Shown piece by piece: positions 1 to 64,000 of a stretch of DNA of 64,000 nt. Positions within the stretch are counted from its first letter, which is position 1, and each line of letters starts with the position of its first letter. The position numbers and the translations under genes are program-made. This DNA is from Acidobacteriota bacterium (GTDB lineage: Bacteria; Acidobacteriota; Thermoanaerobaculia; Gp7-AA8; JAHWKK01), in NCBI GenBank assembly GCA_019347945.1, contig JAHWKK010000002.1, positions 1 through 64,000 on the forward strand. Reading direction: 5' to 3'. The notes under the pieces were generated by a model. It was given only the letters and a program-made list of their open reading frames with translations, did no database searches and was not told the DNA's origin.

Positions 1-441
1 CTTGACCAATCCTCGAAGCATGACCCGAAGCCGGGTCTGCGTCTCGACCAGCGCAGCTCGTGAATGGAGCAACGATCGCTGCTCGAGCGTCGACGGCGAT
101 CGCGGGTGAATCGGTTTGATCAGCTCCAGATCGGAAAGCGACATGCGTGCGAGCAGCTCCGCATCGACGCGATCGTTCTTGTTCCGGCTCTCTGCGATCA
201 AACGTACTCGCTGTGGATGGCAGACCACCGGCTCATGATCAAGCTCTTCGAGAAGCGGCGCGATCCAGCTCGCATGAGGGCCCGCTTCCAGCACCACCCG
301 GCTTCTCTCCCGGTGCCGGAAGAAATCCCCCAACGCTGCTGGAGTAGTCGGGATCTTCGCCTCGACGATCACTTCTCGTTCCTGGGTCATTACGCAGATC
401 TGGCTGTACTGATCATGGATATCAATGGCAATATGGTTCAC
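1..441 (-). CDS. IS110-family transposase, N-terminal part (cut by window start)
   Basis: Read on the minus strand from a GTG at 441, the frame stays open to the window edge (147 codons). It shows the N-terminal DEDD catalytic domain of IS110-family transposases: the first Asp in IAIDIHDQYSQ near residue 7, the Glu in VVLEAGPHASW, and a paired Asp in RNKNDRVDAELLA. These enzymes move circular intermediates with a RuvC-like domain and a later serine domain; the serine half lies outside the window. A GAGGAG ribosome-binding site sits about 7 nt before the GTG, which supports this start. Apparent plus-strand reading frames here are antisense shadows. Intact or decayed status cannot be judged from the fragment. 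Confidence 0.87.
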   Translation of the reverse strand, partial: MNHIAIDIHDQYSQICVMTQEREVIVEAKIPTTPAALGDFFRHRERSRVVLEAGPHASWIAPLLEELDHEPVVCHPQRVRLIAESRNKNDRVDAELLARMSLSDLELIKPIHPRSPSTLEQRSLLHSRAALVETQTRLRVMLRGLVK

Positions 442-534
442 GGCTGGTCTCCTCTTCTGGGCTTCGAGCCCGTCTAACGTGGGATGCACGATCAAATCGT
501 GACATCGTTCGAGGGGACCGGCCTACTCATCGTC
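442..534 (-). other. IS110 left-end leader with two hairpins, possible guide-RNA region
   Basis: This is the non-coding stretch between the transposase start and the point where a dispersed repeat resumes, so it should be the left end of the element. Read on the minus strand it contains two compact stem-loops: CACGAT-TTG-ATCGTG and GGGCTCGAAGCCC, followed by the ribosome-binding site. IS110-group elements encode a bridge RNA in this position, although about 90 nt is shorter than in IS621. The alternative is that the guide RNA lies downstream, as in the IS1111 subgroup, and these hairpins only regulate translation. Confidence 0.35.
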
Positions 535-636
535 TCTGGGGGTGGCTCGCGAATCATCGTCATGGCGAGCGGGGGGAATCATTCATGAGCCCGCGCCCAG
601 ATCCTTCGCCGTCCTTCGGCGGCTCAGGATGACGAG
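535..636. repeat. Dispersed palindromic repeat, truncated copy
   Basis: The right arm (CCAGATCC, then CTTCGCCGTCCTTCGG, then CGGCTCAGGATGACGAG) matches the right arm of the complete copy at 23296-23435 and resembles that at 47005-47132. The left arm is missing before TCTGGG at 535, exactly where the IS110 leader begins. The natural reading is that the IS inserted into the left arm of this repeat. The remaining inner part (GGCTCGCGAATCA ... GAATCATTCATGAGCC) is itself an inverted repeat. Confidence 0.75.
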
Positions 637-930
637 TTGTGAAGGCGTCGATCGTGTCCGGGGAAACTCGTAAATCGCGGTTGAAGAGGCTGGCGCGACC
701 TTAACCGCTTCTCTCGGGTTTTCGATATGAGCAACAGCCCGCGAAGACGTTTTCATCTGGATCTGAGCTTCCTTCGGTACCAGTCACGCAAGCTCGTGAC
801 GGTGCGGCTCGGCAGGAGCCTCGCCCTTCCGGCGATGCTGGAGATCGCGCGAGCATGAAACGGCGCGACCCGGCGCTTCGTTTAAGATGCAGATCGAATC
901 GCGGAGCTCGAACGATGGACGGGACGTGGA
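637..930. other. Non-coding leader upstream of the exporter operon
   Basis: No convincing gene is visible in these 294 bases. A short inverted repeat (GTCACGCAAGCTCGTGAC) lies near 781-800. It is followed by a phrase (GGCTCGGCAGGAGCCTCGCC) that itself forms a GGCTC/GAGCC hairpin. No clear -35/-10 pair was found, so the promoter of the following operon is presumed but not located. Confidence 0.4.
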
Positions 931-2166
931 ATGGCAATCGATAAGAAGGCGCTGGACGACCTCAGGATCGACCGTGGCGATGAGGAGCCCCGTTCGCCTG
1001 CCGGCCGCTGGGTGGCCGCGGGGGTCCTCACTGTGATCCTTCTGGCCGCCGTCTGGGGGTTCGCCGCCCGGAACCAGGCACCCGAGGTGACGGTCGAGGA
1101 AGCGGTGGCGCTCAATGTCGGAGGTTCGGCGGACGCGGCAACTGTTCTCAACGCCAACGGTTATGTCACTGCCCGACGGGCGGCCACGGTTTCCTCGAAG
1201 GTCACCGGGCGGGTGACGGCGGTTCTCGTCGAGGAAGGAATGGTCGTCGAGGAAGGGGAGATCCTCGCGAGGATCGATCCGGCCACACCAGAGGCGGCGC
1301 TCCGGCTCGCGCAGGCTCAGGCCCGAGCGACCGAGAGCGCGCTGAGGGAAACCGAGGTTCGGATCGAGGAGGCCCGGCTCGATCTCGAGCGGGCGGAGCG
1401 GCTGGCTCGGGAACGAGTCGCGAGCCAGCAGGATCTCGATCGCGCCCGCACCACGCTCCGGGCTCTCCAGGCCCGGCTCGAAACGCAGCGCGACGATCTG
1501 TCGGTCGCCCTCCGGCAGGTCGCCCTGCGCGAGCGGGATCTCGACGACACGATCATCCGTGCACCTTTCGGCGGCGTCGTCGTTTCCAAGAACGCTCAGG
1601 AAGGCGAGATGATCTCGCCGATGTCCGCTGGCGGGAGTTTCACCCGCACCGGCATCTGCACGATCGTCGACATGAGCTCGCTCGAGATCGAGGTCGACGT
1701 GAACGAGGCCTACATCAATCGCGTCACGGCGGACCAGCGCGTCGTGGCGGTTCTCGACGCGTATCCCGACTGGGAGATTCCGGGGCACGTCATCGCAGTC
1801 ATTCCAACGGCGGACCGGCAGAAGGCGACGGTGCGGGTGCGGATCGCACTCGACGTCGAGGACGCGAGAATTCTTCCCGACATGGGAGTGAAGGTCCGGT
1901 TCATCGCGGAAGAAGACGTGGCGTCGACACTTTCGAGTCTGACGTCTCTCCCGGGAGAAGCGGTTCGACGCGATGGTGAGAGCGACATCGTTTTCGTCGT
2001 CCGTGACGGAAGGGTCGAGCGCCGGGCGGTCAATGTGGCGTCGCGGCAGAACGAGCGGGTCCTGGTTCGTGCGGGCGTATCGCCCGGGGAACGAGTCGTG
2101 ACGAGCTCGGAGGAAGCGCTCGAGGACGGAATGGAAGTCGAGGTTCGGGAAGGAGAGGAGCGATGA
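931..2166 (+). CDS. Periplasmic adaptor (membrane fusion protein) of ABC exporter, MacA/HlyD-like
   Basis: This 411-residue inner-membrane-anchored adaptor should link the ABC exporter encoded by the next three genes to an outer-membrane channel. It has one N-terminal membrane anchor (about residues 27-47) and a first lipoyl half-motif (SKVTGRVTAVLVEEGMVV, near 90-107). A long charged helical hairpin follows at about 122-206, then the second lipoyl half (RAPFGGVVVSKNAQEGEMIS) and a beta-barrel and membrane-proximal region to the end. It is the first gene of an operon and overlaps the ATPase gene by 4 bp (ATGA). No TolC-like gene lies nearby, so the outer-membrane partner is encoded elsewhere. 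The transported substrate cannot be deduced. The start at 931 has only a weak ribosome-binding site. Confidence 0.88.
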   Translation: MAIDKKALDDLRIDRGDEEPRSPAGRWVAAGVLTVILLAAVWGFAARNQAPEVTVEEAVALNVGGSADAATVLNANGYVTARRAATVSSKVTGRVTAVLVEEGMVVEEGEILARIDPATPEAALRLAQAQARATESALRETEVRIEEARLDLERAERLARERVASQQDLDRARTTLRALQARLETQRDDLSVALRQVALRERDLDDTIIRAPFGGVVVSKNAQEGEMISPMSAGGSFTRTGICTIVDMSSLEIEVDVNEAYINRVTADQRVVAVLDAYPDWEIPGHVIAVIPTADRQKATVRVRIALDVEDARILPDMGVKVRFIAEEDVASTLSSLTSLPGEAVRRDGESDIVFVVRDGRVERRAVNVASRQNERVLVRAGVSPGERVVTSSEEALEDGMEVEVREGEER

Positions 2167-2858
2167 CGGATCGAAATGAGATTGTCACGATGAATGGCGT
2201 CGAGAAGGTATTCAGGCGCGGATCGGAAGAGATCCACGTGCTCTCGAGTCTGGACCTCGGCATCGCAGAGGGGGAGTTTCTCGCGCTCATGGGTCCCTCC
2301 GGGTCGGGAAAGAGCACGCTGCTCAACCTTCTGGCCGGACTCGACCGTCCGAGCGGAGGATCGATCGAGGTCGGTGGCCAGCGGATCGATCGGATGTCGA
2401 GCCGGCAGCTCGCACGATGGCGCTCGCGCCACGTCGGTCTGATCTTCCAGTTCTACAATCTCCTGCCGGTCGTCTCCGCCGCGCGAAATGTCGAGCTCCC
2501 CCTGCTCCTCACTTCCCTGTCGCGCGCAAAGCGACGGAAGCAGGTGGAGAACGCGCTCAATCTCGTCGAGCTCGGCCACCGGATGCATCACACGCCGCGA
2601 ACCCTTTCCGGCGGAGAGCAGCAGCGGGTCGGCATTGCGAGAGCGATCGTGACGGACCCGACCCTGGTCCTCGCGGACGAGCCGACCGGCGACCTCGATC
2701 GAAAAAGCGGAGACGGCATCCTCGATCTCCTTCAGGCGCTCAACCGCGAGCACGGGAAGACGATCGTCATGGTCACCCACGACCCCCACGCGGCAGCCCG
2801 CGCCTCAAGAACCCTGCACCTGCTCGACGGGAAACTCTCGGCGGAAATGGCCGCATGA
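2163..2858 (+). CDS. ABC transporter ATP-binding protein, MacB/LolD type
   Basis: This 231-residue cytoplasmic ATPase energises the exporter formed with the flanking adaptor and the two FtsX permeases. All nucleotide-binding motifs are present: Walker A GPSGSGKS at residues 44-51, Q-loop in IFQFYNLLP, signature [14 protein letters not shown], Walker [13 protein letters not shown] and the H-loop His in VMVTHDPH. Length and motif set fit the MacB/LolD/FtsE branch that pairs with FtsX-like permeases rather than classic importers. It overlaps the previous and next genes by 4 bp each, implying translational coupling and equal expression. Confidence 0.93.
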
Positions 2859-4006
2859 AGTTTCTACCCGTCGTTCTCGCAAACTTCAGAAGACACCGGT
2901 TGCGAACGATCCTGACAATCCTCTCGGTCCTGGTCGCGTTCCTCCTGTTCGGTTACCTCTCCGCGATCACGAAGGCATTCTCGATGGGGATCGACATCGC
3001 CGGCGAGGACCGTCTCGTCGTTCGGCACAAGGTATCGATCATCCAGCTGCTGCCGGAAAGCTACGAGCAGGACATCGAGAGCATCGACGGAGTGGCGAAC
3101 GCCACCGCGTTCACGTGGTTCGGCGGAATCTATCAGGATCCGAAAAACTTCTTCGCTCAGATCGCCACCGACCCCGATGAAGTGTGGGACATCTATCCGG
3201 AATACGTGATCGATGAAGAATCGCTGGCGCGATTCAATGCGACACGAACGGGCGCGGTCGTCGGGAAACAGACCGCCGAACGCTACGGCTTCAAAGTAGG
3301 CGATCGGGTTCCGATTCAGGCGACGATCTGGCAACCGAGAGACGGAACCCAGACGTGGACATTCGAGATCGTCGGCATCTACGAAGCTGCCGAAAAAGGG
3401 GCCGACGACTCGCAGTTCTTCTTCCGGCAGGATTACCTCGAGGAGAACTCATACACGGGCGGTCAGGTCGGCTGGTACGTGATCAAAGTCGACGACCCCG
3501 ACCGCTCGGTGGAGCTCGCCAGAACGGTCGACGAAACATTCGCGAACTCGCCTGCCGAGACGAAGACCGAAACCGAGGGAGCGTTCATCCAGGCTTTTGC
3601 CGATCAGGTCGGGAACATCGGCGCGATCGTGACCGCAATCCTCTCGGCGGTCTTCTTCACGATTCTTCTCGTCGCCGGGAACACGATGGCGCAGGCGGTC
3701 CGGGAGCGGACCCGGGAGCTCGGGGTGCTCAAAGCGCTCGGGTTCTCCGACGCCGCGGTGCTGGCACTCGTCCTGATCGAGTCGACGATCATCGCGATCA
3801 TCGGAGGCGCGATCGGGCTGGGCCTCGCCTGGGTACTGATCGCTCAGGGGGACCCGACCGGCGGAGCGCTCCCGCTTTTTTATTTTCCGATTCGCGATCT
3901 CGTACTCGGAGCGGCCTTCGTGCTCCTCCTCGGAATCGTAGCGGGACTCCTTCCCGCGATTCAGGCGATGCGCCTCAATACGGTCGAGGCCCTCCGGAGG
4001 GATTGA
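2855..4006 (+). CDS. FtsX-like ABC permease, first copy
   Basis: This 383-residue protein starts at the ATG at 2855, which overlaps the ATPase stop (ATGA). A much longer upstream-extended frame exists but only shadows the ATPase gene. The topology is typical of FtsX/MacB permeases: one helix at about 17-37 after the [18 protein letters not shown] start, a large periplasmic domain, then three C-terminal helices from about 250 to 375 ending in GIVAGLLPAIQAMRLNTVEA. It should pair with the second permease gene to form a heterodimeric mechanotransmission exporter, which contrasts with MacB where one chain is used twice and the ATPase is fused. Confidence 0.9.
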   Translation: MKFLPVVLANFRRHRLRTILTILSVLVAFLLFGYLSAITKAFSMGIDIAGEDRLVVRHKVSIIQLLPESYEQDIESIDGVANATAFTWFGGIYQDPKNFFAQIATDPDEVWDIYPEYVIDEESLARFNATRTGAVVGKQTAERYGFKVGDRVPIQATIWQPRDGTQTWTFEIVGIYEAAEKGADDSQFFFRQDYLEENSYTGGQVGWYVIKVDDPDRSVELARTVDETFANSPAETKTETEGAFIQAFADQVGNIGAIVTAILSAVFFTILLVAGNTMAQAVRERTRELGVLKALGFSDAAVLALVLIESTIIAIIGGAIGLGLAWVLIAQGDPTGGALPLFYFPIRDLVLGAAFVLLLGIVAGLLPAIQAMRLNTVEALRRD

Positions 4007-5196
4007 TGACGAGCTGGCTCGCACAGATATGGTCGCTGATCCGCTTCAATCTGAAGACGTTGCCGGCGCGAAAAGGGAGCGCATTCTCCGCGATCATCGG
4101 CATAGCCGGTGTCGTCGCCGTTCTTATCGGAGTGTTGTCGATCGCGAGAGGTTTCGAGGCCGCGATGACCGGGACCGGCTCTCCGGACACCGCGCTGATT
4201 CTCCGGTCGGGATCGGACAGCGAGCTCACCAGCGCTCTGACACGGGACGAGACGCGGATCGTGGCCGACGCTCCCGGTATTGCGACCGAAGAAGGGGTGA
4301 TTCTCGCTTCTCCCGAGCTCTTCGTCATCGTGAATCTTCCGAAACGCTCGACCGGTACGGACGCCAACGTGCCGATGCGCGGCGTCGAGAAGCCGGCATT
4401 TCTCGTTCGTCCGGAGCTCGAGATCGTCGAGGGTCGGATGTTTCAGTGGGGACGCAACGAAGTGATCGTCGGGCGCGCGGCAAGCCTGCAGTTCTCCGGA
4501 CTCGAGCTCGGCAACCAGCTGACATTCGGCCAGAACGAATGGGAGGTCGTCGGTCTCTTCGAGGCTGAAGGAGGACTCACGGAGTCGGAGATCTGGGCCG
4601 ATGCGGCGGTCGTCCAGCCCGCGTACCGCCGGGGATCCACCTATCAGATCGTCGTCGCGAAGCTCGCTTCGCCGGGTGTCTTCCAGGAGTTCAAGGACAC
4701 GCTGACCGCGGATCCCAGGGTCAATGTCAAGGTCGAGCGCGAGACCGACTACTACGCCAACCAGTCCCGCCTCCTCACCCGCCTCATCGCGGTCCTCGGG
4801 ACTCTGATCTCGGTGCTCATGGCGATTGCTGCGGTTTTCGGAGCGCTCAACACGATGTATACGGCCGTCGCATCGCGTGCGCGCGAGATCGGGACCCTGA
4901 AGGCGCTCGGCTTTTCGGAAAGTCCGGTCGTCATTTCGATCATCATCGAGTCGCTTCTCCTGGCATTGATCGGAGGCGTACTCGGAGCGGTTGCCGCCTG
5001 GGTTGCTTTCGATGGCTTCCAGACGTCGACGCTGAACTGGCAGAGCTTCAGCCAGGTCGCATTCGCTTTCCGGGTGACCCCAGATCTGCTCGTCCAGGGG
5101 ATCGTCTATGCCGCGCTCATCGGGATGATCGGCGGGCTCTTTCCCGCGATCCGCGCCGCCCGGATGCCGATCTCGGTTGCACTGCGAGAATCATAG
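4006..5196 (+). CDS. FtsX-like ABC permease, second copy
   Basis: This 396-residue permease starts at the ATG at 4006, sharing one base with the stop of the preceding gene (TGATG). It has an N-terminal helix near residues 28-48 (IIGIAGVVAVLIGVLSIARG), a soluble periplasmic domain, and three C-terminal helices with the conserved AREIGTLKALGFSESPV coupling region near residue 290. It ends in IGGLFPAIRAARMPISVALR. It is clearly paralogous to the first permease, so the exporter is probably a heterodimer. It is the last gene of the operon; no strong terminator hairpin was recognised after it. Confidence 0.9.
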   Translation: MTSWLAQIWSLIRFNLKTLPARKGSAFSAIIGIAGVVAVLIGVLSIARGFEAAMTGTGSPDTALILRSGSDSELTSALTRDETRIVADAPGIATEEGVILASPELFVIVNLPKRSTGTDANVPMRGVEKPAFLVRPELEIVEGRMFQWGRNEVIVGRAASLQFSGLELGNQLTFGQNEWEVVGLFEAEGGLTESEIWADAAVVQPAYRRGSTYQIVVAKLASPGVFQEFKDTLTADPRVNVKVERETDYYANQSRLLTRLIAVLGTLISVLMAIAAVFGALNTMYTAVASRAREIGTLKALGFSESPVVISIIIESLLLALIGGVLGAVAAWVAFDGFQTSTLNWQSFSQVAFAFRVTPDLLVQGIVYAALIGMIGGLFPAIRAARMPISVALRES

Positions 5197-5356
5197 ATTC
5201 ACGGCCTGCTTCCAGCCTCGGAGGGCTGAGAGAAGGTAGAGCGGGGTGAAGAAAGCCGGGCACGGGCGCGTTCACGGGCGCGGGAAGATCAGGCAGCGAC
5301 ACGCCGGTCTCCCGAAGCGGCGGAACCCGAGTAGGGGCCCTAGGTTAGCCAGCTCC

Positions 5357-5437
5357 GGAGGGGCGACAGATCTCCCGGAGTCTCGCCGGCGTGCGTGTGG
5401 TTCGACTCTACAGGATGTGTGAGAGGGTTCGGGAGAC
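5357..5437 (-). repeat. Gene-tail repeat, short copy
   Basis: This stretch aligns with the left parts of 6292-6445 and 9007-9160: GGAGGGGCGACAGAT, a CTCG(C/T)CGGCGTG(C/T)GTGTG block, then a segment which read on the minus strand encodes R-T-L-S-H-I-L-stop. In the 9 kb copy the same peptide (RTVSHIL) is the C-terminus of the phospholipase-D gene. Here no recognisable gene precedes the tail. The repeat therefore carries a tiny coding end plus about 60 bp of downstream sequence. Confidence 0.7.
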
Positions 5438-5488
5438 GTGCGGGATGCGTTCGGGGCGCGGCCCGGGTCGGCGGGTCGGCTGGCGTCC

Positions 5489-5570
5489 CGCTGCCCGCGC
5501 GTTGCAAGGTCCCGAGCGCGGTACAATGTCGCGTCGCGGGCAGCGCAGCTGAAGCGCCGATCCGTTAGGG
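5489..5570 (+). other. Palindrome ending in GTTAGGG, attC-like site upstream of toxin-antitoxin genes
   Basis: A perfect 11-bp inverted repeat, CGCTGCCCGCG at 5489-5499 and CGCGGGCAGCG at 5535-5545, is followed at 5564 by GTTAGGG within CCGTTAGGGCGC. The same CGTTAGGGCGC occurs after the toxin gene (6165-6175). GTTRRRY is the insertion-core consensus of integron attC sites, and the antitoxin ATG lies only about 37 nt after it, which is cassette-like spacing. No matching RYYYAAC box was found on the left, and no integron integrase is in the window, so this is only a candidate. Confidence 0.3.
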
Positions 5571-5600
5571 CGCGTCCCGCAGCCGAGGTAAAATCCAGCC

Positions 5601-5789
5601 ATGGGAAAACCGAAGGAAGAAGTTCGGCGGATGTTGGATGAGCTCTCCGACGACAGCTCGTACGAAGACATCCAGTATCACATCTACGTCAGGCAGAAGA
5701 TCGAACGAGGTTTGCAAGCGGCAGAGCGTGGCGATCTCATCAATCAGGAAGAAGTCGAGCGCCGGATGGAGAAGTGGCTCGCAGAGTAA
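5601..5789 (+). CDS. Antitoxin-like small protein of a ParE/RelE module
   Basis: This 62-residue, highly charged protein resembles the small alpha-helical antitoxins that precede ParE/RelE toxins; the C-terminal half (GDLINQEEVERRMEKWLAE) is characteristic. It should bind and neutralise the toxin encoded immediately downstream, whose start lies 16 bp inside this gene. Because that toxin is frameshifted, the antitoxin may now be an orphan. The initiation codon is preceded by a short leader that starts at a GTTAGGG motif. Confidence 0.7.
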   Translation: MGKPKEEVRRMLDELSDDSSYEDIQYHIYVRQKIERGLQAAERGDLINQEEVERRMEKWLAE

Positions 5790-6081
5790 GGTGGACCACT
5801 CCCGCCTGGCAGGATCTGACAGAGGCTGCGGATCACATCGCGCGAGACTCGAAGTACTATGCTGCCTCATTCGTTCGCGAGACCAGAGACGCGGCGAGAT
5901 CGCTGAACCACTTTGCCGATCGTGGTCGGGAGGTGCCCGAGCTTGGCGAGCGTCGGTTCGCGAGCTCTTCGTCCAAAACTACCGGCTGATTTACCATGTG
6001 CTCCCGCACGAGGTCCGAATCCTCGCGGTCATTCATCAAGCCCGGGATTCCGCTGCCGTCATCAGGCGGCGTCCTGACTGA
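5774..6081 (+). pseudogene. ParE/RelE-family toxin, frameshifted
   Basis: The first part (ATG at 5774) reads VRWTTPAWQDLTEAADHIA and runs to REVPELGE. The natural continuation SVRELFVQNYRLIYHVL and RILAVIHQARD is in another frame ending at 6081. Joined, these make a normal-length toxin of about 100 residues of the ParE/RelE fold, which acts on gyrase or the ribosome depending on subfamily. The break lies near 5945-5955 and fits a single-base deletion; the unshifted frame stops at 5989. The reading is either a disabled toxin or a sequencing error. Confidence 0.75.
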
Positions 6082-6123
6082 ATCGCTCGAGCCAACCACC
6101 GCACGCTCGACCGCTACTCAATC

Positions 6124-6176
6124 TTTGAACATCGCTGAGGCGTGCGCTGGCAGCTCAGCTCAAACGTTAGGGCGCA
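6124..6176 (+). other. Second GTTAGGG site with bulged stem-loop, attC-like
   Basis: TTTGA (6124-6128), a 5-nt bulge and GCTGAG (6134-6139) pair with CTCAGC (6154-6159) and TCAAA (6160-6164); the stem leads straight into CGTTAGGGCGC. The asymmetric bulge and the terminal GTTAGGG resemble the right half of an attC site, but a proper left core box is not seen. With the site at 5564 it brackets exactly the toxin-antitoxin pair. Confidence 0.3.
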
Positions 6177-6291
6177 GGCCGCGTCGCACGAAAACCATGA
6201 AGATGTTCCGCATCCCTGTTCCCCCGTGGGCAAGAGAATTCAAGCGCGATGTCGGAACCCCGGGTCAACTGGCGAACCATTTTCCTGCCCC

Positions 6292-6445
6292 GGAGGGGCG
6301 ACAGATTCCGAAATCTCGTCGACGCGCGTTGAACCCTGCGGTCAGAGAATGTGCGAGATGGTTCGGGCGAGCTGTTCGGTCGCTTTCTGAGCCACAGCGG
6401 GCGCGAGCGGAACTCATCGAGGTCGAACTCACACGCGTCATGAAT
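6292..6445 (-). repeat. Gene-tail repeat carrying a decayed copy of the phospholipase-D 3' end
   Basis: This stretch aligns over about 150 bp with 9007-9160 at roughly 80 percent identity by eye. On the minus strand it encodes FDLDEFRSRPLW, then after a 2-base insertion QKATEQLARTISHIL-stop. The real gene at 9059-10351 ends VDLEEFRARPLWQKATEQLS then RTVSHIL. It is thus a broken duplicate of that gene's end plus its downstream flank, in the same orientation, on the other side of the protease cargo. It is not an expressed gene. Confidence 0.78.
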
Positions 6446-6451
6446 GTTCAT

Positions 6452-7276
6452 TCAGTCCGGTGTGATCAGAAGAACATGCTGGGTCTCATTGTCGGTCACA
6501 CTCACAAATCCCCAGTATCCGAGCCCTGGCGTCAGTGAAGTCAGTCGGACGTGGAAATGGTCGAACTGGCGGAGCTCCGGGAAGATGTCGGTGATGTTGT
6601 AGATCGCGTCGTACCCGGGATAGCGGTAAAAGCCTGATCCCTTAACCTCGGGAACCGCCGGGTGATCTCCGGGTCGAAGCGTGGTGGTCGCCACCAGATG
6701 ACCTTCCGGGTCGAGCAGCTCCACCTTCACGGCGCTGCCGCGGATCAGGACCGGGTCGAACACGCGAAGCGTCGAGCGAAGTTCCTCCCCCACCGGAACG
6801 GCCAGAAGCACCGCCTCGCGAGTGAGGAAGTCTTTTTCCCGGATCACCGGAATCTCGACGCCGGCCGGCTGGGCATGGCGCGACAACTCGAACAGGCGCA
6901 GATTGAGGTGGATGAGGTCGTCGACCTCCGGAAGATAGAGGAGCTCCCCTTGGTCGGGTGTGGGAGAACCGCCGACCTCACCCACACGACCAAAATAGCC
7001 CGTGGGATAGAGCGGTGCACACGAAAGGAAACAGTCGACTGGCACCTGCAGGAAATGGATGTCGAGGCCGGTGCCGTTATGGATCCACGTTTGGGTAGCC
7101 CAGAGACTCCCGTACGCGCCGGCGGCCTGATCGTGCCTCGTGAGAGCCACCGGAACGAGTACGGTCACCCGACCATCCCCATCGACGTCATTCCCTTCAG
7201 GCTCCAGGGCAGATACTGAAATGCCTGAAGAGGCGAGGATGAGTATCGTCAGGCAGACTGGGAATCGTACATTCAT
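6452..7276 (-). CDS. Secreted protein of unknown function, companion of the S8 protease
   Basis: This 274-residue protein begins with a clear signal peptide (about residues 1-23, MNVRFPVCLTILILASSGIS) and should be exported. A short acidic DVDGDGR stretch follows the cleavage region and could bind calcium. The rest is rich in beta-prone segments, with two Cys close together in VDCFLSCAPLYP, and no family was recognised. A GGAGAG ribosome-binding site precedes the ATG. It lies 15 bp after the S8 protease gene on the same strand, so the two are probably co-transcribed. A role as protease partner or inhibitor is a guess from position only. Confidence 0.7.
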   Translation of the reverse strand: MNVRFPVCLTILILASSGISVSALEPEGNDVDGDGRVTVLVPVALTRHDQAAGAYGSLWATQTWIHNGTGLDIHFLQVPVDCFLSCAPLYPTGYFGRVGEVGGSPTPDQGELLYLPEVDDLIHLNLRLFELSRHAQPAGVEIPVIREKDFLTREAVLLAVPVGEELRSTLRVFDPVLIRGSAVKVELLDPEGHLVATTTLRPGDHPAVPEVKGSGFYRYPGYDAIYNITDIFPELRQFDHFHVRLTSLTPGLGYWGFVSVTDNETQHVLLITPD

Positions 7277-7291
7277 GATCAGCTCTCCTCT

Positions 7292-8901
7292 CTACTCGCA
7301 TTCGCCGGTCGGTGAGCCGGCAGCTTCATTCCAGTAAACCATTCGCGCTCCGGAGGCGTTCCCCACCACGTTGAACTTGTACGGCGGATAGCCGGCACCC
7401 CAGGTTTGCTGCTGCGTGTCGTATCCCAAGGTTCCACTGGGGCACTGCGCTGGCGGGCTGGAAAGCCAGGTTTGATCACGTAGGCTATTATTCGGATCAA
7501 CATCGAGGCAGAACCAGTAATCGTCCGTGGTCGTCAGGTAGATCTCGGCCGAGGCATTTGCGAGCAACCATGAGTATACGGCTTCGCTACCGGGCGTGCT
7601 GCCCGTCTCGCTCTTCTGCCGTTCCATGTAGCGTGCTGCAATACCGGCCACAATCGGCGACGCAAAGGAGGTTCCGGTCGCGCGATCGTACAGCGTCAGA
7701 TTTTCATCAACGTCTCTGTAGAGAGAATGGCGCGCCGCATAGATACTGGTCGCGGGCGCATAGATGCTGACGCACGCACCCGAATTGGAGCCGCTGTCAT
7801 GGCCGACGTCGATGGTGGACGAATCTTCCCAGAACTGAAACCGGTAATCCTTCGGATCCGTCGAGGATGTCGATACGCTCGTACCTCCCACAACAAAAAC
7901 GTATCCCGAACGAAGGCTCGTCCGGGCACGGTCGTTAGGGGCGAAGAGGCATGCATCGGCAGTGAAGTTGTCAGCCGAGGTAAAGAACGGCTTGTTCGTG
8001 GCGTTCACCAATCCCTCGACAGCCACGCTGTATGCCGATGGTTGTGAACCACCGCCTTCGATCTCATCTTTCCAGTCAGGGACGAATCCGCTGTGGTTCA
8101 CCACTCCCGGCAGGGATATGTATGGATTGCTGTTCGGATCCGCGATCCAATCGGTCGCGTCGATGAGATCCGCCGTGAGGGCTTGACCGTTCAAACACTG
8201 TGCAATCTTCAATGAAACGACCTGTGGCTTTGCAACACCGACCTGGGTTCCCGCGAGGACGGACGCGACCGCGGTGCCATGCCACAGGTGCGGCTGCTCA
8301 TAGCCTGGCGCGGTGCATCCGTTGGTCACATCCGCTGTAAAAGGCTTGGACTTATCCGTCCGGTCCTCAGAGAAATCGACCGAGTGAACGACACGGGAGG
8401 GGTCCTCGAACTGGGGGTGATCGCTTTGGACTCCTGTGTCAATGACGTATGCGTAGACGCTGCGCCCCTCGGTGCACATATTGTGCTTGCTGTCGCGATC
8501 CTCCCATGAAACCTCATCCACTCGGTCGAGGTGCCACAGGTATTCACCATTGAACCATGTCCATTGGGTCCCTGAGATCTGCGGCTGCGGAGTTTCGGTC
8601 GTGAAGTTTTGCTCGACGAAGCGGATTCGTGGATCGGCCGCCATCGCATCGATATTCGTGTCCGATCCCCTTGTTAGAAATCCACGAAGCGAGTATCGCC
8701 AGACATCGACGAGATCCAGAGCGTAAGATTCTGTGAGAGAAGCGCAACACCTTCCACCGCTTCTGAAGGTATGGCGGAGTCTAGAACGACCATGTACTCC
8801 CCTTGAACACCCGTAGCAGGATGCCGGATCACTTTCGATGGAATGGCGGAAACAGCCGTAGCGCTGAACAGAAAAATACAGGCGATATGAAGATTTTTCA
8901 C
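7292..8901 (-). pseudogene. Secreted S8 (subtilisin-like) serine protease, frameshifted in the propeptide
   Basis: The N-terminal piece (GTG at 8901, GGGAGAAA upstream) has a signal peptide and the start of an I9-type propeptide (GEYMVVLDSAIPSEAVEG). The propeptide end (VDVWRYSLRGFLTRG, then MAADPRIRFVEQN) and the catalytic domain continue in another frame down to 7292. The shift lies near 8735-8745 and corresponds to one missing base. All catalytic residues are intact: Asp in AYVIDTGVQSDHP, His in WHGTAVASVLAG and Ser in GTSFASPIVAG. An internal ATG at 8644 could give a propeptide-less, leaderless protein that would not be secreted. Either a recent inactivation or a sequencing error explains it. 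The gene lies between direct repeats 6292-6445 and 9007-9160. Confidence 0.8.
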
Positions 8902-9006
8902 AGTTTCTCCCTTAGGTTCGATCTCGTATCAGGAGAGTCAGCCACCATGATTTTCATACCTGCTAGAAGTGATCTGTAACAGAATCGTGACAGAGAGGGC
9001 GTGGTT

Positions 9007-9160
9007 GGAGGGGCGACAGATCCCGGATTCTCGTCGGCGTGTGTGTGAACCTCGACTGTTACAGAATGTGTGAGACGGTTCGTGAGAGCTGTTCGGTCGC
9101 TTTCTGCCACAACGGGCGCGCCCGGAATTCCTCGAGGTCGACCTCATGCGCACGCGTCAG
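9007..9160 (-). repeat. Gene-tail repeat, copy containing the true phospholipase-D 3' end
   Basis: The right part (9059-9160) is the last ~100 bp of the phospholipase-D coding region, and the left part is the shared downstream flank ending in GGAGGGGCGACAGAT. It is in direct orientation with 6292-6445, so the two copies bracket the S8 protease and its companion. The gap between the repeat and the protease start (8902-9006) should hold the protease promoter, but no clear boxes were identified. Confidence 0.75.
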
Positions 9161-10351
9161 ATCGTCTTCGAAGATCCTGACGAGCTGGCCTCCGATCTCG
9201 CTCGACGAAAAGACCATCGCGACCTCGTCGTTGAGCATCATCGACCGATTGTCGAAATTGATCGTACCGACGTAGCCCCACTTGCCGTCGACCACCATCG
9301 TCTTCGCGTGGACCATCGTCGGCTCGTACTCGAAGATCCGGATTCCGGCTTCCATGAGCTCCTCGAGATGGGCGCGCCCGGCGAAGTACGCCGGCCTCTG
9401 ATCGGTGTTCCAGCCGGGGTCGAGGATCCGGACGTCGACGCCACGCTTCGCGGCTTCCATCATCAGCGTGCGAAAGTCGTCATCCGGAACGAAGTACGGG
9501 GTGGTGATGCAGATCGAGCTTTTCGCCGCGGCGATCGAGAGAACGAAAAACCGTTCGGCGTTCGTGCTGCCGATCGACGGATCGGTGTGCATGATTCCGG
9601 CGCGTACATCTCCCGCCCGCGCCTCTGCATCATCCTCGATCTCGCCGAACAGAACTTCGCCCATCAGCAGCTTCGCGCTCGATTCCGCCCAGTTCGCAAT
9701 GAACGCCCCCTGGAGCTGGTCGACCGCAGGCCCCTCGATCCGGACGTTCGTATCCCGCCAGCATCCCTCGGTCTTTCCGTCGCCGAGCCACCGGTCGTCG
9801 ATCCCGAAACCGCCCGTGTACGCGACCGCTCCATCGATGACGACCGCGCGGATGTGCATACGCTGACCGATCTTGTAGAGGAGGTTCCATTGGAATGGCC
9901 GGAAAACATTCACATGAACGCCGGCGTCGCGTAACCCGTCGAGGTACTCATCACTCAAACCATCCGTCCCGAAGTAATCGTAAAGAAAGTTCACCTTCAC
10001 ACCGGCCTTCGCGCGTTCGATGAGCGCCTCGCGGACCCGATCGGACAGCTCTCCGGGCCGATGAAAGAAGACGTGCCAGGAGATCGACTTCTTCGCCGTT
10101 CCGAGCTCGTCGATCATCCGGTCATAGGTGCCGTCTCCGTTGAGGAGGATCTCGACCCGGTTGCCGTCATAGAGCCGGCTGCCACTGAGGACTTCGAAGT
10201 GGCGGAGAAAGAGCGCACCGCCCACCTCCGGAAGCTCATCCGTTTCATCGAGGATCTCGACACTGCTGACCCGGGTCTCACGCGTGATGTACGGAATCGT
10301 CACGAGCAGGAACAGCCCGATGATCAGAAGGAGAACGATGATGGTGACCAC
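9059..10351 (-). CDS. Phospholipase D superfamily protein, cardiolipin-synthase-like
   Basis: This 430-residue enzyme has one N-terminal membrane helix (about residues 3-22) and two PLD domains. It probably condenses phosphatidyl groups to form cardiolipin at the inner membrane. The second catalytic motif is canonical, HAKTMVVDG with Lys. The first reads HIRAVVIDG, with Arg in place of the usual Lys, although the downstream GGFGIDDRW is kept. Length is a little short of E. coli ClsA. The last residues (RTVSHIL) are shared with the repeat copies at 5.4 and 6.4 kb, so the 3' end may have been supplied or replaced by that element. The gene ahead on the same strand is the TlpA-like lipoprotein, 73 bp upstream. 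Confidence 0.85.
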   Translation of the reverse strand: MVTIIVLLLIIGLFLLVTIPYITRETRVSSVEILDETDELPEVGGALFLRHFEVLSGSRLYDGNRVEILLNGDGTYDRMIDELGTAKKSISWHVFFHRPGELSDRVREALIERAKAGVKVNFLYDYFGTDGLSDEYLDGLRDAGVHVNVFRPFQWNLLYKIGQRMHIRAVVIDGAVAYTGGFGIDDRWLGDGKTEGCWRDTNVRIEGPAVDQLQGAFIANWAESSAKLLMGEVLFGEIEDDAEARAGDVRAGIMHTDPSIGSTNAERFFVLSIAAAKSSICITTPYFVPDDDFRTLMMEAAKRGVDVRILDPGWNTDQRPAYFAGRAHLEELMEAGIRIFEYEPTMVHAKTMVVDGKWGYVGTINFDNRSMMLNDEVAMVFSSSEIGGQLVRIFEDDLTRAHEVDLEEFRARPLWQKATEQLSRTVSHIL

Positions 10352-10424
10352 GGCGAGGGCGCTTGCGAGGGTTGCGCCGGGGGGTAGTCGTCCCGCTCGG
10401 CGAGAGAGTCCGGGATCTCAGCCT

Positions 10425-11033
10425 CTAGAAAGAGACAGTCGTCGAGGGGGAAGCGGGACCGAGCAATTCCGTCAGGAGGTCGATCAGCTCCGGGTCGTCG
10501 CTCGAGACCGGACCGATGTGATACCAGCGGACATTACCGTCGCGGTCGACCAGAACGGTCGTCGGGACCACGGTCGTGTTGAACGCGTCCAGGGTCGTCA
10601 TGCCGGGATCGTGGATCACCGCGTAATTGATCTCGAAGTTGCGAACGAACTCCTGGATCTGCGGGGCGGTTCCGGCGTTGTCGACCGAGACTCCGAGAAC
10701 TTCGAAGCCCTTCGGTCCCCAGGCCGACTTCAACTCGATCAGATCGGGAATCTCGTAGCGACAGGGCGTGCACCACGTCGCCCAGATGTTGATCAGGGTC
10801 ACATTGCCTTCGAGGTCGCCCGACCATCGCCCGCCGGCGAGGGTGACGGCCTCGAACTGAGGCAATCGATCGCCGATCTCGATGCCCCCCCTCTGCTGCG
10901 GAGCACTCTGGACGATTCGCGGTCCGCTGTCTCCGAGCTCGGAGGTCTGTTCGTCCCCGCCACATCCGGCGATGCCGGGCAGCAGCAGCGTCGCCGCCAG
11001 CAGGTACGAAAAAGCCCGCCTTTCAGCGGGCCT
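10425..11033 (-). CDS. TlpA/ResA-like thioredoxin-fold lipoprotein (start unresolved)
   Basis: The frame encodes a lipobox (LLLPGIAGC), a short linker and a TlpA/ResA thioredoxin domain with the active site WATWCTPCR and cis-Pro region TTVVPTTVLVDRDG. Such proteins are periplasmic, membrane-tethered disulfide reductases, often for cytochrome c maturation. No ATG, GTG or TTG lies between the terminator of rplY and the lipobox. The coordinates given begin at RPAERRAFSY, a plausible charged n-region that overlaps the terminator stem; a CTG at 11003 is the other option. A non-canonical start, coupling to rplY (stop 22 bp upstream) or a sequence error could explain this. Confidence 0.72.
   Translation of the reverse strand, partial: RPAERRAFSYLLAATLLLPGIAGCGGDEQTSELGDSGPRIVQSAPQQRGGIEIGDRLPQFEAVTLAGGRWSGDLEGNVTLINIWATWCTPCRYEIPDLIELKSAWGPKGFEVLGVSVDNAGTAPQIQEFVRNFEINYAVIHDPGMTTLDAFNTTVVPTTVLVDRDGNVRWYHIGPVSSDDPELIDLLTELLGPASPSTTVSF
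11009..11032 (-). terminator. Rho-independent terminator after rplY
   Basis: On the minus strand GGCCCGC-TGAAA-GGCGGGC is followed by TTTTT, a strong stem with a U tract just after the rplY stop. It overlaps the probable N-terminus of the TlpA-like gene, so read-through or a promoter within rplY is needed to express that gene. Confidence 0.85.
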
Positions 11034-11055
11034 GTTCTTTTCGAGAGTGTGGATG

Positions 11056-11730
11056 TCAGTCCTCTTCTTCTTCTTTTTCTTCTGCCTCGTCCTTCGCGCG
11101 TCCGATGAGCTCCGGTTCGGCGATCTCCTCGATCCCTTCCTCGGGCTCTTCGACTTCTTCGATGGCCTTCGGTGCAACCGAGACGACGACGCGATCCTCG
11201 TCGACGTCGTAGAGCTCAGCCCCCGGAGGAATGGCGAGGTCGGAGACGCGACGGACGTCGTTGATGTCCATGTCGGTGACGTCGATGACGAACTCGTCCG
11301 GGATGTCGGCCGGAAGACATTCGACCTCGAGCTCCCGAAGCTGAAAGTCGAGAATACCGCCAAACTGCTTCACGCCCTTCGCCGTTCCCGTCACGTGGAT
11401 CGGAACCGTCACGTGAACCTTCTCGTCCATGTTGACGCGAATGAAATCGATGTGGGTCGGACGCCTGCTGATCGGATCCATCTGGAAATCACGGATCATC
11501 GCGTGACGGGTCTGATCGCTGTCTGCCAGCTTGAGGAGGAAGACCGAACGGATGCCGTGATCACCCTTGCGGATGAGGTCGGTCAGTTCGCGCGAGCCGA
11601 CGGTGATCGCCATCGAATCGCGATCTCCACCGTAGACGACGGCCGGGATCTTCCCGTCCCGTCGTAGTTTTTTGGCGGCTCCGGAGCCGGTCTTCTCGCG
11701 CCGGGCCACTTCGAGGGTCATCTCAGACAT
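11056..11730 (-). CDS. rplY: 50S ribosomal protein L25, Ctc (long) form
   Basis: This 224-residue protein binds 5S rRNA in the large subunit. The N-terminal L25 domain (EVARREKTGSGAAKKLRRDG, then PAVVYGGD near residue 30) is followed by the Ctc/TL5-type beta domain containing VPIHVTGTAKGVKQFGG. A very acidic tail from about residue 188 ends in EEKEEEED. In many genomes rplY sits beside pth; here pth is at 51.7 kb, so that pairing is broken. A strong terminator follows 24 bp after the stop. Confidence 0.95.
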   Translation of the reverse strand: MSEMTLEVARREKTGSGAAKKLRRDGKIPAVVYGGDRDSMAITVGSRELTDLIRKGDHGIRSVFLLKLADSDQTRHAMIRDFQMDPISRRPTHIDFIRVNMDEKVHVTVPIHVTGTAKGVKQFGGILDFQLRELEVECLPADIPDEFVIDVTDMDINDVRRVSDLAIPPGAELYDVDEDRVVVSVAPKAIEEVEEPEEGIEEIAEPELIGRAKDEAEEKEEEED

Positions 11731-11802
11731 GCTGCAATACTCCTTTCGAATCTACGCCGTGCCCGATAAAAGCCCTCGAATCAAACAAATTCCCATAGAA
11801 AC

Positions 11803-11835
11803 AGGGACCAGGGATCAGGGATCAGGGATCAGGGG
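11803..11835. repeat. Tandem heptamer array (AGGGATC units)
   Basis: AGGGACC-AGGGATC-AGGGATC-AGGGATC-AGGGG lies in the gap upstream of rplY. The same heptamer in inverse orientation is at 47434-47458. It has no coding potential and resembles the short tandem heptamers (STRR) known from cyanobacteria in size and placement only. Confidence 0.7.
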
Positions 11836-11949
11836 TTGCAAACCCAGAGCTCATTCATCGACTCAACGTGCCGCTTTCGGCTCTGGGATCGAGAAGGTCG
11901 AGCGCCCGATCCCGGATCTCGACGCGGACCCCTGCGTTACCATCCCTCC

Positions 11950-12405
11950 ATGAGATATGCCGCCATCCTCCTCGCTCTTTCCCTCCTTCTCGGCTGCACA
12001 TCCTCAGCTCCTACCCAGGCCTCCGACCTCGAGGAGATCCAGGCGCAGAGCCGCGCGCTCTCCGAGGCTTATGCCCGGGAGAACATCCCGGCGCTGGTCG
12101 CGATCTACACCGTGGACGGTGTCGCGGCGCCCGGCGGCCGCGACTTCGTTCGGGGTCCGGAGGCGCTGAGGCGGCTCTGGACGCTTCCGGATGGGGCCGA
12201 CGTGATTCGTCATCAGGCGACCCCGGTCGAGATCGTCGTCGACGGCGATCACGCGTACGACTGGGGCTACTACGAAGGGGAGACGGTCCGGGAAGGACAG
12301 GCATCGCCGTTCCGCGGAACCTACGTCATCATCTGGGAGCGGGGCGAAGACGGGGTGTGGCGCATTGCCGTCGACATGTGGGCGCGGCTCCAGAACCGGA
12401 ACTGA
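11950..12405 (+). CDS. Lipoprotein with SnoaL/DUF4440-like (NTF2 fold) domain
   Basis: This 151-residue protein has a short signal peptide with lipobox LLLGC at about residues 11-15, so it is probably a lipoprotein. The remainder matches the SnoaL/DUF4440 pattern of the NTF2-like fold: a helix (ALSEAYARENIPALVAIYTV), then the GVAAPGGRDFVRGPEALRRL region and a final strand with YVIIWERGEDGVWRIAVDMW. Such domains include enzymes and ligand-binding proteins, so no reaction can be assigned. The stop is 5 bp before the 49-bp tRNA-derived repeat, so this is the last gene outside the genomic island on this side. Confidence 0.75.
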   Translation: MRYAAILLALSLLLGCTSSAPTQASDLEEIQAQSRALSEAYARENIPALVAIYTVDGVAAPGGRDFVRGPEALRRLWTLPDGADVIRHQATPVEIVVDGDHAYDWGYYEGETVREGQASPFRGTYVIIWERGEDGVWRIAVDMWARLQNRN

Positions 12406-12410
12406 GGAAG

Positions 12411-12459
12411 GGGTGGAGCCGTTGGCCGGACTTGAACCGGCGACCTGCTGATTACGAAT
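12411..12459 (-). repeat. Distal attachment repeat (3' half of tRNA-Thr)
   Basis: These 49 bases are identical to 18399-18447, which is the 3' half of the intact tRNA-Thr gene from the anticodon loop through the T arm, acceptor and CCA end. The match stops abruptly at 12460. This is the expected distal att site of an element integrated into the tRNA gene. Confidence 0.88.
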
Positions 12460-12829
12460 TCGATCTAACGAAAGTCGCCGAGAATCGCAGGAAGCCGGAA
12501 AGCCTCATTTCTCAGGCCTTTCGTTCGCTCTTCCACTCGCGGAGAATTGCTGCGAGTCGCGGGGGTGGCTGTCAAACTGGCTGTCAAATGATCTGTTCTG
12601 ACGGCCACGGTCACGCGGCAGAGGCCACGCACGGCTCGAGAGCGGCCGTCATCGAGGAGCACGAGAGAGGCCCGCCCGGCTGGTTGCAGCAGGGACAGCG
12701 CTCGCCCGCGCTCCCAAAAAATCGGAGGGGGTGGGGGTGTACCCAACCCTTGGAATTGAAACCGGGTCCCCTCTCTCTACTCAAACTGTCCCACTTCATG
12801 AACGGGTTCGAAGCCCGGAGGAAAACAAG
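12460..12829. other. Island edge without a clear gene, possible integrase relic
   Basis: This 370-base stretch has no convincing gene. The minus-strand frame 12465-12746 ends 6 bp from the att repeat, where integrase genes usually end. Its tail (TDHLTASLTATPATRSN) looks like the unstructured C-termini of some tyrosine recombinases, but no catalytic motif is visible. It may be a decayed integrase end or chance. A G-run (12724-12736) precedes the next gene. Confidence 0.3.
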
Positions 12830-13474
12830 ATGAACGACGAACGAGAATTGACGCAAAGCGAGAAGCTCTCCCTGGCATTCAGGCTGATCGAAATCACGCC
12901 GCCCGGTGAGCTTCACTGGTTCGAGCCGACCGATACCGGCGATGCAGACGAAGACGGCTTCATGAACCCGCGGGCACGCGTCCGGGCCCTGCTGTCTGCC
13001 GACTGCGACGAGGAGCTCATGCCTTTTAACTACGTCTTGACGGTCTGCGAGAACTACACGGTCGGCGGAATCGAGGGAGTGCGGAAGGTCTTCCGTGCCG
13101 CGCTGGAGAACGAGGAATTCGAGCCGGACGTCAGTGAACCTGAAGCCATCGATCCGGAGAGCATCGGGTTTCTCTTCCTGAAGCGATCTGATTTCCTCCG
13201 GGTCGTGACCAGGCGAACCGGCCTCACTGTCGGCTATCTCTGCGAGATCCTCACCGATCGAGATACCGCTCGAGACTCCCGGCCCGGCTTCTCTTTCGGG
13301 GCCGGGAAGTCCCGCGACAACTCGGAAATGACGGATGAGCTCCATCTGCCCGCTTGGTTTCTCGCAGAGGCGTTGGCAGCAGCGAAGCAGAAGTATCTGA
13401 GAGTTTCCTCGGTGAGTGAGACGCGGATCCGGTGGACTGCACCGGAGCCGGAATTCGACGAAGAAGCGATCTGA
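12830..13474 (+). CDS. Island protein of unknown function (214 aa)
   Basis: This soluble, acidic protein starts at an ATG at 12830 with GGAGG about 8 nt upstream. No signal peptide, membrane helix or known motif was recognised. The central segment (FLKRSDFLRVVTRRTGLTVG, about residues 118-137) has helix-turn-helix-like periodicity, but this is weak. A decayed copy of its last codons plus its terminator occurs at 16612-16716, so the gene or its end was once duplicated within the island. It reads toward the convergent PIN-domain gene. Confidence 0.65.
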   Translation: MNDERELTQSEKLSLAFRLIEITPPGELHWFEPTDTGDADEDGFMNPRARVRALLSADCDEELMPFNYVLTVCENYTVGGIEGVRKVFRAALENEEFEPDVSEPEAIDPESIGFLFLKRSDFLRVVTRRTGLTVGYLCEILTDRDTARDSRPGFSFGAGKSRDNSEMTDELHLPAWFLAEALAAAKQKYLRVSSVSETRIRWTAPEPEFDEEAI

Positions 13475-13482
13475 GACGTGCG

Positions 13483-13523
13483 CGAGGGGGCATCCGTCCG
13501 GAATGGAAGGCTCTGCCCCTTCG
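13483..13523 (+). terminator. Terminator after the 214-aa island gene
   Basis: CGAGGGGGCA pairs with TGCCCCTTCG around a loop, followed by a T-rich AATTCTTCTTTT. The hairpin is nearly the reverse complement of the one at 16665-16716. Confidence 0.65.
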
Positions 13524-13560
13524 AATTCTTCTTTTGCCAGATGGAAAATCTGGAAGAAAA

Positions 13561-14106
13561 CTACTCTTCTTCGTCGGCGTCAGGCTCTTGTCCTGATGGA
13601 AGAGCTCGGAAAAGAGTTCCCTGAGCCTCGAAGGGCTCTTCGATTTGAAGATTCCACTTCCCACAGATCGGGCTTTTCAGGCTCAGAAGATCGCTGGGGC
13701 GTAGGCGATCACCCGCCCCGTCGAGAGTCCACATGGAATCGACCTCGGATGCTATTGCCGTGGCGGCGTGGACTGCATCTGGAGTCTTGATCTTCGGGTC
13801 ATCGTTCTCGCCGCTGTAGGTGTATCGGATCTCGCGCGCGATGTCGGCGACTCGGATGTCTACGTTACGCTCGACGACATTTCGGCGAGACAATAGTCCG
13901 ACGAAGCGCTTCTCTTTTTTAGGATCCAGCTTCGTCTTGGTTATCTCGATGCGGGTGATGGTCGATGTGACCAGTGTCGCCTCCCCAGCTTCGACCCTAT
14001 CGATGCAAGCGTTGATGCCGTCGAGGACGGAGGTCTTTCGCTTCTCCATGTCGATCAATGCTATGAACACGCAGGTATCCCAGTAGATCTTTGGCGACTT
14101 ACTCAT
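13561..14106 (-). CDS. PIN-domain protein, VapC-like
   Basis: This 181-residue PIN-fold ribonuclease candidate retains the acidic residues expected for metal-dependent cleavage: Asp in IYWDTCVFIALID near residue 9, Glu in STITRIEI near 53, Asp in KTPDAVHAATAIA, and Asp in MWTLDGAGDRL. It is longer than typical VapC toxins (about 130 residues), with an acidic C-terminal tail. It overlaps the 273-residue gene upstream by 8 bp, so the pair is almost certainly one transcript. VapC toxins cleave tRNA or rRNA; whether this one is a toxin is inferred. It ends convergently with the 214-residue gene. Confidence 0.8.
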   Translation of the reverse strand: MSKSPKIYWDTCVFIALIDMEKRKTSVLDGINACIDRVEAGEATLVTSTITRIEITKTKLDPKKEKRFVGLLSRRNVVERNVDIRVADIAREIRYTYSGENDDPKIKTPDAVHAATAIASEVDSMWTLDGAGDRLRPSDLLSLKSPICGKWNLQIEEPFEAQGTLFRALPSGQEPDADEEE

Positions 14107-14920
14107 CCTCAGCTCTCAGCTCCTCCAGGTAATCTCGCACGTTCTTTCCCTCGGTGAGCCCTGGCGACATATTCCGGAGGTCGCTCAGTTTAGGAAGATC
14201 CTTTTCATCGGGCAGCTCCTCGATTTCATCGACCGCGATGTGATCGGCGAAGTTCGATCGCGGCTTGTACCGCAGCTCTCCGTATATCCGGACCCATTTT
14301 CGGCCCGCCAGGGCCCGTAGAACCTGATCCATTTGTTCAGCCTTAAACGAGCAATCGATACTCGTCGGGCCGATGATCGGATAGATTCTGCACTTGCGAT
14401 CCTTGTGAAGGTTCACCGCTTCAAGGCTGCCCTCTACCGAACCGTATTCGTAGGATGTTTCGCGAGCCCACAGGTCGAAGAAGGTCTTTTGATACTTCTC
14501 ATCCATCACCAACGGCTTCAGCTTCTCTCCCACCACCCTGAACTCGATGCGACGCATGTGGTCATCCGTGGACGGAACGATCTTGCTGAGCGTATCCAGA
14601 GATGTGCTCGGCACTTGGTCAAAGCGCCCCTTACCGAGGTGAGCCATTGACCTTTTAAACGTCCTGACGACCTGCCGACCCGCATTCATTGGAACATCTC
14701 GGTTGATGGGCCTCGGCTCTACCACAAACCCGGAGCTTTCGTTGACCAACTCCACCACCACGTAGTTGAGACCTCTCTTCTGTAGAACGCTCCTCTCGAT
14801 TTCCCGGAGCCCATTGACAATCCTCTCCAGCCTGTCCGCCAGCTCGTCGAGGCGGACGTCTCCTTCCTCATCGTCTCCGATGAATCGGATGTAGAGACGT
14901 GGTGGTTTTCGGGTGGTCAT
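14099..14920 (-). CDS. Partner of the PIN-domain protein, unknown family (273 aa)
   Basis: This 273-residue cytoplasmic protein is encoded just before the PIN gene and overlaps it by 8 bp. The N-terminal half contains RLYIRFIGDDEEGDVRLDEL and a predicted helical region. The C-terminal end (LSDLRNMSPGLTEGKNVRDY, then LEELRAEDE) looks like the short toxin-binding tails of VapB-type antitoxins, which fold into the PIN active site. No DNA-binding ribbon-helix-helix or AbrB motif was seen, and the size is far above a normal antitoxin. It may be an unusual antitoxin or a partner that delivers the nuclease to a target. Confidence 0.65.
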   Translation of the reverse strand: MTTRKPPRLYIRFIGDDEEGDVRLDELADRLERIVNGLREIERSVLQKRGLNYVVVELVNESSGFVVEPRPINRDVPMNAGRQVVRTFKRSMAHLGKGRFDQVPSTSLDTLSKIVPSTDDHMRRIEFRVVGEKLKPLVMDEKYQKTFFDLWARETSYEYGSVEGSLEAVNLHKDRKCRIYPIIGPTSIDCSFKAEQMDQVLRALAGRKWVRIYGELRYKPRSNFADHIAVDEIEELPDEKDLPKLSDLRNMSPGLTEGKNVRDYLEELRAEDE

Positions 14921-15025
14921 TCAGGGACAGTATGGACCGTATCGAATCGACGTGCCAGCATCAGTACATGGCGAGATGACTCCTGTGGTTTTACCTAACG
15001 GTGCCATCGGCGGCTCCTTCCTCCC

Positions 15026-15259
15026 TCAGTCGTCGTCTTCCGCGCCAAGCAGATCCAGCACCTCTTCAGTCGCTTGATCACAGCAGATCTCCGCCGTGAG
15101 CTGTAGTGATTCGAGTTCGCTCCCCGAAACCTTGATGTCCCGAACGCGCTCCCCGTGCTCGGGGCATCGATAGTCCGAGACCGCATCAGCGATCGACTCC
15201 GTCACGGCTTCCTTGATCGCGTCATCGAAAGAGTCCATACCGTCGAAGGTGATCTTCAT
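15026..15259 (-). CDS. Small Cys/His protein (77 aa), third gene of island operon
   Basis: The ATG at 15259 overlaps the stop of the 97-residue gene (ATGA), which fixes this start over a longer upstream frame. The protein has a helical first third, a CPEHG motif near residue 33 and a CC pair near residue 59. This CPxHG...CC arrangement recurs in small uncharacterised proteins and probably binds zinc. It ends with an acidic AEDDD tail. Its function is unknown and is probably linked to the two genes before it. Confidence 0.6.
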   Translation of the reverse strand: MKITFDGMDSFDDAIKEAVTESIADAVSDYRCPEHGERVRDIKVSGSELESLQLTAEICCDQATEEVLDLLGAEDDD

Positions 15260-15549
15260 GTGTCTTCTCCATCTGTGAACCGCGAGCGGACGTCTCTCTC
15301 GCAGACGTCGAGCGCCGCGCGGAGCTCGCGCTCTGTTTCCGGACCGGGCAGCGCGAGCCAGCGGTACACCGGCCGTGCCTCGTCGCCCTTCCACTCCATC
15401 ATCCAAGCGAGATGCCGAGCCCGAACCGGCGCATCCCAGTCCAGATCACGGCCGTCGAGGTATCCGCGAAAATCCTCGATGTAGCTGAGGATCGCGTTCA
15501 ACGTTACCTCCGTGAACTCCTGCTGGAATGTGCGCTCGGACTCACTCAT
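15256..15549 (-). CDS. Unknown 97-aa protein, second gene of island operon
   Basis: This is a small acidic, Trp-rich cytoplasmic protein (RHLAWMMEWKGDEARPVYRW near the middle). It overlaps the upstream gene by 8 bp and the downstream gene by 4 bp, so all three are translationally coupled. No family was recognised and no signal peptide or membrane helix is present. Confidence 0.6.
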   Translation of the reverse strand: MSESERTFQQEFTEVTLNAILSYIEDFRGYLDGRDLDWDAPVRARHLAWMMEWKGDEARPVYRWLALPGPETERELRAALDVCERDVRSRFTDGEDT

Positions 15550-16570
15550 GGGTTTCTTTCATCGACCACTCGTTTTCGTCGCTGTCATTTACGGTCACAT
15601 TTGAGAGCAGCTCTCCTGTGTTCGGGCGTCGCGTTGGTCCCCGGAGCTTCAGTCGTGCGCACCGATGGCGGATAGGACGCAAGTCCAGCTGTCGCGCCCG
15701 CCAGTTGTGTAGAGTCTGGTGATTTCGAACGCACAGCGCGCAAAACACTGAAACTGGCCCGCGATCGCCGTGAAAAAGTATGACACCGTCTACTCCAACC
15801 TGGTCGAGGAGAAAGGACATGTACGTCAGAGAGTGTAAGAGAAACGGGTAGTCTGCAGTCTGCTTGGTGTGACGACGCCCCGATGAGTCGCCCCCGATAA
15901 CTAGGTACAGCTCCTCGAGGCGGTAATCGCATCGTATCCTGTCACCTTCGGCCGAGTTCAGACTCGGGGCCTTCCGCTGAAACACCTCATTCATGACATC
16001 CGGCCCCATCCGGAGCCACTGGTTCAATCCGACCACTCGAAGGAGAGGTGGCGCATCCTCTTCTATGCGCCGCCATTCAACGTGAATATTTTGGATATAC
16101 CGCCCGACCAGCGAGTTAGGCTGCGGGAGCAGATCGTGACCAAATAATGTCGTCCGGTCCAGTTTCGCCACCGAACTCTCAAGGAAGCCGGATAGCTGCG
16201 AAACGAACGCCTCCCTCTCGTTCTTTCGAGGGAGTTCAAAGGGATCAAGATGAGCCCCAGACATCCGAAATCGGAGGCTGATTGATGTTCTATCCAGGTG
16301 AGTCACTTTTGCCAGTTTTACCTCCAGCCGCGGAGCAATATCACTCCACTCTAACTCGACCCGTCGCGCTGTTGAACCTCCCTTGTTGGTGGTACCTTCA
16401 GCGAACATTTCCGTGAGCTGCAAGCCCACCCTCTTCCCGCCGTCTGCGACCAGGACCCCGTCTATCCCCGGGACATCGAAGTGTTCAAGTTCGGCGGTAT
16501 GGAGCAGTGGATGGCCGGCGATTAACCGCTCAAGGACTCTGCGCTCCCCATCGAATGGATTACCTCCCAT
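15542..16570 (-). CDS. Unknown protein with possible PD-(D/E)XK-like core, first gene of island operon
   Basis: The frame is open back to 16777, but I place the start at the ATG at 16570 (MGGNPFDGERRVLERLIAG, 342 residues). Upstream codons read through the terminator and gene fragment at 16612-16716 and look non-coding. Near residue 40 the order is EHFDVPGIDGVLVADGGKRV followed by GLQLTEMF, reminiscent of the Glu-Asp-(x)xVE(L/V)TE strand pattern of degenerate PD-(D/E)XK nucleases. This is a weak structural hint only. The rest is unrecognised. The start has no good ribosome-binding site, so the position is uncertain. Confidence 0.55.
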   Translation of the reverse strand: MGGNPFDGERRVLERLIAGHPLLHTAELEHFDVPGIDGVLVADGGKRVGLQLTEMFAEGTTNKGGSTARRVELEWSDIAPRLEVKLAKVTHLDRTSISLRFRMSGAHLDPFELPRKNEREAFVSQLSGFLESSVAKLDRTTLFGHDLLPQPNSLVGRYIQNIHVEWRRIEEDAPPLLRVVGLNQWLRMGPDVMNEVFQRKAPSLNSAEGDRIRCDYRLEELYLVIGGDSSGRRHTKQTADYPFLLHSLTYMSFLLDQVGVDGVILFHGDRGPVSVFCALCVRNHQTLHNWRARQLDLRPIRHRCARLKLRGPTRRPNTGELLSNVTVNDSDENEWSMKETHE

Positions 16571-16611
16571 GGCAACATAAAACGCAAAGTGCACCAAGGG
16601 GATTGCCCCCC

Positions 16612-16656
16612 GGGTGGACTGCACCGGACCCCGAATGCGACGAGGAGCGATCTGAA
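16612..16656 (+). pseudogene. Duplicated 3' end of the 214-aa island gene
   Basis: GTGGACTGCACCGGA, then CCGAAT, CGACGA and GCGATCTGA follow the order of the last 45 bases of the gene at 12830-13474, with an extra G and several substitutions that break the frame. It is followed by a hairpin corresponding to that gene's terminator. It is a relic of duplication and not expressed. Confidence 0.65.
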
Positions 16657-16664
16657 GACACGGG

Positions 16665-16716
16665 GCGAAGGGGCAGAGCCTTCCGGCGTCCCGGATGGAT
16701 GCCCCTTCGCCTTTTC
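16665..16716 (+). terminator. Strong hairpin terminator before the secreted 116-aa gene
   Basis: GGCGAAGGGGC (16665-16675) pairs perfectly with GCCCCTTCGCC (16702-16712) and is followed by TTTT. It should stop plus-strand transcription ahead of 16780. The loop sequence is nearly the reverse complement of the loop at 13493-13513. Confidence 0.7.
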
Positions 16717-16779
16717 TCAAGCTCTCTTCGGGAGTATGATTTCGAGCACTCAACTCAACGACATCATCAGGAGGCACCG

Positions 16780-17130
16780 ATGAGAATTCAGCGAACTACC
16801 GGCGTCCAGCATCTACGCCAATACGCAGCTATGACGGTTCTCATCATTCTCTTTGCAGTGCCCGTATTCGCCGATCGCGGTGAAGTCGTGCGAACCCTGA
16901 AGAACTGCGATTTTTTCATCGTGGAGGTTGAAGGAGTTGATTATGCGGTAATCGAGTCCTGGGATCTTTCGGTCCCCGACAAAAAAGACGAGCTCATCGG
17001 CGAGTTCAACACGTACGGCATGGTCACGCTGTACAACAAAACTCAGGATCTTGAGATCGAGGTTTACATCGAGGACTACATGCTTTTTGAGGATGAGGCG
17101 AGCAGGATTCTGTTTGAGAAATGCGAATGA
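16780..17130 (+). CDS. Small secreted protein of unknown function (116 aa)
   Basis: An AGGAGG box 5 nt before the ATG gives a confident start. After a charged n-region, a hydrophobic segment (AAMTVLIILFAVPVFA, residues 17-32) looks like a signal peptide cleaved after AFA-like VFADR. The mature part is about 84 residues, acidic, with one Cys near each end (NCDFFIVEVEG and FEKCE) that could form a disulfide. Base use is more AT-rich than the chromosomal genes, in line with island cargo. Confidence 0.65.
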   Translation: MRIQRTTGVQHLRQYAAMTVLIILFAVPVFADRGEVVRTLKNCDFFIVEVEGVDYAVIESWDLSVPDKKDELIGEFNTYGMVTLYNKTQDLEIEVYIEDYMLFEDEASRILFEKCE

Positions 17131-17215
17131 GGATGATTTTGAGATCCGTGGAATCGTCCGGCGCGGAATCAAGGTCACGACGTTCTCGAAGATCAGTGGT
17201 TGAGGGGGTAAACCG

Positions 17216-17494
17216 ATGACCCAAGCAACCCGCTTCACTGACGCGGAACTCTCGAAGTATGTAGTCTGCACCGCATGCGGCTACTTCGGGATCCCCCGAT
17301 CGTATTCGTGCGTTCAGCTCTTCGTCCTGATCTTCCTGCTGCTCTTCGGGATTCTTCCGGGACTGATCTACGCGGCTGTCGTCGATGCGTGGAAGAAACG
17401 CTGCCCACGGTGCGACAACAAGTCCCTCATCCCGGCCACCGCTCCAAACGCGAAAGCCATGATCGCCGAAGGCAGGGTCCGCGGCGCTCAGTGA
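17216..17494 (+). CDS. Zinc-ribbon membrane protein (92 aa)
   Basis: This small protein has a CTACGYFG zinc-ribbon half at about residues 18-25 and a hydrophobic segment (VLIFLLLFGILPGLIYAAVV, about 37-56). A second half, CPRCDN, follows near residue 63. The CxxC-membrane hairpin-CxxC order resembles LITAF-like domains, which sit on the cytoplasmic membrane face. Function in bacteria is unknown. It follows the secreted 116-residue gene by 85 bp on the same strand. Confidence 0.65.
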   Translation: MTQATRFTDAELSKYVVCTACGYFGIPRSYSCVQLFVLIFLLLFGILPGLIYAAVVDAWKKRCPRCDNKSLIPATAPNAKAMIAEGRVRGAQ

Positions 17495-17691
17495 GGTACC
17501 AGGTCACCGGAGTCGAAGAGCCGGGCGGGAGGGATATCAGGGCTCGGGAGTTTGGCTGAGGCCGAATGTACAATGGCACCGAGAGCGAACTCTGCGAGCT
17601 TGCACCCCGATGATTCAGGAATGCTCCTTCATCCGCTGGAAGTATGGAGCGCCCGAGGCCTCGACATGATGCTTAGGGCGACAGGAAATCT

Positions 17692-18180
17692 GTGAGGGGG
17701 AGGCGGGTCTGGCTTGGGATTGCGGTGGCGGTCCTCGCCGTGGTGATATTCGTCGGACCACTCGTAGGTAATGCTGTTCATCGATCAAGAACCAAAGCTC
17801 GCGAGGCAGAAGAGGCAGCGCGTGCAATGGCGATAGTTGACTCCGGAAGGATCACGATCACGGAATGGAGTGGGACGGCCTCGGCAACAACTCCGTCGGC
17901 GACCCTCTGGGGGCGCGTAAAGAATCGGTCCGATGAAAACATCGCTCGCGTCCACCTCGAAGCAACGCTGCACCACTGCCCCGATGCCGCGCCGGTTCAG
18001 CATATCGGGCGGCGATCCCCGGAGATGATATGCGAGACCGTAGATCGGGACTCCTTCGAGATCCTGGATGTGCCGGACGGCGAATCGCGAGACTTTGAGG
18101 AGATGGTCCTGTTTACTGCGATACCAAGCGAGCACGGCTACCGCCTGGACGTTAAAATCACAAGCGTAGAGTTGGAGTAA
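17692..18180 (+). CDS. Membrane-anchored protein with FxLYD-like domain (162 aa)
   Basis: It starts at GTG (17692) with an AGGAAA box upstream. An N-terminal helix (WLGIAVAVLAVVIFVGPLVG, residues 7-26) anchors it. The remainder reads as a beta-sandwich, with ATLWGRVKNRSDENIARVHL matching the FxLYD/DUF pattern of extracytoplasmic beta domains. Function is unknown. It is the island gene closest to the tRNA, about 220 bp away, and that gap shows no further gene. Confidence 0.6.
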   Translation: MRGRRVWLGIAVAVLAVVIFVGPLVGNAVHRSRTKAREAEEAARAMAIVDSGRITITEWSGTASATTPSATLWGRVKNRSDENIARVHLEATLHHCPDAAPVQHIGRRSPEMICETVDRDSFEILDVPDGESRDFEEMVLFTAIPSEHGYRLDVKITSVELE

Positions 18181-18398
18181 CGGGAGGATGTCGATCGATC
18201 GCGTCACACTCAGACGTGTCGGAGCGCGTCCGAACAAACCGGGAATTCGTCGTCTGTCAGCGCAAACGTTCCCTCCGCCCGCTTGATGGATGGAAGTAGG
18301 CCTCCAGCAATCTGACGTGATTCTGCGAACGTTATTTGCCCCTCGGAGGGCGGCTGAGTCCCTCCCACATGAGTCGAATACGAGGAGGCTTAGGAAAA

Positions 18399-18447
18399 GG
18401 GTGGAGCCGTTGGCCGGACTTGAACCGGCGACCTGCTGATTACGAAT
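18399..18447 (-). repeat. Proximal attachment repeat within tRNA-Thr
   Basis: These 49 bases are identical to 12411-12459. They cover the tRNA from the anticodon loop to CCA plus three bases beyond, so integration here leaves the tRNA intact. Confidence 0.88.
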
Positions 18448-18477
18448 CAGCTGCTCTACCAACTGAGCTACAACGGC
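18402..18477 (-). tRNA. tRNA-Thr(CGU)
   Basis: On the minus strand the 76-base cloverleaf folds fully. The acceptor GCCGTTG pairs with CAACGGC, the D arm is GCTC/GAGC, and the anticodon stem GCTGA/TCAGC encloses the loop TTCGTAA, giving anticodon CGT. The T arm GCCGG/CCGGC encloses TTCAAGT. CCA is encoded. It reads ACG threonine codons and serves as the integration site of the adjacent island. Confidence 0.95.
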
Positions 18478-18562
18478 ACCCGGGTGATGCGGCTGTGAGG
18501 AACACCTCGGGGTGCCGATATATTCGCGGATTGAGTTCCGTACGCCCAGCTGGAAACCGGTG

Positions 18563-19567
18563 CTACCAGCGGTCGGTTGCGCCGCCCCCGCCGAAATCCC
18601 CTTCCCCTTCGCGCGCGGGAGCGGATTCCGGCGAAGTTCCCGGGGTCGCGGCGGCGATCAGAACCGTCTGCGCGATCTCTTCGTCGGTTGCGCGCCGGAG
18701 GCGGTCGGACGTGATCCCCTCGGTCTTCCCCGCAAATCGCCGGCTCCAGAGGACCGCCGAGGTGAGCAGAACGAGCCCCCAGGCAAACGCCTCCGCCTCC
18801 GGCTTCCAGTCGAGGTAGCCGGAAATCTCGTACAGGACGAACCCGCCCCCAGCGAGGACAGCGAGGATCGGCGCGAGAATCCGGCGCCGCAGACCGATCG
18901 CCGCGAGCGTGATTCCGCCGATCACCGCTGCCGTAAGGCCCGCAACGCCTTTCGAGCTCAGAATCGCCGCCGCAAACCCGTAGCAGAGGATCGTCGACAG
19001 CTCGACGAACCGCGCGTGGAAGGGGCGTTTCTGCTCGAAGGTATCGATGATGGCAAACAGAATCGCGAGAATCAGCGCGACCCAGCCTACTGCCGTGTCG
19101 TCGATCCAATCCGAAAGGCTGGCGCCAAGGAAAGCCACCGAAGCCAGACCGATCCAGGGATTGAGCAGACGGATCGCAGAGACTGCCAGAGCAACACCAA
19201 TGGCCGCCAGCCCCGCCGGAACCGAATCTCCGCCGGGAGACGTGACGATCATGACGGCTCCGATCGACCAGAGCGCCTCCTCGACCCCATGCCGGAAGAA
19301 CCGCCGCCGGTCGATCAGCAGCTCGCCCGCTGCAATCGAGAACAATCCAATGAAAAGTTGCGCGGGTTCCTGCTCGAGAATGTCGAAGAGGATGACGATT
19401 CCGAACGACGCATAGATCCCGACTGCCGTCAGGGCGAAGAGCGCGAGACGGGGAAAGGTCGAGGTCGTTCTCCATTCGAGCTCCCGCGCAACGGTCACGG
19501 GATTCTCGCCCACGCGCTTCGCGGCGGCGATCATTCTCTCGACCGCAACCGTCGGCCGGAATCTCAC
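18563..19567 (-). CDS. Polytopic membrane protein of unknown function (334 aa)
   Basis: The GTG at 19567 overlaps the stop of the preceding gene (GTGA), so it is preferred to a longer shadowing frame. The protein has about eight to nine hydrophobic helices from residue 37 onward, with short polar loops, and a soluble C-terminal tail rich in Ala, Gly and Glu ending in GEGDFGGGGATDRW. It is co-transcribed with a second membrane protein and may form a complex with it. The pair recalls DUF2157/DUF4401-type membrane proteins, but the match is by topology only. Confidence 0.65.
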   Translation of the reverse strand: MRFRPTVAVERMIAAAKRVGENPVTVARELEWRTTSTFPRLALFALTAVGIYASFGIVILFDILEQEPAQLFIGLFSIAAGELLIDRRRFFRHGVEEALWSIGAVMIVTSPGGDSVPAGLAAIGVALAVSAIRLLNPWIGLASVAFLGASLSDWIDDTAVGWVALILAILFAIIDTFEQKRPFHARFVELSTILCYGFAAAILSSKGVAGLTAAVIGGITLAAIGLRRRILAPILAVLAGGGFVLYEISGYLDWKPEAEAFAWGLVLLTSAVLWSRRFAGKTEGITSDRLRRATDEEIAQTVLIAAATPGTSPESAPAREGEGDFGGGGATDRW

Positions 19568-20460
19568 CGCGACCTCCGCTTCGAGAGGAACCAGACCGTG
19601 AAGCCGACGAGGACGAGCGAGGTCAGCGCGATCCAGATCGTCGCAAACTCCGACTGGACTTCGCTCAGAACCAGCGCGTCGAGGCCGATGGCTCCATAGA
19701 CGACCGCGTAGAACAGCTCCTCGTCCCGCGTACCCGCTCTCGCTCGAACGATGGCGAACGCGGCGAGCACGATCAGGATCGCGAGACCGATCCACCGCGC
19801 CTCATCGGAGACGATCCAGCAGATCGCGCCGATGAATGCGAGATTGATGGCGAAGCCCCGGAAGTACGGAGTGAACTTCGATGGTGCGGCCAGCCGTGCA
19901 TCGAGCAATCCCCAGATCGCGATCGAGCCGGCGGCGGCGAGGAGCCGCCCTCCCGCTCCGAACGCACCGGCGGAGAGAAACTGACCGCTCCGCTCGACTC
20001 CCCACCACCCGGCGAGCGAAACGATCGCGACGGTCATGACCGCGCGCGATCCGAAGCGATAGGCGGTCGCGCCATGGAAGGCGGCGAGAAGCAGCAGATG
20101 CCAGGACCACCGGCTTCCGAGGACCGCGTAGCGGATCTCGATCCACGCGATCGCGGTCGAGAACAGCAGTGCTCCCAGCAGAAGAACGATCTCGCCGACG
20201 GTCGCTTCCGCGCTTCCCCGCCTCGTTGCCCATCCGTAGCAGATCGCGGAGGTCAGAAGGACGGTCGCGATGCCGATGATGTGGACCGTCTCGCCGGGTG
20301 TCTCGGCGAGCCACATCGCCGCGGCACCGACGATCAGGCTGACACCCGCCAGCATCAGGAACCGAAGCGGCGACCAGATCGAGAAGATCTCCCGACGCTC
20401 GATGCGCACGAGCTGCTCGCCGGCACCGCGCTGTTCGATCTCTGGGACGAGCCGGAGCAT
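19564..20460 (-). CDS. Polytopic membrane protein, DUF2157-like (298 aa)
   Basis: A short cytoplasmic N-terminus is followed by about nine hydrophobic helices, beginning at MLAGVSLIVGAAAMWLA near residue 36 and ending with a KRRSR tail. No catalytic motif is visible. The gene overlaps the next membrane protein gene by 4 bp. Directly upstream lies the octamer array that also abuts the ftsK stop, so its promoter must lie within or across that repetitive gap. Confidence 0.65.
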   Translation of the reverse strand: MLRLVPEIEQRGAGEQLVRIERREIFSIWSPLRFLMLAGVSLIVGAAAMWLAETPGETVHIIGIATVLLTSAICYGWATRRGSAEATVGEIVLLLGALLFSTAIAWIEIRYAVLGSRWSWHLLLLAAFHGATAYRFGSRAVMTVAIVSLAGWWGVERSGQFLSAGAFGAGGRLLAAAGSIAIWGLLDARLAAPSKFTPYFRGFAINLAFIGAICWIVSDEARWIGLAILIVLAAFAIVRARAGTRDEELFYAVVYGAIGLDALVLSEVQSEFATIWIALTSLVLVGFTVWFLSKRRSR

Positions 20461-20469
20461 TGTTTTTTG

Positions 20470-20642
20470 AAGGATTTAAGGATGTGAGGATATAAGGATA
20501 TGAGGAGGAGAGATTTGAGGATATGCGGATTGGGGGACGCCGGAAATCATGAGGATGGCGCGCACTTGAGGGAGAAGGTCCAACATCCTTAAATCCTTAA
20601 ATCCTCATATCCTTATATCCTCTTCTTTTCATATCCTCTTCT
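20470..20642. repeat. Paired octamer arrays forming a large inverted repeat
   Basis: The left arm (20470-20528) is built from AGGATxTx octamers and the right arm (20584-20642) from their complements. The two share an exact 21-base inverted block (GAGGATATAAGGATATGAGGA as read in the left arm) around about 60 unique bases. The right arm runs into the ftsK stop codon itself. RNA from ftsK could fold this into a long hairpin, which may end transcription or protect the 3' end. Confidence 0.75.
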
Positions 20643-23082
20643 CAGCCGGGTAATCATCTTCGCGGATCAGGATCTCGCGCGGCTTCGATCCCTGGCTCGG
20701 GCCGACGATTCCGTTCGCTTCCATCATCTCGATGAGACGCGCGGCGCGGGAGTAACCGAGGCGGAGACGTCGCTGCAGATAGGAGGCGGACGCCTGTCCG
20801 GTCGTCAGTACCGTCCGAACGGCCTCGTCGTACTTCGGATCGTCGAGGAACTCGATTCCGTCGGCTCCGGTCTTTTCTTCCGGCGCCGCCGTGACCTCTT
20901 CGATGTAATCGGGGTCTCCCTGGCATTTCTTGACGAACTCCACCACCTCGGAGATCTCCTGCTCCGAGACGTAAGCGCCGTGCAGACGACGCATCCGCGC
21001 CGTCCCGGGCGGGAGGAAGAGCATGTCGCCGTTCCCGAGAAGCTTTTCGGCACCCTGCGTGTCGAGAATCGTTCGGGAGTCGATTCTGGAGGCGACCTGA
21101 TAGGCGATGCGTGAGGGAAAGTTCGCCTTGATGACGCCGGTGATGACATCGACCGACGGGCGCTGCGTTGCGAGAATCAGATGGATACCGACCGCGCGCG
21201 CCTTCTGAGCGAGCCGTGCCACCGAATCCTCCACCTCTTTCGAAGCCACCATCATCAGATCGGCGAACTCGTCGATGATCACGACGATGTAGTGCATGTG
21301 CTGGAGCAGATCGATCTGCTCCTCGTTCAGTCTCGCCTTCCGCTTTTCGAGTCGCGCAGAGTCTTCGAGGAGCTCGTTGAACTGCACGATGTTGCGCACG
21401 CCGCAGCTTGCGAGGAGGCGATACCGGTTCTCCATCTCCTGAACGGTCCAGAGGAGAGCATTCGCGGCCAGCTTCGGATCGGTGACGATCGGATGGAGCA
21501 GATGGGGGACGTCTTCGTAAACCTTGAGCTCGACCAGCTTGGGATCGATCATCAGGAGTCTCAGGTCGCTCGGAAAGCTCTTGTAGAGGAGCGAGACGAT
21601 CATCGAGTTCAGACCGACCGACTTCCCTGCGCCCGTCGCACCGGCGACGAGAAGATGCGGCATCCTGGCGAGATCGGTCACGACGGGCTCGCCGTGGATG
21701 TCCTTTCCGAGCGCGACGGTGACGGGCGACTGGCTTCTCTGGAAGGCCTTGGTGTCGATGATTTCCCTCAGCGCGATCAGGTCACGCCGGCTGTTGGGGA
21801 TCTCGATCCCGACCGTCGACGAGCCGGAGATCCTCTCGATCCGGATCGATTCGGCCTCGAGGGCGAGCGCGAGATCGTCACCGAGATTCACGACCTTCGC
21901 GTACTTGACCCCCGGGGCCGGTTTGAACTCGAAGGTGGTAACGACGGGGCCGGGATGATATGCGGTGACCTCCCCCTCGACGTTGAACTCGCCTGCGGTC
22001 TGCTCGATGAGCTTCCCGAGATCCATGAACCGCCGGTGCTCCGACTCGTCGAGCTTACCGCCACCCGAGCCCTCGAGGAGCAGACCGACGTGCGGCAGCC
22101 GCCTGGAGGAAGTCGTGCGGGTGCGGCGCGGAGCCGGCGTGCTCTTCGGCGGCTTGAAGTTCGATTCGTCACCGAGGATGAGCCCATCAGCCTCGGCTTC
22201 GTCACGTCTGAGCTTGCGGCGGGAGATGCTAGTCACGTTTTCCTCGAGGGCCTCGCGCTCGAAGAACGTCCCCTCCTCCCTCACCTCCTCCGGATCGCGA
22301 CCCATCTCGGCGGCGGCGCGTCGGAGATCGTCTCGGGTGACGCGGCGCACGCTGAACGAACCGGGACCGCTGACCTGTCGAACGGCCGGCGTTCGATCGA
22401 CGACGGGCCGGATCAGTTCGGCAGTTGCGGGCGTCTGTTCGAGATGCTTTCTGACGACGACCGATTTCATCCGGTCTTTCCGGCGCCGCTCGGTGAGTCG
22501 GGACCAGTGAACCAGCAGGACACTCCAGCCGTACGCGATGAGCTGTCGGAGTCGGGAGAAGATGTCGGCGAGGCTGACGCGAGTAGCAAGCAGAAGCCCG
22601 ACGAGAAGTAACGTCACGAGCGCGATGGCAGCACCCGTCGCGTTCATGTTCGCTGCAATTGCCGCTCGGATCTGCTCCCCGAAATAGCCTCCGGCATCGA
22701 CCAGCGCCCCTCGGAACCAGAACTGACCCAGCGCCAGATCGAGCAGCGGCGGAATGACCGTCAGCAGAATGACGACACCGAGAAACTTCGTCCTGAAGTG
22801 ATCGACCTCCTCGCCCCAGAATCGCTTCCAGCCCAGCAGCACCAGAACTGCCGGAACGAAGAGCGCTCCCGCCCCGAGAAAGCTGACCAGCAGCCATGCC
22901 ACCGTGGCACCGTAATAGCCGATGGCGTTGGAGATCGCAGGATTGCTGGATGTATTGAACGCCGAGGAGTCGCCGGGGTGGTAGGTGACCAGCGCGAGCG
23001 CAATGGTGATCCCGAGGGCGAGAATGATCACCCCGATCAGTTCATTGCCACGCCGGCTCCTGAAAAGCTCGTCCAGCTCCAT
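20629..23082 (-). CDS. ftsK: DNA translocase FtsK/SpoIIIE
   Basis: This 817-residue septal DNA pump clears chromosome ends and activates XerCD at division. The start MELDELFRSRRGNEL at 23082 follows a GGGGAGG box. Four hydrophobic helices occupy roughly residues 18-175, then a linker shorter than in E. coli. The RecA-like motor has Walker A GATGAGKS and Walker B VVIIDEFADLMMV. The C-terminal gamma winged-helix (ASASYLQRRLRLGYSRAARL, then IEMMEANGIVG) reads KOPS sites. The gene is complete, and its stop is embedded in an octamer array. Confidence 0.95.
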   Translation of the reverse strand: MELDELFRSRRGNELIGVIILALGITIALALVTYHPGDSSAFNTSSNPAISNAIGYYGATVAWLLVSFLGAGALFVPAVLVLLGWKRFWGEEVDHFRTKFLGVVILLTVIPPLLDLALGQFWFRGALVDAGGYFGEQIRAAIAANMNATGAAIALVTLLLVGLLLATRVSLADIFSRLRQLIAYGWSVLLVHWSRLTERRRKDRMKSVVVRKHLEQTPATAELIRPVVDRTPAVRQVSGPGSFSVRRVTRDDLRRAAAEMGRDPEEVREEGTFFEREALEENVTSISRRKLRRDEAEADGLILGDESNFKPPKSTPAPRRTRTTSSRRLPHVGLLLEGSGGGKLDESEHRRFMDLGKLIEQTAGEFNVEGEVTAYHPGPVVTTFEFKPAPGVKYAKVVNLGDDLALALEAESIRIERISGSSTVGIEIPNSRRDLIALREIIDTKAFQRSQSPVTVALGKDIHGEPVVTDLARMPHLLVAGATGAGKSVGLNSMIVSLLYKSFPSDLRLLMIDPKLVELKVYEDVPHLLHPIVTDPKLAANALLWTVQEMENRYRLLASCGVRNIVQFNELLEDSARLEKRKARLNEEQIDLLQHMHYIVVIIDEFADLMMVASKEVEDSVARLAQKARAVGIHLILATQRPSVDVITGVIKANFPSRIAYQVASRIDSRTILDTQGAEKLLGNGDMLFLPPGTARMRRLHGAYVSEQEISEVVEFVKKCQGDPDYIEEVTAAPEEKTGADGIEFLDDPKYDEAVRTVLTTGQASASYLQRRLRLGYSRAARLIEMMEANGIVGPSQGSKPREILIREDDYPAEKRI

Positions 23083-23142
23083 CTTCCTCCCCTGCCCACA
23101 CGACACACGTAGAGCCGCTTGCCTCGATGATAGCAAAAAAGC

Positions 23143-23285
23143 AGGATTCAGGAGACAGGATTCAGGAGACAGGATTCAGGAGACAGGATTCAGGAGACAG
23201 GATTCGGGAGACAGGATTCAGGAAACAGGATTCAGGAGACAGGATTCAGGAGACAGGATTCAGGAAACAGGATTCGGGAGACAGG
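23143..23285. repeat. Tandem heptamer array (GGATTCA/GGAGACA)
   Basis: About twenty heptamers alternate between GGATTCA and GGAGACA, with a few variants (GGATTCG, GGAAACA). The array lies just upstream of ftsK. Units are contiguous with no unique spacers, so it is not CRISPR. A short inverse array is found at 23502-23536. Confidence 0.85.
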
Positions 23286-23295
23286 AGCGAACCAC

Positions 23296-23435
23296 TCGTC
23301 ATTCTGAGCCCGGCGGAGCACGGGCGAAGAATCTGGGCGGGGGATCGTGAGTCATCGTTGCGGCTCACTCGTCAACTTTTTCCACGAGTCGCCACCCAGA
23401 TCCTTCGCCGTCCTTCGGCGGCTCAGGATGACGAG
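23296..23435. repeat. Dispersed palindromic repeat, complete copy
   Basis: The element is bounded by CTCGTCATTCTGAGC and its near-perfect inverse GCTCAGGATGACGAG (one mismatch). Inner arms are also inverted (AATCTGGGCGG ... CACCCAGATCC). At 140 bp without coding potential it resembles a small non-autonomous (MITE- or REP-like) element. Related copies are at 535-636 and 47005-47132. Confidence 0.78.
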
Positions 23436-23501
23436 GGGGTGGGTTTCGCGAGAGCAAACCTTCGTCCATGATCGTTGCAGTGCAGCAAGCTGGTCCCGCG
23501 T

Positions 23502-23536
23502 CTCTGGATCCTGAATCCTGTCTCCTGGATCCTGCC
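23502..23536. repeat. Short pyrimidine-strand heptamer array after the mutase stop
   Basis: CTCTGGATCCTGAATCCTGT then CTCCTGGATCCTGCC abuts the stop codon of the mutase gene. Read on the gene's strand it is the purine-rich GGATTCAGGAxx pattern, so it is the inverse partner of the long array at 23143-23285. Confidence 0.7.
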
Positions 23537-25297
<1,761 letters not shown>

Positions 25298-25341
25298 GGT
25301 CTCTTCCTCCCGCAACCTCAGCGTATCACCGCCGGAAAAGC

Positions 25342-26133
25342 TCAGCGAGCGCCCTTCACCATTTCCTCGAGCGGGCTGTCCACCTTCGTGTAGCCACTCG
25401 GAACGTTGAATTCCGAGCTCGGAACGGTCGTCTCTCGAACGTTCGAGACCTCCGTGATCGTCCGCGACTTCACGTTTCTGCCCATCATGACCATCGTGGA
25501 ATCCGCCTCGGTTTTGAGCGGAAAGCCCTCGATCTTGTCGGAGTACTGCTCGATCAGCGCATCGAGATCCTTCATTCCGGTCTTCAGACCCTTCGACTGA
25601 AAAAAGGTCGCGCTCTCCTTCGAGATTTCCGGGGTGGCCCACATGACGGTGCTGCTGTCGACGTTCATCGTCATGTTCATACCCATCATCGACATGATGA
25701 TGTCGTACTTCGCGTCGACCTGATATTTGGTCGTCGCATAACCCGCGATCGTCCCGCCGGAACCCAGATCCCGGACGTTGATCTTCTGGTTCTTGATCGA
25801 CATCTCGAAGTTACTCCCCATCGATTCCATCATCGCGGCGAGCTGGTTGAAGATCTGATCGACGGAAAGCTCGAAATAGGTCTGCTCCTTCGGGTCAATG
25901 ACGACCATCGAAGAGCCCCCATCCTTCGAAACGATGACCGAGCCGGTCTCGAAGATACCTTCATCACCCTCGGTGATCTCCATCCTCATGCTCGACCCTT
26001 CGACCTTCGCGACACCAGCCATCTTCGAGTTCTGGCCTTCTCCCGTGGTCGTCATCGAAAAGTCGTAAGCCACTCCGCCGAGGGCGGGAACAGCGAGCAC
26101 TGCAGCTGCCACAAATATGAAGAAGCGCTTCAT
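25342..26133 (-). CDS. Periplasmic protein, DUF4412-like (263 aa)
   Basis: A signal peptide (about residues 1-19, [17 protein letters not shown]) is followed by a beta-rich domain with many Met ([14 protein letters not shown]-like stretch near residue 150). The pattern of a [11 protein letters not shown] opening, a [11 protein letters not shown] region and a late [20 protein letters not shown] resembles DUF4412 proteins. These are envelope proteins without known activity. Methionine clusters can bind copper, but no clear motif supports that here. It lies 44 bp ahead of the mutase gene on the same strand; a functional link is not evident. Confidence 0.7.
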
Positions 26134-26504
26134 GGATTCTTTTCTCCTTTAAGGTTTCTGAACCGGGTAAACTATCGAAAAACAACGAGCTAAGGGGTCG
26201 CGACCGCCATGCTAAGATCGCTCTCTCGGCGAGGAAAACGCGAGGGTCGTCCTCGAAATTCGACTCTTTCGCGCCCAGGAAGGATTTCCGACTTGCAAAA
26301 CAAAGCTTCGCTTCCGGCCGTGGCCCCGTCACGAAGATCACCACTTCGTCCTTCCAACATGAATCTGATGTGTTCGATCGTGCACTTTCCCGAAAGAGAT
26401 ACGAGCGGACTGAACGTCGACAACTTAAACGGCTCCTGTGAAACGAGTGCGAATCTGGCGGGCTCCGGCAGAAAGCCCGGGCCCGCTTTGTTTGGCGTTC
26501 TCGG
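26134..26504. other. Divergent intergenic region
   Basis: This 371-base gap separates a leftward periplasmic-protein gene from a rightward regulator gene and should hold both promoters. Open frames here have arginine/serine-rich shadow composition and I do not accept them. AGAAAGCCCGGGCCCGCTTTG near 26470-26490 forms a GC-rich palindrome without a clear T tract. No other repeats were recognised. Confidence 0.4.
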
Positions 26505-27311
26505 ATGGAATACAGGACGATCGAGGTCGCGGAGATTCTCGGGCTCTCGCCGGCGCAGGTCAGGCGGCATGCCCGAAGCGGCTACGTCGAGCCTCGACGG
26601 GGACCGAGAAACGTCTATCTCTTCTCGTTCCAGGATCTGATCATTCTCCGAGTCGCCACCGAGCTCGTCCGATCGAACCTCCCCGCGCGACGCGTCCGGC
26701 GATCCCTCGAGCGGCTTCGTTCGCAGCTCCCCGCAGGCCGTTCGCTGTCGGCAGTCCGGTTGTCCGCCGAAGGGGAAGATGTCGTCGTTCAGGACGGGTC
26801 GGTCGCCTGGGAGCCCGATTCCGGGCAGTACGTGTTCGGTTTCGAGGTCGCCGACATCGCCGGCAAAGCGCTCCCAATCGCGAGGAAAGCCGCAGAAGAC
26901 GAGACGATGCCGCCCGCAGAACTTTTCGACCTCGCGCTCGAGCTCGAAGTCCTCGCGATCGATGAAGCCATCGAGGTTTATGAGCGACTCCTCAGAATCG
27001 ACCCGCGTCACGTCGATGCACTGGTCAATCTCGGACGGCTGCTGCACGAACAGGGGCGCCTTGCAAGCGCGGAATCCCGGTACCGCGCCGCTCTCGAAGC
27101 CGATCCCTCCAGTTCTCTCGCCGCCTTCAATCTCGGCGTCGTTCTGGAAGACTCCGGACGCTATCGAGACGCGATCGAAGCCTACGAACGTGCGATCTCG
27201 ATCGATGACTCCCTCGCCGACGCCCATTACAACCTGGCTCAGCTTTACGAGCGGAGAGGGGACAAGGTCGCCGCTTTCCGCCATCTGAAGCGGTTCCGGA
27301 GCCTCTCATGA
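26505..27311 (+). CDS. MerR-type DNA-binding domain fused to TPR repeats
   Basis: Residues 1-65 form a MerR-like winged helix (YRTIEVAEILGLSPAQVRRH then ARSGYVEPRRGPRN), so the protein probably binds DNA. After a middle region come at least three tetratricopeptide units from about residue 150, for example DALVNLGRLLHEQGRLASAE and AAFNLGVVLEDSGRYRDAIE. No Cys or ligand pocket typical of metal-sensing MerR proteins is present, so the signal is probably a protein bound by the TPRs. The start has no strong ribosome-binding site. The next gene overlaps it by 4 bp. Confidence 0.8.
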   Translation: MEYRTIEVAEILGLSPAQVRRHARSGYVEPRRGPRNVYLFSFQDLIILRVATELVRSNLPARRVRRSLERLRSQLPAGRSLSAVRLSAEGEDVVVQDGSVAWEPDSGQYVFGFEVADIAGKALPIARKAAEDETMPPAELFDLALELEVLAIDEAIEVYERLLRIDPRHVDALVNLGRLLHEQGRLASAESRYRAALEADPSSSLAAFNLGVVLEDSGRYRDAIEAYERAISIDDSLADAHYNLAQLYERRGDKVAAFRHLKRFRSLS

Positions 27312-27784
27312 GCACCGGACGCACGGCAACGGTCAATGCAGTCCTGACGGCGACGCTCGCCGTCACCGGGACGATTCTCACATTCGTCCTGATTGCCACC
27401 GTCCTCCCTCATCCATGGCGAGATGCCGCGAGACTTCCCTTTTCCATGATCTGCCACGGAATCCCGGAGCGATCGCTGCGGATCGCGGATCATCTCCTGC
27501 CGATTTGCGCGCGATGCACCGGCATTTATCTCGGCGGGATCCTCGCCGCGCTCGCGGCACTTCTCCTCCGGGTGCGCTCCGCTTCGCTCGCTCTCGGCAT
27601 CGTGCTGATGATTCCGCTTGCGATCGACGGAACCGGTCAGGCTCTCGGAATCTGGACCACCGGCAACCCGGCGAGATTTGCGACCGGAATGCTTTTCGCA
27701 GTCGGCTTCGTGACGGCCGCGGTCGCATACGCTCGCCGGCGCAGCGAACCCGAAGTTCTTGAATCCACTCTTTCCATGCGCTAA
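27308..27784 (+). CDS. DUF2085 membrane protein
   Basis: This 158-residue protein has about four hydrophobic helices and the DUF2085 signature: CHGIPERSLRIADHLLPICA followed by RCTGIYLGG near residues 50-76. The conserved Cys and His residues suggest metal binding at the membrane. The family is common but uncharacterised. ATGA overlap with the MerR-TPR gene indicates co-translation. Confidence 0.85.
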   Translation: MSTGRTATVNAVLTATLAVTGTILTFVLIATVLPHPWRDAARLPFSMICHGIPERSLRIADHLLPICARCTGIYLGGILAALAALLLRVRSASLALGIVLMIPLAIDGTGQALGIWTTGNPARFATGMLFAVGFVTAAVAYARRRSEPEVLESTLSMR

Positions 27785-27829
27785 TCTTCACCTCCGGCTC
27801 GTTCACCCGAATCGAGCCATCGGAACATC

Positions 27830-28417
27830 ATGGCATTTCAGGGCTCGCTCAAAGAGCTACTACTACCGGACATCGTCCAGCTCGTCTCAGTATCCGGCAA
27901 GACTGGAAAATTCGTCCTCACACGGGACGATCGAGAAGGTCATATCTACCTCAGAGATGGCCAGATCATCCACGCGGAGGTCGGCGACGTCACGGGTGAG
28001 GAGGCGGTCTACGCGCTCGCCATATGGGACGATGGCGATTTTCTCTTCACTCCCGGAACCGACCCTGTGGAGCAGACGATCACGAAATCGAACACCAATC
28101 TGCTCATGGAGGCCGCCCGCCGACTCGATGAGTGGCGGGTGCTGTCGAAAAAGATTCCGTCGGTGGAGATGGTGCCGGTCCTCAGAGCGGATCCCGATCG
28201 GCGCGAGCAGATCAACCTCTCCCCTCTGGAGTGGATGATCGTTACCCGAATCGACTCCGAACGGTCGATCGCCGAGATCGGTCGCAGTATGGACTGGGCT
28301 CCCTTCGAGGTAGCCAAGCTCCTCTACGGAATGGTGAGCTCGAACCTCGTGGAGCTAAAAAAAAAACCTCGACTGAGTCCGGTGGGGGCAGAGCCCCGGA
28401 CGATCGCCGCCGTCTAG
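27830..28417 (+). CDS. DUF4388 (PatA-N-like) protein, zero-frame product
   Basis: The N-terminal domain (MAFQGSLKELLLPDIVQLVS, then GKTGKFVLTRDDREGHIYLR and DGQIIHAEVGD) is the DUF4388/PatA-N module found in two-component and gliding-related proteins of delta-proteobacteria and acidobacteria. A winged-helix-like region follows (LSPLEWMIVTRIDSERSIAE, near 125-144). The zero frame ends 17 residues after a run of ten adenines at 28357-28366. In the -1 frame the protein would continue another 95 residues; see the next entry. The ATG follows a weak ribosome-binding site. Confidence 0.82.
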   Translation: MAFQGSLKELLLPDIVQLVSVSGKTGKFVLTRDDREGHIYLRDGQIIHAEVGDVTGEEAVYALAIWDDGDFLFTPGTDPVEQTITKSNTNLLMEAARRLDEWRVLSKKIPSVEMVPVLRADPDRREQINLSPLEWMIVTRIDSERSIAEIGRSMDWAPFEVAKLLYGMVSSNLVELKKKPRLSPVGAEPRTIAAV

Positions 28418-28653
28418 TCGATCTCGCAAATGGCATCCGGCGTCTCGCGGACCAGCGTCTCGGTCCCTCCGCCCAGAAGGCAATCGACGAACAGTACGAC
28501 GAGGTCGTCGATGGCATCCATACGGGCCACGGCGACGATGCCATTCGCACGCTGGTTCGCAACCTCGACAAACTTGCTGGTACCGTCGATGAGAGTGCTC
28601 AGGCGGACCTCCGCGCCGCTTTCGCGGAGTTCCTGAAGTCGACGTTGCGGTGA
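28367..28653 (+). other. Frame-shifted C-terminal extension of the DUF4388 protein
   Basis: In the -1 frame after the A10 run, translation would continue KKKTSTESGGGRAPDDRRRL and on to a helical segment (LGPSAQKAIDEQYDEVVDGI ... RTLVRNLDKLAGTVDE), ending at 28653. The stop overlaps the GTG of the next gene, as in a normal operon. The segment has amphipathic, coding-like character, whereas the zero-frame end (PVGAEPRTIAAV) does not. A AAA AAA is a classical slippery sequence. Both products may be made, or the true run may be 8 or 11 adenines. Confidence 0.6.
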
Positions 28654-29393
28654 CCATCAGAATCATCAGAGATCCCGCTCTCGGCCGGGTCGTCGTACCC
28701 GACCCCGAGCCCGCCGATGCCTTCGTCTTCTGGACGACGGCTGACTTCGACGGCGCGCTCACTCCGGCGGGCCGCGAGAAAATCCTCTCGTTCGCACGGG
28801 AACGCGCAGGCTCGACCCGCGCCCTCGCCACCTGCGCCCAGGTTCACGGCGCGACCGCGCTTCGCGCGACACACTCCCGATGCGGTGAAACCGAGGAGGC
28901 CTGTGACGCGCTATGGACCGACGATCCCTCGATTTCCCTCGGCACCAAGGTTGCAGATTGCCTCCCGGTGACTCTGATCGATTCCGGAAACAGAATCGCC
29001 GCTGGAATCCACGCGGGCTGGCGCGGCGCGACCCAACGAATCGTCTCCCGAACCCTGGGTGCCCTTCCGCGTCAAGCCTCCCCCTCTACGCGAATTTTCC
29101 TCGGCCCTTCGATCCGGAGCTGCTGCTTCGAGGTCGGCCGGGAAGTCGTCGACGCATTCCGTGACAGTCACGGCTCGATCGACGCACACATCCGCGAGCG
29201 CGGCGAACGGAATCCGCTGCTCGACCTCGCCGGAATCGTCACGGATGAGCTGATCGAGCACGGCTTCGCCGCGTCACAGATCCACGACACGGGCCTCTGC
29301 ACTCGTTGCGACGGCTCGATCTTTCACTCCTATCGTCGCAGCGGACCACGCGTCGGGCGGAATCTGGCCATCGCCGGGATGAAAGATGTCTGA
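28650..29393 (+). CDS. pgeF: PgeF/YfiH-family multicopper-like purine nucleoside phosphorylase
   Basis: This 247-residue protein belongs to the family formerly called laccase domain or polyphenol oxidase. These proteins act as zinc-dependent adenosine and inosine phosphorylases or deaminases, and as peptidoglycan-editing factors. Family motifs are all present: CAQVHGA, VADCLPVTLID, GIHAGWRGATQRIV, FLGPSIRSCCFEVG and CTRCDGSIFHSYRRSG, which include the zinc-binding His and Cys residues. GTG start at 28650 is coupled to the upstream frame. It overlaps the PBP gene by 8 bp, which fits a peptidoglycan-related operon. Confidence 0.92.
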   Translation: MTIRIIRDPALGRVVVPDPEPADAFVFWTTADFDGALTPAGREKILSFARERAGSTRALATCAQVHGATALRATHSRCGETEEACDALWTDDPSISLGTKVADCLPVTLIDSGNRIAAGIHAGWRGATQRIVSRTLGALPRQASPSTRIFLGPSIRSCCFEVGREVVDAFRDSHGSIDAHIRERGERNPLLDLAGIVTDELIEHGFAASQIHDTGLCTRCDGSIFHSYRRSGPRVGRNLAIAGMKDV

Positions 29394-32037
29394 GGAAGCG
29401 CCACAGAAGCCACGCCGCTTGAGGATGCCGAGCCGAGGCACCGTCTTCCGCACGATCGCCTGGAGCGTTGTCATCCTCGCGATCGTCATGGTCGTATCGG
29501 CCGGCCTGCTCTACTACCAGGCGACCAAGCGTTTCGAGATCCGTCGGGTCTCACTTCCAACTCTGATCTACACCGACGCGACACCGCTTCGTCCGGGCGT
29601 CGAAACGACCGCCGATCAGCTCGAGGCGCGGCTGCAGCGGCTCGGTTACAGGGCCGTCGAAGAGCCCTCGAAGGAGGGTGAATACAACCGGGAGGGGACA
29701 ACATTCGCCATCTGGGGCCGCTCGTTCGACTACCCGGATGGGGACCGTGAGGGCGGCCTTTACACCGTGAATCTCGCAGGCGGGGCGATCGAGTCGGTCA
29801 CGAACGGTCCGGAGGGGGCCCCGGTCGAAACCGCCATTCTCGAGCCGGAGCTGCTCACCTCGATTCTCAGCGATCGCCTCGAAAATCGCAGCCCCGTCAC
29901 ACTGGAGCAGATTCCCGAGCACCTCCAGGACGCCGTCATCGTCGCGGAAGACGTGCGGTTCCGGCGTCACGCGGGTGTCGATCCCCTCGGAATCTTCCGG
30001 GCGCTGTTCGCGAATCTCCGCTCCGGCGGCGTTCGAGAGGGCGGATCGACCCTGACCCAGCAGCTCGTCAAGAACTACTACCTGACGGGCGAGCAGAGCT
30101 ACCGGCGGAAGATCCTCGAAGCGTTCATGGCCGTGATCCTCGAAGCCCGCTACAGCAAGAACGAGATTCTGTCGGCATACCTCAACGACATCTACCTCGG
30201 CCGCGATCAGTCGATCTCGATCATCGGAGTCGGACAGGCCTCCCGCTTCTATTTCGGCAAGCCGGTCTCCGAGATCGGCATTTCCGAGTCGGCTCTGCTC
30301 GCATCGATGATTCCCTCGCCGAACAATTACTCCCCGTTCGAAGCGCCGGACACGGCAAAGAAGCGAAGGGATCGCGTGCTGAAACGAATGCTCGACGCGG
30401 GAGAGATCACCGAGGAGGAGTACGAGGAAGCGGTCGAAACCGCCCTTCCCGAAGCACCGGATCGCACACGGCGGAACCTCGGATCGATCCCGTTCTTCGT
30501 CGACGCGGTCATCAGGGAGCTGCAGGAGAACTACGGAATTGACGATCCGGCCGGTCAGGGGCTGTCAGTCTACACGACCATCGATCTCGGCTGGCAGGAA
30601 GCGGCCGCGACGCGGCTCAAAACCGGTCTGGAGCGGCTCGCCCGTACGGTTCCCGAGATCCGGTCGCGTCCCGAGCCGGTGCAGGGGGCGCTCATCGCGG
30701 TCGACGTCCCCAGCGGCGAGATCAGGGCGCTCGTCGGCGGGCGCGACTTCGAGATCAGCCAGTTCAATCGTGCGCTCTCCGCCGAACGCCAGGTCGGCTC
30801 GCTGTTCAAGCCCTTCATCCTCCTCGCAGCGTTCGAGCCGAGCCTGTCGAAGCAGAACATCACCCCGGCCACTCAGGTGAAGGACGAGCCGTTCACCTAC
30901 AAACGCCGATTCGCACGCGACTGGTCGCCGAAAAATTACGAGGGCGCCTACTACGGTGTCGTCACCGTCCGGCAGATGCTCGAAAAGTCGATGAACACTG
31001 CTTCAGTCAGGCTCGGTCTCGCTACGGGGCTCGATGCGGTCATCAGGGCGGCAAAGGCCGTCGGCATCGAGGCGGAGCTCGACGAGGTTCCAGCGCTCTT
31101 CCTGGGGTCTGCCGATATTCCGCCCATTCAGATGGCCGAGGCCTACACGACGATCGCGCGCATGGGATCGAGAATCCCTCTGCATACCGTCCGTTACATC
31201 GTCGACGAGGATGGTGACGTGGTCAAAGGCGAGGTCGATTCGCTTCAGGTCTTTCCCGAGCGCGACGCATATCTCGTCGTCGACGTCATGAAGGGTGTCG
31301 TCGATCGCGGAACAGCCGCGGGAGTCAGGGCTTCGGGTTTCAGAGCTCCCGCTGCTGGCAAGACAGGGACGACGAACGACAGGCGCGACTCGTGGTTCAT
31401 CGGCTTCACTCCCGACATCCTGGCGCTCACATGGGTCGGGTTCGACGACAACGCTCCGATCGGCGTTTCGGGATCCGAGGGTGCACTGCCGATCTGGACC
31501 AGCTTCATCAGGGATGTCGCGGATGGAAACCGCGACTTCGCCGTCCCCCCCGGCATCACGTTCGTGACCATCGACCGGACGACGGGACAGCTCGCCAGTC
31601 CATACTGCCCGGAAAACGTGCAGATTTCCGAAGCCTTCAAGAGCGGCACGCAACCAGCCCTCACCTGTCAGAAACATCTGCGTCCCGAGCCTGAGCTCCC
31701 CGATCTGGAGTTTCCGAGCTTCGAGGATCTGATGGGCGAAGGAATCGAGGGGACGGGCGACGTGCTCGAGGGCGGGATCTTCCGCACGGAACCGGGCGAG
31801 GAACAGCAGCAGACGCCCTCGCAGCCGCGACCGATCGAGGAGCCACCCCGAATGGAGCGGCGCCAGCCGCTTCCGGTTGACACCTCGGGATCGCGGCGCG
31901 AAGTCGAGCGGCAGCGAGAGCCTCCACCCCGGGATCAGCCTCAGGATGAGCCGCCAGATGAGCCGCCGGACGACGAGGAAGATCCCCCCTCATCGGAAAG
32001 CTCACGACCGAATGAGTCGATGTCCCTGGTGCGCTGA
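29386..32037 (+). CDS. Class A penicillin-binding protein (PBP1-type)
   Basis: This 883-residue bifunctional murein synthase has an N-terminal membrane anchor (about 24-46) and a UB2H-like region (RLQRLGYRAVEEPSKEGEYN) as in PBP1B. The GT51 glycosyltransferase has EDVRFRRHAGVDPLGIFRA and GGSTLTQQLVKNYYL. The transpeptidase has SLFK as SxxK, SMN as SxN, and KTGT. An extracytoplasmic tail of about 100 residues, rich in Pro, Glu and Arg (PPRDQPQDEPPDEPPDDEED), is low complexity and may reach other envelope proteins. The last 26 bp overlap the next gene. Confidence 0.93.
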   Translation: MSEEAPQKPRRLRMPSRGTVFRTIAWSVVILAIVMVVSAGLLYYQATKRFEIRRVSLPTLIYTDATPLRPGVETTADQLEARLQRLGYRAVEEPSKEGEYNREGTTFAIWGRSFDYPDGDREGGLYTVNLAGGAIESVTNGPEGAPVETAILEPELLTSILSDRLENRSPVTLEQIPEHLQDAVIVAEDVRFRRHAGVDPLGIFRALFANLRSGGVREGGSTLTQQLVKNYYLTGEQSYRRKILEAFMAVILEARYSKNEILSAYLNDIYLGRDQSISIIGVGQASRFYFGKPVSEIGISESALLASMIPSPNNYSPFEAPDTAKKRRDRVLKRMLDAGEITEEEYEEAVETALPEAPDRTRRNLGSIPFFVDAVIRELQENYGIDDPAGQGLSVYTTIDLGWQEAAATRLKTGLERLARTVPEIRSRPEPVQGALIAVDVPSGEIRALVGGRDFEISQFNRALSAERQVGSLFKPFILLAAFEPSLSKQNITPATQVKDEPFTYKRRFARDWSPKNYEGAYYGVVTVRQMLEKSMNTASVRLGLATGLDAVIRAAKAVGIEAELDEVPALFLGSADIPPIQMAEAYTTIARMGSRIPLHTVRYIVDEDGDVVKGEVDSLQVFPERDAYLVVDVMKGVVDRGTAAGVRASGFRAPAAGKTGTTNDRRDSWFIGFTPDILALTWVGFDDNAPIGVSGSEGALPIWTSFIRDVADGNRDFAVPPGITFVTIDRTTGQLASPYCPENVQISEAFKSGTQPALTCQKHLRPEPELPDLEFPSFEDLMGEGIEGTGDVLEGGIFRTEPGEEQQQTPSQPRPIEEPPRMERRQPLPVDTSGSRREVERQREPPPRDQPQDEPPDEPPDDEEDPPSSESSRPNESMSLVR

Positions 32038-32638
32038 GAAGGTCCCGCGTGGAGAAGGGCTGTGCCCGACCTGTGGGCGAGCGGTCATCGACGACCACGG
32101 GCGACCTCTCCGCCGGCTCGATCTCGTCTACGAGGAAACCGTTGCCTGGCAGAAGAGAACGGCGAACGAGCTTCTCCTCTGGGGCAGCATCGCATTTGCG
32201 GTCGCTTCGCTCGCCGTACCGCTGACGAATGTCGCGGCGCCTGTCGCCGCAGCGTTTCTTCTCGTGACGCAGATGGTCGTGCTCCGGCTCGTGCTCGCGC
32301 GGAGGGCGATGCTGCTTCTCAGCGCCCGCAGGAGGATGTTCGTCCGGTGGATCACCCGGCTCGGGCTCATCGTCGCGGGCACGGTGGGCTATGGCGCGAC
32401 TCTGGCCCCGATCGTCGGAGCCGGGGCAGGCGGGCTCACCTTCGCGCTCCTCACCTTCGCAACCCACCGCTACATTCTTCGTAGTCTGAGGAAGGAAAAG
32501 GAGAGGGAACCGCCCGAGCTGTGGGAGAAGCTCGTTCTGCTGCTACTCGCACTCATTCTGACCTTCATTCTGATTTCATTGCTTGCAATGGGATACGCGA
32601 TCGGGTGGTTCACGCATTCGATGACCAACATCGGATAA
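32012..32638 (+). CDS. Zinc-ribbon protein with membrane helices (208 aa)
   Basis: It starts at an ATG inside the end of the PBP gene in a different frame. Residues 4-7 and 19-22 give a CPWC ... CPTC zinc ribbon. Two helix pairs follow (about 50-85 and 105-150), and a last helix runs near 175-200 (LVLLLLALILTFILISLLAM). The zinc ribbon should be cytoplasmic. No function is known. A stop at 32638 is 11 bp before the next gene, which also ends in a zinc ribbon. Confidence 0.7.
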   Translation: MSRCPWCAEKVPRGEGLCPTCGRAVIDDHGRPLRRLDLVYEETVAWQKRTANELLLWGSIAFAVASLAVPLTNVAAPVAAAFLLVTQMVVLRLVLARRAMLLLSARRRMFVRWITRLGLIVAGTVGYGATLAPIVGAGAGGLTFALLTFATHRYILRSLRKEKEREPPELWEKLVLLLLALILTFILISLLAMGYAIGWFTHSMTNIG

Positions 32639-32649
32639 GGAGGCCGGAG

Positions 32650-33291
32650 ATGAAGATACTGACACTGCTGACCGCATTCGGACTCGCCACAGGCGCCGGG
32701 GCAAAGGCGTTCGTGCCTGTCCTTCTGCTGGGGCTCTTCCACTACACGGTCTGGTTCGATCTTTCGGAGGACTACCTCTGGATCGCCCACCCGGTCGTGA
32801 TCTCCATCCTCGCCGTCCTGGTCATCGTCGAGCTGTGGGTCGACGCTCATCCCGATCTCGGCGGCGCTTCCGCGATCGTCGGCTATCTGTCGAAATTCAT
32901 CGCCGGGTTCATCGCGGTGGCTGCCGTCGTGGGACAGCTTGATCCGGAGATCACCGAGCTCGCGGGCTCGGGGCTTCTCGGAGGGGTGACGGCGATTACC
33001 GTTCACGGCGCCCGAAACGCGATCAGAAGACCGATGCGGGAATCAGCCGAGATCGCGCACGAATCGGTCGGGAAGATTTTTTCGGCCGGAGAGGCGGCGA
33101 CCGCAGCCACGATCAGTGCGGCGGCCATCCTCTCCCCGTTCGCAGGACTCGCCGCAATTGCGCTCGCCATCGTGTCGGGGGTGCTCTTATGGCGCATTGG
33201 AAGCCGGCGAAGTCCGTGTGGCGCCTGCGGGGCCATGATCCGTTCTCAGGCGCTGGTCTGTCCCTCGTGCGGGGCGAGAACCGCGTGGTGA
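32650..33291 (+). CDS. DUF4126-like membrane protein with C-terminal zinc ribbon
   Basis: An AAGGAGG box precedes the ATG. The 213-residue protein opens with a hydrophobic LLTAFGLATGAGAKAFVPVL segment and has about five helices in the DUF4126 arrangement, including LSKFIAGFIAVAAVVGQLDP. It ends with CGACGAMIRSQALVCPSCGA, a zinc ribbon. The previous gene carries its zinc ribbon at the N-terminus, so the neighbouring pair may act together. The function is unknown. Confidence 0.75.
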   Translation: MKILTLLTAFGLATGAGAKAFVPVLLLGLFHYTVWFDLSEDYLWIAHPVVISILAVLVIVELWVDAHPDLGGASAIVGYLSKFIAGFIAVAAVVGQLDPEITELAGSGLLGGVTAITVHGARNAIRRPMRESAEIAHESVGKIFSAGEAATAATISAAAILSPFAGLAAIALAIVSGVLLWRIGSRRSPCGACGAMIRSQALVCPSCGARTAW

Positions 33292-33329
33292 TGGCGAGGC
33301 CGATTCGTTAGACTGCCACCGGAGGAACA

Positions 33330-33536
33330 ATGTCAGACAGCGTTTACAAGCTTGTGGAAGTCGTGGGCACCTCGTCCGAGTCGTTCGCAAAGGCGGCTGA
33401 CCGGGCCGTCCGAAAAGCTTCGAGTACGCTCCACAACCTCGACTGGTTCGAGGTCACCGAAATGAGAGGAAGAATCAGCGACGGAGCAGTGGCCGAATAC
33501 CAGGTCAAGCTCAAGGTCGGGTTCCGGCTCGATTGA
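33330..33536 (+). CDS. Dodecin, flavin-binding
   Basis: This 68-residue protein has the full dodecin pattern: YKLVEVVGTSSESFAKAADR, AVRKASSTLHNLDWFEVTEM with the conserved Trp that stacks on flavin, and a final EYQVKLKVGFRLD strand. Dodecins assemble as hollow dodecamers that store or buffer riboflavin, FMN or FAD. GGAGGAA precedes the ATG by about 4 nt. Confidence 0.93.
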   Translation: MSDSVYKLVEVVGTSSESFAKAADRAVRKASSTLHNLDWFEVTEMRGRISDGAVAEYQVKLKVGFRLD

Positions 33537-33578
33537 GCGGTTCGCCATTCGGGCTCCGAGCTGTGATTTAATCGGGGA

Positions 33579-35099
33579 GTGAAGGACCGGTTCCATCACG
33601 AGTGCGGCGTTTTCGGGGTGATCGATCATCCCGACGCCGCGAACCTCGCCTACCTCGGGCTGTACGCGCTCCAGCATCGTGGACAGGAGAGCGCCGGGAT
33701 CGCCTCGATGTCGACCGCCTCGGTCCCCTCGGGCGCCAATATCGGACCCCCCGCGGGTTCCGACGGAACGGGCGAGCACTTCGTTCAGCAGGGCAGACCG
33801 CAGATCCACCTCGAGCGCGACATGGGCTATGTCGCCGACGTCTTCGACAAAGAGCGACTCGACCGGCTGCCGGGTGAAGTGGCCATCGGTCACGTTCGTT
33901 ACTCGACCGCGGGCGGATCCCTCCTCTGCAACGCGCAGCCGCTCGTCGCGTCGACTTCGAAAGGTCCGATCGCCGTCGCCCACAACGGAAATCTCGTCAA
34001 CGGAAACAGGGTCCGATCGGAGCTCGAGCGAGATGGCTCGATCTTCAACACGATGTCGGATTCCGAAGTCATCGTTCATCTGGTCGCACGCTCCCATGCA
34101 GAAGGAGTGGAAGCTGCCTTCGTCGACACCTTCTCCAGACTGAAGGGCGCATGGTCGGTCGTGGCGATGGCGCCGGGGAGGATCATCGGAGCGAGGGATC
34201 CCCACGGCTTCCGACCGCTGATCATCGGCAAGCTCGACGATGCGCTCTGCATCGCGTCCGAGACCTGCGCGTTCGATCTGATCGGCGCAACGACCATCCG
34301 CGAGATCCGCCCCGGCGAGATCGTCGCGCTCGATTGCGTTCGGCCGGGAGTCCCACCCGAGGATCGAATCCGGATCCTCTCGTACGAACCGGCACCGCGT
34401 GCCGCGCAATGCGTCTTCGAGCATGTCTATTTCGCCCGCCCCGATTCGATGATTTTCGGCGCCAATGTGGGACAGACGAGGAAGCGGTTCGGCGCAACGC
34501 TGGCGCGGGAGCATCCGGTGGATGCCGATGTCGTGATCCCGGTCCCCGATTCAGGCCTCTACGCCGCACTCGGATACGCCCAGGAATCCGGAATTCCTTT
34601 TGAGCTCGGGTTGGTGCGCAATCATTACGTCGGTCGGACCTTCATCGAGCCGAAACAGTCGATCCGGAACTTCGGCGTCAAGATCAAGCTCAATCCCGTC
34701 CGGGAAATCGTCGAAGGCAAGAAGCTCGTCCTGATCGATGACTCGATCGTACGGGGCACGACCTCGCGCAAGATCGTTCGCATGCTCAAAGCCGTCGGGG
34801 CGCGGGAGGTTCACATGAGAATCTCCTCACCGCCGACCACGGGGCCGTGTCACTACGGAATCGATACGCCGAGGCGCCGCGAGCTGATCGCGAGCAACAA
34901 CTCGGTCGAGGCAATCCGGGAGTACATCGAGGCGGATTCGCTCGCCTATCTCTCGACCGAAGGCATGCTCGACGCAGCCCGAGGAGGGCCCGACAATCCT
35001 CGGGAGAGTTATTGCACGGCCTGCTTTACCGGTCGCTACCCGATCGATCCCGAGACTGCCGAAGAGTCCGAAATCGTAGAGGCAGGCCTCCAGGCGTGA
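33579..35099 (+). CDS. purF: Amidophosphoribosyltransferase
   Basis: This enzyme catalyses the first committed step of purine synthesis, making phosphoribosylamine from PRPP and glutamine. A GTG start gives a short pro-segment before the catalytic Cys in [12 protein letters not shown]. The glutaminase domain has [18 protein letters not shown]. The PRPP loop is [20 protein letters not shown]. Cysteines in [17 protein letters not shown] and [11 protein letters not shown] fit the 4Fe-4S cluster of the Bacillus-type enzyme. The 506-residue length is normal. The stop overlaps the start of the next gene. Confidence 0.95.
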
Positions 35100-37606
35100 G
35101 CGAGGGGAACGCGAACCGATCACGCGGATGGGGCCAGTCATGGATCCTGTGGCTGCTGGTCCTACCGCTCTGCATCGGTCTCTCGCTTGCCAGCCTCTTT
35201 CTCTGGCACATCCTCGCATCGACGTCGACCCGGGCGACGATTGCGATCGCATTGCTGGCTTTGAGTTATCTGGCCGGGGGACTGCTCTACGCCAGGTGGC
35301 TTCGCTCGATGTCGGCGGGGGTCCACGCCGCGGTTTCAGCCGGCCACAGAGTCTCTGAAAGCCTGTCGAAGAGTCTGCGGGATGCTTTTTCGACGTCCGT
35401 CGTTTACTGGCTCGGCACCGGCACCGTATTCGCGATTGTCGCGACGATCTTCATATTGCCCGGATGGCTAGGTTTTCTCTATTTCTTCGCTGCAGTTCTG
35501 ATCATCACGACACTCGGGGTTTGCTTTTCGTACTTTGCTGTGAAGCAGCTCATTTTCGCTTCGGCTGTCGAGATCGCGGAATTCGAGTACGAGGGGGCGC
35601 GGGTGTCGATCGCGCGAAAAGTCGCGATCATTTTCATGACGCTTCTGACGATCACGGCGCTCGTTTTCATCCTTCTGGGATCTGCTCAGGTCTCTTCCAC
35701 GCTCGAGGAGCTTGCGGTCACCTCGGCAAAAGACCGCTTCGATCGCCTCTACGAAATCGCGATCTCGCGTCAGACCGCCGGTAATCTCGACGTCTCGGCT
35801 CTCGACGAATTCGTTCCTGAGGATTACGGGATCGCACTTCTCAATCCGGACGGATCCGTATCGGGGTCGGCGGCGACGAATCTGGCAGAGCGCGACGTGG
35901 CAATCATCAGAGAAATGCAAAGTGGGACGAGTACCGAGTTCATCTCGAGCAACGTCTCCCGATTCAGCCTCCTCCCCGATGGATCGATCATCGTCATGAC
36001 GATTCCCTGGGGCCCCTACCAACAGGTCACCCATCAGATTGCCCTCTACGGTTTGATCATCGCTCTGCTCGGCCTGATCGAATTCTCGGTGATCGTCTAC
36101 TACTTCGGGCGTGACATCGATCGGCCCCTCCGTGCGCTCCGCAAAGCCGCCGACAACCTTTCCACGGGCGACTTCAGGGGAAACATTCGAGTATTTTCCG
36201 ACGACGAGATCGGTATTCTCGGTTCCAGCTTTCGACAGACTCGTGACCGCCTGAGGACGCTCGTGCGGGCGGTCGCGCAGAGCGGTGGAGACGTCAGGAA
36301 CGGAGTCGACGTCATCACCGGGGGATCCCGCTCGCTACTCGATCGCGGTACCAAGCAGTCGGATCTGGCCGGCCGTACGAGACAGGCCATCACCAGAATT
36401 CGCGAGCAGGCGAAAAGCGTGCTCGATTCAGCGTCCCAGGTCAGCGGATCGACTCAGGACTCAGCAAGCCGCGCCATCCAGCTCAGAGCCGTCGCCGAAG
36501 AAATCGCCCGCCTCATGGACGAGCTCTTCCAGTCGGTCGAAAAGACTTCCTCTTCCACGACCGAAATGAACGCCTCGGCAAACGAAATGACCACGCGCAC
36601 CGAGTACCTCCGAAGTGTGGGCGACGAGCTCCTTTCCTTCGTTTCCGAAATGGATTCGACCGTCCGGGAGCTCCGGATCAACGCCGATAAGACAGCCGAG
36701 ATCTCACGACAGGTCCGGGAGGATGCCCAATCGGGAGGCGAAGCCGTCGAACAGACGGTCTCGGGAATCGTCTCGGCTCAGGAAACGACACGCCGATCCG
36801 CAAACACGCTGGATGATCTGCAGAAACAGATCGGTCGCATCAGCGGCATCCTCGACGTCATCGAGGACATCACGGAGAGAACGAACCTTCTTTCGCTCAA
36901 CGCAGCGATCATCGCAGCCCAGGCCGGCGAGCATGGTCTCGGGTTCGGTGTCGTCGCCGAGGAAATTCGCGAGCTTGCGGAGCGAACGAGAGGCTCGACG
37001 CGAGAGATCGGCTCGATCATCAAGGCGGTGCAGTCGGCGTCCGGCGAAGCAGTCGCTGCGATGAACGAGGGCGTCGCGATGGTCGACGAGAACGTCTCGC
37101 TGGCTCAGGAAGCCTCCGCTTCCCTCTCTCTGATCCTGAACAGCGCTAACGAGTCCTTTGAAATGGCCAAGGCAATGGCGCGCTCACTTCAGGAACAGGC
37201 GCAGGCGAGTCAGCGTCTCCACGAGGTTACGGCCAAAATCTCCGAACAGATCGCGGAGATCAATCGGTCCACCAGCGAACAGGCGCGGGGAACATCGCTC
37301 CTCGCCGACGAGGCGGAACGAGTGAGCGATATCGCCGCCCGCGTGAAAAAAGCCTCGGAGGAGCAGCGCGAGGCGGGCCGCGGAATCAGCGAGGCGCTGG
37401 AGACCATCGCCAGCGATGCGGCACAGATCCGTGATCTGCTGAAGCGCCAGCTCGTGGAAACGGATCAGATCGCCGAGGCCGCGGAATCCCTCACCACGAT
37501 TGCCGGCGAGAACGAAGCGCTCGCCGAACAGCTCGACGAGACCGTCGGCACCCTTGCAGACTCGGCACGCTCGTTCGAGAACGAAGTCAGCCGGTTTCAC
37601 ATCTAG
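35096..37606 (+). CDS. Methyl-accepting chemotaxis-like receptor with HAMP domain
   Basis: The GTG at 35096 overlaps the purF stop (GTGA). The 836-residue protein has four hydrophobic helices in the first 165 residues, another near 182-202, an extracytoplasmic sensor region of about 120 residues, and a helix before a HAMP domain ([20 protein letters not shown]). The long signalling coiled coil carries the receptor tip ([20 protein letters not shown]), which contacts CheA and CheW. No che genes are nearby. Coupling to purF is unusual and may be positional only. A heptamer array follows its stop. Confidence 0.88.
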
Positions 37607-37718
37607 GAGAAGGTTGGCGGTTCGAGGTTCGAGGTTGTAGGAATGCGGCCAGGCGGAGCGCCAACGAGTCCGACCCGTCGATCTCCTCAAACCTCAAACC
37701 TCCAACCTCCAACCACCG
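37607..37718. repeat. Paired heptamer arrays between convergent genes
   Basis: The stop of the receptor gene is followed by GGTTCGA-GGTTCGA-GGTTGTA-GG, and 37683-37718 carries CCTCAAA-CCTCAAA-CCTCCAA-CCTCCAACC, the inverse type. About 40 unique bases separate them. The layout matches that around ftsK. Confidence 0.7.
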
Positions 37719-37729
37719 AGGGCGCGAGC

Positions 37730-38293
37730 TCAGCAGCGAGGACCGGATCCGCCTCCGTTCAACTCCAGGATCAGCTTCGTCATGTCGTGCTGAGCCCCCT
37801 CCGGGTCCGTTCCATATCCTTCGAACGTGTGCGCTTTGAATCCGAGACCCTGCAGCGTTTCGACGGCATCTTTCTCGAAATCGGAAACGAGCATGCAGCT
37901 CAGATGTCGCATTCCGTTCTCGCGGGCAATGTCGATGAACTGATTCACCAGGGTGGTTCCGAGCCCCAGCCCGCGGTACTCGGGATCGATGAGCCATTTG
38001 ATCCGGCCCACCCGCCGGAGTGGTCCGCCCTCCCGGCGATGCAGCGTTGCGTCCGCAACCACATTCGATCCGTCGAGCGCGAGCAGAGGAAAGGCCCGGG
38101 AATAGTCGAGATTTTCCGCCCAACCCTGAACCGTCGATTTCTTGTCGATCGCAGCCCACGCGAACCGCCGCGTTTCCTGCGGAAGGCGCATGAAGAACGA
38201 AAAGAGCGCATCGACATCGGTCTCACGGAAGGGCCGAATCAGTACCCTCCGTCCATCTCTCAATGATGCTTCCTGCGGATATGTGTGTGGCAT
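37730..38293 (-). CDS. GNAT-family N-acetyltransferase
   Basis: The ATG at 38293 is preceded by GGAGGAGGA, so it is chosen over a longer frame. The 187-residue protein has the GNAT core: an N-terminal strand-helix (LIRPFRETDVDALFSFFMRL), the acetyl-CoA pyrophosphate loop in DPEYRGLGLGTTLVNQFIDI, and a later GLGFKAHTFEG strand. It resembles the acetyltransferase domains fused to acyl-CoA synthetases, which acetylate enzyme lysines, but the substrate is unknown here. Confidence 0.85.
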   Translation of the reverse strand: MPHTYPQEASLRDGRRVLIRPFRETDVDALFSFFMRLPQETRRFAWAAIDKKSTVQGWAENLDYSRAFPLLALDGSNVVADATLHRREGGPLRRVGRIKWLIDPEYRGLGLGTTLVNQFIDIARENGMRHLSCMLVSDFEKDAVETLQGLGFKAHTFEGYGTDPEGAQHDMTKLILELNGGGSGPRC

Positions 38294-38438
38294 GTTCTCC
38301 TCCTCCACCAGGACGGTGAAGTCACGGCAATCAATCATCAGGGCCGGGAGACTTCAGTTGCGTTCCGGCCCGCCGTTTATGCTCCGTGGATGGTCAATGA
38401 TCAGAAGCCCGCGGCCCGGCTGAGGGCCGCGTCCGGTC

Positions 38439-39518
38439 CTATCGCCGCGAGCCGTCGGGCTGCCTGAGCCGCCCTGCCACCACGTCCCAGTCGACGTTCG
38501 ACATGAAAGCTTCGATGTACTTCCCCTTCTCCGCCGGCTTGTAGTCACGCAGAAAAGCATGTTCCCAGACGTCCATGACGAGAATCGGCGCGAAACCGGC
38601 GATATTGCCGTCCTGATGCTCATCGACCCAGTGGTTGGAAAGCGCACCGTTGGAGAGGTCCTGATAGCAGATGACCCATCCGATGCCCCGCATCCCTCCC
38701 ATCGCCGAGAACTCCTTTTTGAAGGCATCGAAGCCGTCGAAGGCATTTTCGGCGACCTCGCGGAAGCGATTGCCGGAAGCGGGATCTCCTTCGGCGCTCT
38801 TCTTCATGTTTCCGAAGTAATACTCGTGCAGAACCATCCCGTTGTACTCGAACCCCTTCCGTCTGACGAGCTCGGAGAATTTGACTTTGTCCGAATCGGA
38901 GAGGCCACCCCTGGTGAGGTCGGCGATCTGCTCATTGAGCGAGTTCGTGTTCTTGACGTATCCGTCGTAGAGCTTGAAATGAATCTCGAGCGTCTCGTCG
39001 GAGATGCCCTTGAGGCCGCTGAGATCGAAGGTTCTGGTCTCGTAAGTGTGCATATCGAGTCTCCCTTGTGGTGTGAAGGTTTGCCGGCTCCCGGATGCGA
39101 TTGCGACTGCGGAAGCGGTGCCTGAACCCGACTCTATCGCAGAACGCTCACGATCTGAAAACGGGATGGCCTCCTCGGCCTCTCTCGCCTCGACCTCGAA
39201 CGAGATGCCGCGATAGGCCTCAGCGTGGCCAAGCCCCGAGATTCGGGCCCGGAGATATTCCACGAGGTACGTCGTCACGAACCGGACGGGACCGTTTCGG
39301 AGGATCTGTCTCGCGTGCACGAGCTCGTGACGGAGCAATCGTTCGCGCCCCAGACCGTGAACCGACTCGGAAAGGTAGATTCGGCGTCCCAGAGTGATTC
39401 CCATCACTTTTGGAAGAAGGAGGACGCGCAGCCAGCGGGGGTACCCCGTCCGCACGAGCACGCGTCCGGATCCGCCGGGGAGATCGATCCACTCCCCTTC
39501 TTCTTTCGGCGGCTTCAC
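38439..39518 (-). CDS. Fe/Mn superoxide dismutase, in frame with an N-terminal HExxH-like domain
   Basis: The C-terminal 204 residues (from the ATG at 39053, GGGAG upstream) are an Fe/Mn superoxide dismutase. Metal ligands are visible as His in LEIHFKLYDGYVKNTN, His in VLHEYYFGN, and Asp/His in VMDVWEHAFLRDY. The His pair usually found after the first ligand is Tyr-Asp. Upstream, with no stop codon between, about 120 residues encode a small domain with RHELVHARQILRNG, like DUF4157-type metalloprotease relics, followed by a linker. The whole 359-residue frame could be a fusion, or two genes whose stop was lost. The internal start would give a normal dismutase. Confidence 0.8.
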   Translation of the reverse strand: MKPPKEEGEWIDLPGGSGRVLVRTGYPRWLRVLLLPKVMGITLGRRIYLSESVHGLGRERLLRHELVHARQILRNGPVRFVTTYLVEYLRARISGLGHAEAYRGISFEVEAREAEEAIPFSDRERSAIESGSGTASAVAIASGSRQTFTPQGRLDMHTYETRTFDLSGLKGISDETLEIHFKLYDGYVKNTNSLNEQIADLTRGGLSDSDKVKFSELVRRKGFEYNGMVLHEYYFGNMKKSAEGDPASGNRFREVAENAFDGFDAFKKEFSAMGGMRGIGWVICYQDLSNGALSNHWVDEHQDGNIAGFAPILVMDVWEHAFLRDYKPAEKGKYIEAFMSNVDWDVVAGRLRQPDGSRR

Positions 39519-39574
39519 CTTGCCTCTACAGGCGGATCCTGAAATGATCCGAAAGGAAAAGGGGGATTCGTTCG

Positions 39575-40459
39575 ATGAACTTCAGAGCCGCCGCTGTCGT
39601 CTTCCTCACCACATGGGCCGCAGTTCCGGCGCTCGGTCAGCGGGACCTGAGCGAGGTCGAGATCAAGGTTCATCGGGTAGCGGGGAACGTCTACTACCTC
39701 GAAGGTGCTGGCGGAAACATCGGTGTCGCGGTGGGGCAGGACGGCGTTCTGATGATCGACGACCAGTACGCCCCACTGGCGCCGAAGATCGAGCAGGCTC
39801 TGGCGACGATCACCGACAAGCCCCTCCGCTGGGTTCTCAATACGCACTGGCACGGGGATCATACCGGCGGAAACGAGGCGTTCGGCAAATCGGCGCCGAT
39901 CATCGCGCATCACAACGTCCGAGAGCGGCTTGCGGCGGGTTCGTCTGTTCCGGGTCGCATGGTCGCCCCGGCACCGGATTCCGCGCTGCCGGTTCTGACG
40001 TTCGGCAAAGATCTGACGATTCATTTCGACCAGCAGGAGATTCGAGCGATCCACTTTCCCCACGCCCACACCGACGGGGACGCCGTCGTCTTTTTTCCTG
40101 ATTCCAATGTGGTCCACACCGGTGATCTCTTCTTCGCCGGACGCTTTCCGTTCGTCGACATCGACAGCGGGGGCTCCGTCTCGGGCCTGATCCGGGGGGT
40201 GCTGAGAATCGTCGCGGAGGTGCCGCCCGACGCGACCATCATTCCGGGCCATGGTCCGGTCTCGACAGTCGGGGATCTCGAGGCATACGCATCGATGCTC
40301 CGCGCGACGCGTACCGTGGTCGCCCGGGCGATCGACGAGGACCTGAGCCTGGAGGACGCGAAGTCGCGGAGAATCCTCGCGGCCTGGGACAACTGGTCGT
40401 GGAACTTCATCACCACGGATCGATGGCTCGAAACGCTTTATCGCGAGCTATCCGACTGA
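39575..40459 (+). CDS. Exported MBL-fold metallo-hydrolase
   Basis: A signal peptide (about residues 1-21) directs this 294-residue protein outside the cytoplasm. The metal site is complete: NTHWHGDHTGGNEAFG near residue 90, His in HFPHAHTDGDAVVF, Asp in VHTGDLFFAG, and His in IIPGHGPVS. The sequence fits the SoxH / quinoprotein-relay branch or subclass B3-like exported hydrolases more than glyoxalases. The substrate is unknown. It ends 10 bp from the convergent outer-membrane-type gene. Confidence 0.87.
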   Translation: MNFRAAAVVFLTTWAAVPALGQRDLSEVEIKVHRVAGNVYYLEGAGGNIGVAVGQDGVLMIDDQYAPLAPKIEQALATITDKPLRWVLNTHWHGDHTGGNEAFGKSAPIIAHHNVRERLAAGSSVPGRMVAPAPDSALPVLTFGKDLTIHFDQQEIRAIHFPHAHTDGDAVVFFPDSNVVHTGDLFFAGRFPFVDIDSGGSVSGLIRGVLRIVAEVPPDATIIPGHGPVSTVGDLEAYASMLRATRTVVARAIDEDLSLEDAKSRRILAAWDNWSWNFITTDRWLETLYRELSD

Positions 40460-40469
40460 ACCTCGAAGC

Positions 40470-41159
40470 TCAGAACGCATACTGCAGCGCAATGAAGAAT
40501 CGGTTGCTCTCGATCTCGATCAGCGACGAGTCGGTTTCGTAGCGCTCGTACTCGAGCCCGGGCACGACCACCCACTGGCTGTCGCTGATTCCAATCGGCA
40601 CGCCGATCTCGACCCTGAGACCGTTGGTGTCGATCGATCCATCCAGACCGGTACCCGCAATGTTGTCGATGTCGACACTGCCGAAGAAATAGCGTCCGGT
40701 GACGTACCACCTGAAGTCGTCAGCCGGCGCCGAATGCGCGGTTGCACCGAAACCGAACTGCCCGCCGTCGAGCGTGACGTCGTCGAAGCCCCCGAAGATT
40801 CCGCTGGATGCCGTGAGGGAGTCGTATCGACCCGCGCCCTCGAGCGTCAGATAGTCGGCGACCCGCCATCCGACCGATCCCTCGAAGCGATCGCGTTGCA
40901 GCGTGGCCAGATCGAGATTGATGAAATCGAGGAAGCCGAGACCTGCCTCGAAATCGTGGTCGTATTGCGCCTTGATAATGATGGGACCACTTTCGAATTG
41001 CCCCAGTATCCCAAGTGAGGACTCTCGTTCCGTATCGATCGAGAACCCGATGATTCCGAGATCGGTCGCGTAATTCGAGTAGCGCCCTCCAGCCCGATTC
41101 TCGGCAACCGCCGGTACTGCAAGCATTCCGATCAGGAAAACCCCTGCTAACCGCCGCAT
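40470..41159 (-). CDS. Outer-membrane beta-barrel-like protein (229 aa)
   Basis: A signal peptide of about 19 residues (LAGVFLIGMLAVPAVAE) is followed by alternating hydrophobic strands typical of small barrels, and the chain ends in Phe (FFIALQYAF), the usual barrel terminus. No conserved family was recognised. It lies 18 bp before dsbD on the same strand, yet the mature chain has no Cys, so the link to disulfide chemistry is not obvious. Confidence 0.65.
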   Translation of the reverse strand: MRRLAGVFLIGMLAVPAVAENRAGGRYSNYATDLGIIGFSIDTERESSLGILGQFESGPIIIKAQYDHDFEAGLGFLDFINLDLATLQRDRFEGSVGWRVADYLTLEGAGRYDSLTASSGIFGGFDDVTLDGGQFGFGATAHSAPADDFRWYVTGRYFFGSVDIDNIAGTGLDGSIDTNGLRVEIGVPIGISDSQWVVVPGLEYERYETDSSLIEIESNRFFIALQYAF

Positions 41160-41177
41160 GTCATCCTCCCGTTTCGC

Positions 41178-42962
41178 TCACTCCACTGCCTTCAGTCGCC
41201 GGAGAAAACGATCCGGCTTTTCGAACCCCAGCAATCGCGTCTCGCTCACCTCGTTACCATTTGAGTCGATGAATACGATCGTGGGCACTCCGACGATCCC
41301 GTACATCCGGGTCAGCTTCGCAGATTCCTCATCATCATCGGTGAGGTCGGCCTTCAGTCTCACGAACCTCTCCGCCTCCGCGATCACCGCCGGATCGGTG
41401 AAGGTTCGCGAATCAAGCTCCTTACAAGGAATGCACCAATCGGCATAGAAGTCGATGAGGACCGGCTTCCCCCCGGCAGCAGCGCTCTCGATCCTCTCCG
41501 GGGTCCACGGCTCCCACTCGATCCCTACGCGGTTCGACGGCCATCCGAGATAAAGTGCCGCCGCGGCAAGGACGACGGCGAGAACGAAACTGACGACGCG
41601 GGCCTCCGGTTTCCGAACACCCTCGACGACGAGCCAGACCGCCCCGATGAGTCCGCTCGCCAGCAATCCCGCTTCATATACACGCTCCCCGAAAACCGGG
41701 CGGAGGAAGTAAAAGGCCATCCCGATCAGGACAAATCCGAATGCCTTCTTCGTGATCACGAGCCAGCCTCCGGATCTCGGCAACCGGTTCGCCAGCGAGG
41801 CCGACATTCCGAGAATCAGATACGGAAGACCGAGCCCGAGGGCGAGGGTGAAAAAGATGACGAACCCCATCACGGGGTCTCCCTGCCTCGCGACGAAAGC
41901 CAGCAGCGACGCCACGAACGGTCCGACGCAGGGAGCCGCGACGACTCCCGCGAGCAACCCCATGATGAGAGCGCCGGCGTATCCCGCCCGGCCACCCGCT
42001 CGCGAAATGATGAACTGCGGGACCGTCATGTCCCACATGCCGAACATCGACGAGGCGAGCACGAGCATCACCAGAGCAAAAAAGACGAGCACCGCCGTCG
42101 ACTGCAGCCACGCGCCGAAGAGCGCTCCCGAAAGCGCTGAGACGACCCCAAGGATCGAGTACGTCACCGCGATCCCGAGGACGTAGACCATCGCCAGCAG
42201 CGAGGTTCGGGCTCCCGATTCACGCTGGGACGCAAAGTAGCCGATGGTGATCGGAATCAGCGGGTAGACGCACGGGGTCAGATTGAGGGCGAGCCCGACC
42301 AGAAAGACGGCGATCAGTGCCAGGACGAGGCTCCGGCTTTCGAAAACCGCGCCGGCATCAGAGAAAATCGAGGGCTCAACCGAGCTCCGAGCGTCGAGCG
42401 AAGTGAATGAATCCGAGGGGGATCCCCCTCCTCCCGCGAGGGCCTCGACCGGGGAACCCTCGATCTCATGCCCGCCCATGGACGTCGACAGAGACACCGT
42501 GGCGGGTCGCAGACAGACCGAATCGTCGCAAGCCTGATAGTAAAGCTCGATCTCGACCGAATCGTCGACCGAATCGATTCTCGTCCCCTCGAAACCGACG
42601 CTGATCATTCCTTCGTAGACCGCCACCGGCCCTTCGGCGAAACTGAACTCGAGATTCTCGTGCGGAGGGAACTCGACCGAGCTCACCTCGAATGCCGAGG
42701 AGGAGATTGTCAGTCGCGTCGGAATTAGAAACTCGTCGTTGGGAGTGATCGAGTTGATGTGCCACCCCCGTTCGATCGCGAGGAGCACTCGTCCCTTCAC
42801 CAGCGCGCCGGGAGTGTCGCCGGCCTGATCGATCTCGAGTCCGAGCTCGACGAGCTGCTCGTTGCCGGCGCCAGCGACCGATCCGACCTGGGCGAATGCA
42901 CCGGGAGATGCAAGCGTGGCCGCCAAGGCGAACCAGCCGGCGAGGCGGAGGGCTCGACGCAT
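41178..42962 (-). CDS. dsbD: Thiol:disulfide interchange protein DsbD
   Basis: This 594-residue protein moves electrons from cytoplasmic thioredoxin to periplasmic partners. After a signal peptide, the N-terminal immunoglobulin-like domain has the Cys pair in YYQACDDSVCLRP. The central eight-helix part carries one Cys in NLTPCVYPLIPI and one in VAAPCVGPFVASLL. The C-terminal thioredoxin domain has DWCIPCKELD. All six relay cysteines are therefore present. The next gene upstream encodes a thioredoxin-TPR protein, a probable client, only 2 bp away. Confidence 0.94.
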   Translation of the reverse strand: MRRALRLAGWFALAATLASPGAFAQVGSVAGAGNEQLVELGLEIDQAGDTPGALVKGRVLLAIERGWHINSITPNDEFLIPTRLTISSSAFEVSSVEFPPHENLEFSFAEGPVAVYEGMISVGFEGTRIDSVDDSVEIELYYQACDDSVCLRPATVSLSTSMGGHEIEGSPVEALAGGGGSPSDSFTSLDARSSVEPSIFSDAGAVFESRSLVLALIAVFLVGLALNLTPCVYPLIPITIGYFASQRESGARTSLLAMVYVLGIAVTYSILGVVSALSGALFGAWLQSTAVLVFFALVMLVLASSMFGMWDMTVPQFIISRAGGRAGYAGALIMGLLAGVVAAPCVGPFVASLLAFVARQGDPVMGFVIFFTLALGLGLPYLILGMSASLANRLPRSGGWLVITKKAFGFVLIGMAFYFLRPVFGERVYEAGLLASGLIGAVWLVVEGVRKPEARVVSFVLAVVLAAAALYLGWPSNRVGIEWEPWTPERIESAAAGGKPVLIDFYADWCIPCKELDSRTFTDPAVIAEAERFVRLKADLTDDDEESAKLTRMYGIVGVPTIVFIDSNGNEVSETRLLGFEKPDRFLRRLKAVE

Positions 42963-42964
42963 CG

Positions 42965-43807
42965 TCAGTTCAGGCCCAGGCGCGCCCGGACCGAGGGGAG
43001 ATAACGCTGCGCCTGTACGGCCGCACGGCTATCCGGATAGCTGTCGCGGACGACCTCCAGCTCCCGGAGCGCATCATCGTAACGCTGAGAATGCATATGA
43101 ATCTCGGCCAGAATGACATGGGCCTCGGCGCGGGTCTCCTTCGAGAGACCTTTCATACTGATGGCCATCTCGAGGCGGGAAACCGCATCGGACGGCTTGT
43201 TCTGCATCATCGCGAGACGGCCGAGGTCGATCATCGACCGCCCTCGCACTTCGGCGGGTGCGTTCGCGAGCGAGATCAGGCTCCCCAGCTTCTCTTCTGC
43301 ATCGGCGAGCCGGCGACGCTCGATCAGTTCCGTCGCGAGCTGATACGTCTCCTCGGGGCTCGCCTTGCCGCCGTCATCGCGTTTCAGCCGGACCAGAAAG
43401 TCCTCGTATCCGGCTCTGGTCGCCTTCAGCTGATCGATCCACCTCCCCGGTGGCGAGTAGCCCTCGATCATCCCCGCGACTTCGAGATCCGGCGTGAAGA
43501 GCACGACCGTAGGAAGCCTCGTGATCCCCAGACTCATCGCGAGCTGTTGCCCCTCTCCGCGATCCTCGGTATCCACCTGCAGCAGCACCATGTCATTGGT
43601 GGCCTGGATGAACTCCTTTGCCGGGAAAAGCTCCGCCGCCATCTTCCGACACCATCCGCACCAGTCGGCATACATCTCGGCCAGAATCAGCTGATTCGAC
43701 CGCTTCGCCTTCTTCTGTGCTTCGGAGATGGACTTCGACCAGCTGTTTTCCGCCAGCAGTGGCAGCGAAATCAGAAGGAGGAGAAATGTCGGGACAATGC
43801 GTTTCAA
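42965..43807 (-). CDS. Exported thioredoxin-like protein with TPR repeats
   Basis: I place the start at a TTG (43807) that opens a good signal peptide (LKRIVPTFLLLLISLPLLAE) with GGAGG about 11 nt upstream. A longer ATG frame would overlap serS. The first part is a thioredoxin domain with YADWCGWCRKM and cis-Pro in GITRLPTVVLF. From about residue 150 there are TPR-like helices (AEAHVILAEIHMHSQRYDDA). It is coupled to dsbD, which probably keeps its Cys pair reduced. It may reduce or hold envelope proteins. Confidence 0.78.
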   Translation of the reverse strand: MKRIVPTFLLLLISLPLLAENSWSKSISEAQKKAKRSNQLILAEMYADWCGWCRKMAAELFPAKEFIQATNDMVLLQVDTEDRGEGQQLAMSLGITRLPTVVLFTPDLEVAGMIEGYSPPGRWIDQLKATRAGYEDFLVRLKRDDGGKASPEETYQLATELIERRRLADAEEKLGSLISLANAPAEVRGRSMIDLGRLAMMQNKPSDAVSRLEMAISMKGLSKETRAEAHVILAEIHMHSQRYDDALRELEVVRDSYPDSRAAVQAQRYLPSVRARLGLN

Positions 43808-43883
43808 TGTGAGAGTTGCCTCCGACTGACCAAACGACTCGGGCCGCCGTACGATTTCAATCCCTGTTTCGGGGGCGTCACCA

Positions 43884-45197
<1,314 letters not shown>

Positions 45198-46856
45198 TCA
45201 CCGACGCCGCACACCCCGGCGTCTCGGTTCTGGCGCGAATTCGAAGTCGCCGGCCAGTACGAGCGCGGCCGACTGAGACCCACCGACCGCGATTCGTTCA
45301 GCCGACACCGTAATCAGATACGTAGTGTCCACGTCCGGCGTGAGGGTCACGACCTCGATGTTGTTCAGGCGATCGGGATGGCCAGGGTGAAGACTCTCGT
45401 TGCCATGGTGGACGCCACCACCGTTTGCGGCAGCCAGAAGATCGAGATCGTTGACCAGCTTCGGCGTCGTCGCGTCCCTACTGTTCGCGCCGGGAGGATC
45501 GGTCCAGGCCAGAACCGCCCGCGCTCTCCCGCCGGCTACGACTCTGATCCGCACTCGATGGCTGCCACCTTCCGCAAGCTCGAGGTTCGATTCGTCCAGA
45601 ACGTGGAGCGACGGTGGGCCCTCGCCCAGAGGCAGCGCATCGGCCAGAACGGGGTAGCCCCAACCCTGGCGGTAGGAAGGTACCGGCTCGGCAGGAACCG
45701 GGACCGGGTTGCCATCCTGATACGGAACTGCCCGCGCCGAGGCGACGAGAATCGCCCGGACGAGCGCGGCGCTCGGCGTGCGGGCCGAGCCCGGATCCGG
45801 CGTTCCTGTCGGGTAGAAGCCCCGCTCGAAGTACTCACGAATCAGAGCCACGACGCCGGCAATCGTCGGTGAAGCCCAGGAGGTGCCCCCCTGATAGCTG
45901 TGATCGCAGTTGAATGTCGTGACGTCGAAATCCGTATCGCCGGCGAGGGTCAGCGATGGTCCGACGATCTCCGGTTTGATTCTTCCGTCCCGGGTCGGGC
46001 CGTAACCGCTGTATCCGGTGACGACAGCCAGACCGTATTGCCATTCGAACCCGCCCACCTGAATCGTATTCTTCGCCGAACCCGGACTCGAGATCGATGA
46101 AGGGCCCAGCGAGCCCGCGTTGCCTGTGTTGAAAACAACGACCATGTCGCGGTGGCGATGGACGAAATCGTCGATCTCCGAGGCGCCCGGTGTGTAGTTC
46201 CCGGTCGGCGGAACGGCGGTCGGCGGGACACCCTGACGGTTTCCCCATGAGTTCGAATGGATTCGCGCTCCCTGGTCCCAGGCCTGCCGGAGAACGTCGC
46301 GCAGATCCCGCAGCGGACATCGGAGTCCCGGCCGCTGGCTGCAGTCGTCGCCACCGATGAACCCGGCGTCCTGAATGACGAGTTTTGCCCCCGGCGCGAT
46401 GGCATCTCCGAAATCGTGCAGCAGAGGGGTCAGCCTGTCCCCGGCGGCCGAGGCCGCGGCGTGAGTTCCGTGCCCCTGATTGTCCCAGTCGAATGGGTCT
46501 CCGGGCTCCTCACATCCGAATTGACCCGGATACTCGTCGCACGAGTAGAGGAAGTCGTAAGCGATGACTTTTCTGCGGGACGGGTCGACGTTGGTGCTCT
46601 CGAGCTCTCCGGTCGCGGCCACGGTATTGATCGGAGGCACTCCGTCCTCGAGGCCGGAGAAATAGCAACTGTCCCAGTCGAGGCCGGTATCGAGAATCGC
46701 GATCACCTGGCCGAGTCCGTAGATGCCGGCGTCGGTGAAAATTCGCGGGCCTTCCGGATCGCCGGACTGATGCGCTCGAGTCGAAACGTCGTTCCCCGCG
46801 ACTGACACCGCGATGGATGAGGCCAGAAAAAGCTGAATGAGCGGCAACTTCATCAC
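45198..46856 (-). CDS. Secreted S8 serine protease with C-terminal beta domain
   Basis: This 552-residue protein has a signal peptide (residues 1-20) and only about 20 residues before the protease domain, so no I9 propeptide. Catalytic residues are Asp in VIAILDTGLDWDS, His in GHGTHAAASAAG, and Ser in GGTSWASPTIAGVV, with the oxyanion Asn in VFNTGNAGSLG. A large insert with Cys-rich CSQRPGLRCPLRDL follows the His. The C-terminal ~140 residues form a proprotein-convertase-like beta sandwich (ARAVLAWTDPPGANSRDATT then KLVNDLDL), as in KP-43 type subtilases. It is intact, unlike the protease at 7.3 kb. Confidence 0.9.
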   Translation of the reverse strand: MMKLPLIQLFLASSIAVSVAGNDVSTRAHQSGDPEGPRIFTDAGIYGLGQVIAILDTGLDWDSCYFSGLEDGVPPINTVAATGELESTNVDPSRRKVIAYDFLYSCDEYPGQFGCEEPGDPFDWDNQGHGTHAAASAAGDRLTPLLHDFGDAIAPGAKLVIQDAGFIGGDDCSQRPGLRCPLRDLRDVLRQAWDQGARIHSNSWGNRQGVPPTAVPPTGNYTPGASEIDDFVHRHRDMVVVFNTGNAGSLGPSSISSPGSAKNTIQVGGFEWQYGLAVVTGYSGYGPTRDGRIKPEIVGPSLTLAGDTDFDVTTFNCDHSYQGGTSWASPTIAGVVALIREYFERGFYPTGTPDPGSARTPSAALVRAILVASARAVPYQDGNPVPVPAEPVPSYRQGWGYPVLADALPLGEGPPSLHVLDESNLELAEGGSHRVRIRVVAGGRARAVLAWTDPPGANSRDATTPKLVNDLDLLAAANGGGVHHGNESLHPGHPDRLNNIEVVTLTPDVDTTYLITVSAERIAVGGSQSAALVLAGDFEFAPEPRRRGVRRR

Positions 46857-47004
46857 CCGGGATTCAGCAAGTCGGGCGCCATCGTGTAGGGATGTAGGGG
46901 ATTAGCGCAGTTACTCGATCGCAAGACCCTGACGTGAAGCATGTAGGAATCGATGGAGGTTCGAGGCGCTCGGCGAAATGGTCTCGCGCAATTCCAATAC
47001 CTGG
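46857..47004. other. Non-coding start of a 605-bp repetitive gap
   Basis: Upstream of the protease gene, containing its probable promoter. The G-rich phrase GTGTAGGGATGTAGGGGATTAG near 46883-46904 may be a decayed heptamer array. No gene is seen. Confidence 0.4.
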
Positions 47005-47132
47005 CATCCTGAGCCCGGCGAAGCGCGGGCGAAGGATCTGGGCGCGGGCTCGTGAGTCAACCGCAGGTGCTCGTCGCGTTGATTCACGAGCCTTCCCCCG
47101 GATCCTTCACCGTCCTTCGGCGGCTCCTAATG
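47005..47132. repeat. Dispersed palindromic repeat, third copy
   Basis: It runs from CATCCTGAGCCCGGCGAAGC and GCGAAGGATCTGGGCGCGGG to GATCCTTCACCGTCCTTCGG and CGGCTCCTAATG, with inner inverted arms GGCTCGTGAGTCAA / TTGATTCACGAGCC. The right tip is altered relative to 23296-23435. A further isolated right end with GCTCAGGATGACGAG is at 47334-47377, so two elements may have been inserted here. Confidence 0.75.
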
Positions 47133-47377
47133 AAACGACCACGAAATTGCGTGGACTTCGACCTTTTGCAGCGCTTCGCTTGGCCTGATGTCCCACCCTG
47201 CAGGGTCCCTTCGGTTTCCCCCACCCATCACCCCTCAGGGCAGGCTCCTCGCTTGCCCACCCGACCGCCCGCTCGGGACGACGTCGGTTTGAGTATGGGG
47301 TGCGGAGTTTTGCGGGCTCCGGTTTTCATTCCCGCTTCACCGGCGCAACGCGCCGGTCACTTGCTCAGGATGACGAG
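47133..47377. other. Non-coding repetitive spacer with extra repeat end
   Basis: No gene is visible. Two pyrimidine-rich hairpin-like stretches (GGGCAGGCTCCTCGCTTGCC near 47238-47257 and CCGGCGCAACGCGCCGG at 47340-47356) lead into a repeat terminus GCTCAGGATGACGAG. The stretch looks like accumulated small element ends. Confidence 0.45.
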
Positions 47378-47458
47378 TGTTTCACTCTTTCACTCTTCAC
47401 CCTTCACCCTTCACTCTTCACCCTTCACTCTTCCCTGATCCCTGATCCCTGATCCCTG
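47378..47458. repeat. Heptamer arrays (TTCACCC then ATCCCTG units)
   Basis: About six CTTCACC/CTTCACT heptamers pass directly into three ATCCCTG heptamers in the same register. The array ends 3 bp from the stop codon of the VWA gene, on whose strand it is purine-rich. ATCCCTG is the inverse of the unit at 11803-11835. Confidence 0.8.
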
Positions 47459-47461
47459 CTT

Positions 47462-48562
47462 CTAATGAACGAACCGCCTTCGGTTTCGGATGTAGTCAGC
47501 CAGAATGTACTCGCCGAGCCGGTCAGGCGAGGAGTAGAACGCGCGACCTCTGTTGATCTTCGAGAGTTTCTCGACAAAGTCGACGAGCATCGGATCGGTG
47601 GCGAGCATGAAGGTGGTGATCGGGATTTTGGCCCGCCTGCACTTGTCTGCTTCCTCCAGGGTCCGGTTGACGATTTTCAGATCAAGGCCGAACGAGTTCG
47701 TATAGAGCATCTTCCCCTCCCACAAGGCGGAAGGCTTACCGTCGGTGATCATGAAGATCTGTTTGTTCGCGTGGCGCCGGCGACGGAGAATCGTCTGCGC
47801 GAGCTCGAGACCGGCCTTCGTATTGGTATGGAACGGGCCGACTTCCACATACGGGATCTCGGAGAGAGGGATCTCTTTGGCGTCGTCCCCGAAGGTCAGA
47901 ACGTCGACCGCGTCGCGGGGATACTTCGTAATGATCAGCTCGGCCAGAGCGAGAGCGACCTTCTTCGCAGGTGTGATCCGGTCCTCGCCGTACAGCACCA
48001 TCGAATGCGAGAGATCGATCATGATCACGGTGGCACAGTTCGATCCATGCTCGGTCTCGAAGACCTCGAGATCGTCCTCCCGGATCCGGATCTCGTCACC
48101 GCCTTCGGCGAAGCTCGACCGGATCGCATTCTGTAGAGTTCGTACCCCGTCGATCGTCCCCGGATCATCGCCGAAACGCCATGCCCGGCTCTCGGTCAGT
48201 CGCTCGGTGCCCTGACCTGCGCTGGGAGTCGCGTGATCACCCTTCATCGATCGATGGAGTCCACGGAACACTTCGTCGAGAGCATCGCGGCGGATCTGCC
48301 GTTCGCCGGCCCCTCCGAGTCGGACTCCGCCGCTCGCCGTCGGTTCGAGCAGACCCTCCTCCATCAGTCTCGCGAAGAAGGCCTCCAGGTCGACATCTTC
48401 GGAGATGAATCCTCGCTGCTGAAGCGCCCGGATCCATTCCATCGCCTCTTCGGGATCTCCTCCGGACTGGAGAAGCAGCTCATTGAAAAGACGCCGCAGC
48501 GCCTGCTCATCGAGGATCTGCTGAATCCACGACGGATCGAAAAATGTATAAACGTGCCTCAT
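47462..48562 (-). CDS. VWA-domain protein
   Basis: This 366-residue cytoplasmic protein starts at MRHVYTFFDPSWIQQILDEQ (48562); the upstream-extended frame looks non-coding. The C-terminal half is a von Willebrand A domain with a complete MIDAS (MIDLSHSM as DxSxS, Thr in HTNTKAGLEL, and FMITDGKPS). The middle resembles the CoxE/BatA-type or ChlD-like adaptors that work with MoxR ATPases. A MoxR-type gene lies 1.7 kb upstream on the same strand, so they probably form an ATPase-VWA pair acting on a client protein. A heptamer array follows its stop. Confidence 0.85.
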   Translation of the reverse strand: MRHVYTFFDPSWIQQILDEQALRRLFNELLLQSGGDPEEAMEWIRALQQRGFISEDVDLEAFFARLMEEGLLEPTASGGVRLGGAGERQIRRDALDEVFRGLHRSMKGDHATPSAGQGTERLTESRAWRFGDDPGTIDGVRTLQNAIRSSFAEGGDEIRIREDDLEVFETEHGSNCATVIMIDLSHSMVLYGEDRITPAKKVALALAELIITKYPRDAVDVLTFGDDAKEIPLSEIPYVEVGPFHTNTKAGLELAQTILRRRRHANKQIFMITDGKPSALWEGKMLYTNSFGLDLKIVNRTLEEADKCRRAKIPITTFMLATDPMLVDFVEKLSKINRGRAFYSSPDRLGEYILADYIRNRRRFVH

Positions 48563-48673
48563 GTTCAATGGCGCGAACGCTCGGGGCCGCGCTCTGGCCG
48601 TGGTTGAGCGGCCGTCAGCGCTGCGGACCATCGAGATGCGCGCGCGCACCAGAATACAACGAGAGCGCGCGTC

Positions 48674-49627
48674 TCAAGCCGACGCGCACTCGGGAAAGGA
48701 GAAGACCTTCCCGAGATCGACGTCGGACTCGACTCGGTTGCGACCCATGTCTTTCGCCCGATAGAGCGCTCGATCCGCTCGTAACAGCAAATCGCTGATG
48801 GAACGGAAGTCGAAGCTCATCGCCGAGGCGACACCGAAACTCGCGCTGACGTGAGTCATCCGTTCTCCCGTCCAAACCGGCTCACTCGCAACGATCCGAC
48901 GGATCCGCTCCGCAATTGTCGAGGCTTCGGTGTGATCGGTTCCGGGAAGGACGATCAGAAACTCCTCTCCACCGAATCGCCCGACTTCGTCGTTTTTGCG
49001 GATGGCCTCGGTCATTCTCGTAGCGAGCACACGCAGTACCTGGTCACCAGCCTGATGACCGAACTCGTCGTTGACCCTCTTGAAGTGATCGACGTCACTG
49101 AGAATCACGGAGAACGGCCGCGAACGGTACGCATTTTCGGCGGCGAGCGACTCGAGGCGCTGCTGAATTCCTCGGCGGTTCAAGACGCCTGTCAGAGCAT
49201 CTCTGACCGACAGATCCCACAGTTTCGATCGTGCTTCGGCAAGTGCCTGATGCAGGCGAGCGTGACGCTGCCCGACCAGAATTCGAGATTCCAGTTCCTC
49301 CCGCATGAACGGCTTCGACACATAATCATCGGCTCCACTTTCGAGACCCTGTTTCAGATCCTCGATCGCATCGCATCCGGTCAGCAGAATCAGATACGTG
49401 TACGGTACGTCTTGACTCCGGCTCCTGAGCCGCCGACACACCTCGGGTCCCGTCAGCTGCGGCATCATCCAGTCCAGGATCGCGAGTTGCGGAGGATCGT
49501 CTCCCTCGAGAATCCGGCAAGCCTCTTCTCCGTCTACCACCTCCACCACATCGAAACCTTTGGCGGCCAGAATCTGGCGCAGGGCAAACCGATAGCTTCT
49601 GCTGTCATCCGCAATCAATACCTTCAT
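48674..49627 (-). CDS. Response regulator with GGDEF domain (PleD-like diguanylate cyclase)
   Basis: Residues 1-120 form a receiver domain with the acidic pocket (VLIADDSRSYR), the phospho-Asp in LAILDWMMPQLTG, and Lys in DDYVSKPF. From about 150 a GGDEF domain follows, with SVRDALTGVLNRRGIQQRLE and the active GGEEF. An RxxD inhibitory site (RKND) precedes GGEEF by five residues, so product inhibition by cyclic di-GMP is expected. No cognate kinase is nearby. It sits between the VWA gene and the ribbon-helix-helix/TPR gene. Confidence 0.92.
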   Translation of the reverse strand: MKVLIADDSRSYRFALRQILAAKGFDVVEVVDGEEACRILEGDDPPQLAILDWMMPQLTGPEVCRRLRSRSQDVPYTYLILLTGCDAIEDLKQGLESGADDYVSKPFMREELESRILVGQRHARLHQALAEARSKLWDLSVRDALTGVLNRRGIQQRLESLAAENAYRSRPFSVILSDVDHFKRVNDEFGHQAGDQVLRVLATRMTEAIRKNDEVGRFGGEEFLIVLPGTDHTEASTIAERIRRIVASEPVWTGERMTHVSASFGVASAMSFDFRSISDLLLRADRALYRAKDMGRNRVESDVDLGKVFSFPECASA

Positions 49628-49817
49628 CGCATTCCCTCCGACTCACTCTGAGCCCGGCGGTTGGGAACAGCAAGCGAGATGACACGATCACTGGTTACGG
49701 CAAGTGCCTGATTCGAAACCGGCTAGATCGATTCCAGATGCCGGGCAGCCGGTCTGGATTGTGGACACCTGTTCAGATTCAGCACGGTCGGGGGGCTGGA
49801 TTGGATCCGCGCGGTCT

Positions 49818-50249
49818 TCACACCTTCGCGGTTGCCTTCCGAACTTTCGCGATCCAGCGGTTGATGGCTGGGTTATTGGGGAGCCGCTCCTTCGCCGCGT
49901 CAAGCACCGCGCTCGCCTCCTCGTAGCGATCGAGGACCAGGAGTATCTGCACCTTCAGCTCGACGAAGCTCTGGTACAGCTTCATGTCTCCGGTTCGGTC
50001 GGCCTCGGCGAGTGTCAGGGCCCGATCCGCAAACTTCAGAGCGATCTCCGGTTTCGAATCGTTCAGAGCGTCGGCGGCAAAGTGATGGAGCATCATCGGC
50101 GAATCCCCGAGGTAGGTTTTCGCTCCGACAAACTGGTCGAGCGCCTCGATGATCAGGTTCTCTTCGCTCTTGTACCACCCCTCGCGGACGACGCGCTTTA
50201 CCTGACGTTCGAGCTCGTAAGGCAATTCAATCGTGATCGTTCCCATCAT
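49818..50249 (-). CDS. Ribbon-helix-helix-like plus TPR protein (143 aa)
   Basis: The N-terminus (MGTITIELPYELERQVKRVV) has the beta-strand-helix pattern of CopG/ParD-type DNA-binding proteins, followed by about 90 residues of helical repeats (PEIALKFADRALTLAEADR, YEEASAVLDAAKERLPNNP) like TPR. The start overlaps the stop of the MoxR-type gene, so both are translated together. It may regulate the operon or act as an adaptor between the ATPase and VWA protein. Confidence 0.7.
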   Translation of the reverse strand: MMGTITIELPYELERQVKRVVREGWYKSEENLIIEALDQFVGAKTYLGDSPMMLHHFAADALNDSKPEIALKFADRALTLAEADRTGDMKLYQSFVELKVQILLVLDRYEEASAVLDAAKERLPNNPAINRWIAKVRKATAKV

Positions 50250-51715
50250 TTCACCGTTCTGAGTACATTGAATCGTACCGCTTCGCTGAAGGTTATCGTC
50301 GAATCACGATCTTCCCGCGCGAGGAGCAGAGCCTGATGAAGACCCTCGAGAACGAGCTCTTTCGAAAAGAGGAGATCCTGATCGTTCTCAGCGATCCGGC
50401 GGGCGACGTCCTCGAGTCCCGGAACGCGGCTCAAGGCCTTCTCGTGTTCCCGGTTCGGTGTTTCGTCCGAGAGCTCGACGGTATTCCCCTCGGCGAACCA
50501 TGCGACGATCGGCTCGAAGATTTCCGGATCGAGTACCGATTCGGACGACCGGTTGGCCGGCGAGAGCAATTTTCCGCCGAGCTTTCTCTCGAGGAGATTG
50601 CGCACGGCAGTTCCGATGATGTTGCGCGCGACGATCTCGGGACCCTGCTGTTCTCCCTCGTACACCAGCTCGATCTTTCCGGTGATCGCCGGAATCAGCA
50701 TGATGAAGTCCGAGACTCTCGGCATTGCCACCGAGTCGCCGGTGGTGGCCAGGCGGCGCTCGAGGTTGGATGTCAGAAGCTCCGCGGCGGAGATCGGCAA
50801 CCTCGCACTGACGCCGGAGGTCTGATCGACCAGGTCGCTCGCGCGCGCGACGAACGCGATCTCTTCGATCAAATTGCGCGTCTCCTCGGGGAGGTCGACG
50901 CCGTTGTCGCGGTCGAGCCATGCCTCCTGATCCGTGATTCTCCGTGCCGTCTCGACGTCCCGCGGATAGTGCGTGATGATCTGAGAATCGATCCGGTCCT
51001 TGAGCGGCGTGATGATGCTCCCGCGACTCGTGTAGTCCTCCGGATTCGCGGTGAAGACCATGACGATGTCGAGTGGAATCCGGAGAGGAAAGCCGCGAAT
51101 CTGGAGATCCTGTTCCTCGAGAATGTTGAGCAGCGATACCTGGATCCGGGGAGCGAGGTCCGGAATTTCGTTGATCGCGAAGATCCCGCGGTTGGTTCGA
51201 GGAATGATTCCGTAGTGAATGACTTCCTCATCGGAGTAGTCGAGTCGCAGGTTGGCCGCCTTGATCGGATCGATGTCGCCGATCAGATCGGCCACCGTCA
51301 CGTCCGGCGTCGCGAGCTTCTCACGATACCGGTGCTCCCGCGGTAGCCAGGAGACGGGCAGGTCGTCTCCCTTCGAGTCGAGCAGACGCCGGCAGTATTT
51401 GCAGAACGGTGCGAAGGGGGAGTCGTTGACCGGACATCCGGCCACGACCGGAATCTCGGGATCGAGGAGATCGACGAGCGAACGAAGCAACCGCGTCTTC
51501 GCCTGACCTCTCAGACCGAGAAGGATGATGTCGTGGCGCGCAAGGACCGCGTTCTCGATGGCCGGAAGCACGGTCCGGTCGAATCCGTGAATTCCACGAA
51601 ATCTCTTCGTGCCGTTCCGCATCGAAGCGAGCAGGTTGCTCCGCATCTCCTCGCGCACGGATCGATCGGACCATCCGCTCTCACGAAGCTCCCGTAATGT
51701 CGTAGCTTCGTTCAC
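50246..51715 (-). CDS. MoxR/magnesium-chelatase-I-like AAA+ ATPase
   Basis: This 489-residue protein has a modified P-loop (LLGLRGQAKTRLLRSL), Walker B within NRGIFAINEIPDL, and sensor-1 in DIVMVFTANPEDYTSRGSII, typical of the MoxR/ChlI branch. A Cys-rich insert (FAPFCKYCRRL near residue 100) is unusual for this group and may bind metal. These ATPases remodel clients with VWA-domain adaptors, and one is encoded 1.7 kb downstream. The start overlaps pth by 4 bp and the end overlaps the next gene by 4 bp. Confidence 0.85.
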   Translation of the reverse strand: MNEATTLRELRESGWSDRSVREEMRSNLLASMRNGTKRFRGIHGFDRTVLPAIENAVLARHDIILLGLRGQAKTRLLRSLVDLLDPEIPVVAGCPVNDSPFAPFCKYCRRLLDSKGDDLPVSWLPREHRYREKLATPDVTVADLIGDIDPIKAANLRLDYSDEEVIHYGIIPRTNRGIFAINEIPDLAPRIQVSLLNILEEQDLQIRGFPLRIPLDIVMVFTANPEDYTSRGSIITPLKDRIDSQIITHYPRDVETARRITDQEAWLDRDNGVDLPEETRNLIEEIAFVARASDLVDQTSGVSARLPISAAELLTSNLERRLATTGDSVAMPRVSDFIMLIPAITGKIELVYEGEQQGPEIVARNIIGTAVRNLLERKLGGKLLSPANRSSESVLDPEIFEPIVAWFAEGNTVELSDETPNREHEKALSRVPGLEDVARRIAENDQDLLFSKELVLEGLHQALLLAREDRDSTITFSEAVRFNVLRTVK

Positions 51716-52308
51716 GCGACCGTCTCTCCCTTTTCCTGATTCCGGTTGAACTGGTTCATCGCCCGCGTCAGATCTCCTCGGGCGCAGAGCAGCAGCGCGT
51801 CGGTCGCGCGCTCGATCGTTTCCCGGATGATCTGATGTTCTCCCTTCTCGAAGTCGTCCAGCACATAGTCGGCGAGATCGGAACCCTCGGTGTAACTCTC
51901 CCCTCGTACACCGATTCTGAGCCGCGGGAACGCCTCGGTTCCCAGACTCTCTGCGATCGACCGCATTCCATTGTGCGTCCCCGCCGATCCGTCCCTTCGA
52001 ATGCGCAGCGTTCCGAGCGGAAGATCGACGTCATCGTAGACGACGATCATATCGCCCAGGTCGCCTTCGAGATACTTCCTGACCAATCCGAGCACTGCTT
52101 CCCCGGACAGATTCATGAATGTGAGCGGCTTCGCAAGGACGATTTTTCCGCCGGCGACGCGGCAGGACCGGGTCAGGGCCTGCTTCTCGTGCACGTCCTC
52201 CGCGCAACGGAATCTGGCCGCCATCCGATCGATGACGCGAAATCCGACATTGTGTCTGGATCCTTCGTATTTCGCTCCCGGATTCCCGAGTCCGACGATC
52301 AATTTCAT
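51712..52308 (-). CDS. pth: Peptidyl-tRNA hydrolase
   Basis: This 198-residue enzyme recycles peptidyl-tRNA. The start MKLIVGLGNPGAKYEGSRHN at 52308 has GAGAGGAA upstream; it contains the catalytic His and neighbouring Asn. Other family motifs are LAKPLTFMNLSGEAVLGLVR, VVYDDVDLPLGTLRIRRDG and GTHNGMRSI. It overlaps the MoxR-type gene and is not beside rplY as in many genomes. Confidence 0.95.
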   Translation of the reverse strand: MKLIVGLGNPGAKYEGSRHNVGFRVIDRMAARFRCAEDVHEKQALTRSCRVAGGKIVLAKPLTFMNLSGEAVLGLVRKYLEGDLGDMIVVYDDVDLPLGTLRIRRDGSAGTHNGMRSIAESLGTEAFPRLRIGVRGESYTEGSDLADYVLDDFEKGEHQIIRETIERATDALLLCARGDLTRAMNQFNRNQEKGETVA

Positions 52309-52351
52309 TGTTCCTCTCCGGCCGCGAGTGTACAGTAATCGCCACTGATTC

Positions 52352-53554
52352 ATGGCGCCCGAAACACCTCAAAAAGTTCTCCTCATCGACGATGACAAGA
52401 ACGACCTCGTTCTGATGAGACGACTCCTCGAATCGAACGGCTACCAGGTCGAGACGGCTTCCTCCGGGGACGAGGGGCTGAAGCTCATCTCGGCGGATCC
52501 CCCGAGCTGCGTGATGGTGGATTACCGGATGCCGGGAATGACAGGGTACGAGGTAGCCAGGAAGATCAAAGACGACGACGGGACTCACAACATCCCGGTT
52601 CTCATTCTGACCGGCGCGAGCTCCTCCGAGGTGCACGTCGAAGGACTCGATTCCGGTGCAGACGACTTCGTGACGAAGGGCGCGGACGTCGCGATCATCC
52701 TCGCCCGAATCCGTGCACTCCTCCGAATCAAAGCGTACCAGGACAAGATCGTTCAGCAGTCGTCCGAGCTCAGACTTCTCTACGAAGAGGTCAAACAGAA
52801 ATCCGACAAGATCATGGCATTGAACGAGCGGCTGAGCCGGGATCTTCAGTTCGCCCGCCGGGTTCAGGAATCCCTTCTCCCCCCGCGCATGCTCACCGCC
52901 CCCGGAGTCGAGGTCCGGGCGTCGTACCAGCCCACCGAAACGCTTTCGGGAGACTTCTTCGACTATTTCACGGTACGCGACTCGTTTCTGATATTCATCG
53001 CAGACGTCTCCGGTCACGGAACTCCCGCAGCGATTCTGACTTCCCTGCTGAAGAGCTACATTCGCACCGAAGCCGACAATCTCAACGCTCTTTCCGACTT
53101 CATGGCGGAGCTCAACGATTTCCTCGTCACGGCCAGCCTGCCATCCCAGTACGCGACCGCGTTGCTGCTCCGGTACGATCGTGAAGCCGCGACCCTCGAG
53201 TTCAGCAATGCAGCCCATCCGGCATTCGTGCTTTACCGACGCGCTGCGGGAAAGATCGAGGTTCACGAGCAACCCGGCCATCTCCTCGGGGCGCTTCCAT
53301 CGTCGACCTACGAGGATTTTTCTCTGTCGATTGGTGCGGGCGATCTCTTCTTCGGTTACAGCGATGGGCTCACCGACAGACTGAACGACGCCAACGAGTT
53401 TTATTCGATCGATCGGATCGGGAAAATCCTCGCTGATTCGAGCGATCAGGACATGTCGAGTCTGTACGACCGAATCCTGGAAGACGTCGGCTCGTTCGCG
53501 CAAACCGAGGAGCTGGAGGACGACACCGCTTTCGTCCTGGCCCGTTTTTCCTGA
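52352..53554 (+). CDS. Response regulator with SpoIIE/RsbU-type PP2C phosphatase
   Basis: Residues 1-125 form a receiver domain (KVLLIDDDKNDLVLMRRLLE, phospho-Asp in CVMVDYRMPGMTG). A conserved Lys follows, shifted to VTKGADVAI. A coiled-coil linker of about 40 residues leads to a PP2C-like phosphatase (LSGDFFDYFTVRDSFLIFIA then DVSGHGTPAA), whose Asp residues bind manganese. Such proteins dephosphorylate anti-anti-sigma factors in partner-switch stress regulation. No partner genes lie nearby. It is divergent from pth, with only 43 bp between starts. Confidence 0.92.
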   Translation: MAPETPQKVLLIDDDKNDLVLMRRLLESNGYQVETASSGDEGLKLISADPPSCVMVDYRMPGMTGYEVARKIKDDDGTHNIPVLILTGASSSEVHVEGLDSGADDFVTKGADVAIILARIRALLRIKAYQDKIVQQSSELRLLYEEVKQKSDKIMALNERLSRDLQFARRVQESLLPPRMLTAPGVEVRASYQPTETLSGDFFDYFTVRDSFLIFIADVSGHGTPAAILTSLLKSYIRTEADNLNALSDFMAELNDFLVTASLPSQYATALLLRYDREAATLEFSNAAHPAFVLYRRAAGKIEVHEQPGHLLGALPSSTYEDFSLSIGAGDLFFGYSDGLTDRLNDANEFYSIDRIGKILADSSDQDMSSLYDRILEDVGSFAQTEELEDDTAFVLARFS

Positions 53555-53557
53555 GAT

Positions 53558-54640
53558 TCAGGAGACTCGCGCCAGCAGAGCCTCCGCCTGAGGGCGCTTC
53601 GCATACTTGACCTCCGACCGGACGATCCGGTCGAGGCACTCCCTCGCGTCCTTCTTCTCGTTCTTTTTCAGCAGCGCTTTCGCAAGCCAGAAGTAGGTGT
53701 CGAGCAGATACTCGTTCTCGTTCCCCGCCTGGTTCTCGACGGCGCTTCTGAAACGGGAGGACGCCGCGTCCCACTCTTCGCTGGCGAAGTAAATTTTGCC
53801 GAGCTGGGCGTTCGCATCGAAAAAGTCGTACGAGGCGGTCTCGACGTGCTCGAGCACTTTTTCGTAGTACTCCTTCGCTCTCGCATAGTCCTTCCGATCG
53901 AAGTAGATCGCTCCGCAGAACAGCAGCGCATTCCGGTGAAAGTACTCGTTGTAGTGCGGCTCGTCCTCATGGAACTCCCTGAGGGAGCTCTCGAACAGAT
54001 CGAGGGCATCTTTGGCGTTTCCAAGCGCGTAGCTGTTGAGGGCCTTGAGCGCGAGGGCCTGGGCAGTAACGTTCGAGTGGGAGGAGTACTCCATGGAGCG
54101 TTCGTGCAGTTCCCTGGCACCCTCGAAATCGGAGTCCTCGTGGGAGAGGTGGCCGAGAATCACGAAGGATTTGTACTTGACGTCGCTCGATTCGTCCGAT
54201 TCTTCCGACTCGCACACACTCTCGAAGTGTGCTCGCGCCTTTGCCCTGTCTCCCGCAAACATCGAAAGGACACCCCGGTAATAGAGAGTTTCCAGCCGGC
54301 TCGGGCGTCCCTTTCCGAGCGACGAGATCTCACCGAGGAGGGATCCGATTCTGACGGCCAGTTCCTTGTGATCGCGAGACGGGTCGACGACGAGGTTGTG
54401 GAGGTGAATCAGCTCGACTTCGAGTGTTCGCACGATCTCGACCAGAATGTCGAGACGTGTAGAATCATCGATATCCCCCTGAAAAGCGGAGACGAGCTCG
54501 CGACGCAGGCCCGAGAGCTCCGCCGAGTACTCTTCAATTTGTCGATCGCTGAGATTTCCGTGATGCCCTTCGAGCCTGGTTTCGACATCTTCACGGCGTC
54601 TGGCGAGATTTTCCAAGGGCACCCCCGCACGTTGCTCCAT
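53558..54640 (-). CDS. TPR-repeat protein (360 aa)
   Basis: This soluble protein begins with a helical region, then shows repeated helix pairs from about residue 100 to the end (YYRGVLSMFAGDRAKARAHF, HYNEYFHRNALLFCGAIYFD, NEYLLDTYFWLAKALLKKNE), typical of tetratricopeptide scaffolds. No enzymatic motif is present. It ends 4 bp from the convergent phosphatase-regulator gene. Its partner is unknown. Confidence 0.8.
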   Translation of the reverse strand: MEQRAGVPLENLARRREDVETRLEGHHGNLSDRQIEEYSAELSGLRRELVSAFQGDIDDSTRLDILVEIVRTLEVELIHLHNLVVDPSRDHKELAVRIGSLLGEISSLGKGRPSRLETLYYRGVLSMFAGDRAKARAHFESVCESEESDESSDVKYKSFVILGHLSHEDSDFEGARELHERSMEYSSHSNVTAQALALKALNSYALGNAKDALDLFESSLREFHEDEPHYNEYFHRNALLFCGAIYFDRKDYARAKEYYEKVLEHVETASYDFFDANAQLGKIYFASEEWDAASSRFRSAVENQAGNENEYLLDTYFWLAKALLKKNEKKDARECLDRIVRSEVKYAKRPQAEALLARVS

Positions 54641-54680
54641 CGACCCCTCCCCACTCTAATGGTTCAATAACTATATCAGG

Positions 54681-56882
54681 TCAGCGTTTCTGCCGGTACT
54701 CCTGCGAGGTTCGCGCCTTGACCGGCCGGCCGCCGGCCTCGATGAGACGGAGGTCGATCTGAATGCGATCCTCGTCCACCCTGGCAACTTCGACGACCAC
54801 GCGATCTCCCAGCCTGAACTCCCGTTCGGTGCTCGAGCCCCTCAGCCGGTGCTCACGGTCGAGATAGGACCAGTAGTCCCCCCCGATCGAGGCAATCGGA
54901 ACGAGTCCCTGAAGGAAGAATTCGTCGAGCTCGACGAAAAGACCGAACGGTACGACTCCGGTGATCACGCCGTTGAACTTCTCCCCGACCTTGTCGAGCA
55001 TGAATACGACTTTTTTCCATTCCATCACTTCCCGCTCCGCCGCCTCGGCGCGCCGCTCGGTCGTCGAGCTCTGCTCGCCGGTTGCGACGAGATCCCGCTC
55101 CAGTTGCTCCTGATCGGCGGTCGCCCCGCCTTTCTTCAGATGAGCGCCGAGCATTCGATGAACCACGAGGTCGGGATACCGCCGGATCGGCGAGGTGAAG
55201 TGGGTGTACTGCTCGAAGGCGAGCGCAAAGTGCCCGTTGCACTCGGGAGCGTAGACGGCCCGTTTCATCGATCTGAGGATGACTTCGTTGAGAAACCGTT
55301 CTCCCGCGTCGCCGTCAATTCGCTGCAACACACGCTGCAGATCGCCCGGCCGGATCTTCTCGAGGTCACCCTTCAACTCGTAACCGAACTCGGCCAGTAG
55401 CATTTTGAGCTCTTCGAGCTTTTCCATCTCCGGCGCAAGGTGGTTGCGATAGAGAGAGGGCTGGCCGGCGAAGAAGAGCTCCTTGGCCACCGTCTCGTTG
55501 GTGGCCAGCATGAATTCTTCGATCAGCCGGTGCGCGTCGTTTCGCTCGAGTGCCCGGATCGAGCTGATCTCTCCCTGCTCGGTCAGAAGCACCTCGTGTT
55601 GTGGAAGGTCGAAGTCGATCGATCCACGGCGATCTCGCCGCGCCCTGAGAACCCGGTAAAGCTCGTCCATCACTCGAACGAGATCGACCACCACCGGATC
55701 CGCGATCGCGTCCGAGTCGCCGGCAATCGTCGCAGCGACCTCCGTATAGGTGAGACGGGCTCGCGTTCGGATGATCGCCCGGAAGAACTTTCTGGCAACC
55801 ACACCACCGTTCTGGTCGATCTCCATCTCGACCGAGAACACCAGCCTGTCGACCCTCGGATTGAGCGAGCAGATTCCGTTCGAGAGCCTTTCCGGCAGCA
55901 TCGGTACCACGCGACCGGAAAAGTAGACCGACGTCCCTCGCGTCCAGGCCTCGGCATCGAGCGCCGAGCCGGGGCGCACGTACTGCGAGACGTCGGCGAT
56001 GTGAACTCCGAGGCGGAAGTTTCCCGAAGGGAGACGGGTCACTTCGACGGCGTCATCGAAATCTCGCGCAGTCTCGCCATCGATGGTCACGATCACACGA
56101 TCCCTCAGATCGGTCCGATCTGCGATCTCGGAATCCGCGACCTCCAGTGGAACCGCTTCCGCCTCTCTCTCGACCTCTTCGGGAAACTCTCGTGGAATCC
56201 GATATTTCCTCAGGACGATCTCCACGTCGACCCCGGGCTCCCAGATGAATCCTAGGACATCGATGATCCTCCCTTCGGCGGTGGGATGGCGGTCGGGATA
56301 GCGTGTGATGTCGACCTCGACGATCTGGCCGTGTTCCGCGCCATCCTCGTGCCCCGGCTCGATCTCGATGTCGATGTCGAGCCGCGTATCGTAAGGGCGA
56401 ACCCAGGCCGGGCTCCCCTCATGGAAACGTCCCACGACACTCGAGTGCTCTCGCCTCAGAACCCTGACGATCTCTCCCCGGGTGACCTCGCCACGAGCGG
56501 TCCGCTGGCTTTTCTTCGACGCGCTCGCCCGCGCCACCACGAGATCACCGTTCATCGCGTTGTGGTCGCTGCGGCGACCGACGAAGAGCTGTCTGGCTGC
56601 ATCGTCCCGCGACACGGGAACGACCAGACCAGATCCGTCCGAGCGGGCGCGATAGGTGCCGATCACGAACGAGGTATGCCGAGGAAGCGAATATCGTTTT
56701 CCACGAACGGCAATGATCTCGCCCGCCCCCTCCATCTGCTCGATCAGCGCCCCGAGCTTCTCCCGGTCGACTTTCAATCCCGACTCGGTGAGCTTCCTCG
56801 CGATGTCGCGAACCGCGAGGACGCGCTGGCCTCGCTGGTCGAGCAGGTCGACGATCGATTTACGCAGTTCCGCGGTGTTCAC
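54681..56882 (-). CDS. rnr: Ribonuclease R
   Basis: This 733-residue 3'-to-5' exoribonuclease degrades structured RNA. Domain order is an N-terminal winged helix (about 1-65), cold-shock domains, and the RNB catalytic domain, whose acidic cluster is in VTIDGETARDFDDAVEVTRL. A C-terminal S1 domain follows (GEKFNGVITGVVPFGLFVEL). A basic tail after S1 is short compared with E. coli. The start overlaps the stop of the Fis-like gene (ATGA). Confidence 0.95.
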   Translation of the reverse strand: MNTAELRKSIVDLLDQRGQRVLAVRDIARKLTESGLKVDREKLGALIEQMEGAGEIIAVRGKRYSLPRHTSFVIGTYRARSDGSGLVVPVSRDDAARQLFVGRRSDHNAMNGDLVVARASASKKSQRTARGEVTRGEIVRVLRREHSSVVGRFHEGSPAWVRPYDTRLDIDIEIEPGHEDGAEHGQIVEVDITRYPDRHPTAEGRIIDVLGFIWEPGVDVEIVLRKYRIPREFPEEVEREAEAVPLEVADSEIADRTDLRDRVIVTIDGETARDFDDAVEVTRLPSGNFRLGVHIADVSQYVRPGSALDAEAWTRGTSVYFSGRVVPMLPERLSNGICSLNPRVDRLVFSVEMEIDQNGGVVARKFFRAIIRTRARLTYTEVAATIAGDSDAIADPVVVDLVRVMDELYRVLRARRDRRGSIDFDLPQHEVLLTEQGEISSIRALERNDAHRLIEEFMLATNETVAKELFFAGQPSLYRNHLAPEMEKLEELKMLLAEFGYELKGDLEKIRPGDLQRVLQRIDGDAGERFLNEVILRSMKRAVYAPECNGHFALAFEQYTHFTSPIRRYPDLVVHRMLGAHLKKGGATADQEQLERDLVATGEQSSTTERRAEAAEREVMEWKKVVFMLDKVGEKFNGVITGVVPFGLFVELDEFFLQGLVPIASIGGDYWSYLDREHRLRGSSTEREFRLGDRVVVEVARVDEDRIQIDLRLIEAGGRPVKARTSQEYRQKR

Positions 56883-57151
56883 CGGCCCCGCTTCTTCGAG
56901 GAGGGCTTCCGCCTCGCCTTCCGAATCCGCGCGACGTAGCCCGCGACACGCAAACGCGTCCGGAGCTTGTTGTGCAGCGTATTCCGATGGATGCCGAGCA
57001 TCTGCGAAGCGCGGGTCACGTTGCCATCAGCCTGGTCCATGGCGGCTCCGATGTACTTCCCTTCGAATTCTTCGAGGGCCTGCTCGAGGGTGATTCCGCA
57101 CGATACGAGCTCACGCGCGATGCTGTTCAGATGATCGTCGATTGTCGGCAT
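56879..57151 (-). CDS. Fis-type helix-turn-helix protein (90 aa)
   Basis: The C-terminal part (AAMDQADGNVTRASQMLGIH then RNTLHNKLR) is the HTH_8/Fis DNA-binding motif found in Fis and at the end of NtrC-type activators. The N-terminal 25 residues match the Fis dimer helix loosely, and the tail is very basic. It may be a nucleoid-associated regulator. Coupling to rnr is by 4-bp overlap. The 199-bp gap upstream should contain the promoter. Confidence 0.82.
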   Translation of the reverse strand: MPTIDDHLNSIARELVSCGITLEQALEEFEGKYIGAAMDQADGNVTRASQMLGIHRNTLHNKLRTRLRVAGYVARIRKARRKPSSKKRGR

Positions 57152-57350
57152 TGAAAAGGCGTTTCCGATCGCGGACCCGCATCATATTCGTCATGATCGC
57201 CAATGTGAAGTCCGTTTCCGTTTCGTGGCGAATCAAATTCACCAGGGCGCTATTCACCTGATGCGAAGGAGGGTCATTTTTTGAGGTCAGCCGGTGGCCA
57301 CCGACTCGACCAAGCCCTTCGGCTGCACCATCAAGTGGAAGAAAGCCTGA

Positions 57351-58769
57351 TCACCATTCGGAGCTTCTCGCGAGCGCCAGGACGACGTCCTTCATGACGT
57401 CGATTCCTTCGTGGAACTGGCGCTCGCGAATCCTCTCATTCTCCGCGTGAATCGTCGCTCCATCGTAATAGTTGAGCTCGAAGGGTGAGAGCCCCCACGC
57501 CTCGATTCCCTTTTCCCTGAACAGACGGAGATCGGTCGTTCCGGGGATCACGAGCGGTCCCACGGGAGCGGCAGCGTGGTTCTGCAGCACGCCCGCGATC
57601 AGATCCCACGCAGCGCCTCCGCGGCTCGAGCTCGAGTCGCTCCGGCCTTTGAGATGGACGCGCACCTCGCCTCGGCCTTCCACTAACTCCGCCACCGATC
57701 GCAGAAACGCGTCGGAGTCGGCCGCCGGAGGGAGGCGGAAGTCGATCATCGCGCGGGCCTCCGATGGAATCGCGTTCGGCGCCGAGTCTTCGGATCCGGC
57801 CGCCAGCCGGGTGACCGCCATCGATGTCTCGACGACCGCCCGCTGCGGGCTCGGAAGCTGTGCGAGAGTCTCCGGGTCGGGCCGTCGCGCCGCCGCGAGC
57901 AGGACCCCGGCCGAACGCTCAACCTTGCTCGATGCGAGCGATTCAAGGTATTCGAGGGTCGCCTGCGAGGTCCCGGCCGGGCGGTCCATCCGGCGGAGAT
58001 CCTCGAGGATGTCGAGGAGAATCTCGGGCGCCGTACCGGCTCCGCCCCCAGCTCCGTGACCGCCCTTCGCCGTCACGACGATCTCGATCCATAGCGGAAT
58101 CTTCTGTTCGACTTCGATTCCCCACCAGGTCACCTCGTCGACGACCGTGACGTTGGAGCCTCCCTCTCCCAGTACGAGGCCGACATTCCGAAACAGCTCC
58201 GGCATGGCCTCTTCGAGATGAACCATCCCGCGAGTTCCGCCGGCTTCCTCGTCCGGCACAGCGAGGAAAATGACGTCGCGCTCGAGCGCGGCACCGCTCC
58301 GCACGAGGTTCATCATCGCGACTGCATGCGCCACCCCGAGTGACTTGTCGTCCAGGACTCCGCGACCGGTGACGTAGCCCGACCGGCGTTCGCCGCCAAA
58401 AGGAGGGAACCGCCAGTCCGATTCGCTCGCGGGAACCGTATCGATGTGATGAGTGAGCATCAGCGCGGGTCTGGCATGACCCGAAACAATCCGACCGATC
58501 ACCGCGAAATCATTACCGGGAACTCCGACGATCGAAACGTCCCGAATGCCATGTCCGGTCAGAAAATCGCGAAGGAGCTCCGCCGCCGCGCGAGTGTTTC
58601 CTCCCGGCGGATTGGAAGTATCGATCCGGACGTAGTCGATCAGAAGCTCGCTCGAGAGAGCATGATCCGGATCCTCGACCTCGGAATGCGCTTCGTGACA
58701 ATGAAGCAGTACGAGGGAGCAAAGAAGAGAAGGGAGCGCCCGAGCCAGCATGCGTCGGAAGCTCAGCAA
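57351..58769 (-). CDS. Exported M20-family metallopeptidase (first of two)
   Basis: This 472-residue protein has a signal peptide (about 1-29, a Cys in LLHCHE suggests possible lipidation). M20 motifs include LTHHIDTVPA with the first metal ligands, GRGVLDDKSLG with the bridging Asp, and VPDEEAGG with the catalytic Glu pair. The dimerisation domain (KGGHGAGGGAGTAPEILLDI) is present. Such enzymes are carboxypeptidases or deacylases, and the substrate is unknown. It lies just 11 bp after the first pilin gene on the same strand, so pilin transcription may extend into it. Confidence 0.88.
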   Translation of the reverse strand: MLSFRRMLARALPSLLCSLVLLHCHEAHSEVEDPDHALSSELLIDYVRIDTSNPPGGNTRAAAELLRDFLTGHGIRDVSIVGVPGNDFAVIGRIVSGHARPALMLTHHIDTVPASESDWRFPPFGGERRSGYVTGRGVLDDKSLGVAHAVAMMNLVRSGAALERDVIFLAVPDEEAGGTRGMVHLEEAMPELFRNVGLVLGEGGSNVTVVDEVTWWGIEVEQKIPLWIEIVVTAKGGHGAGGGAGTAPEILLDILEDLRRMDRPAGTSQATLEYLESLASSKVERSAGVLLAAARRPDPETLAQLPSPQRAVVETSMAVTRLAAGSEDSAPNAIPSEARAMIDFRLPPAADSDAFLRSVAELVEGRGEVRVHLKGRSDSSSSRGGAAWDLIAGVLQNHAAAPVGPLVIPGTTDLRLFREKGIEAWGLSPFELNYYDGATIHAENERIRERQFHEGIDVMKDVVLALARSSEW

Positions 58770-58780
58770 GCTCTCGTCGC

Positions 58781-59272
58781 TCAGTTTTTCTGTGCCCCTT
58801 CGGGCCAGAGAACGAAGCTGCCGTTCTGGTAGACGACGTCACAGATGAAATTGTCCGTCGGTCCCGTCTCGGCGCCCGTGTCGAGTGTCTGATTCTTTCC
58901 CGCGGAGATGATCTGATACTCGTTTGCTTTCTCCGTTGCATCGACCCGATAGATCCAGTTGCTTCCCCACGCGTCTCGGGCCGGGAGCTCCTTGATGTAG
59001 ATCGGGGCCAGGTGCGACGCGATCTCCGAGTTCGGTACCGTCTTGTCGAGAAGGTCGTAGCCGGAGTTCCAGTAGAAGTTCCAGTCGACCGAATAGGACT
59101 CCCACGCGGATGCAATCGACCTCATGTCCGCCATCGTCTTTTTCTGTTTCGACCGGTGCATCGCGGCGATCAGATTCGGTATTGCAACCGCGGCCAGGAT
59201 ACCGATGATCGCGACGACGATCAGAAGCTCGATCAGCGTAAATCCACGCATCTCACCTTTGAGCGACTTCAT
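58781..59272 (-). CDS. Type IV pilin-like protein, downstream paralogue
   Basis: This 163-residue prepilin starts at MKSLKGEMRGFTLIELLIVV, with the prepilin peptidase site G|FTLIE and the hydrophobic N-helix. It is closely related to the gene upstream: both share RSKQKKTMADMRSIA-like and WESYxVDWNFYWNS segments, and an end NGSFVLWPEGAQ. Two Cys may form the C-terminal loop (FICDVVYQNG has one). It may be a major or minor subunit of a pilus or type II secretion pseudopilus. Confidence 0.88.
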   Translation of the reverse strand: MKSLKGEMRGFTLIELLIVVAIIGILAAVAIPNLIAAMHRSKQKKTMADMRSIASAWESYSVDWNFYWNSGYDLLDKTVPNSEIASHLAPIYIKELPARDAWGSNWIYRVDATEKANEYQIISAGKNQTLDTGAETGPTDNFICDVVYQNGSFVLWPEGAQKN

Positions 59273-59306
59273 CGAATCCCCCACGAGTCTCGGTTCCTGT
59301 CGCAGT

Positions 59307-59342
59307 AAAAAAATGGCGAGGCGGCCATTCGGCCACCCCGCC
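59307..59342 (-). terminator. Terminator between the two pilin genes
   Basis: On the minus strand GGCGGGGTGGCC-GAAT-GGCCGCCTCGCC is followed by a T tract of seven. It should reduce read-through from the upstream pilin gene, giving more of that pilin than of the downstream copy. Confidence 0.85.
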
Positions 59343-59359
59343 ACAGTCATACGGAGCTC

Positions 59360-59863
59360 TTAGTTTTCCTGAGCGCCTTCCGGGTAAACGACGAAGGACC
59401 CATTCTGATAAACGATGTCACAAGCGAAGTTGGTCGTCGGACCCTGCACGGTGATGCTGTCGTCCGTCTGGTTCTTTCCGAGCGAATAGATCTGATACTC
59501 GGTCGCTCGGGTAGCGCTGTCGGTGAAAAACTGCCACGGCTCGGACCATCCGTCGGCGTTAGGCATCTCCTTGATGTAGTCCGGCTCGAGCTCGCCGACC
59601 AGATCCGAAGTTACAATTACATTCGGAAGCTGGCTGAAGCTCTGCTGAGCGGAATTCCAGTAGAAGTTCCAGTCGACTGCATACGACTCCCACGCCGTGG
59701 CGATCGAGCGCATGTCTGCCATCGTCCTCTTCTGCTTCGACCTCTGCATCGCCGACAGCAGGTTCGGAATCGCGATTGCGGCCAGAATGCCGATGATCGC
59801 GACGACGATCAGAAGCTCGATCAGCGTGAAACCGCGCTGACCCCTACGCATTTTTGAAAGCAT
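59360..59863 (-). CDS. Type IV pilin-like protein, upstream paralogue
   Basis: This 167-residue prepilin has a short basic leader, cleavage site RG|FTLIELLIVVAIIGIL, and conserved Glu5 for assembly. The globular part carries DPYxKE-like (EPDYIKEMPNADGW) and FACDIVYQNGSFVVYPEGAQ near the C-terminus. An AGGAGG box precedes the ATG. A sigma54-like promoter lies 50-65 bp upstream, and a strong terminator follows. This arrangement fits a highly expressed major pilin. Confidence 0.9.
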   Translation of the reverse strand: MLSKMRRGQRGFTLIELLIVVAIIGILAAIAIPNLLSAMQRSKQKRTMADMRSIATAWESYAVDWNFYWNSAQQSFSQLPNVIVTSDLVGELEPDYIKEMPNADGWSEPWQFFTDSATRATEYQIYSLGKNQTDDSITVQGPTTNFACDIVYQNGSFVVYPEGAQEN

Positions 59864-59912
59864 TTGAATCCTCCTTGTGATTGTGGGACTTGTTTCCCCG
59901 ACACCCTACCAA

Positions 59913-59928
59913 TCCAATCGCCGTACCA
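59913..59928 (-). promoter_or_regulatory. Sigma54-like promoter for the pilin gene
   Basis: Read on the minus strand the site is TGGTACGGCGATTGGA, which aligns with TGGCACG-N4-TTGCW and keeps the exact -24/-12 spacing, with mismatches at the C of GGC and at the C of TTGC. It would start RNA about 38 nt before the ATG. Pilin genes in Pseudomonas, Myxococcus and Geobacter use sigma54, which supports the reading. The -12 GG instead of GC weakens it. Confidence 0.5.
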
Positions 59929-60024
59929 TGTCGAAGCGACCAATAATTTGATTTTTATCAAGAAGTTAGAAAACCAAGGGCATTCCGGATTCACAACGAG
60001 CGGCACAGAATGTGACAAATTACG

Positions 60025-61446
60025 TCACTTCGGGGCTTCGATCTCCAGGTATCTCCGAACCAGATCTTTCATGAATTCGACGCCTTCGACGAACCAGGAG
60101 AGTTTCAGCCGCTCGTCGACTCCGTGAATCCCCTGGCTCTCGAAGAAGGTGACCTGGAACGGCCAGAGTCCATAGCAGTCGATCTCTTCCGATCTGAGAA
60201 AGCGACAATCGGTCGTTTGAGCGAGCATGACGTGGGGACCGACCCGCGTCTGTTCGCCCCACGTCTCCTTCACCTCTTCTTCCAGCTCCCGAAAAAGCGG
60301 CGTGTCCGTCGGCGACAGCCGTGATGGTTGCGGAAACGTCATGAACTCGACCAACATCTCCGCGTCGCGCGGTAGCAACTCGCGAATACGCGCGAGAGGC
60401 TCGGCGGGATCCTCGTCCGGAAGGAGCGACAGGTATATGCGCAGAGTGTACCCGCCATCGACCGGTTCAACCTCGTCGCGGACGATCGCGTGGTTCTGCA
60501 TCAGCTCGAGATAATTCTCCCCGAGCTGATCGAGCCGGCCCTCCGACTCGGCCTTCCGAACGTCTGCGAGGATTTCGCCCCCCTTCGTTCGCCTGGGAGC
60601 GATTGCCCGGAAATACTCGTCCACCCCAGGAAGGAGCCGCTCGATCTTCGGCTCGATGTCCCATTCGAGCATTTGGGCACGGAACCGTTCGAGATCCTCC
60701 CTTCGAGGACTGTTCACTCGGAGCCGGACGATGTTCTTCGAACCGGTCTCAACGGCGAAATAGACGAGCTTTTCGCGCACTGTCTCGGTCAGCCCTCCCT
60801 CGGTGATCACGAAGCGGGTGCCCTCGAAAATATCCGGCCGGTTCGCGATCAGCCACGGGACCCCGAGAGCGCTCCCCGATTCCTCGTCGGCGGTCGCCAG
60901 AAAGATCAGATCGTGAGCAGGCTGCTGACCCGATTCTGCGACATCCACGAACGCCAGCAGTTGGGTGATCGCCGTTCCCTTCATGTCGAGCGTCCCTCGA
61001 CCCCAGACGCGGTCGAGCGCGACCTCAGCCTCGAAAGGTGGGTAAGACCACTTTTCGGGATCCGCTCGGACGACGTCGATGTGACTGAGCAGCATCAGCG
61101 CTCCGCCCGGCTCACGGCCTTCGATTCTCGCGTAGACGTTGGCTCTCCCGGGTGCGCTCTCGATCATCTCCGCGGGGATACTCTGTCGTTCGAGATACTC
61201 GAAGAGAAAGCGGGCGCCGTCGATCTCTTTGCCCGCAGTCGTATCGATCCTGACGTAGTCACGAAGAAGCTCGATATCGGGTGTGATCGCGGTCTCACCC
61301 GGAACATAACTGCCATCGTCGGCCGGCGCCTGGCTATTGAGGTAAACTGCGGCGCCGATCATCAGGGCCGCCACCACGACGACACCAAAGGCGGTCAGGA
61401 TGAAGTCCTTGTTCCCGAGTTTCTTCACGGGCCGGTGGTTCGTCAC
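60025..61446 (-). CDS. Membrane-anchored M20-family metallopeptidase (second)
   Basis: The GTG at 61446 (VTNHRPVKKLGNKDFILTAF) gives a 473-residue protein with an N-terminal anchor helix (about 16-38), so it faces the periplasm. M20 ligands are seen in LLSHIDVVRADPEKW, WGRGTLDMKGTAITQ and ATADEESGSALG. Unlike typical carboxypeptidase G2 relatives, the region after the dimer domain is long and ends with YGLWPFQVTFFESQGIHGVD. It is a distant paralogue of the peptidase at 57.4 kb. Its start lies 13 bp from the divergent glycosyltransferase start. Confidence 0.87.
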   Translation of the reverse strand: MTNHRPVKKLGNKDFILTAFGVVVVAALMIGAAVYLNSQAPADDGSYVPGETAITPDIELLRDYVRIDTTAGKEIDGARFLFEYLERQSIPAEMIESAPGRANVYARIEGREPGGALMLLSHIDVVRADPEKWSYPPFEAEVALDRVWGRGTLDMKGTAITQLLAFVDVAESGQQPAHDLIFLATADEESGSALGVPWLIANRPDIFEGTRFVITEGGLTETVREKLVYFAVETGSKNIVRLRVNSPRREDLERFRAQMLEWDIEPKIERLLPGVDEYFRAIAPRRTKGGEILADVRKAESEGRLDQLGENYLELMQNHAIVRDEVEPVDGGYTLRIYLSLLPDEDPAEPLARIRELLPRDAEMLVEFMTFPQPSRLSPTDTPLFRELEEEVKETWGEQTRVGPHVMLAQTTDCRFLRSEEIDCYGLWPFQVTFFESQGIHGVDERLKLSWFVEGVEFMKDLVRRYLEIEAPK

Positions 61447-61459
61447 GGGCGAGAATATA

Positions 61460-62218
61460 ATGGGAAAACTGTCGATCGTCATCCCCGTCTTCAACGAGGA
61501 GCGGAGACTTCCGGAAACCATCGAGCGGATCGAAGAGTTCCGGAGCGGCTTCGACCGCCCGACCGAGATCATCTTCGTCGACGACGGCAGCTCGGACCGG
61601 AGCGGCGAGATCCTGAAGGCTGCAACCGCGCGCCGGGACGGCTGGCGGGTCGTTACCTACAGTACCAATGCGGGAAAGGGCTACGCTGTTCGTCGCGGGA
61701 TCATGGAGGCGACCGGAACCCGAATACTGATCAGCGACGCGGATCTCTCCACGCCGCTGGCCGAGGTTGAGACCCTGCTGGCAGCAGCCGGCGGGGCTGA
61801 CATAGTCATCGGTTCGAGAGCCGTCGACGAGACTTCCGTGAAGGTGGCACAGCCCTCCTACCGCCAATCGATGGGCAAAACCTTCAACCGGCTGATGCGG
61901 ATGATCACGGGCCTTCCCTTCCGTGACACGCAGTGCGGATTCAAGCTTTTCTCCGTCGACGCCGCAAAAACCGTCGCCCACCGCGCAACCGTCGACCGGT
62001 TTGCCTGGGACGTGGAGTTCCTCATGCTCGCCTGCCGGGAAGGCTATCGGATCGAGGAAGTGCCTGTGCTCTGGTTCAACTCTCCCGAGTCGAGGGTGCG
62101 AGTCGTCCGGGACTCCTTCAGAATGCTCGTCGATCTGCTTCGAATGCGGATCCGGATCGGACCGGTCAGCTGCGCCGACCCGGGAACAGCAGGATCCCGA
62201 CAACGATCAGAACGCTGA
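61460..62218 (+). CDS. GT2 glycosyltransferase, dolichyl/polyprenyl-phosphate hexose synthase type
   Basis: This 252-residue enzyme opens with LSIVIPVFNEERRLPETIER and has the metal-binding region IIFVDDGSSDRSGEIL, then ISDADLSTPL (DxD-like) and DTQCGFKLFS, as in DPM1-type synthases. These transfer a sugar from a nucleotide to undecaprenyl or polyprenyl phosphate on the cytoplasmic face. No C-terminal membrane helices are present. Its last 53 bp overlap the convergent YfhO-like gene. Confidence 0.88.
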   Translation: MGKLSIVIPVFNEERRLPETIERIEEFRSGFDRPTEIIFVDDGSSDRSGEILKAATARRDGWRVVTYSTNAGKGYAVRRGIMEATGTRILISDADLSTPLAEVETLLAAAGGADIVIGSRAVDETSVKVAQPSYRQSMGKTFNRLMRMITGLPFRDTQCGFKLFSVDAAKTVAHRATVDRFAWDVEFLMLACREGYRIEEVPVLWFNSPESRVRVVRDSFRMLVDLLRMRIRIGPVSCADPGTAGSRQRSER

Positions 62219-64000
62219 CGCAACTGATGATCGCCGAGACCGCGACGACCGGATCGAAGTAGCGAATTCGCACGACGCTGCGACCCTCCGGAACGACGAC
62301 ACCGGTGTATGCGACATTCACGGGGAAGTGCTCCACCTCCTCTTCATTGACGGAGATGCGCCAATTGGGATGGAAGGTGATCGAGGAGACGAGCACTGCC
62401 GGCGAAGAGGCATTCACTCTCAGATCGGCTCCCGAGAAGATCTCCTCGATGAGCTCGACCGATCCCGATGAACCTGCGACTCCGCCTGAAGAATCGGTAC
62501 CGATGATCCATGCCGTTCCCGGCTCGCTACCTTCTTCGACGATCGTATCGACGAGCTCGGCAAGATCATCAACTCGTCTCACGCCGGTTGCGATGCTGTA
62601 GCGAGGACGCTCTCCCTCGTCGACCATCCGGATCGGATCGACCTCCCGCTTGCTGGTTCCGACGACGGCGACCGAGCTGCGGTATCGACTCCGGTATCTC
62701 GCGTTCGACATCGACATGAAGATCGAGGCCCAGTCCTTTCTTCCGCGGTCTCTGACTTCGAACATCGTGTGGACCAAGTCCACCGAATGCTTCATCGCGG
62801 TCTTGTCATAGTCGCGCTCGAGCACGGTCCGGTAAAGATCGTTCGCCGGCGTCATCGGAAACATTCCGTTGCGAACGACCCAGTAGACGGCATCACCCGT
62901 CGAAAACCACGAACGGGCGGTCTTCGATCGTCCATACCAGTCGACTTCGTGAAAGATTCGGTAGCCATCACGGCCGGGCGCGAGCTCCGCGGCCAGTGGA
63001 GGTGCCCGGTAGAACTCCGAGGAAATCCGGGGCGAGACGTCGAGGCCCAGCAGTGCCAGCTCTATCCAGAGGATCACGTTCAGAATGACCAGAGCTCGTC
63101 GCCGCGCCACAGTCAACGTCACGAGGATCGCGCCCCAGAGAAGTGCGACCAGGGTCCAGACCTCACGCGACCCCTCCACCATCCGGGTCAGATACCTCGA
63201 CTCTGAAACACCGAAGAGATCACCGAACATCGAGGTGTAGCCCGGATGAAGCGACAGCGCAGCCAGGACCGTCACGCCTGCAGCAATGGCGAGCGCGAGA
63301 GCCGTCGCGACCTTCCTGACCTTCTCATCATTCCCCGAGAGCCGGTCGAGAAGCATCGCGCCGAATACGATCGTGGCGAAGACGAGACCGATCGAGAACT
63401 TCTCCGGATAGCGGAATCCCCTGCCGATTTCCGCCTGCCAGGCCCACCAATACAACGGTGTGAAGCTCCCGAGAGTCAGCAGGTAAAACAAGGCGCTCGT
63501 TCCGAGGTAGCGAAGCCAGCCGGGAAACCGCAGGACGACTCCCACCATCGCCATCAACGCGATGATCATTCCGGGGGCAATCGAAAAGAGGAAGGGGGAA
63601 GCCTGCCGCGGATAGAAGCGTCCGCCGGCCCAGTACAGAACATGGCCGTCGAGGTTGAAACGGCCAAAAGCCGATGGGACGATCATTTCGAGCGGGCGCA
63701 GCGGGTGGAGGCTCCACGATGTGACCAAGTCATAGTCGAAGCCATCGGCTCTGACGGTGTCGGAGACGTGATCGATGGCCGGCCACAGCTGAATCGCCCC
63801 GACGAGAACCGCTCCGATCAGAACGACCGAAAAGCGGGCGACGACGAGCGAGATCAGCTGCGGGGCGAGAAGCCGGCGTCTTCTCCACAAAAACCACGTT
63901 AGCCACAACCCTGCGAGAACCCAGGTCTGGATCAGCGTGACGGGCTCCGCGGCCAAAAGCTGCAGGCCGCCGAAGAGCACGGCGATGCACGCGTGGCGGC
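62166..64000 (-). CDS. YfhO-like polytopic membrane protein, C-terminal part (cut by window end)
   Basis: The frame is open through 64000, so the N-terminus lies outside. Around ten hydrophobic helices occupy the visible first half (for example LVVARFSVVLIGAVLVGAIQ and LVFATIVFGAMLLDRLSG), then a soluble extracytoplasmic domain of about 250 residues and a final helix near the end. The arrangement and the YWAGGRFYPRQASPFLFSIA segment fit YfhO/GT-C-like proteins, which glycosylate cell-wall polymers. The convergent glycosyltransferase could provide the lipid-linked sugar donor. Confidence 0.75.
   Translation of the reverse strand, partial: RHACIAVLFGGLQLLAAEPVTLIQTWVLAGLWLTWFLWRRRRLLAPQLISLVVARFSVVLIGAVLVGAIQLWPAIDHVSDTVRADGFDYDLVTSWSLHPLRPLEMIVPSAFGRFNLDGHVLYWAGGRFYPRQASPFLFSIAPGMIIALMAMVGVVLRFPGWLRYLGTSALFYLLTLGSFTPLYWWAWQAEIGRGFRYPEKFSIGLVFATIVFGAMLLDRLSGNDEKVRKVATALALAIAAGVTVLAALSLHPGYTSMFGDLFGVSESRYLTRMVEGSREVWTLVALLWGAILVTLTVARRRALVILNVILWIELALLGLDVSPRISSEFYRAPPLAAELAPGRDGYRIFHEVDWYGRSKTARSWFSTGDAVYWVVRNGMFPMTPANDLYRTVLERDYDKTAMKHSVDLVHTMFEVRDRGRKDWASIFMSMSNARYRSRYRSSVAVVGTSKREVDPIRMVDEGERPRYSIATGVRRVDDLAELVDTIVEEGSEPGTAWIIGTDSSGGVAGSSGSVELIEEIFSGADLRVNASSPAVLVSSITFHPNWRISVNEEEVEHFPVNVAYTGVVVPEGRSVVRIRYFDPVVAVSAIISCVSVLIVVGILLFPGRRS

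Follow-up and report, generated by a model that had tools for sequence, protein, structure and literature searches.

A probably stranded, integrase-free island in tRNA-Thr(CGU), an apparent recurrent integration site in Thermoanaerobaculia

Organization of the island

The window, i.e., the whole stretch of 64,000 nucleotides analyzed in this study, contains a 49-bp perfect direct repeat (12411-12459 and 18399-18447; 51 of 52 positions are identical over the longer extents 12408-12459 and 18396-18447). The two copies bracket 5.9 kb, forming an island of about 6 kb that lies downstream of an intact tRNA-Thr(CGU), the sole tRNA of the window. The following features were assigned, with the basis of each call given in brackets:

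12411-12459, minus strand: distal att copy, a displaced tRNA 3′ half (junction alignment)
12460-12829, no strand: noncoding distal end of the island (codon statistics, no Pfam match)
12830-13474, plus strand: 214-aa orphan protein (codon score 0.37; no family; no viral relatives)
13561-14106, minus strand: PIN-domain protein, putative RNase (PF01850, E=1.4e-10; 8-bp overlap with the upstream gene)
14099-14920, minus strand: 273-aa partner of the PIN protein, unnamed family (relatives and their neighborhoods)
15026-15259, minus strand: 77-aa orphan (4-bp overlap with the upstream gene)
15256-15549, minus strand: 97-aa orphan (8-bp overlap with the upstream gene)
15542-16591, minus strand: orphan of about 349 aa, first gene of a three-gene operon (start estimated; mechanical open reading frame to 16777)
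16613-16717, plus strand: incomplete second copy of the 214-aa gene's 3′ terminus and its terminator-like hairpin (first copy at 13431-13532)
16780-17130, plus strand: 116-aa protein whose hydrophobic N-terminus resembles a signal peptide (sequence, codon score)
17216-17494, plus strand: small membrane protein of 92 aa containing two CxxC pairs (zinc-ribbon matches weak, below cut-off)
17692-18180, plus strand: 162-aa protein with a single membrane helix at its N-terminus (sequence, codon score)
18399-18447, minus strand: tRNA-side att copy, the 3′ half of the intact tRNA-Thr(CGU) (within the tRNA gene)
18402-18477, minus strand: intact tRNA-Thr(CGU), the putative integration target (called by both ARAGORN and Rfam)

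The distal copy runs from tRNA position 31, at the edge of the anticodon loop, through the CCA end plus 3 bp. Located 5.9 kb past the 3′ end of the tRNA and in direct orientation, it shows the geometry expected of site-specific integration into a tRNA gene. In the whole 3.72-Mb genome the two att copies are the only strong matches to the repeat, the third match being an ordinary tRNA-Thr(UGU) with 81% identity. Sequence comparison, ARAGORN and Rfam thus agree with the first-pass annotation, which had described a perfect 49-bp repeat of the tRNA-Thr(CGU) 3′ half around about 6 kb. Since the tRNA is intact and its 3′ end is directly repeated on both sides of the insert, the locus has the structure of a tRNA-integrated genomic island. 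The att sequence found no match in the viral contigs searched. In relatives, neither rplY nor the membrane gene on the tRNA side adjoins tRNA-Thr, so that synteny gave no definable empty site. Comparison across the class (see below) serves as a strong replacement for an empty site in a close relative.

Nine genes fill the island. Their codon scores are host-like or weaker, with a weaker host-like usage in several of them, and the G+C content of the island is 57.4% vs. 60.9% for the window. The earlier description of the cargo as accessory is supported. The minus strand carries the three-gene operon (349, 97, and 77 aa; overlaps of 4-8 bp), followed by the 273-aa gene, which overlaps the PIN gene. 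Searches of 396 genomes of the phylum as well as of plasmids and viral contigs yielded no relative of the 349-aa protein; for the 273-aa protein none was found in plasmids or viral contigs, and for the 214-aa protein none in viral contigs. Likewise, the island DNA had no match in phage records, no genes of phage or satellite type were found in the island, and the cargo proteins matched no conjugation or mobilization module. No other genome with this cargo set was found, so that no movement of the set is evident. Single-sequence structure models of the 349-aa and the 273-aa protein (pLDDT of 32 and 49, respectively) were too poor to interpret.

The two copies of the 214-aa gene's 3′ end and hairpin (13431-13532 and the partial one at 16613-16717) flank the minus-strand block with the PIN gene, its partner and the operon. 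Given the partial second copy at 16613-16717, this block may itself have been inserted beside the 214-aa gene.

The PIN gene and its partner

The cargo had previously been annotated as containing a PIN pair. One PIN gene (PF01850) is indeed present, whereas the second gene encodes an unrelated 273-aa partner, whose family ranges from 260 to 370 aa in relatives and carries no Pfam or NCBIfam name. In the four other genomes of the phylum with a relative of this protein whose neighborhoods were read (L052, L053, L103, and L104), a PIN-type gene directly follows the gene in each case, the one in L053 being frame-shifted or shortened. Since this adjacency recurs in other genomes, the pair is likely to be a functional unit. 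A search of the PIN protein against PDB sequences yielded no match.

The arrangement resembles PIN toxin-antitoxin systems of the VapBC type in that it consists of two overlapping genes, the second of which encodes a PIN domain and thus a predicted RNase. However, VapBC systems have a small DNA-binding antitoxin upstream, whereas the partner in the window has 273 aa and matches no antitoxin family. The pair would most simply be read as a toxin-antitoxin-like module, and as such it could help to retain an island that is no longer able to re-integrate. Being conserved and unnamed, it offers a concrete starting point for toxin-antitoxin or defense assays.

Recombinases in the island and in the genome

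As stated in the first-pass annotation, no integrase is visible in the island: no match to Phage_integrase (PF00589) was found anywhere in the window, and the four matches in the genome, which is 99.65% complete, all lie elsewhere. They correspond to XerC and XerD (both over the equivalog cut-offs), a third Xer-like protein, the gene of which adjoins tRNA-Gly, and one pseudogene, a fragment with a stop. A search of the same genome with Resolvase models yielded no serine recombinase. As only Xer-type recombinases and a pseudogene are present, the genome offers no visible helper integrase, so that the island has neither an integrase of its own nor a visible helper.

The same annotation had proposed a C-terminal integrase relic bordering the distal repeat (12465-12746, minus strand). 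This candidate was rejected, since its codon score of -0.11 bits/codon is like that of noncoding DNA (island genes: 0.08 to 0.44), it has no significant Pfam match, and the integrases of two relatives (G002 and G006) used as queries found no match in the island. The 219 bp beside the tRNA also contain no integrase-like stretch.

A broken XerD-like fragment was observed beside the intact xerD, near tandem paralogous genes (L004/L007, G000:C3, about 170045-172108), which suggests a local segmental duplication at that locus.

tRNA-Thr(CGU) islands in other Thermoanaerobaculia

The tRNA-Thr(CGU) 3′ half was used as a search pattern in 148 genomes of the Thermoanaerobaculia (Acidobacteriota). Together with alignments, this search revealed that in seven other genomes of the class the 3′ half is duplicated on the contig that carries the tRNA, downstream of it and always on the same side. 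The distances between tRNA and copy amount to 47 kb (G002), 16 kb (G004), 9.8 kb (G006), 0.96 kb (G007), 40 kb (G045), and 51 kb (G047), and to 9.4 and 71 kb for the two copies in G099. In an eighth genome, G066, two displaced copies are separated by 12 kb, and the contig stretch that was read contains no complete tRNA. In the junction alignment every displaced copy, including that of the window, begins at one and the same anticodon-loop position (TTCGTAAT) and runs through CCA. The displaced copies match the tRNA of their own host with two exceptions: the G004 copy lacks one base, and the second copy of G066 deviates at one base.

PF00589 matches are present inside five of these islands, near the tRNA end in G002 (C51:458737), G006 (C120:79839), G047 (C35:383488), and G099 (C2:78908), and near the distal repeat in G045 (C32:173781). 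The site is hence used in relatives by integrase-bearing elements with the same breakpoint, and a search for integrases with a matching att, which the first-pass annotation had recommended, finds them at the same tRNA. The G006 integrase, of 468 aa, comprises the catalytic as well as the SAM-like domain and has its end at the tRNA. In the G066 island the integrase is broken, a fragment with a stop being all that is left, and the islands of G004 (16 kb) and G007 (0.96 kb) gave no PF00589 match. Including the window, three of the nine occupied genomes surveyed therefore have no integrase in the island.

The same breakpoint and the same tRNA side in different families are unexpected from random duplication, and are expected from tyrosine integrases with a crossover in the anticodon loop. 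Judged by these junctions, tRNA-Thr(CGU) is a recurrent integration site in the class, with the window island as one integrase-less occupant; the claim of a site-specific island is borne out by the repeat geometry as well as by this common breakpoint. A recurrent site with a fixed anticodon-loop breakpoint is thereby documented in a poorly cultured acidobacterial class, and since some of its islands are without any recombinase, they would be missed by integrase-based island finders. The same-order islands examined have no cargo in common with the window island, so that its descent from any of them is not supported.

Two of the other islands were read more closely. In addition to the displaced repeat, the G006 island (L093, G006:C120:64000-83900; 4928-5001 and 6609-16511) contains the integrase, a small HTH gene and a serine recombinase. 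Past its distal copy there is a degenerate second tRNA-Thr, which suggests tandem or successive insertions. The att-bracketed 16-kb insert of G004 at the same tRNA (L099, G004:C65:28700-48600; 412-16918) carries three large genes of 2678, 815, and 1731 aa.

Origin of the island

An origin of the repeat by chance or by segmental duplication of the tRNA, without any site-specific recombination, is barely credible. Partial tRNA duplications do occur, and G006 also has a degenerate second tRNA-Thr, but the displaced copies share one breakpoint in nine genomes, often together with an integrase, and in all cases with the tRNA on the same contig they lie on its 3′ side. Such a common breakpoint effectively refutes duplication. 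It also bears on the idea that the cargo itself encodes an unrecognized recombinase moving the island, for which the 349-aa and the 214-aa protein, both orphans without family matches, might be candidates. This is very improbable as well, as ordinary tyrosine integrases in relatives use this very breakpoint and neither orphan matched the Phage_integrase or Resolvase models in the searches of its own genome.

Somewhat less remote, though still unlikely, is a true satellite that never needed an integrase of its own and is moved in trans by other elements at the tRNA-Thr(CGU) site, as the first-pass annotation had suggested. Integrases for the identical site do exist in relatives, a third of the occupied genomes surveyed have none in the island, and the att copies of the window are intact and identical, which would still permit recombination. 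Nevertheless, the recombinase content of the host genome described above, the failure to find the cargo set in a second genome and the lack of phage- or satellite-type genes in the island speak against it, leaving trans-mobilization unsupported. The island resembles satellites and tycheposons in its position at a tRNA and in being bracketed by a partial tRNA repeat, but it differs from them in having no recombinase or satellite signature genes, i.e., it lacks their defining features. A more elaborate combination, in which the window, G004, and G007 islands form an integrase-free pool kept mobile in trans by co-resident integrases and the window island is in addition anchored by a new two-gene PIN system with the 273-aa protein as a large undescribed antitoxin, is slightly less probable still.

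By far the most probable explanation is that an integrative element entered tRNA-Thr(CGU) and later lost its integrase or was left behind, so that it is now a stranded, CIME-like island. The element would have entered by tyrosine-integrase recombination in the anticodon loop, presumably with an integrase of the type found in relatives, and integration would have restored an intact tRNA at one end while shifting the original 3′ half to the other. Afterward, the integrase may have been lost, or a larger element occupying this site may have left the island, its passenger, behind. What remains would be an immobile island carrying the PIN-domain module, which might stabilize it, and orphan genes. 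No piece of an integrase is left that would favor loss over original absence.

Compared to the tRNA-borne islands with tyrosine integrases, such as that of G006, the window island shares the target tRNA, the breakpoint and the orientation but differs in having no integrase and an unrelated cargo. CIMEs (cis-mobilizable elements) are decayed elements in which the att sites persist but genes for recombination and conjugation are missing. They are common, with 215 of them counted at tRNA-Lys in Streptococcus agalactiae (PMC7563491). Unlike these, the window island has no recognized ICE or IME ancestor, nor is it in tandem with an integrase-bearing element; with neither an integrase remnant nor such an ancestor identified, CIME-like is the furthest label the evidence allows. 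In its other traits it agrees with CIMEs (PMC7563491): it has att copies at both ends and cargo genes, it contains neither a recombination nor a conjugation or mobilization module, and its size falls within the classical CIME range of 1.2-13 kb. The island itself hence looks like a familiar kind of locus, an ordinary stranded remnant of a mobile element.
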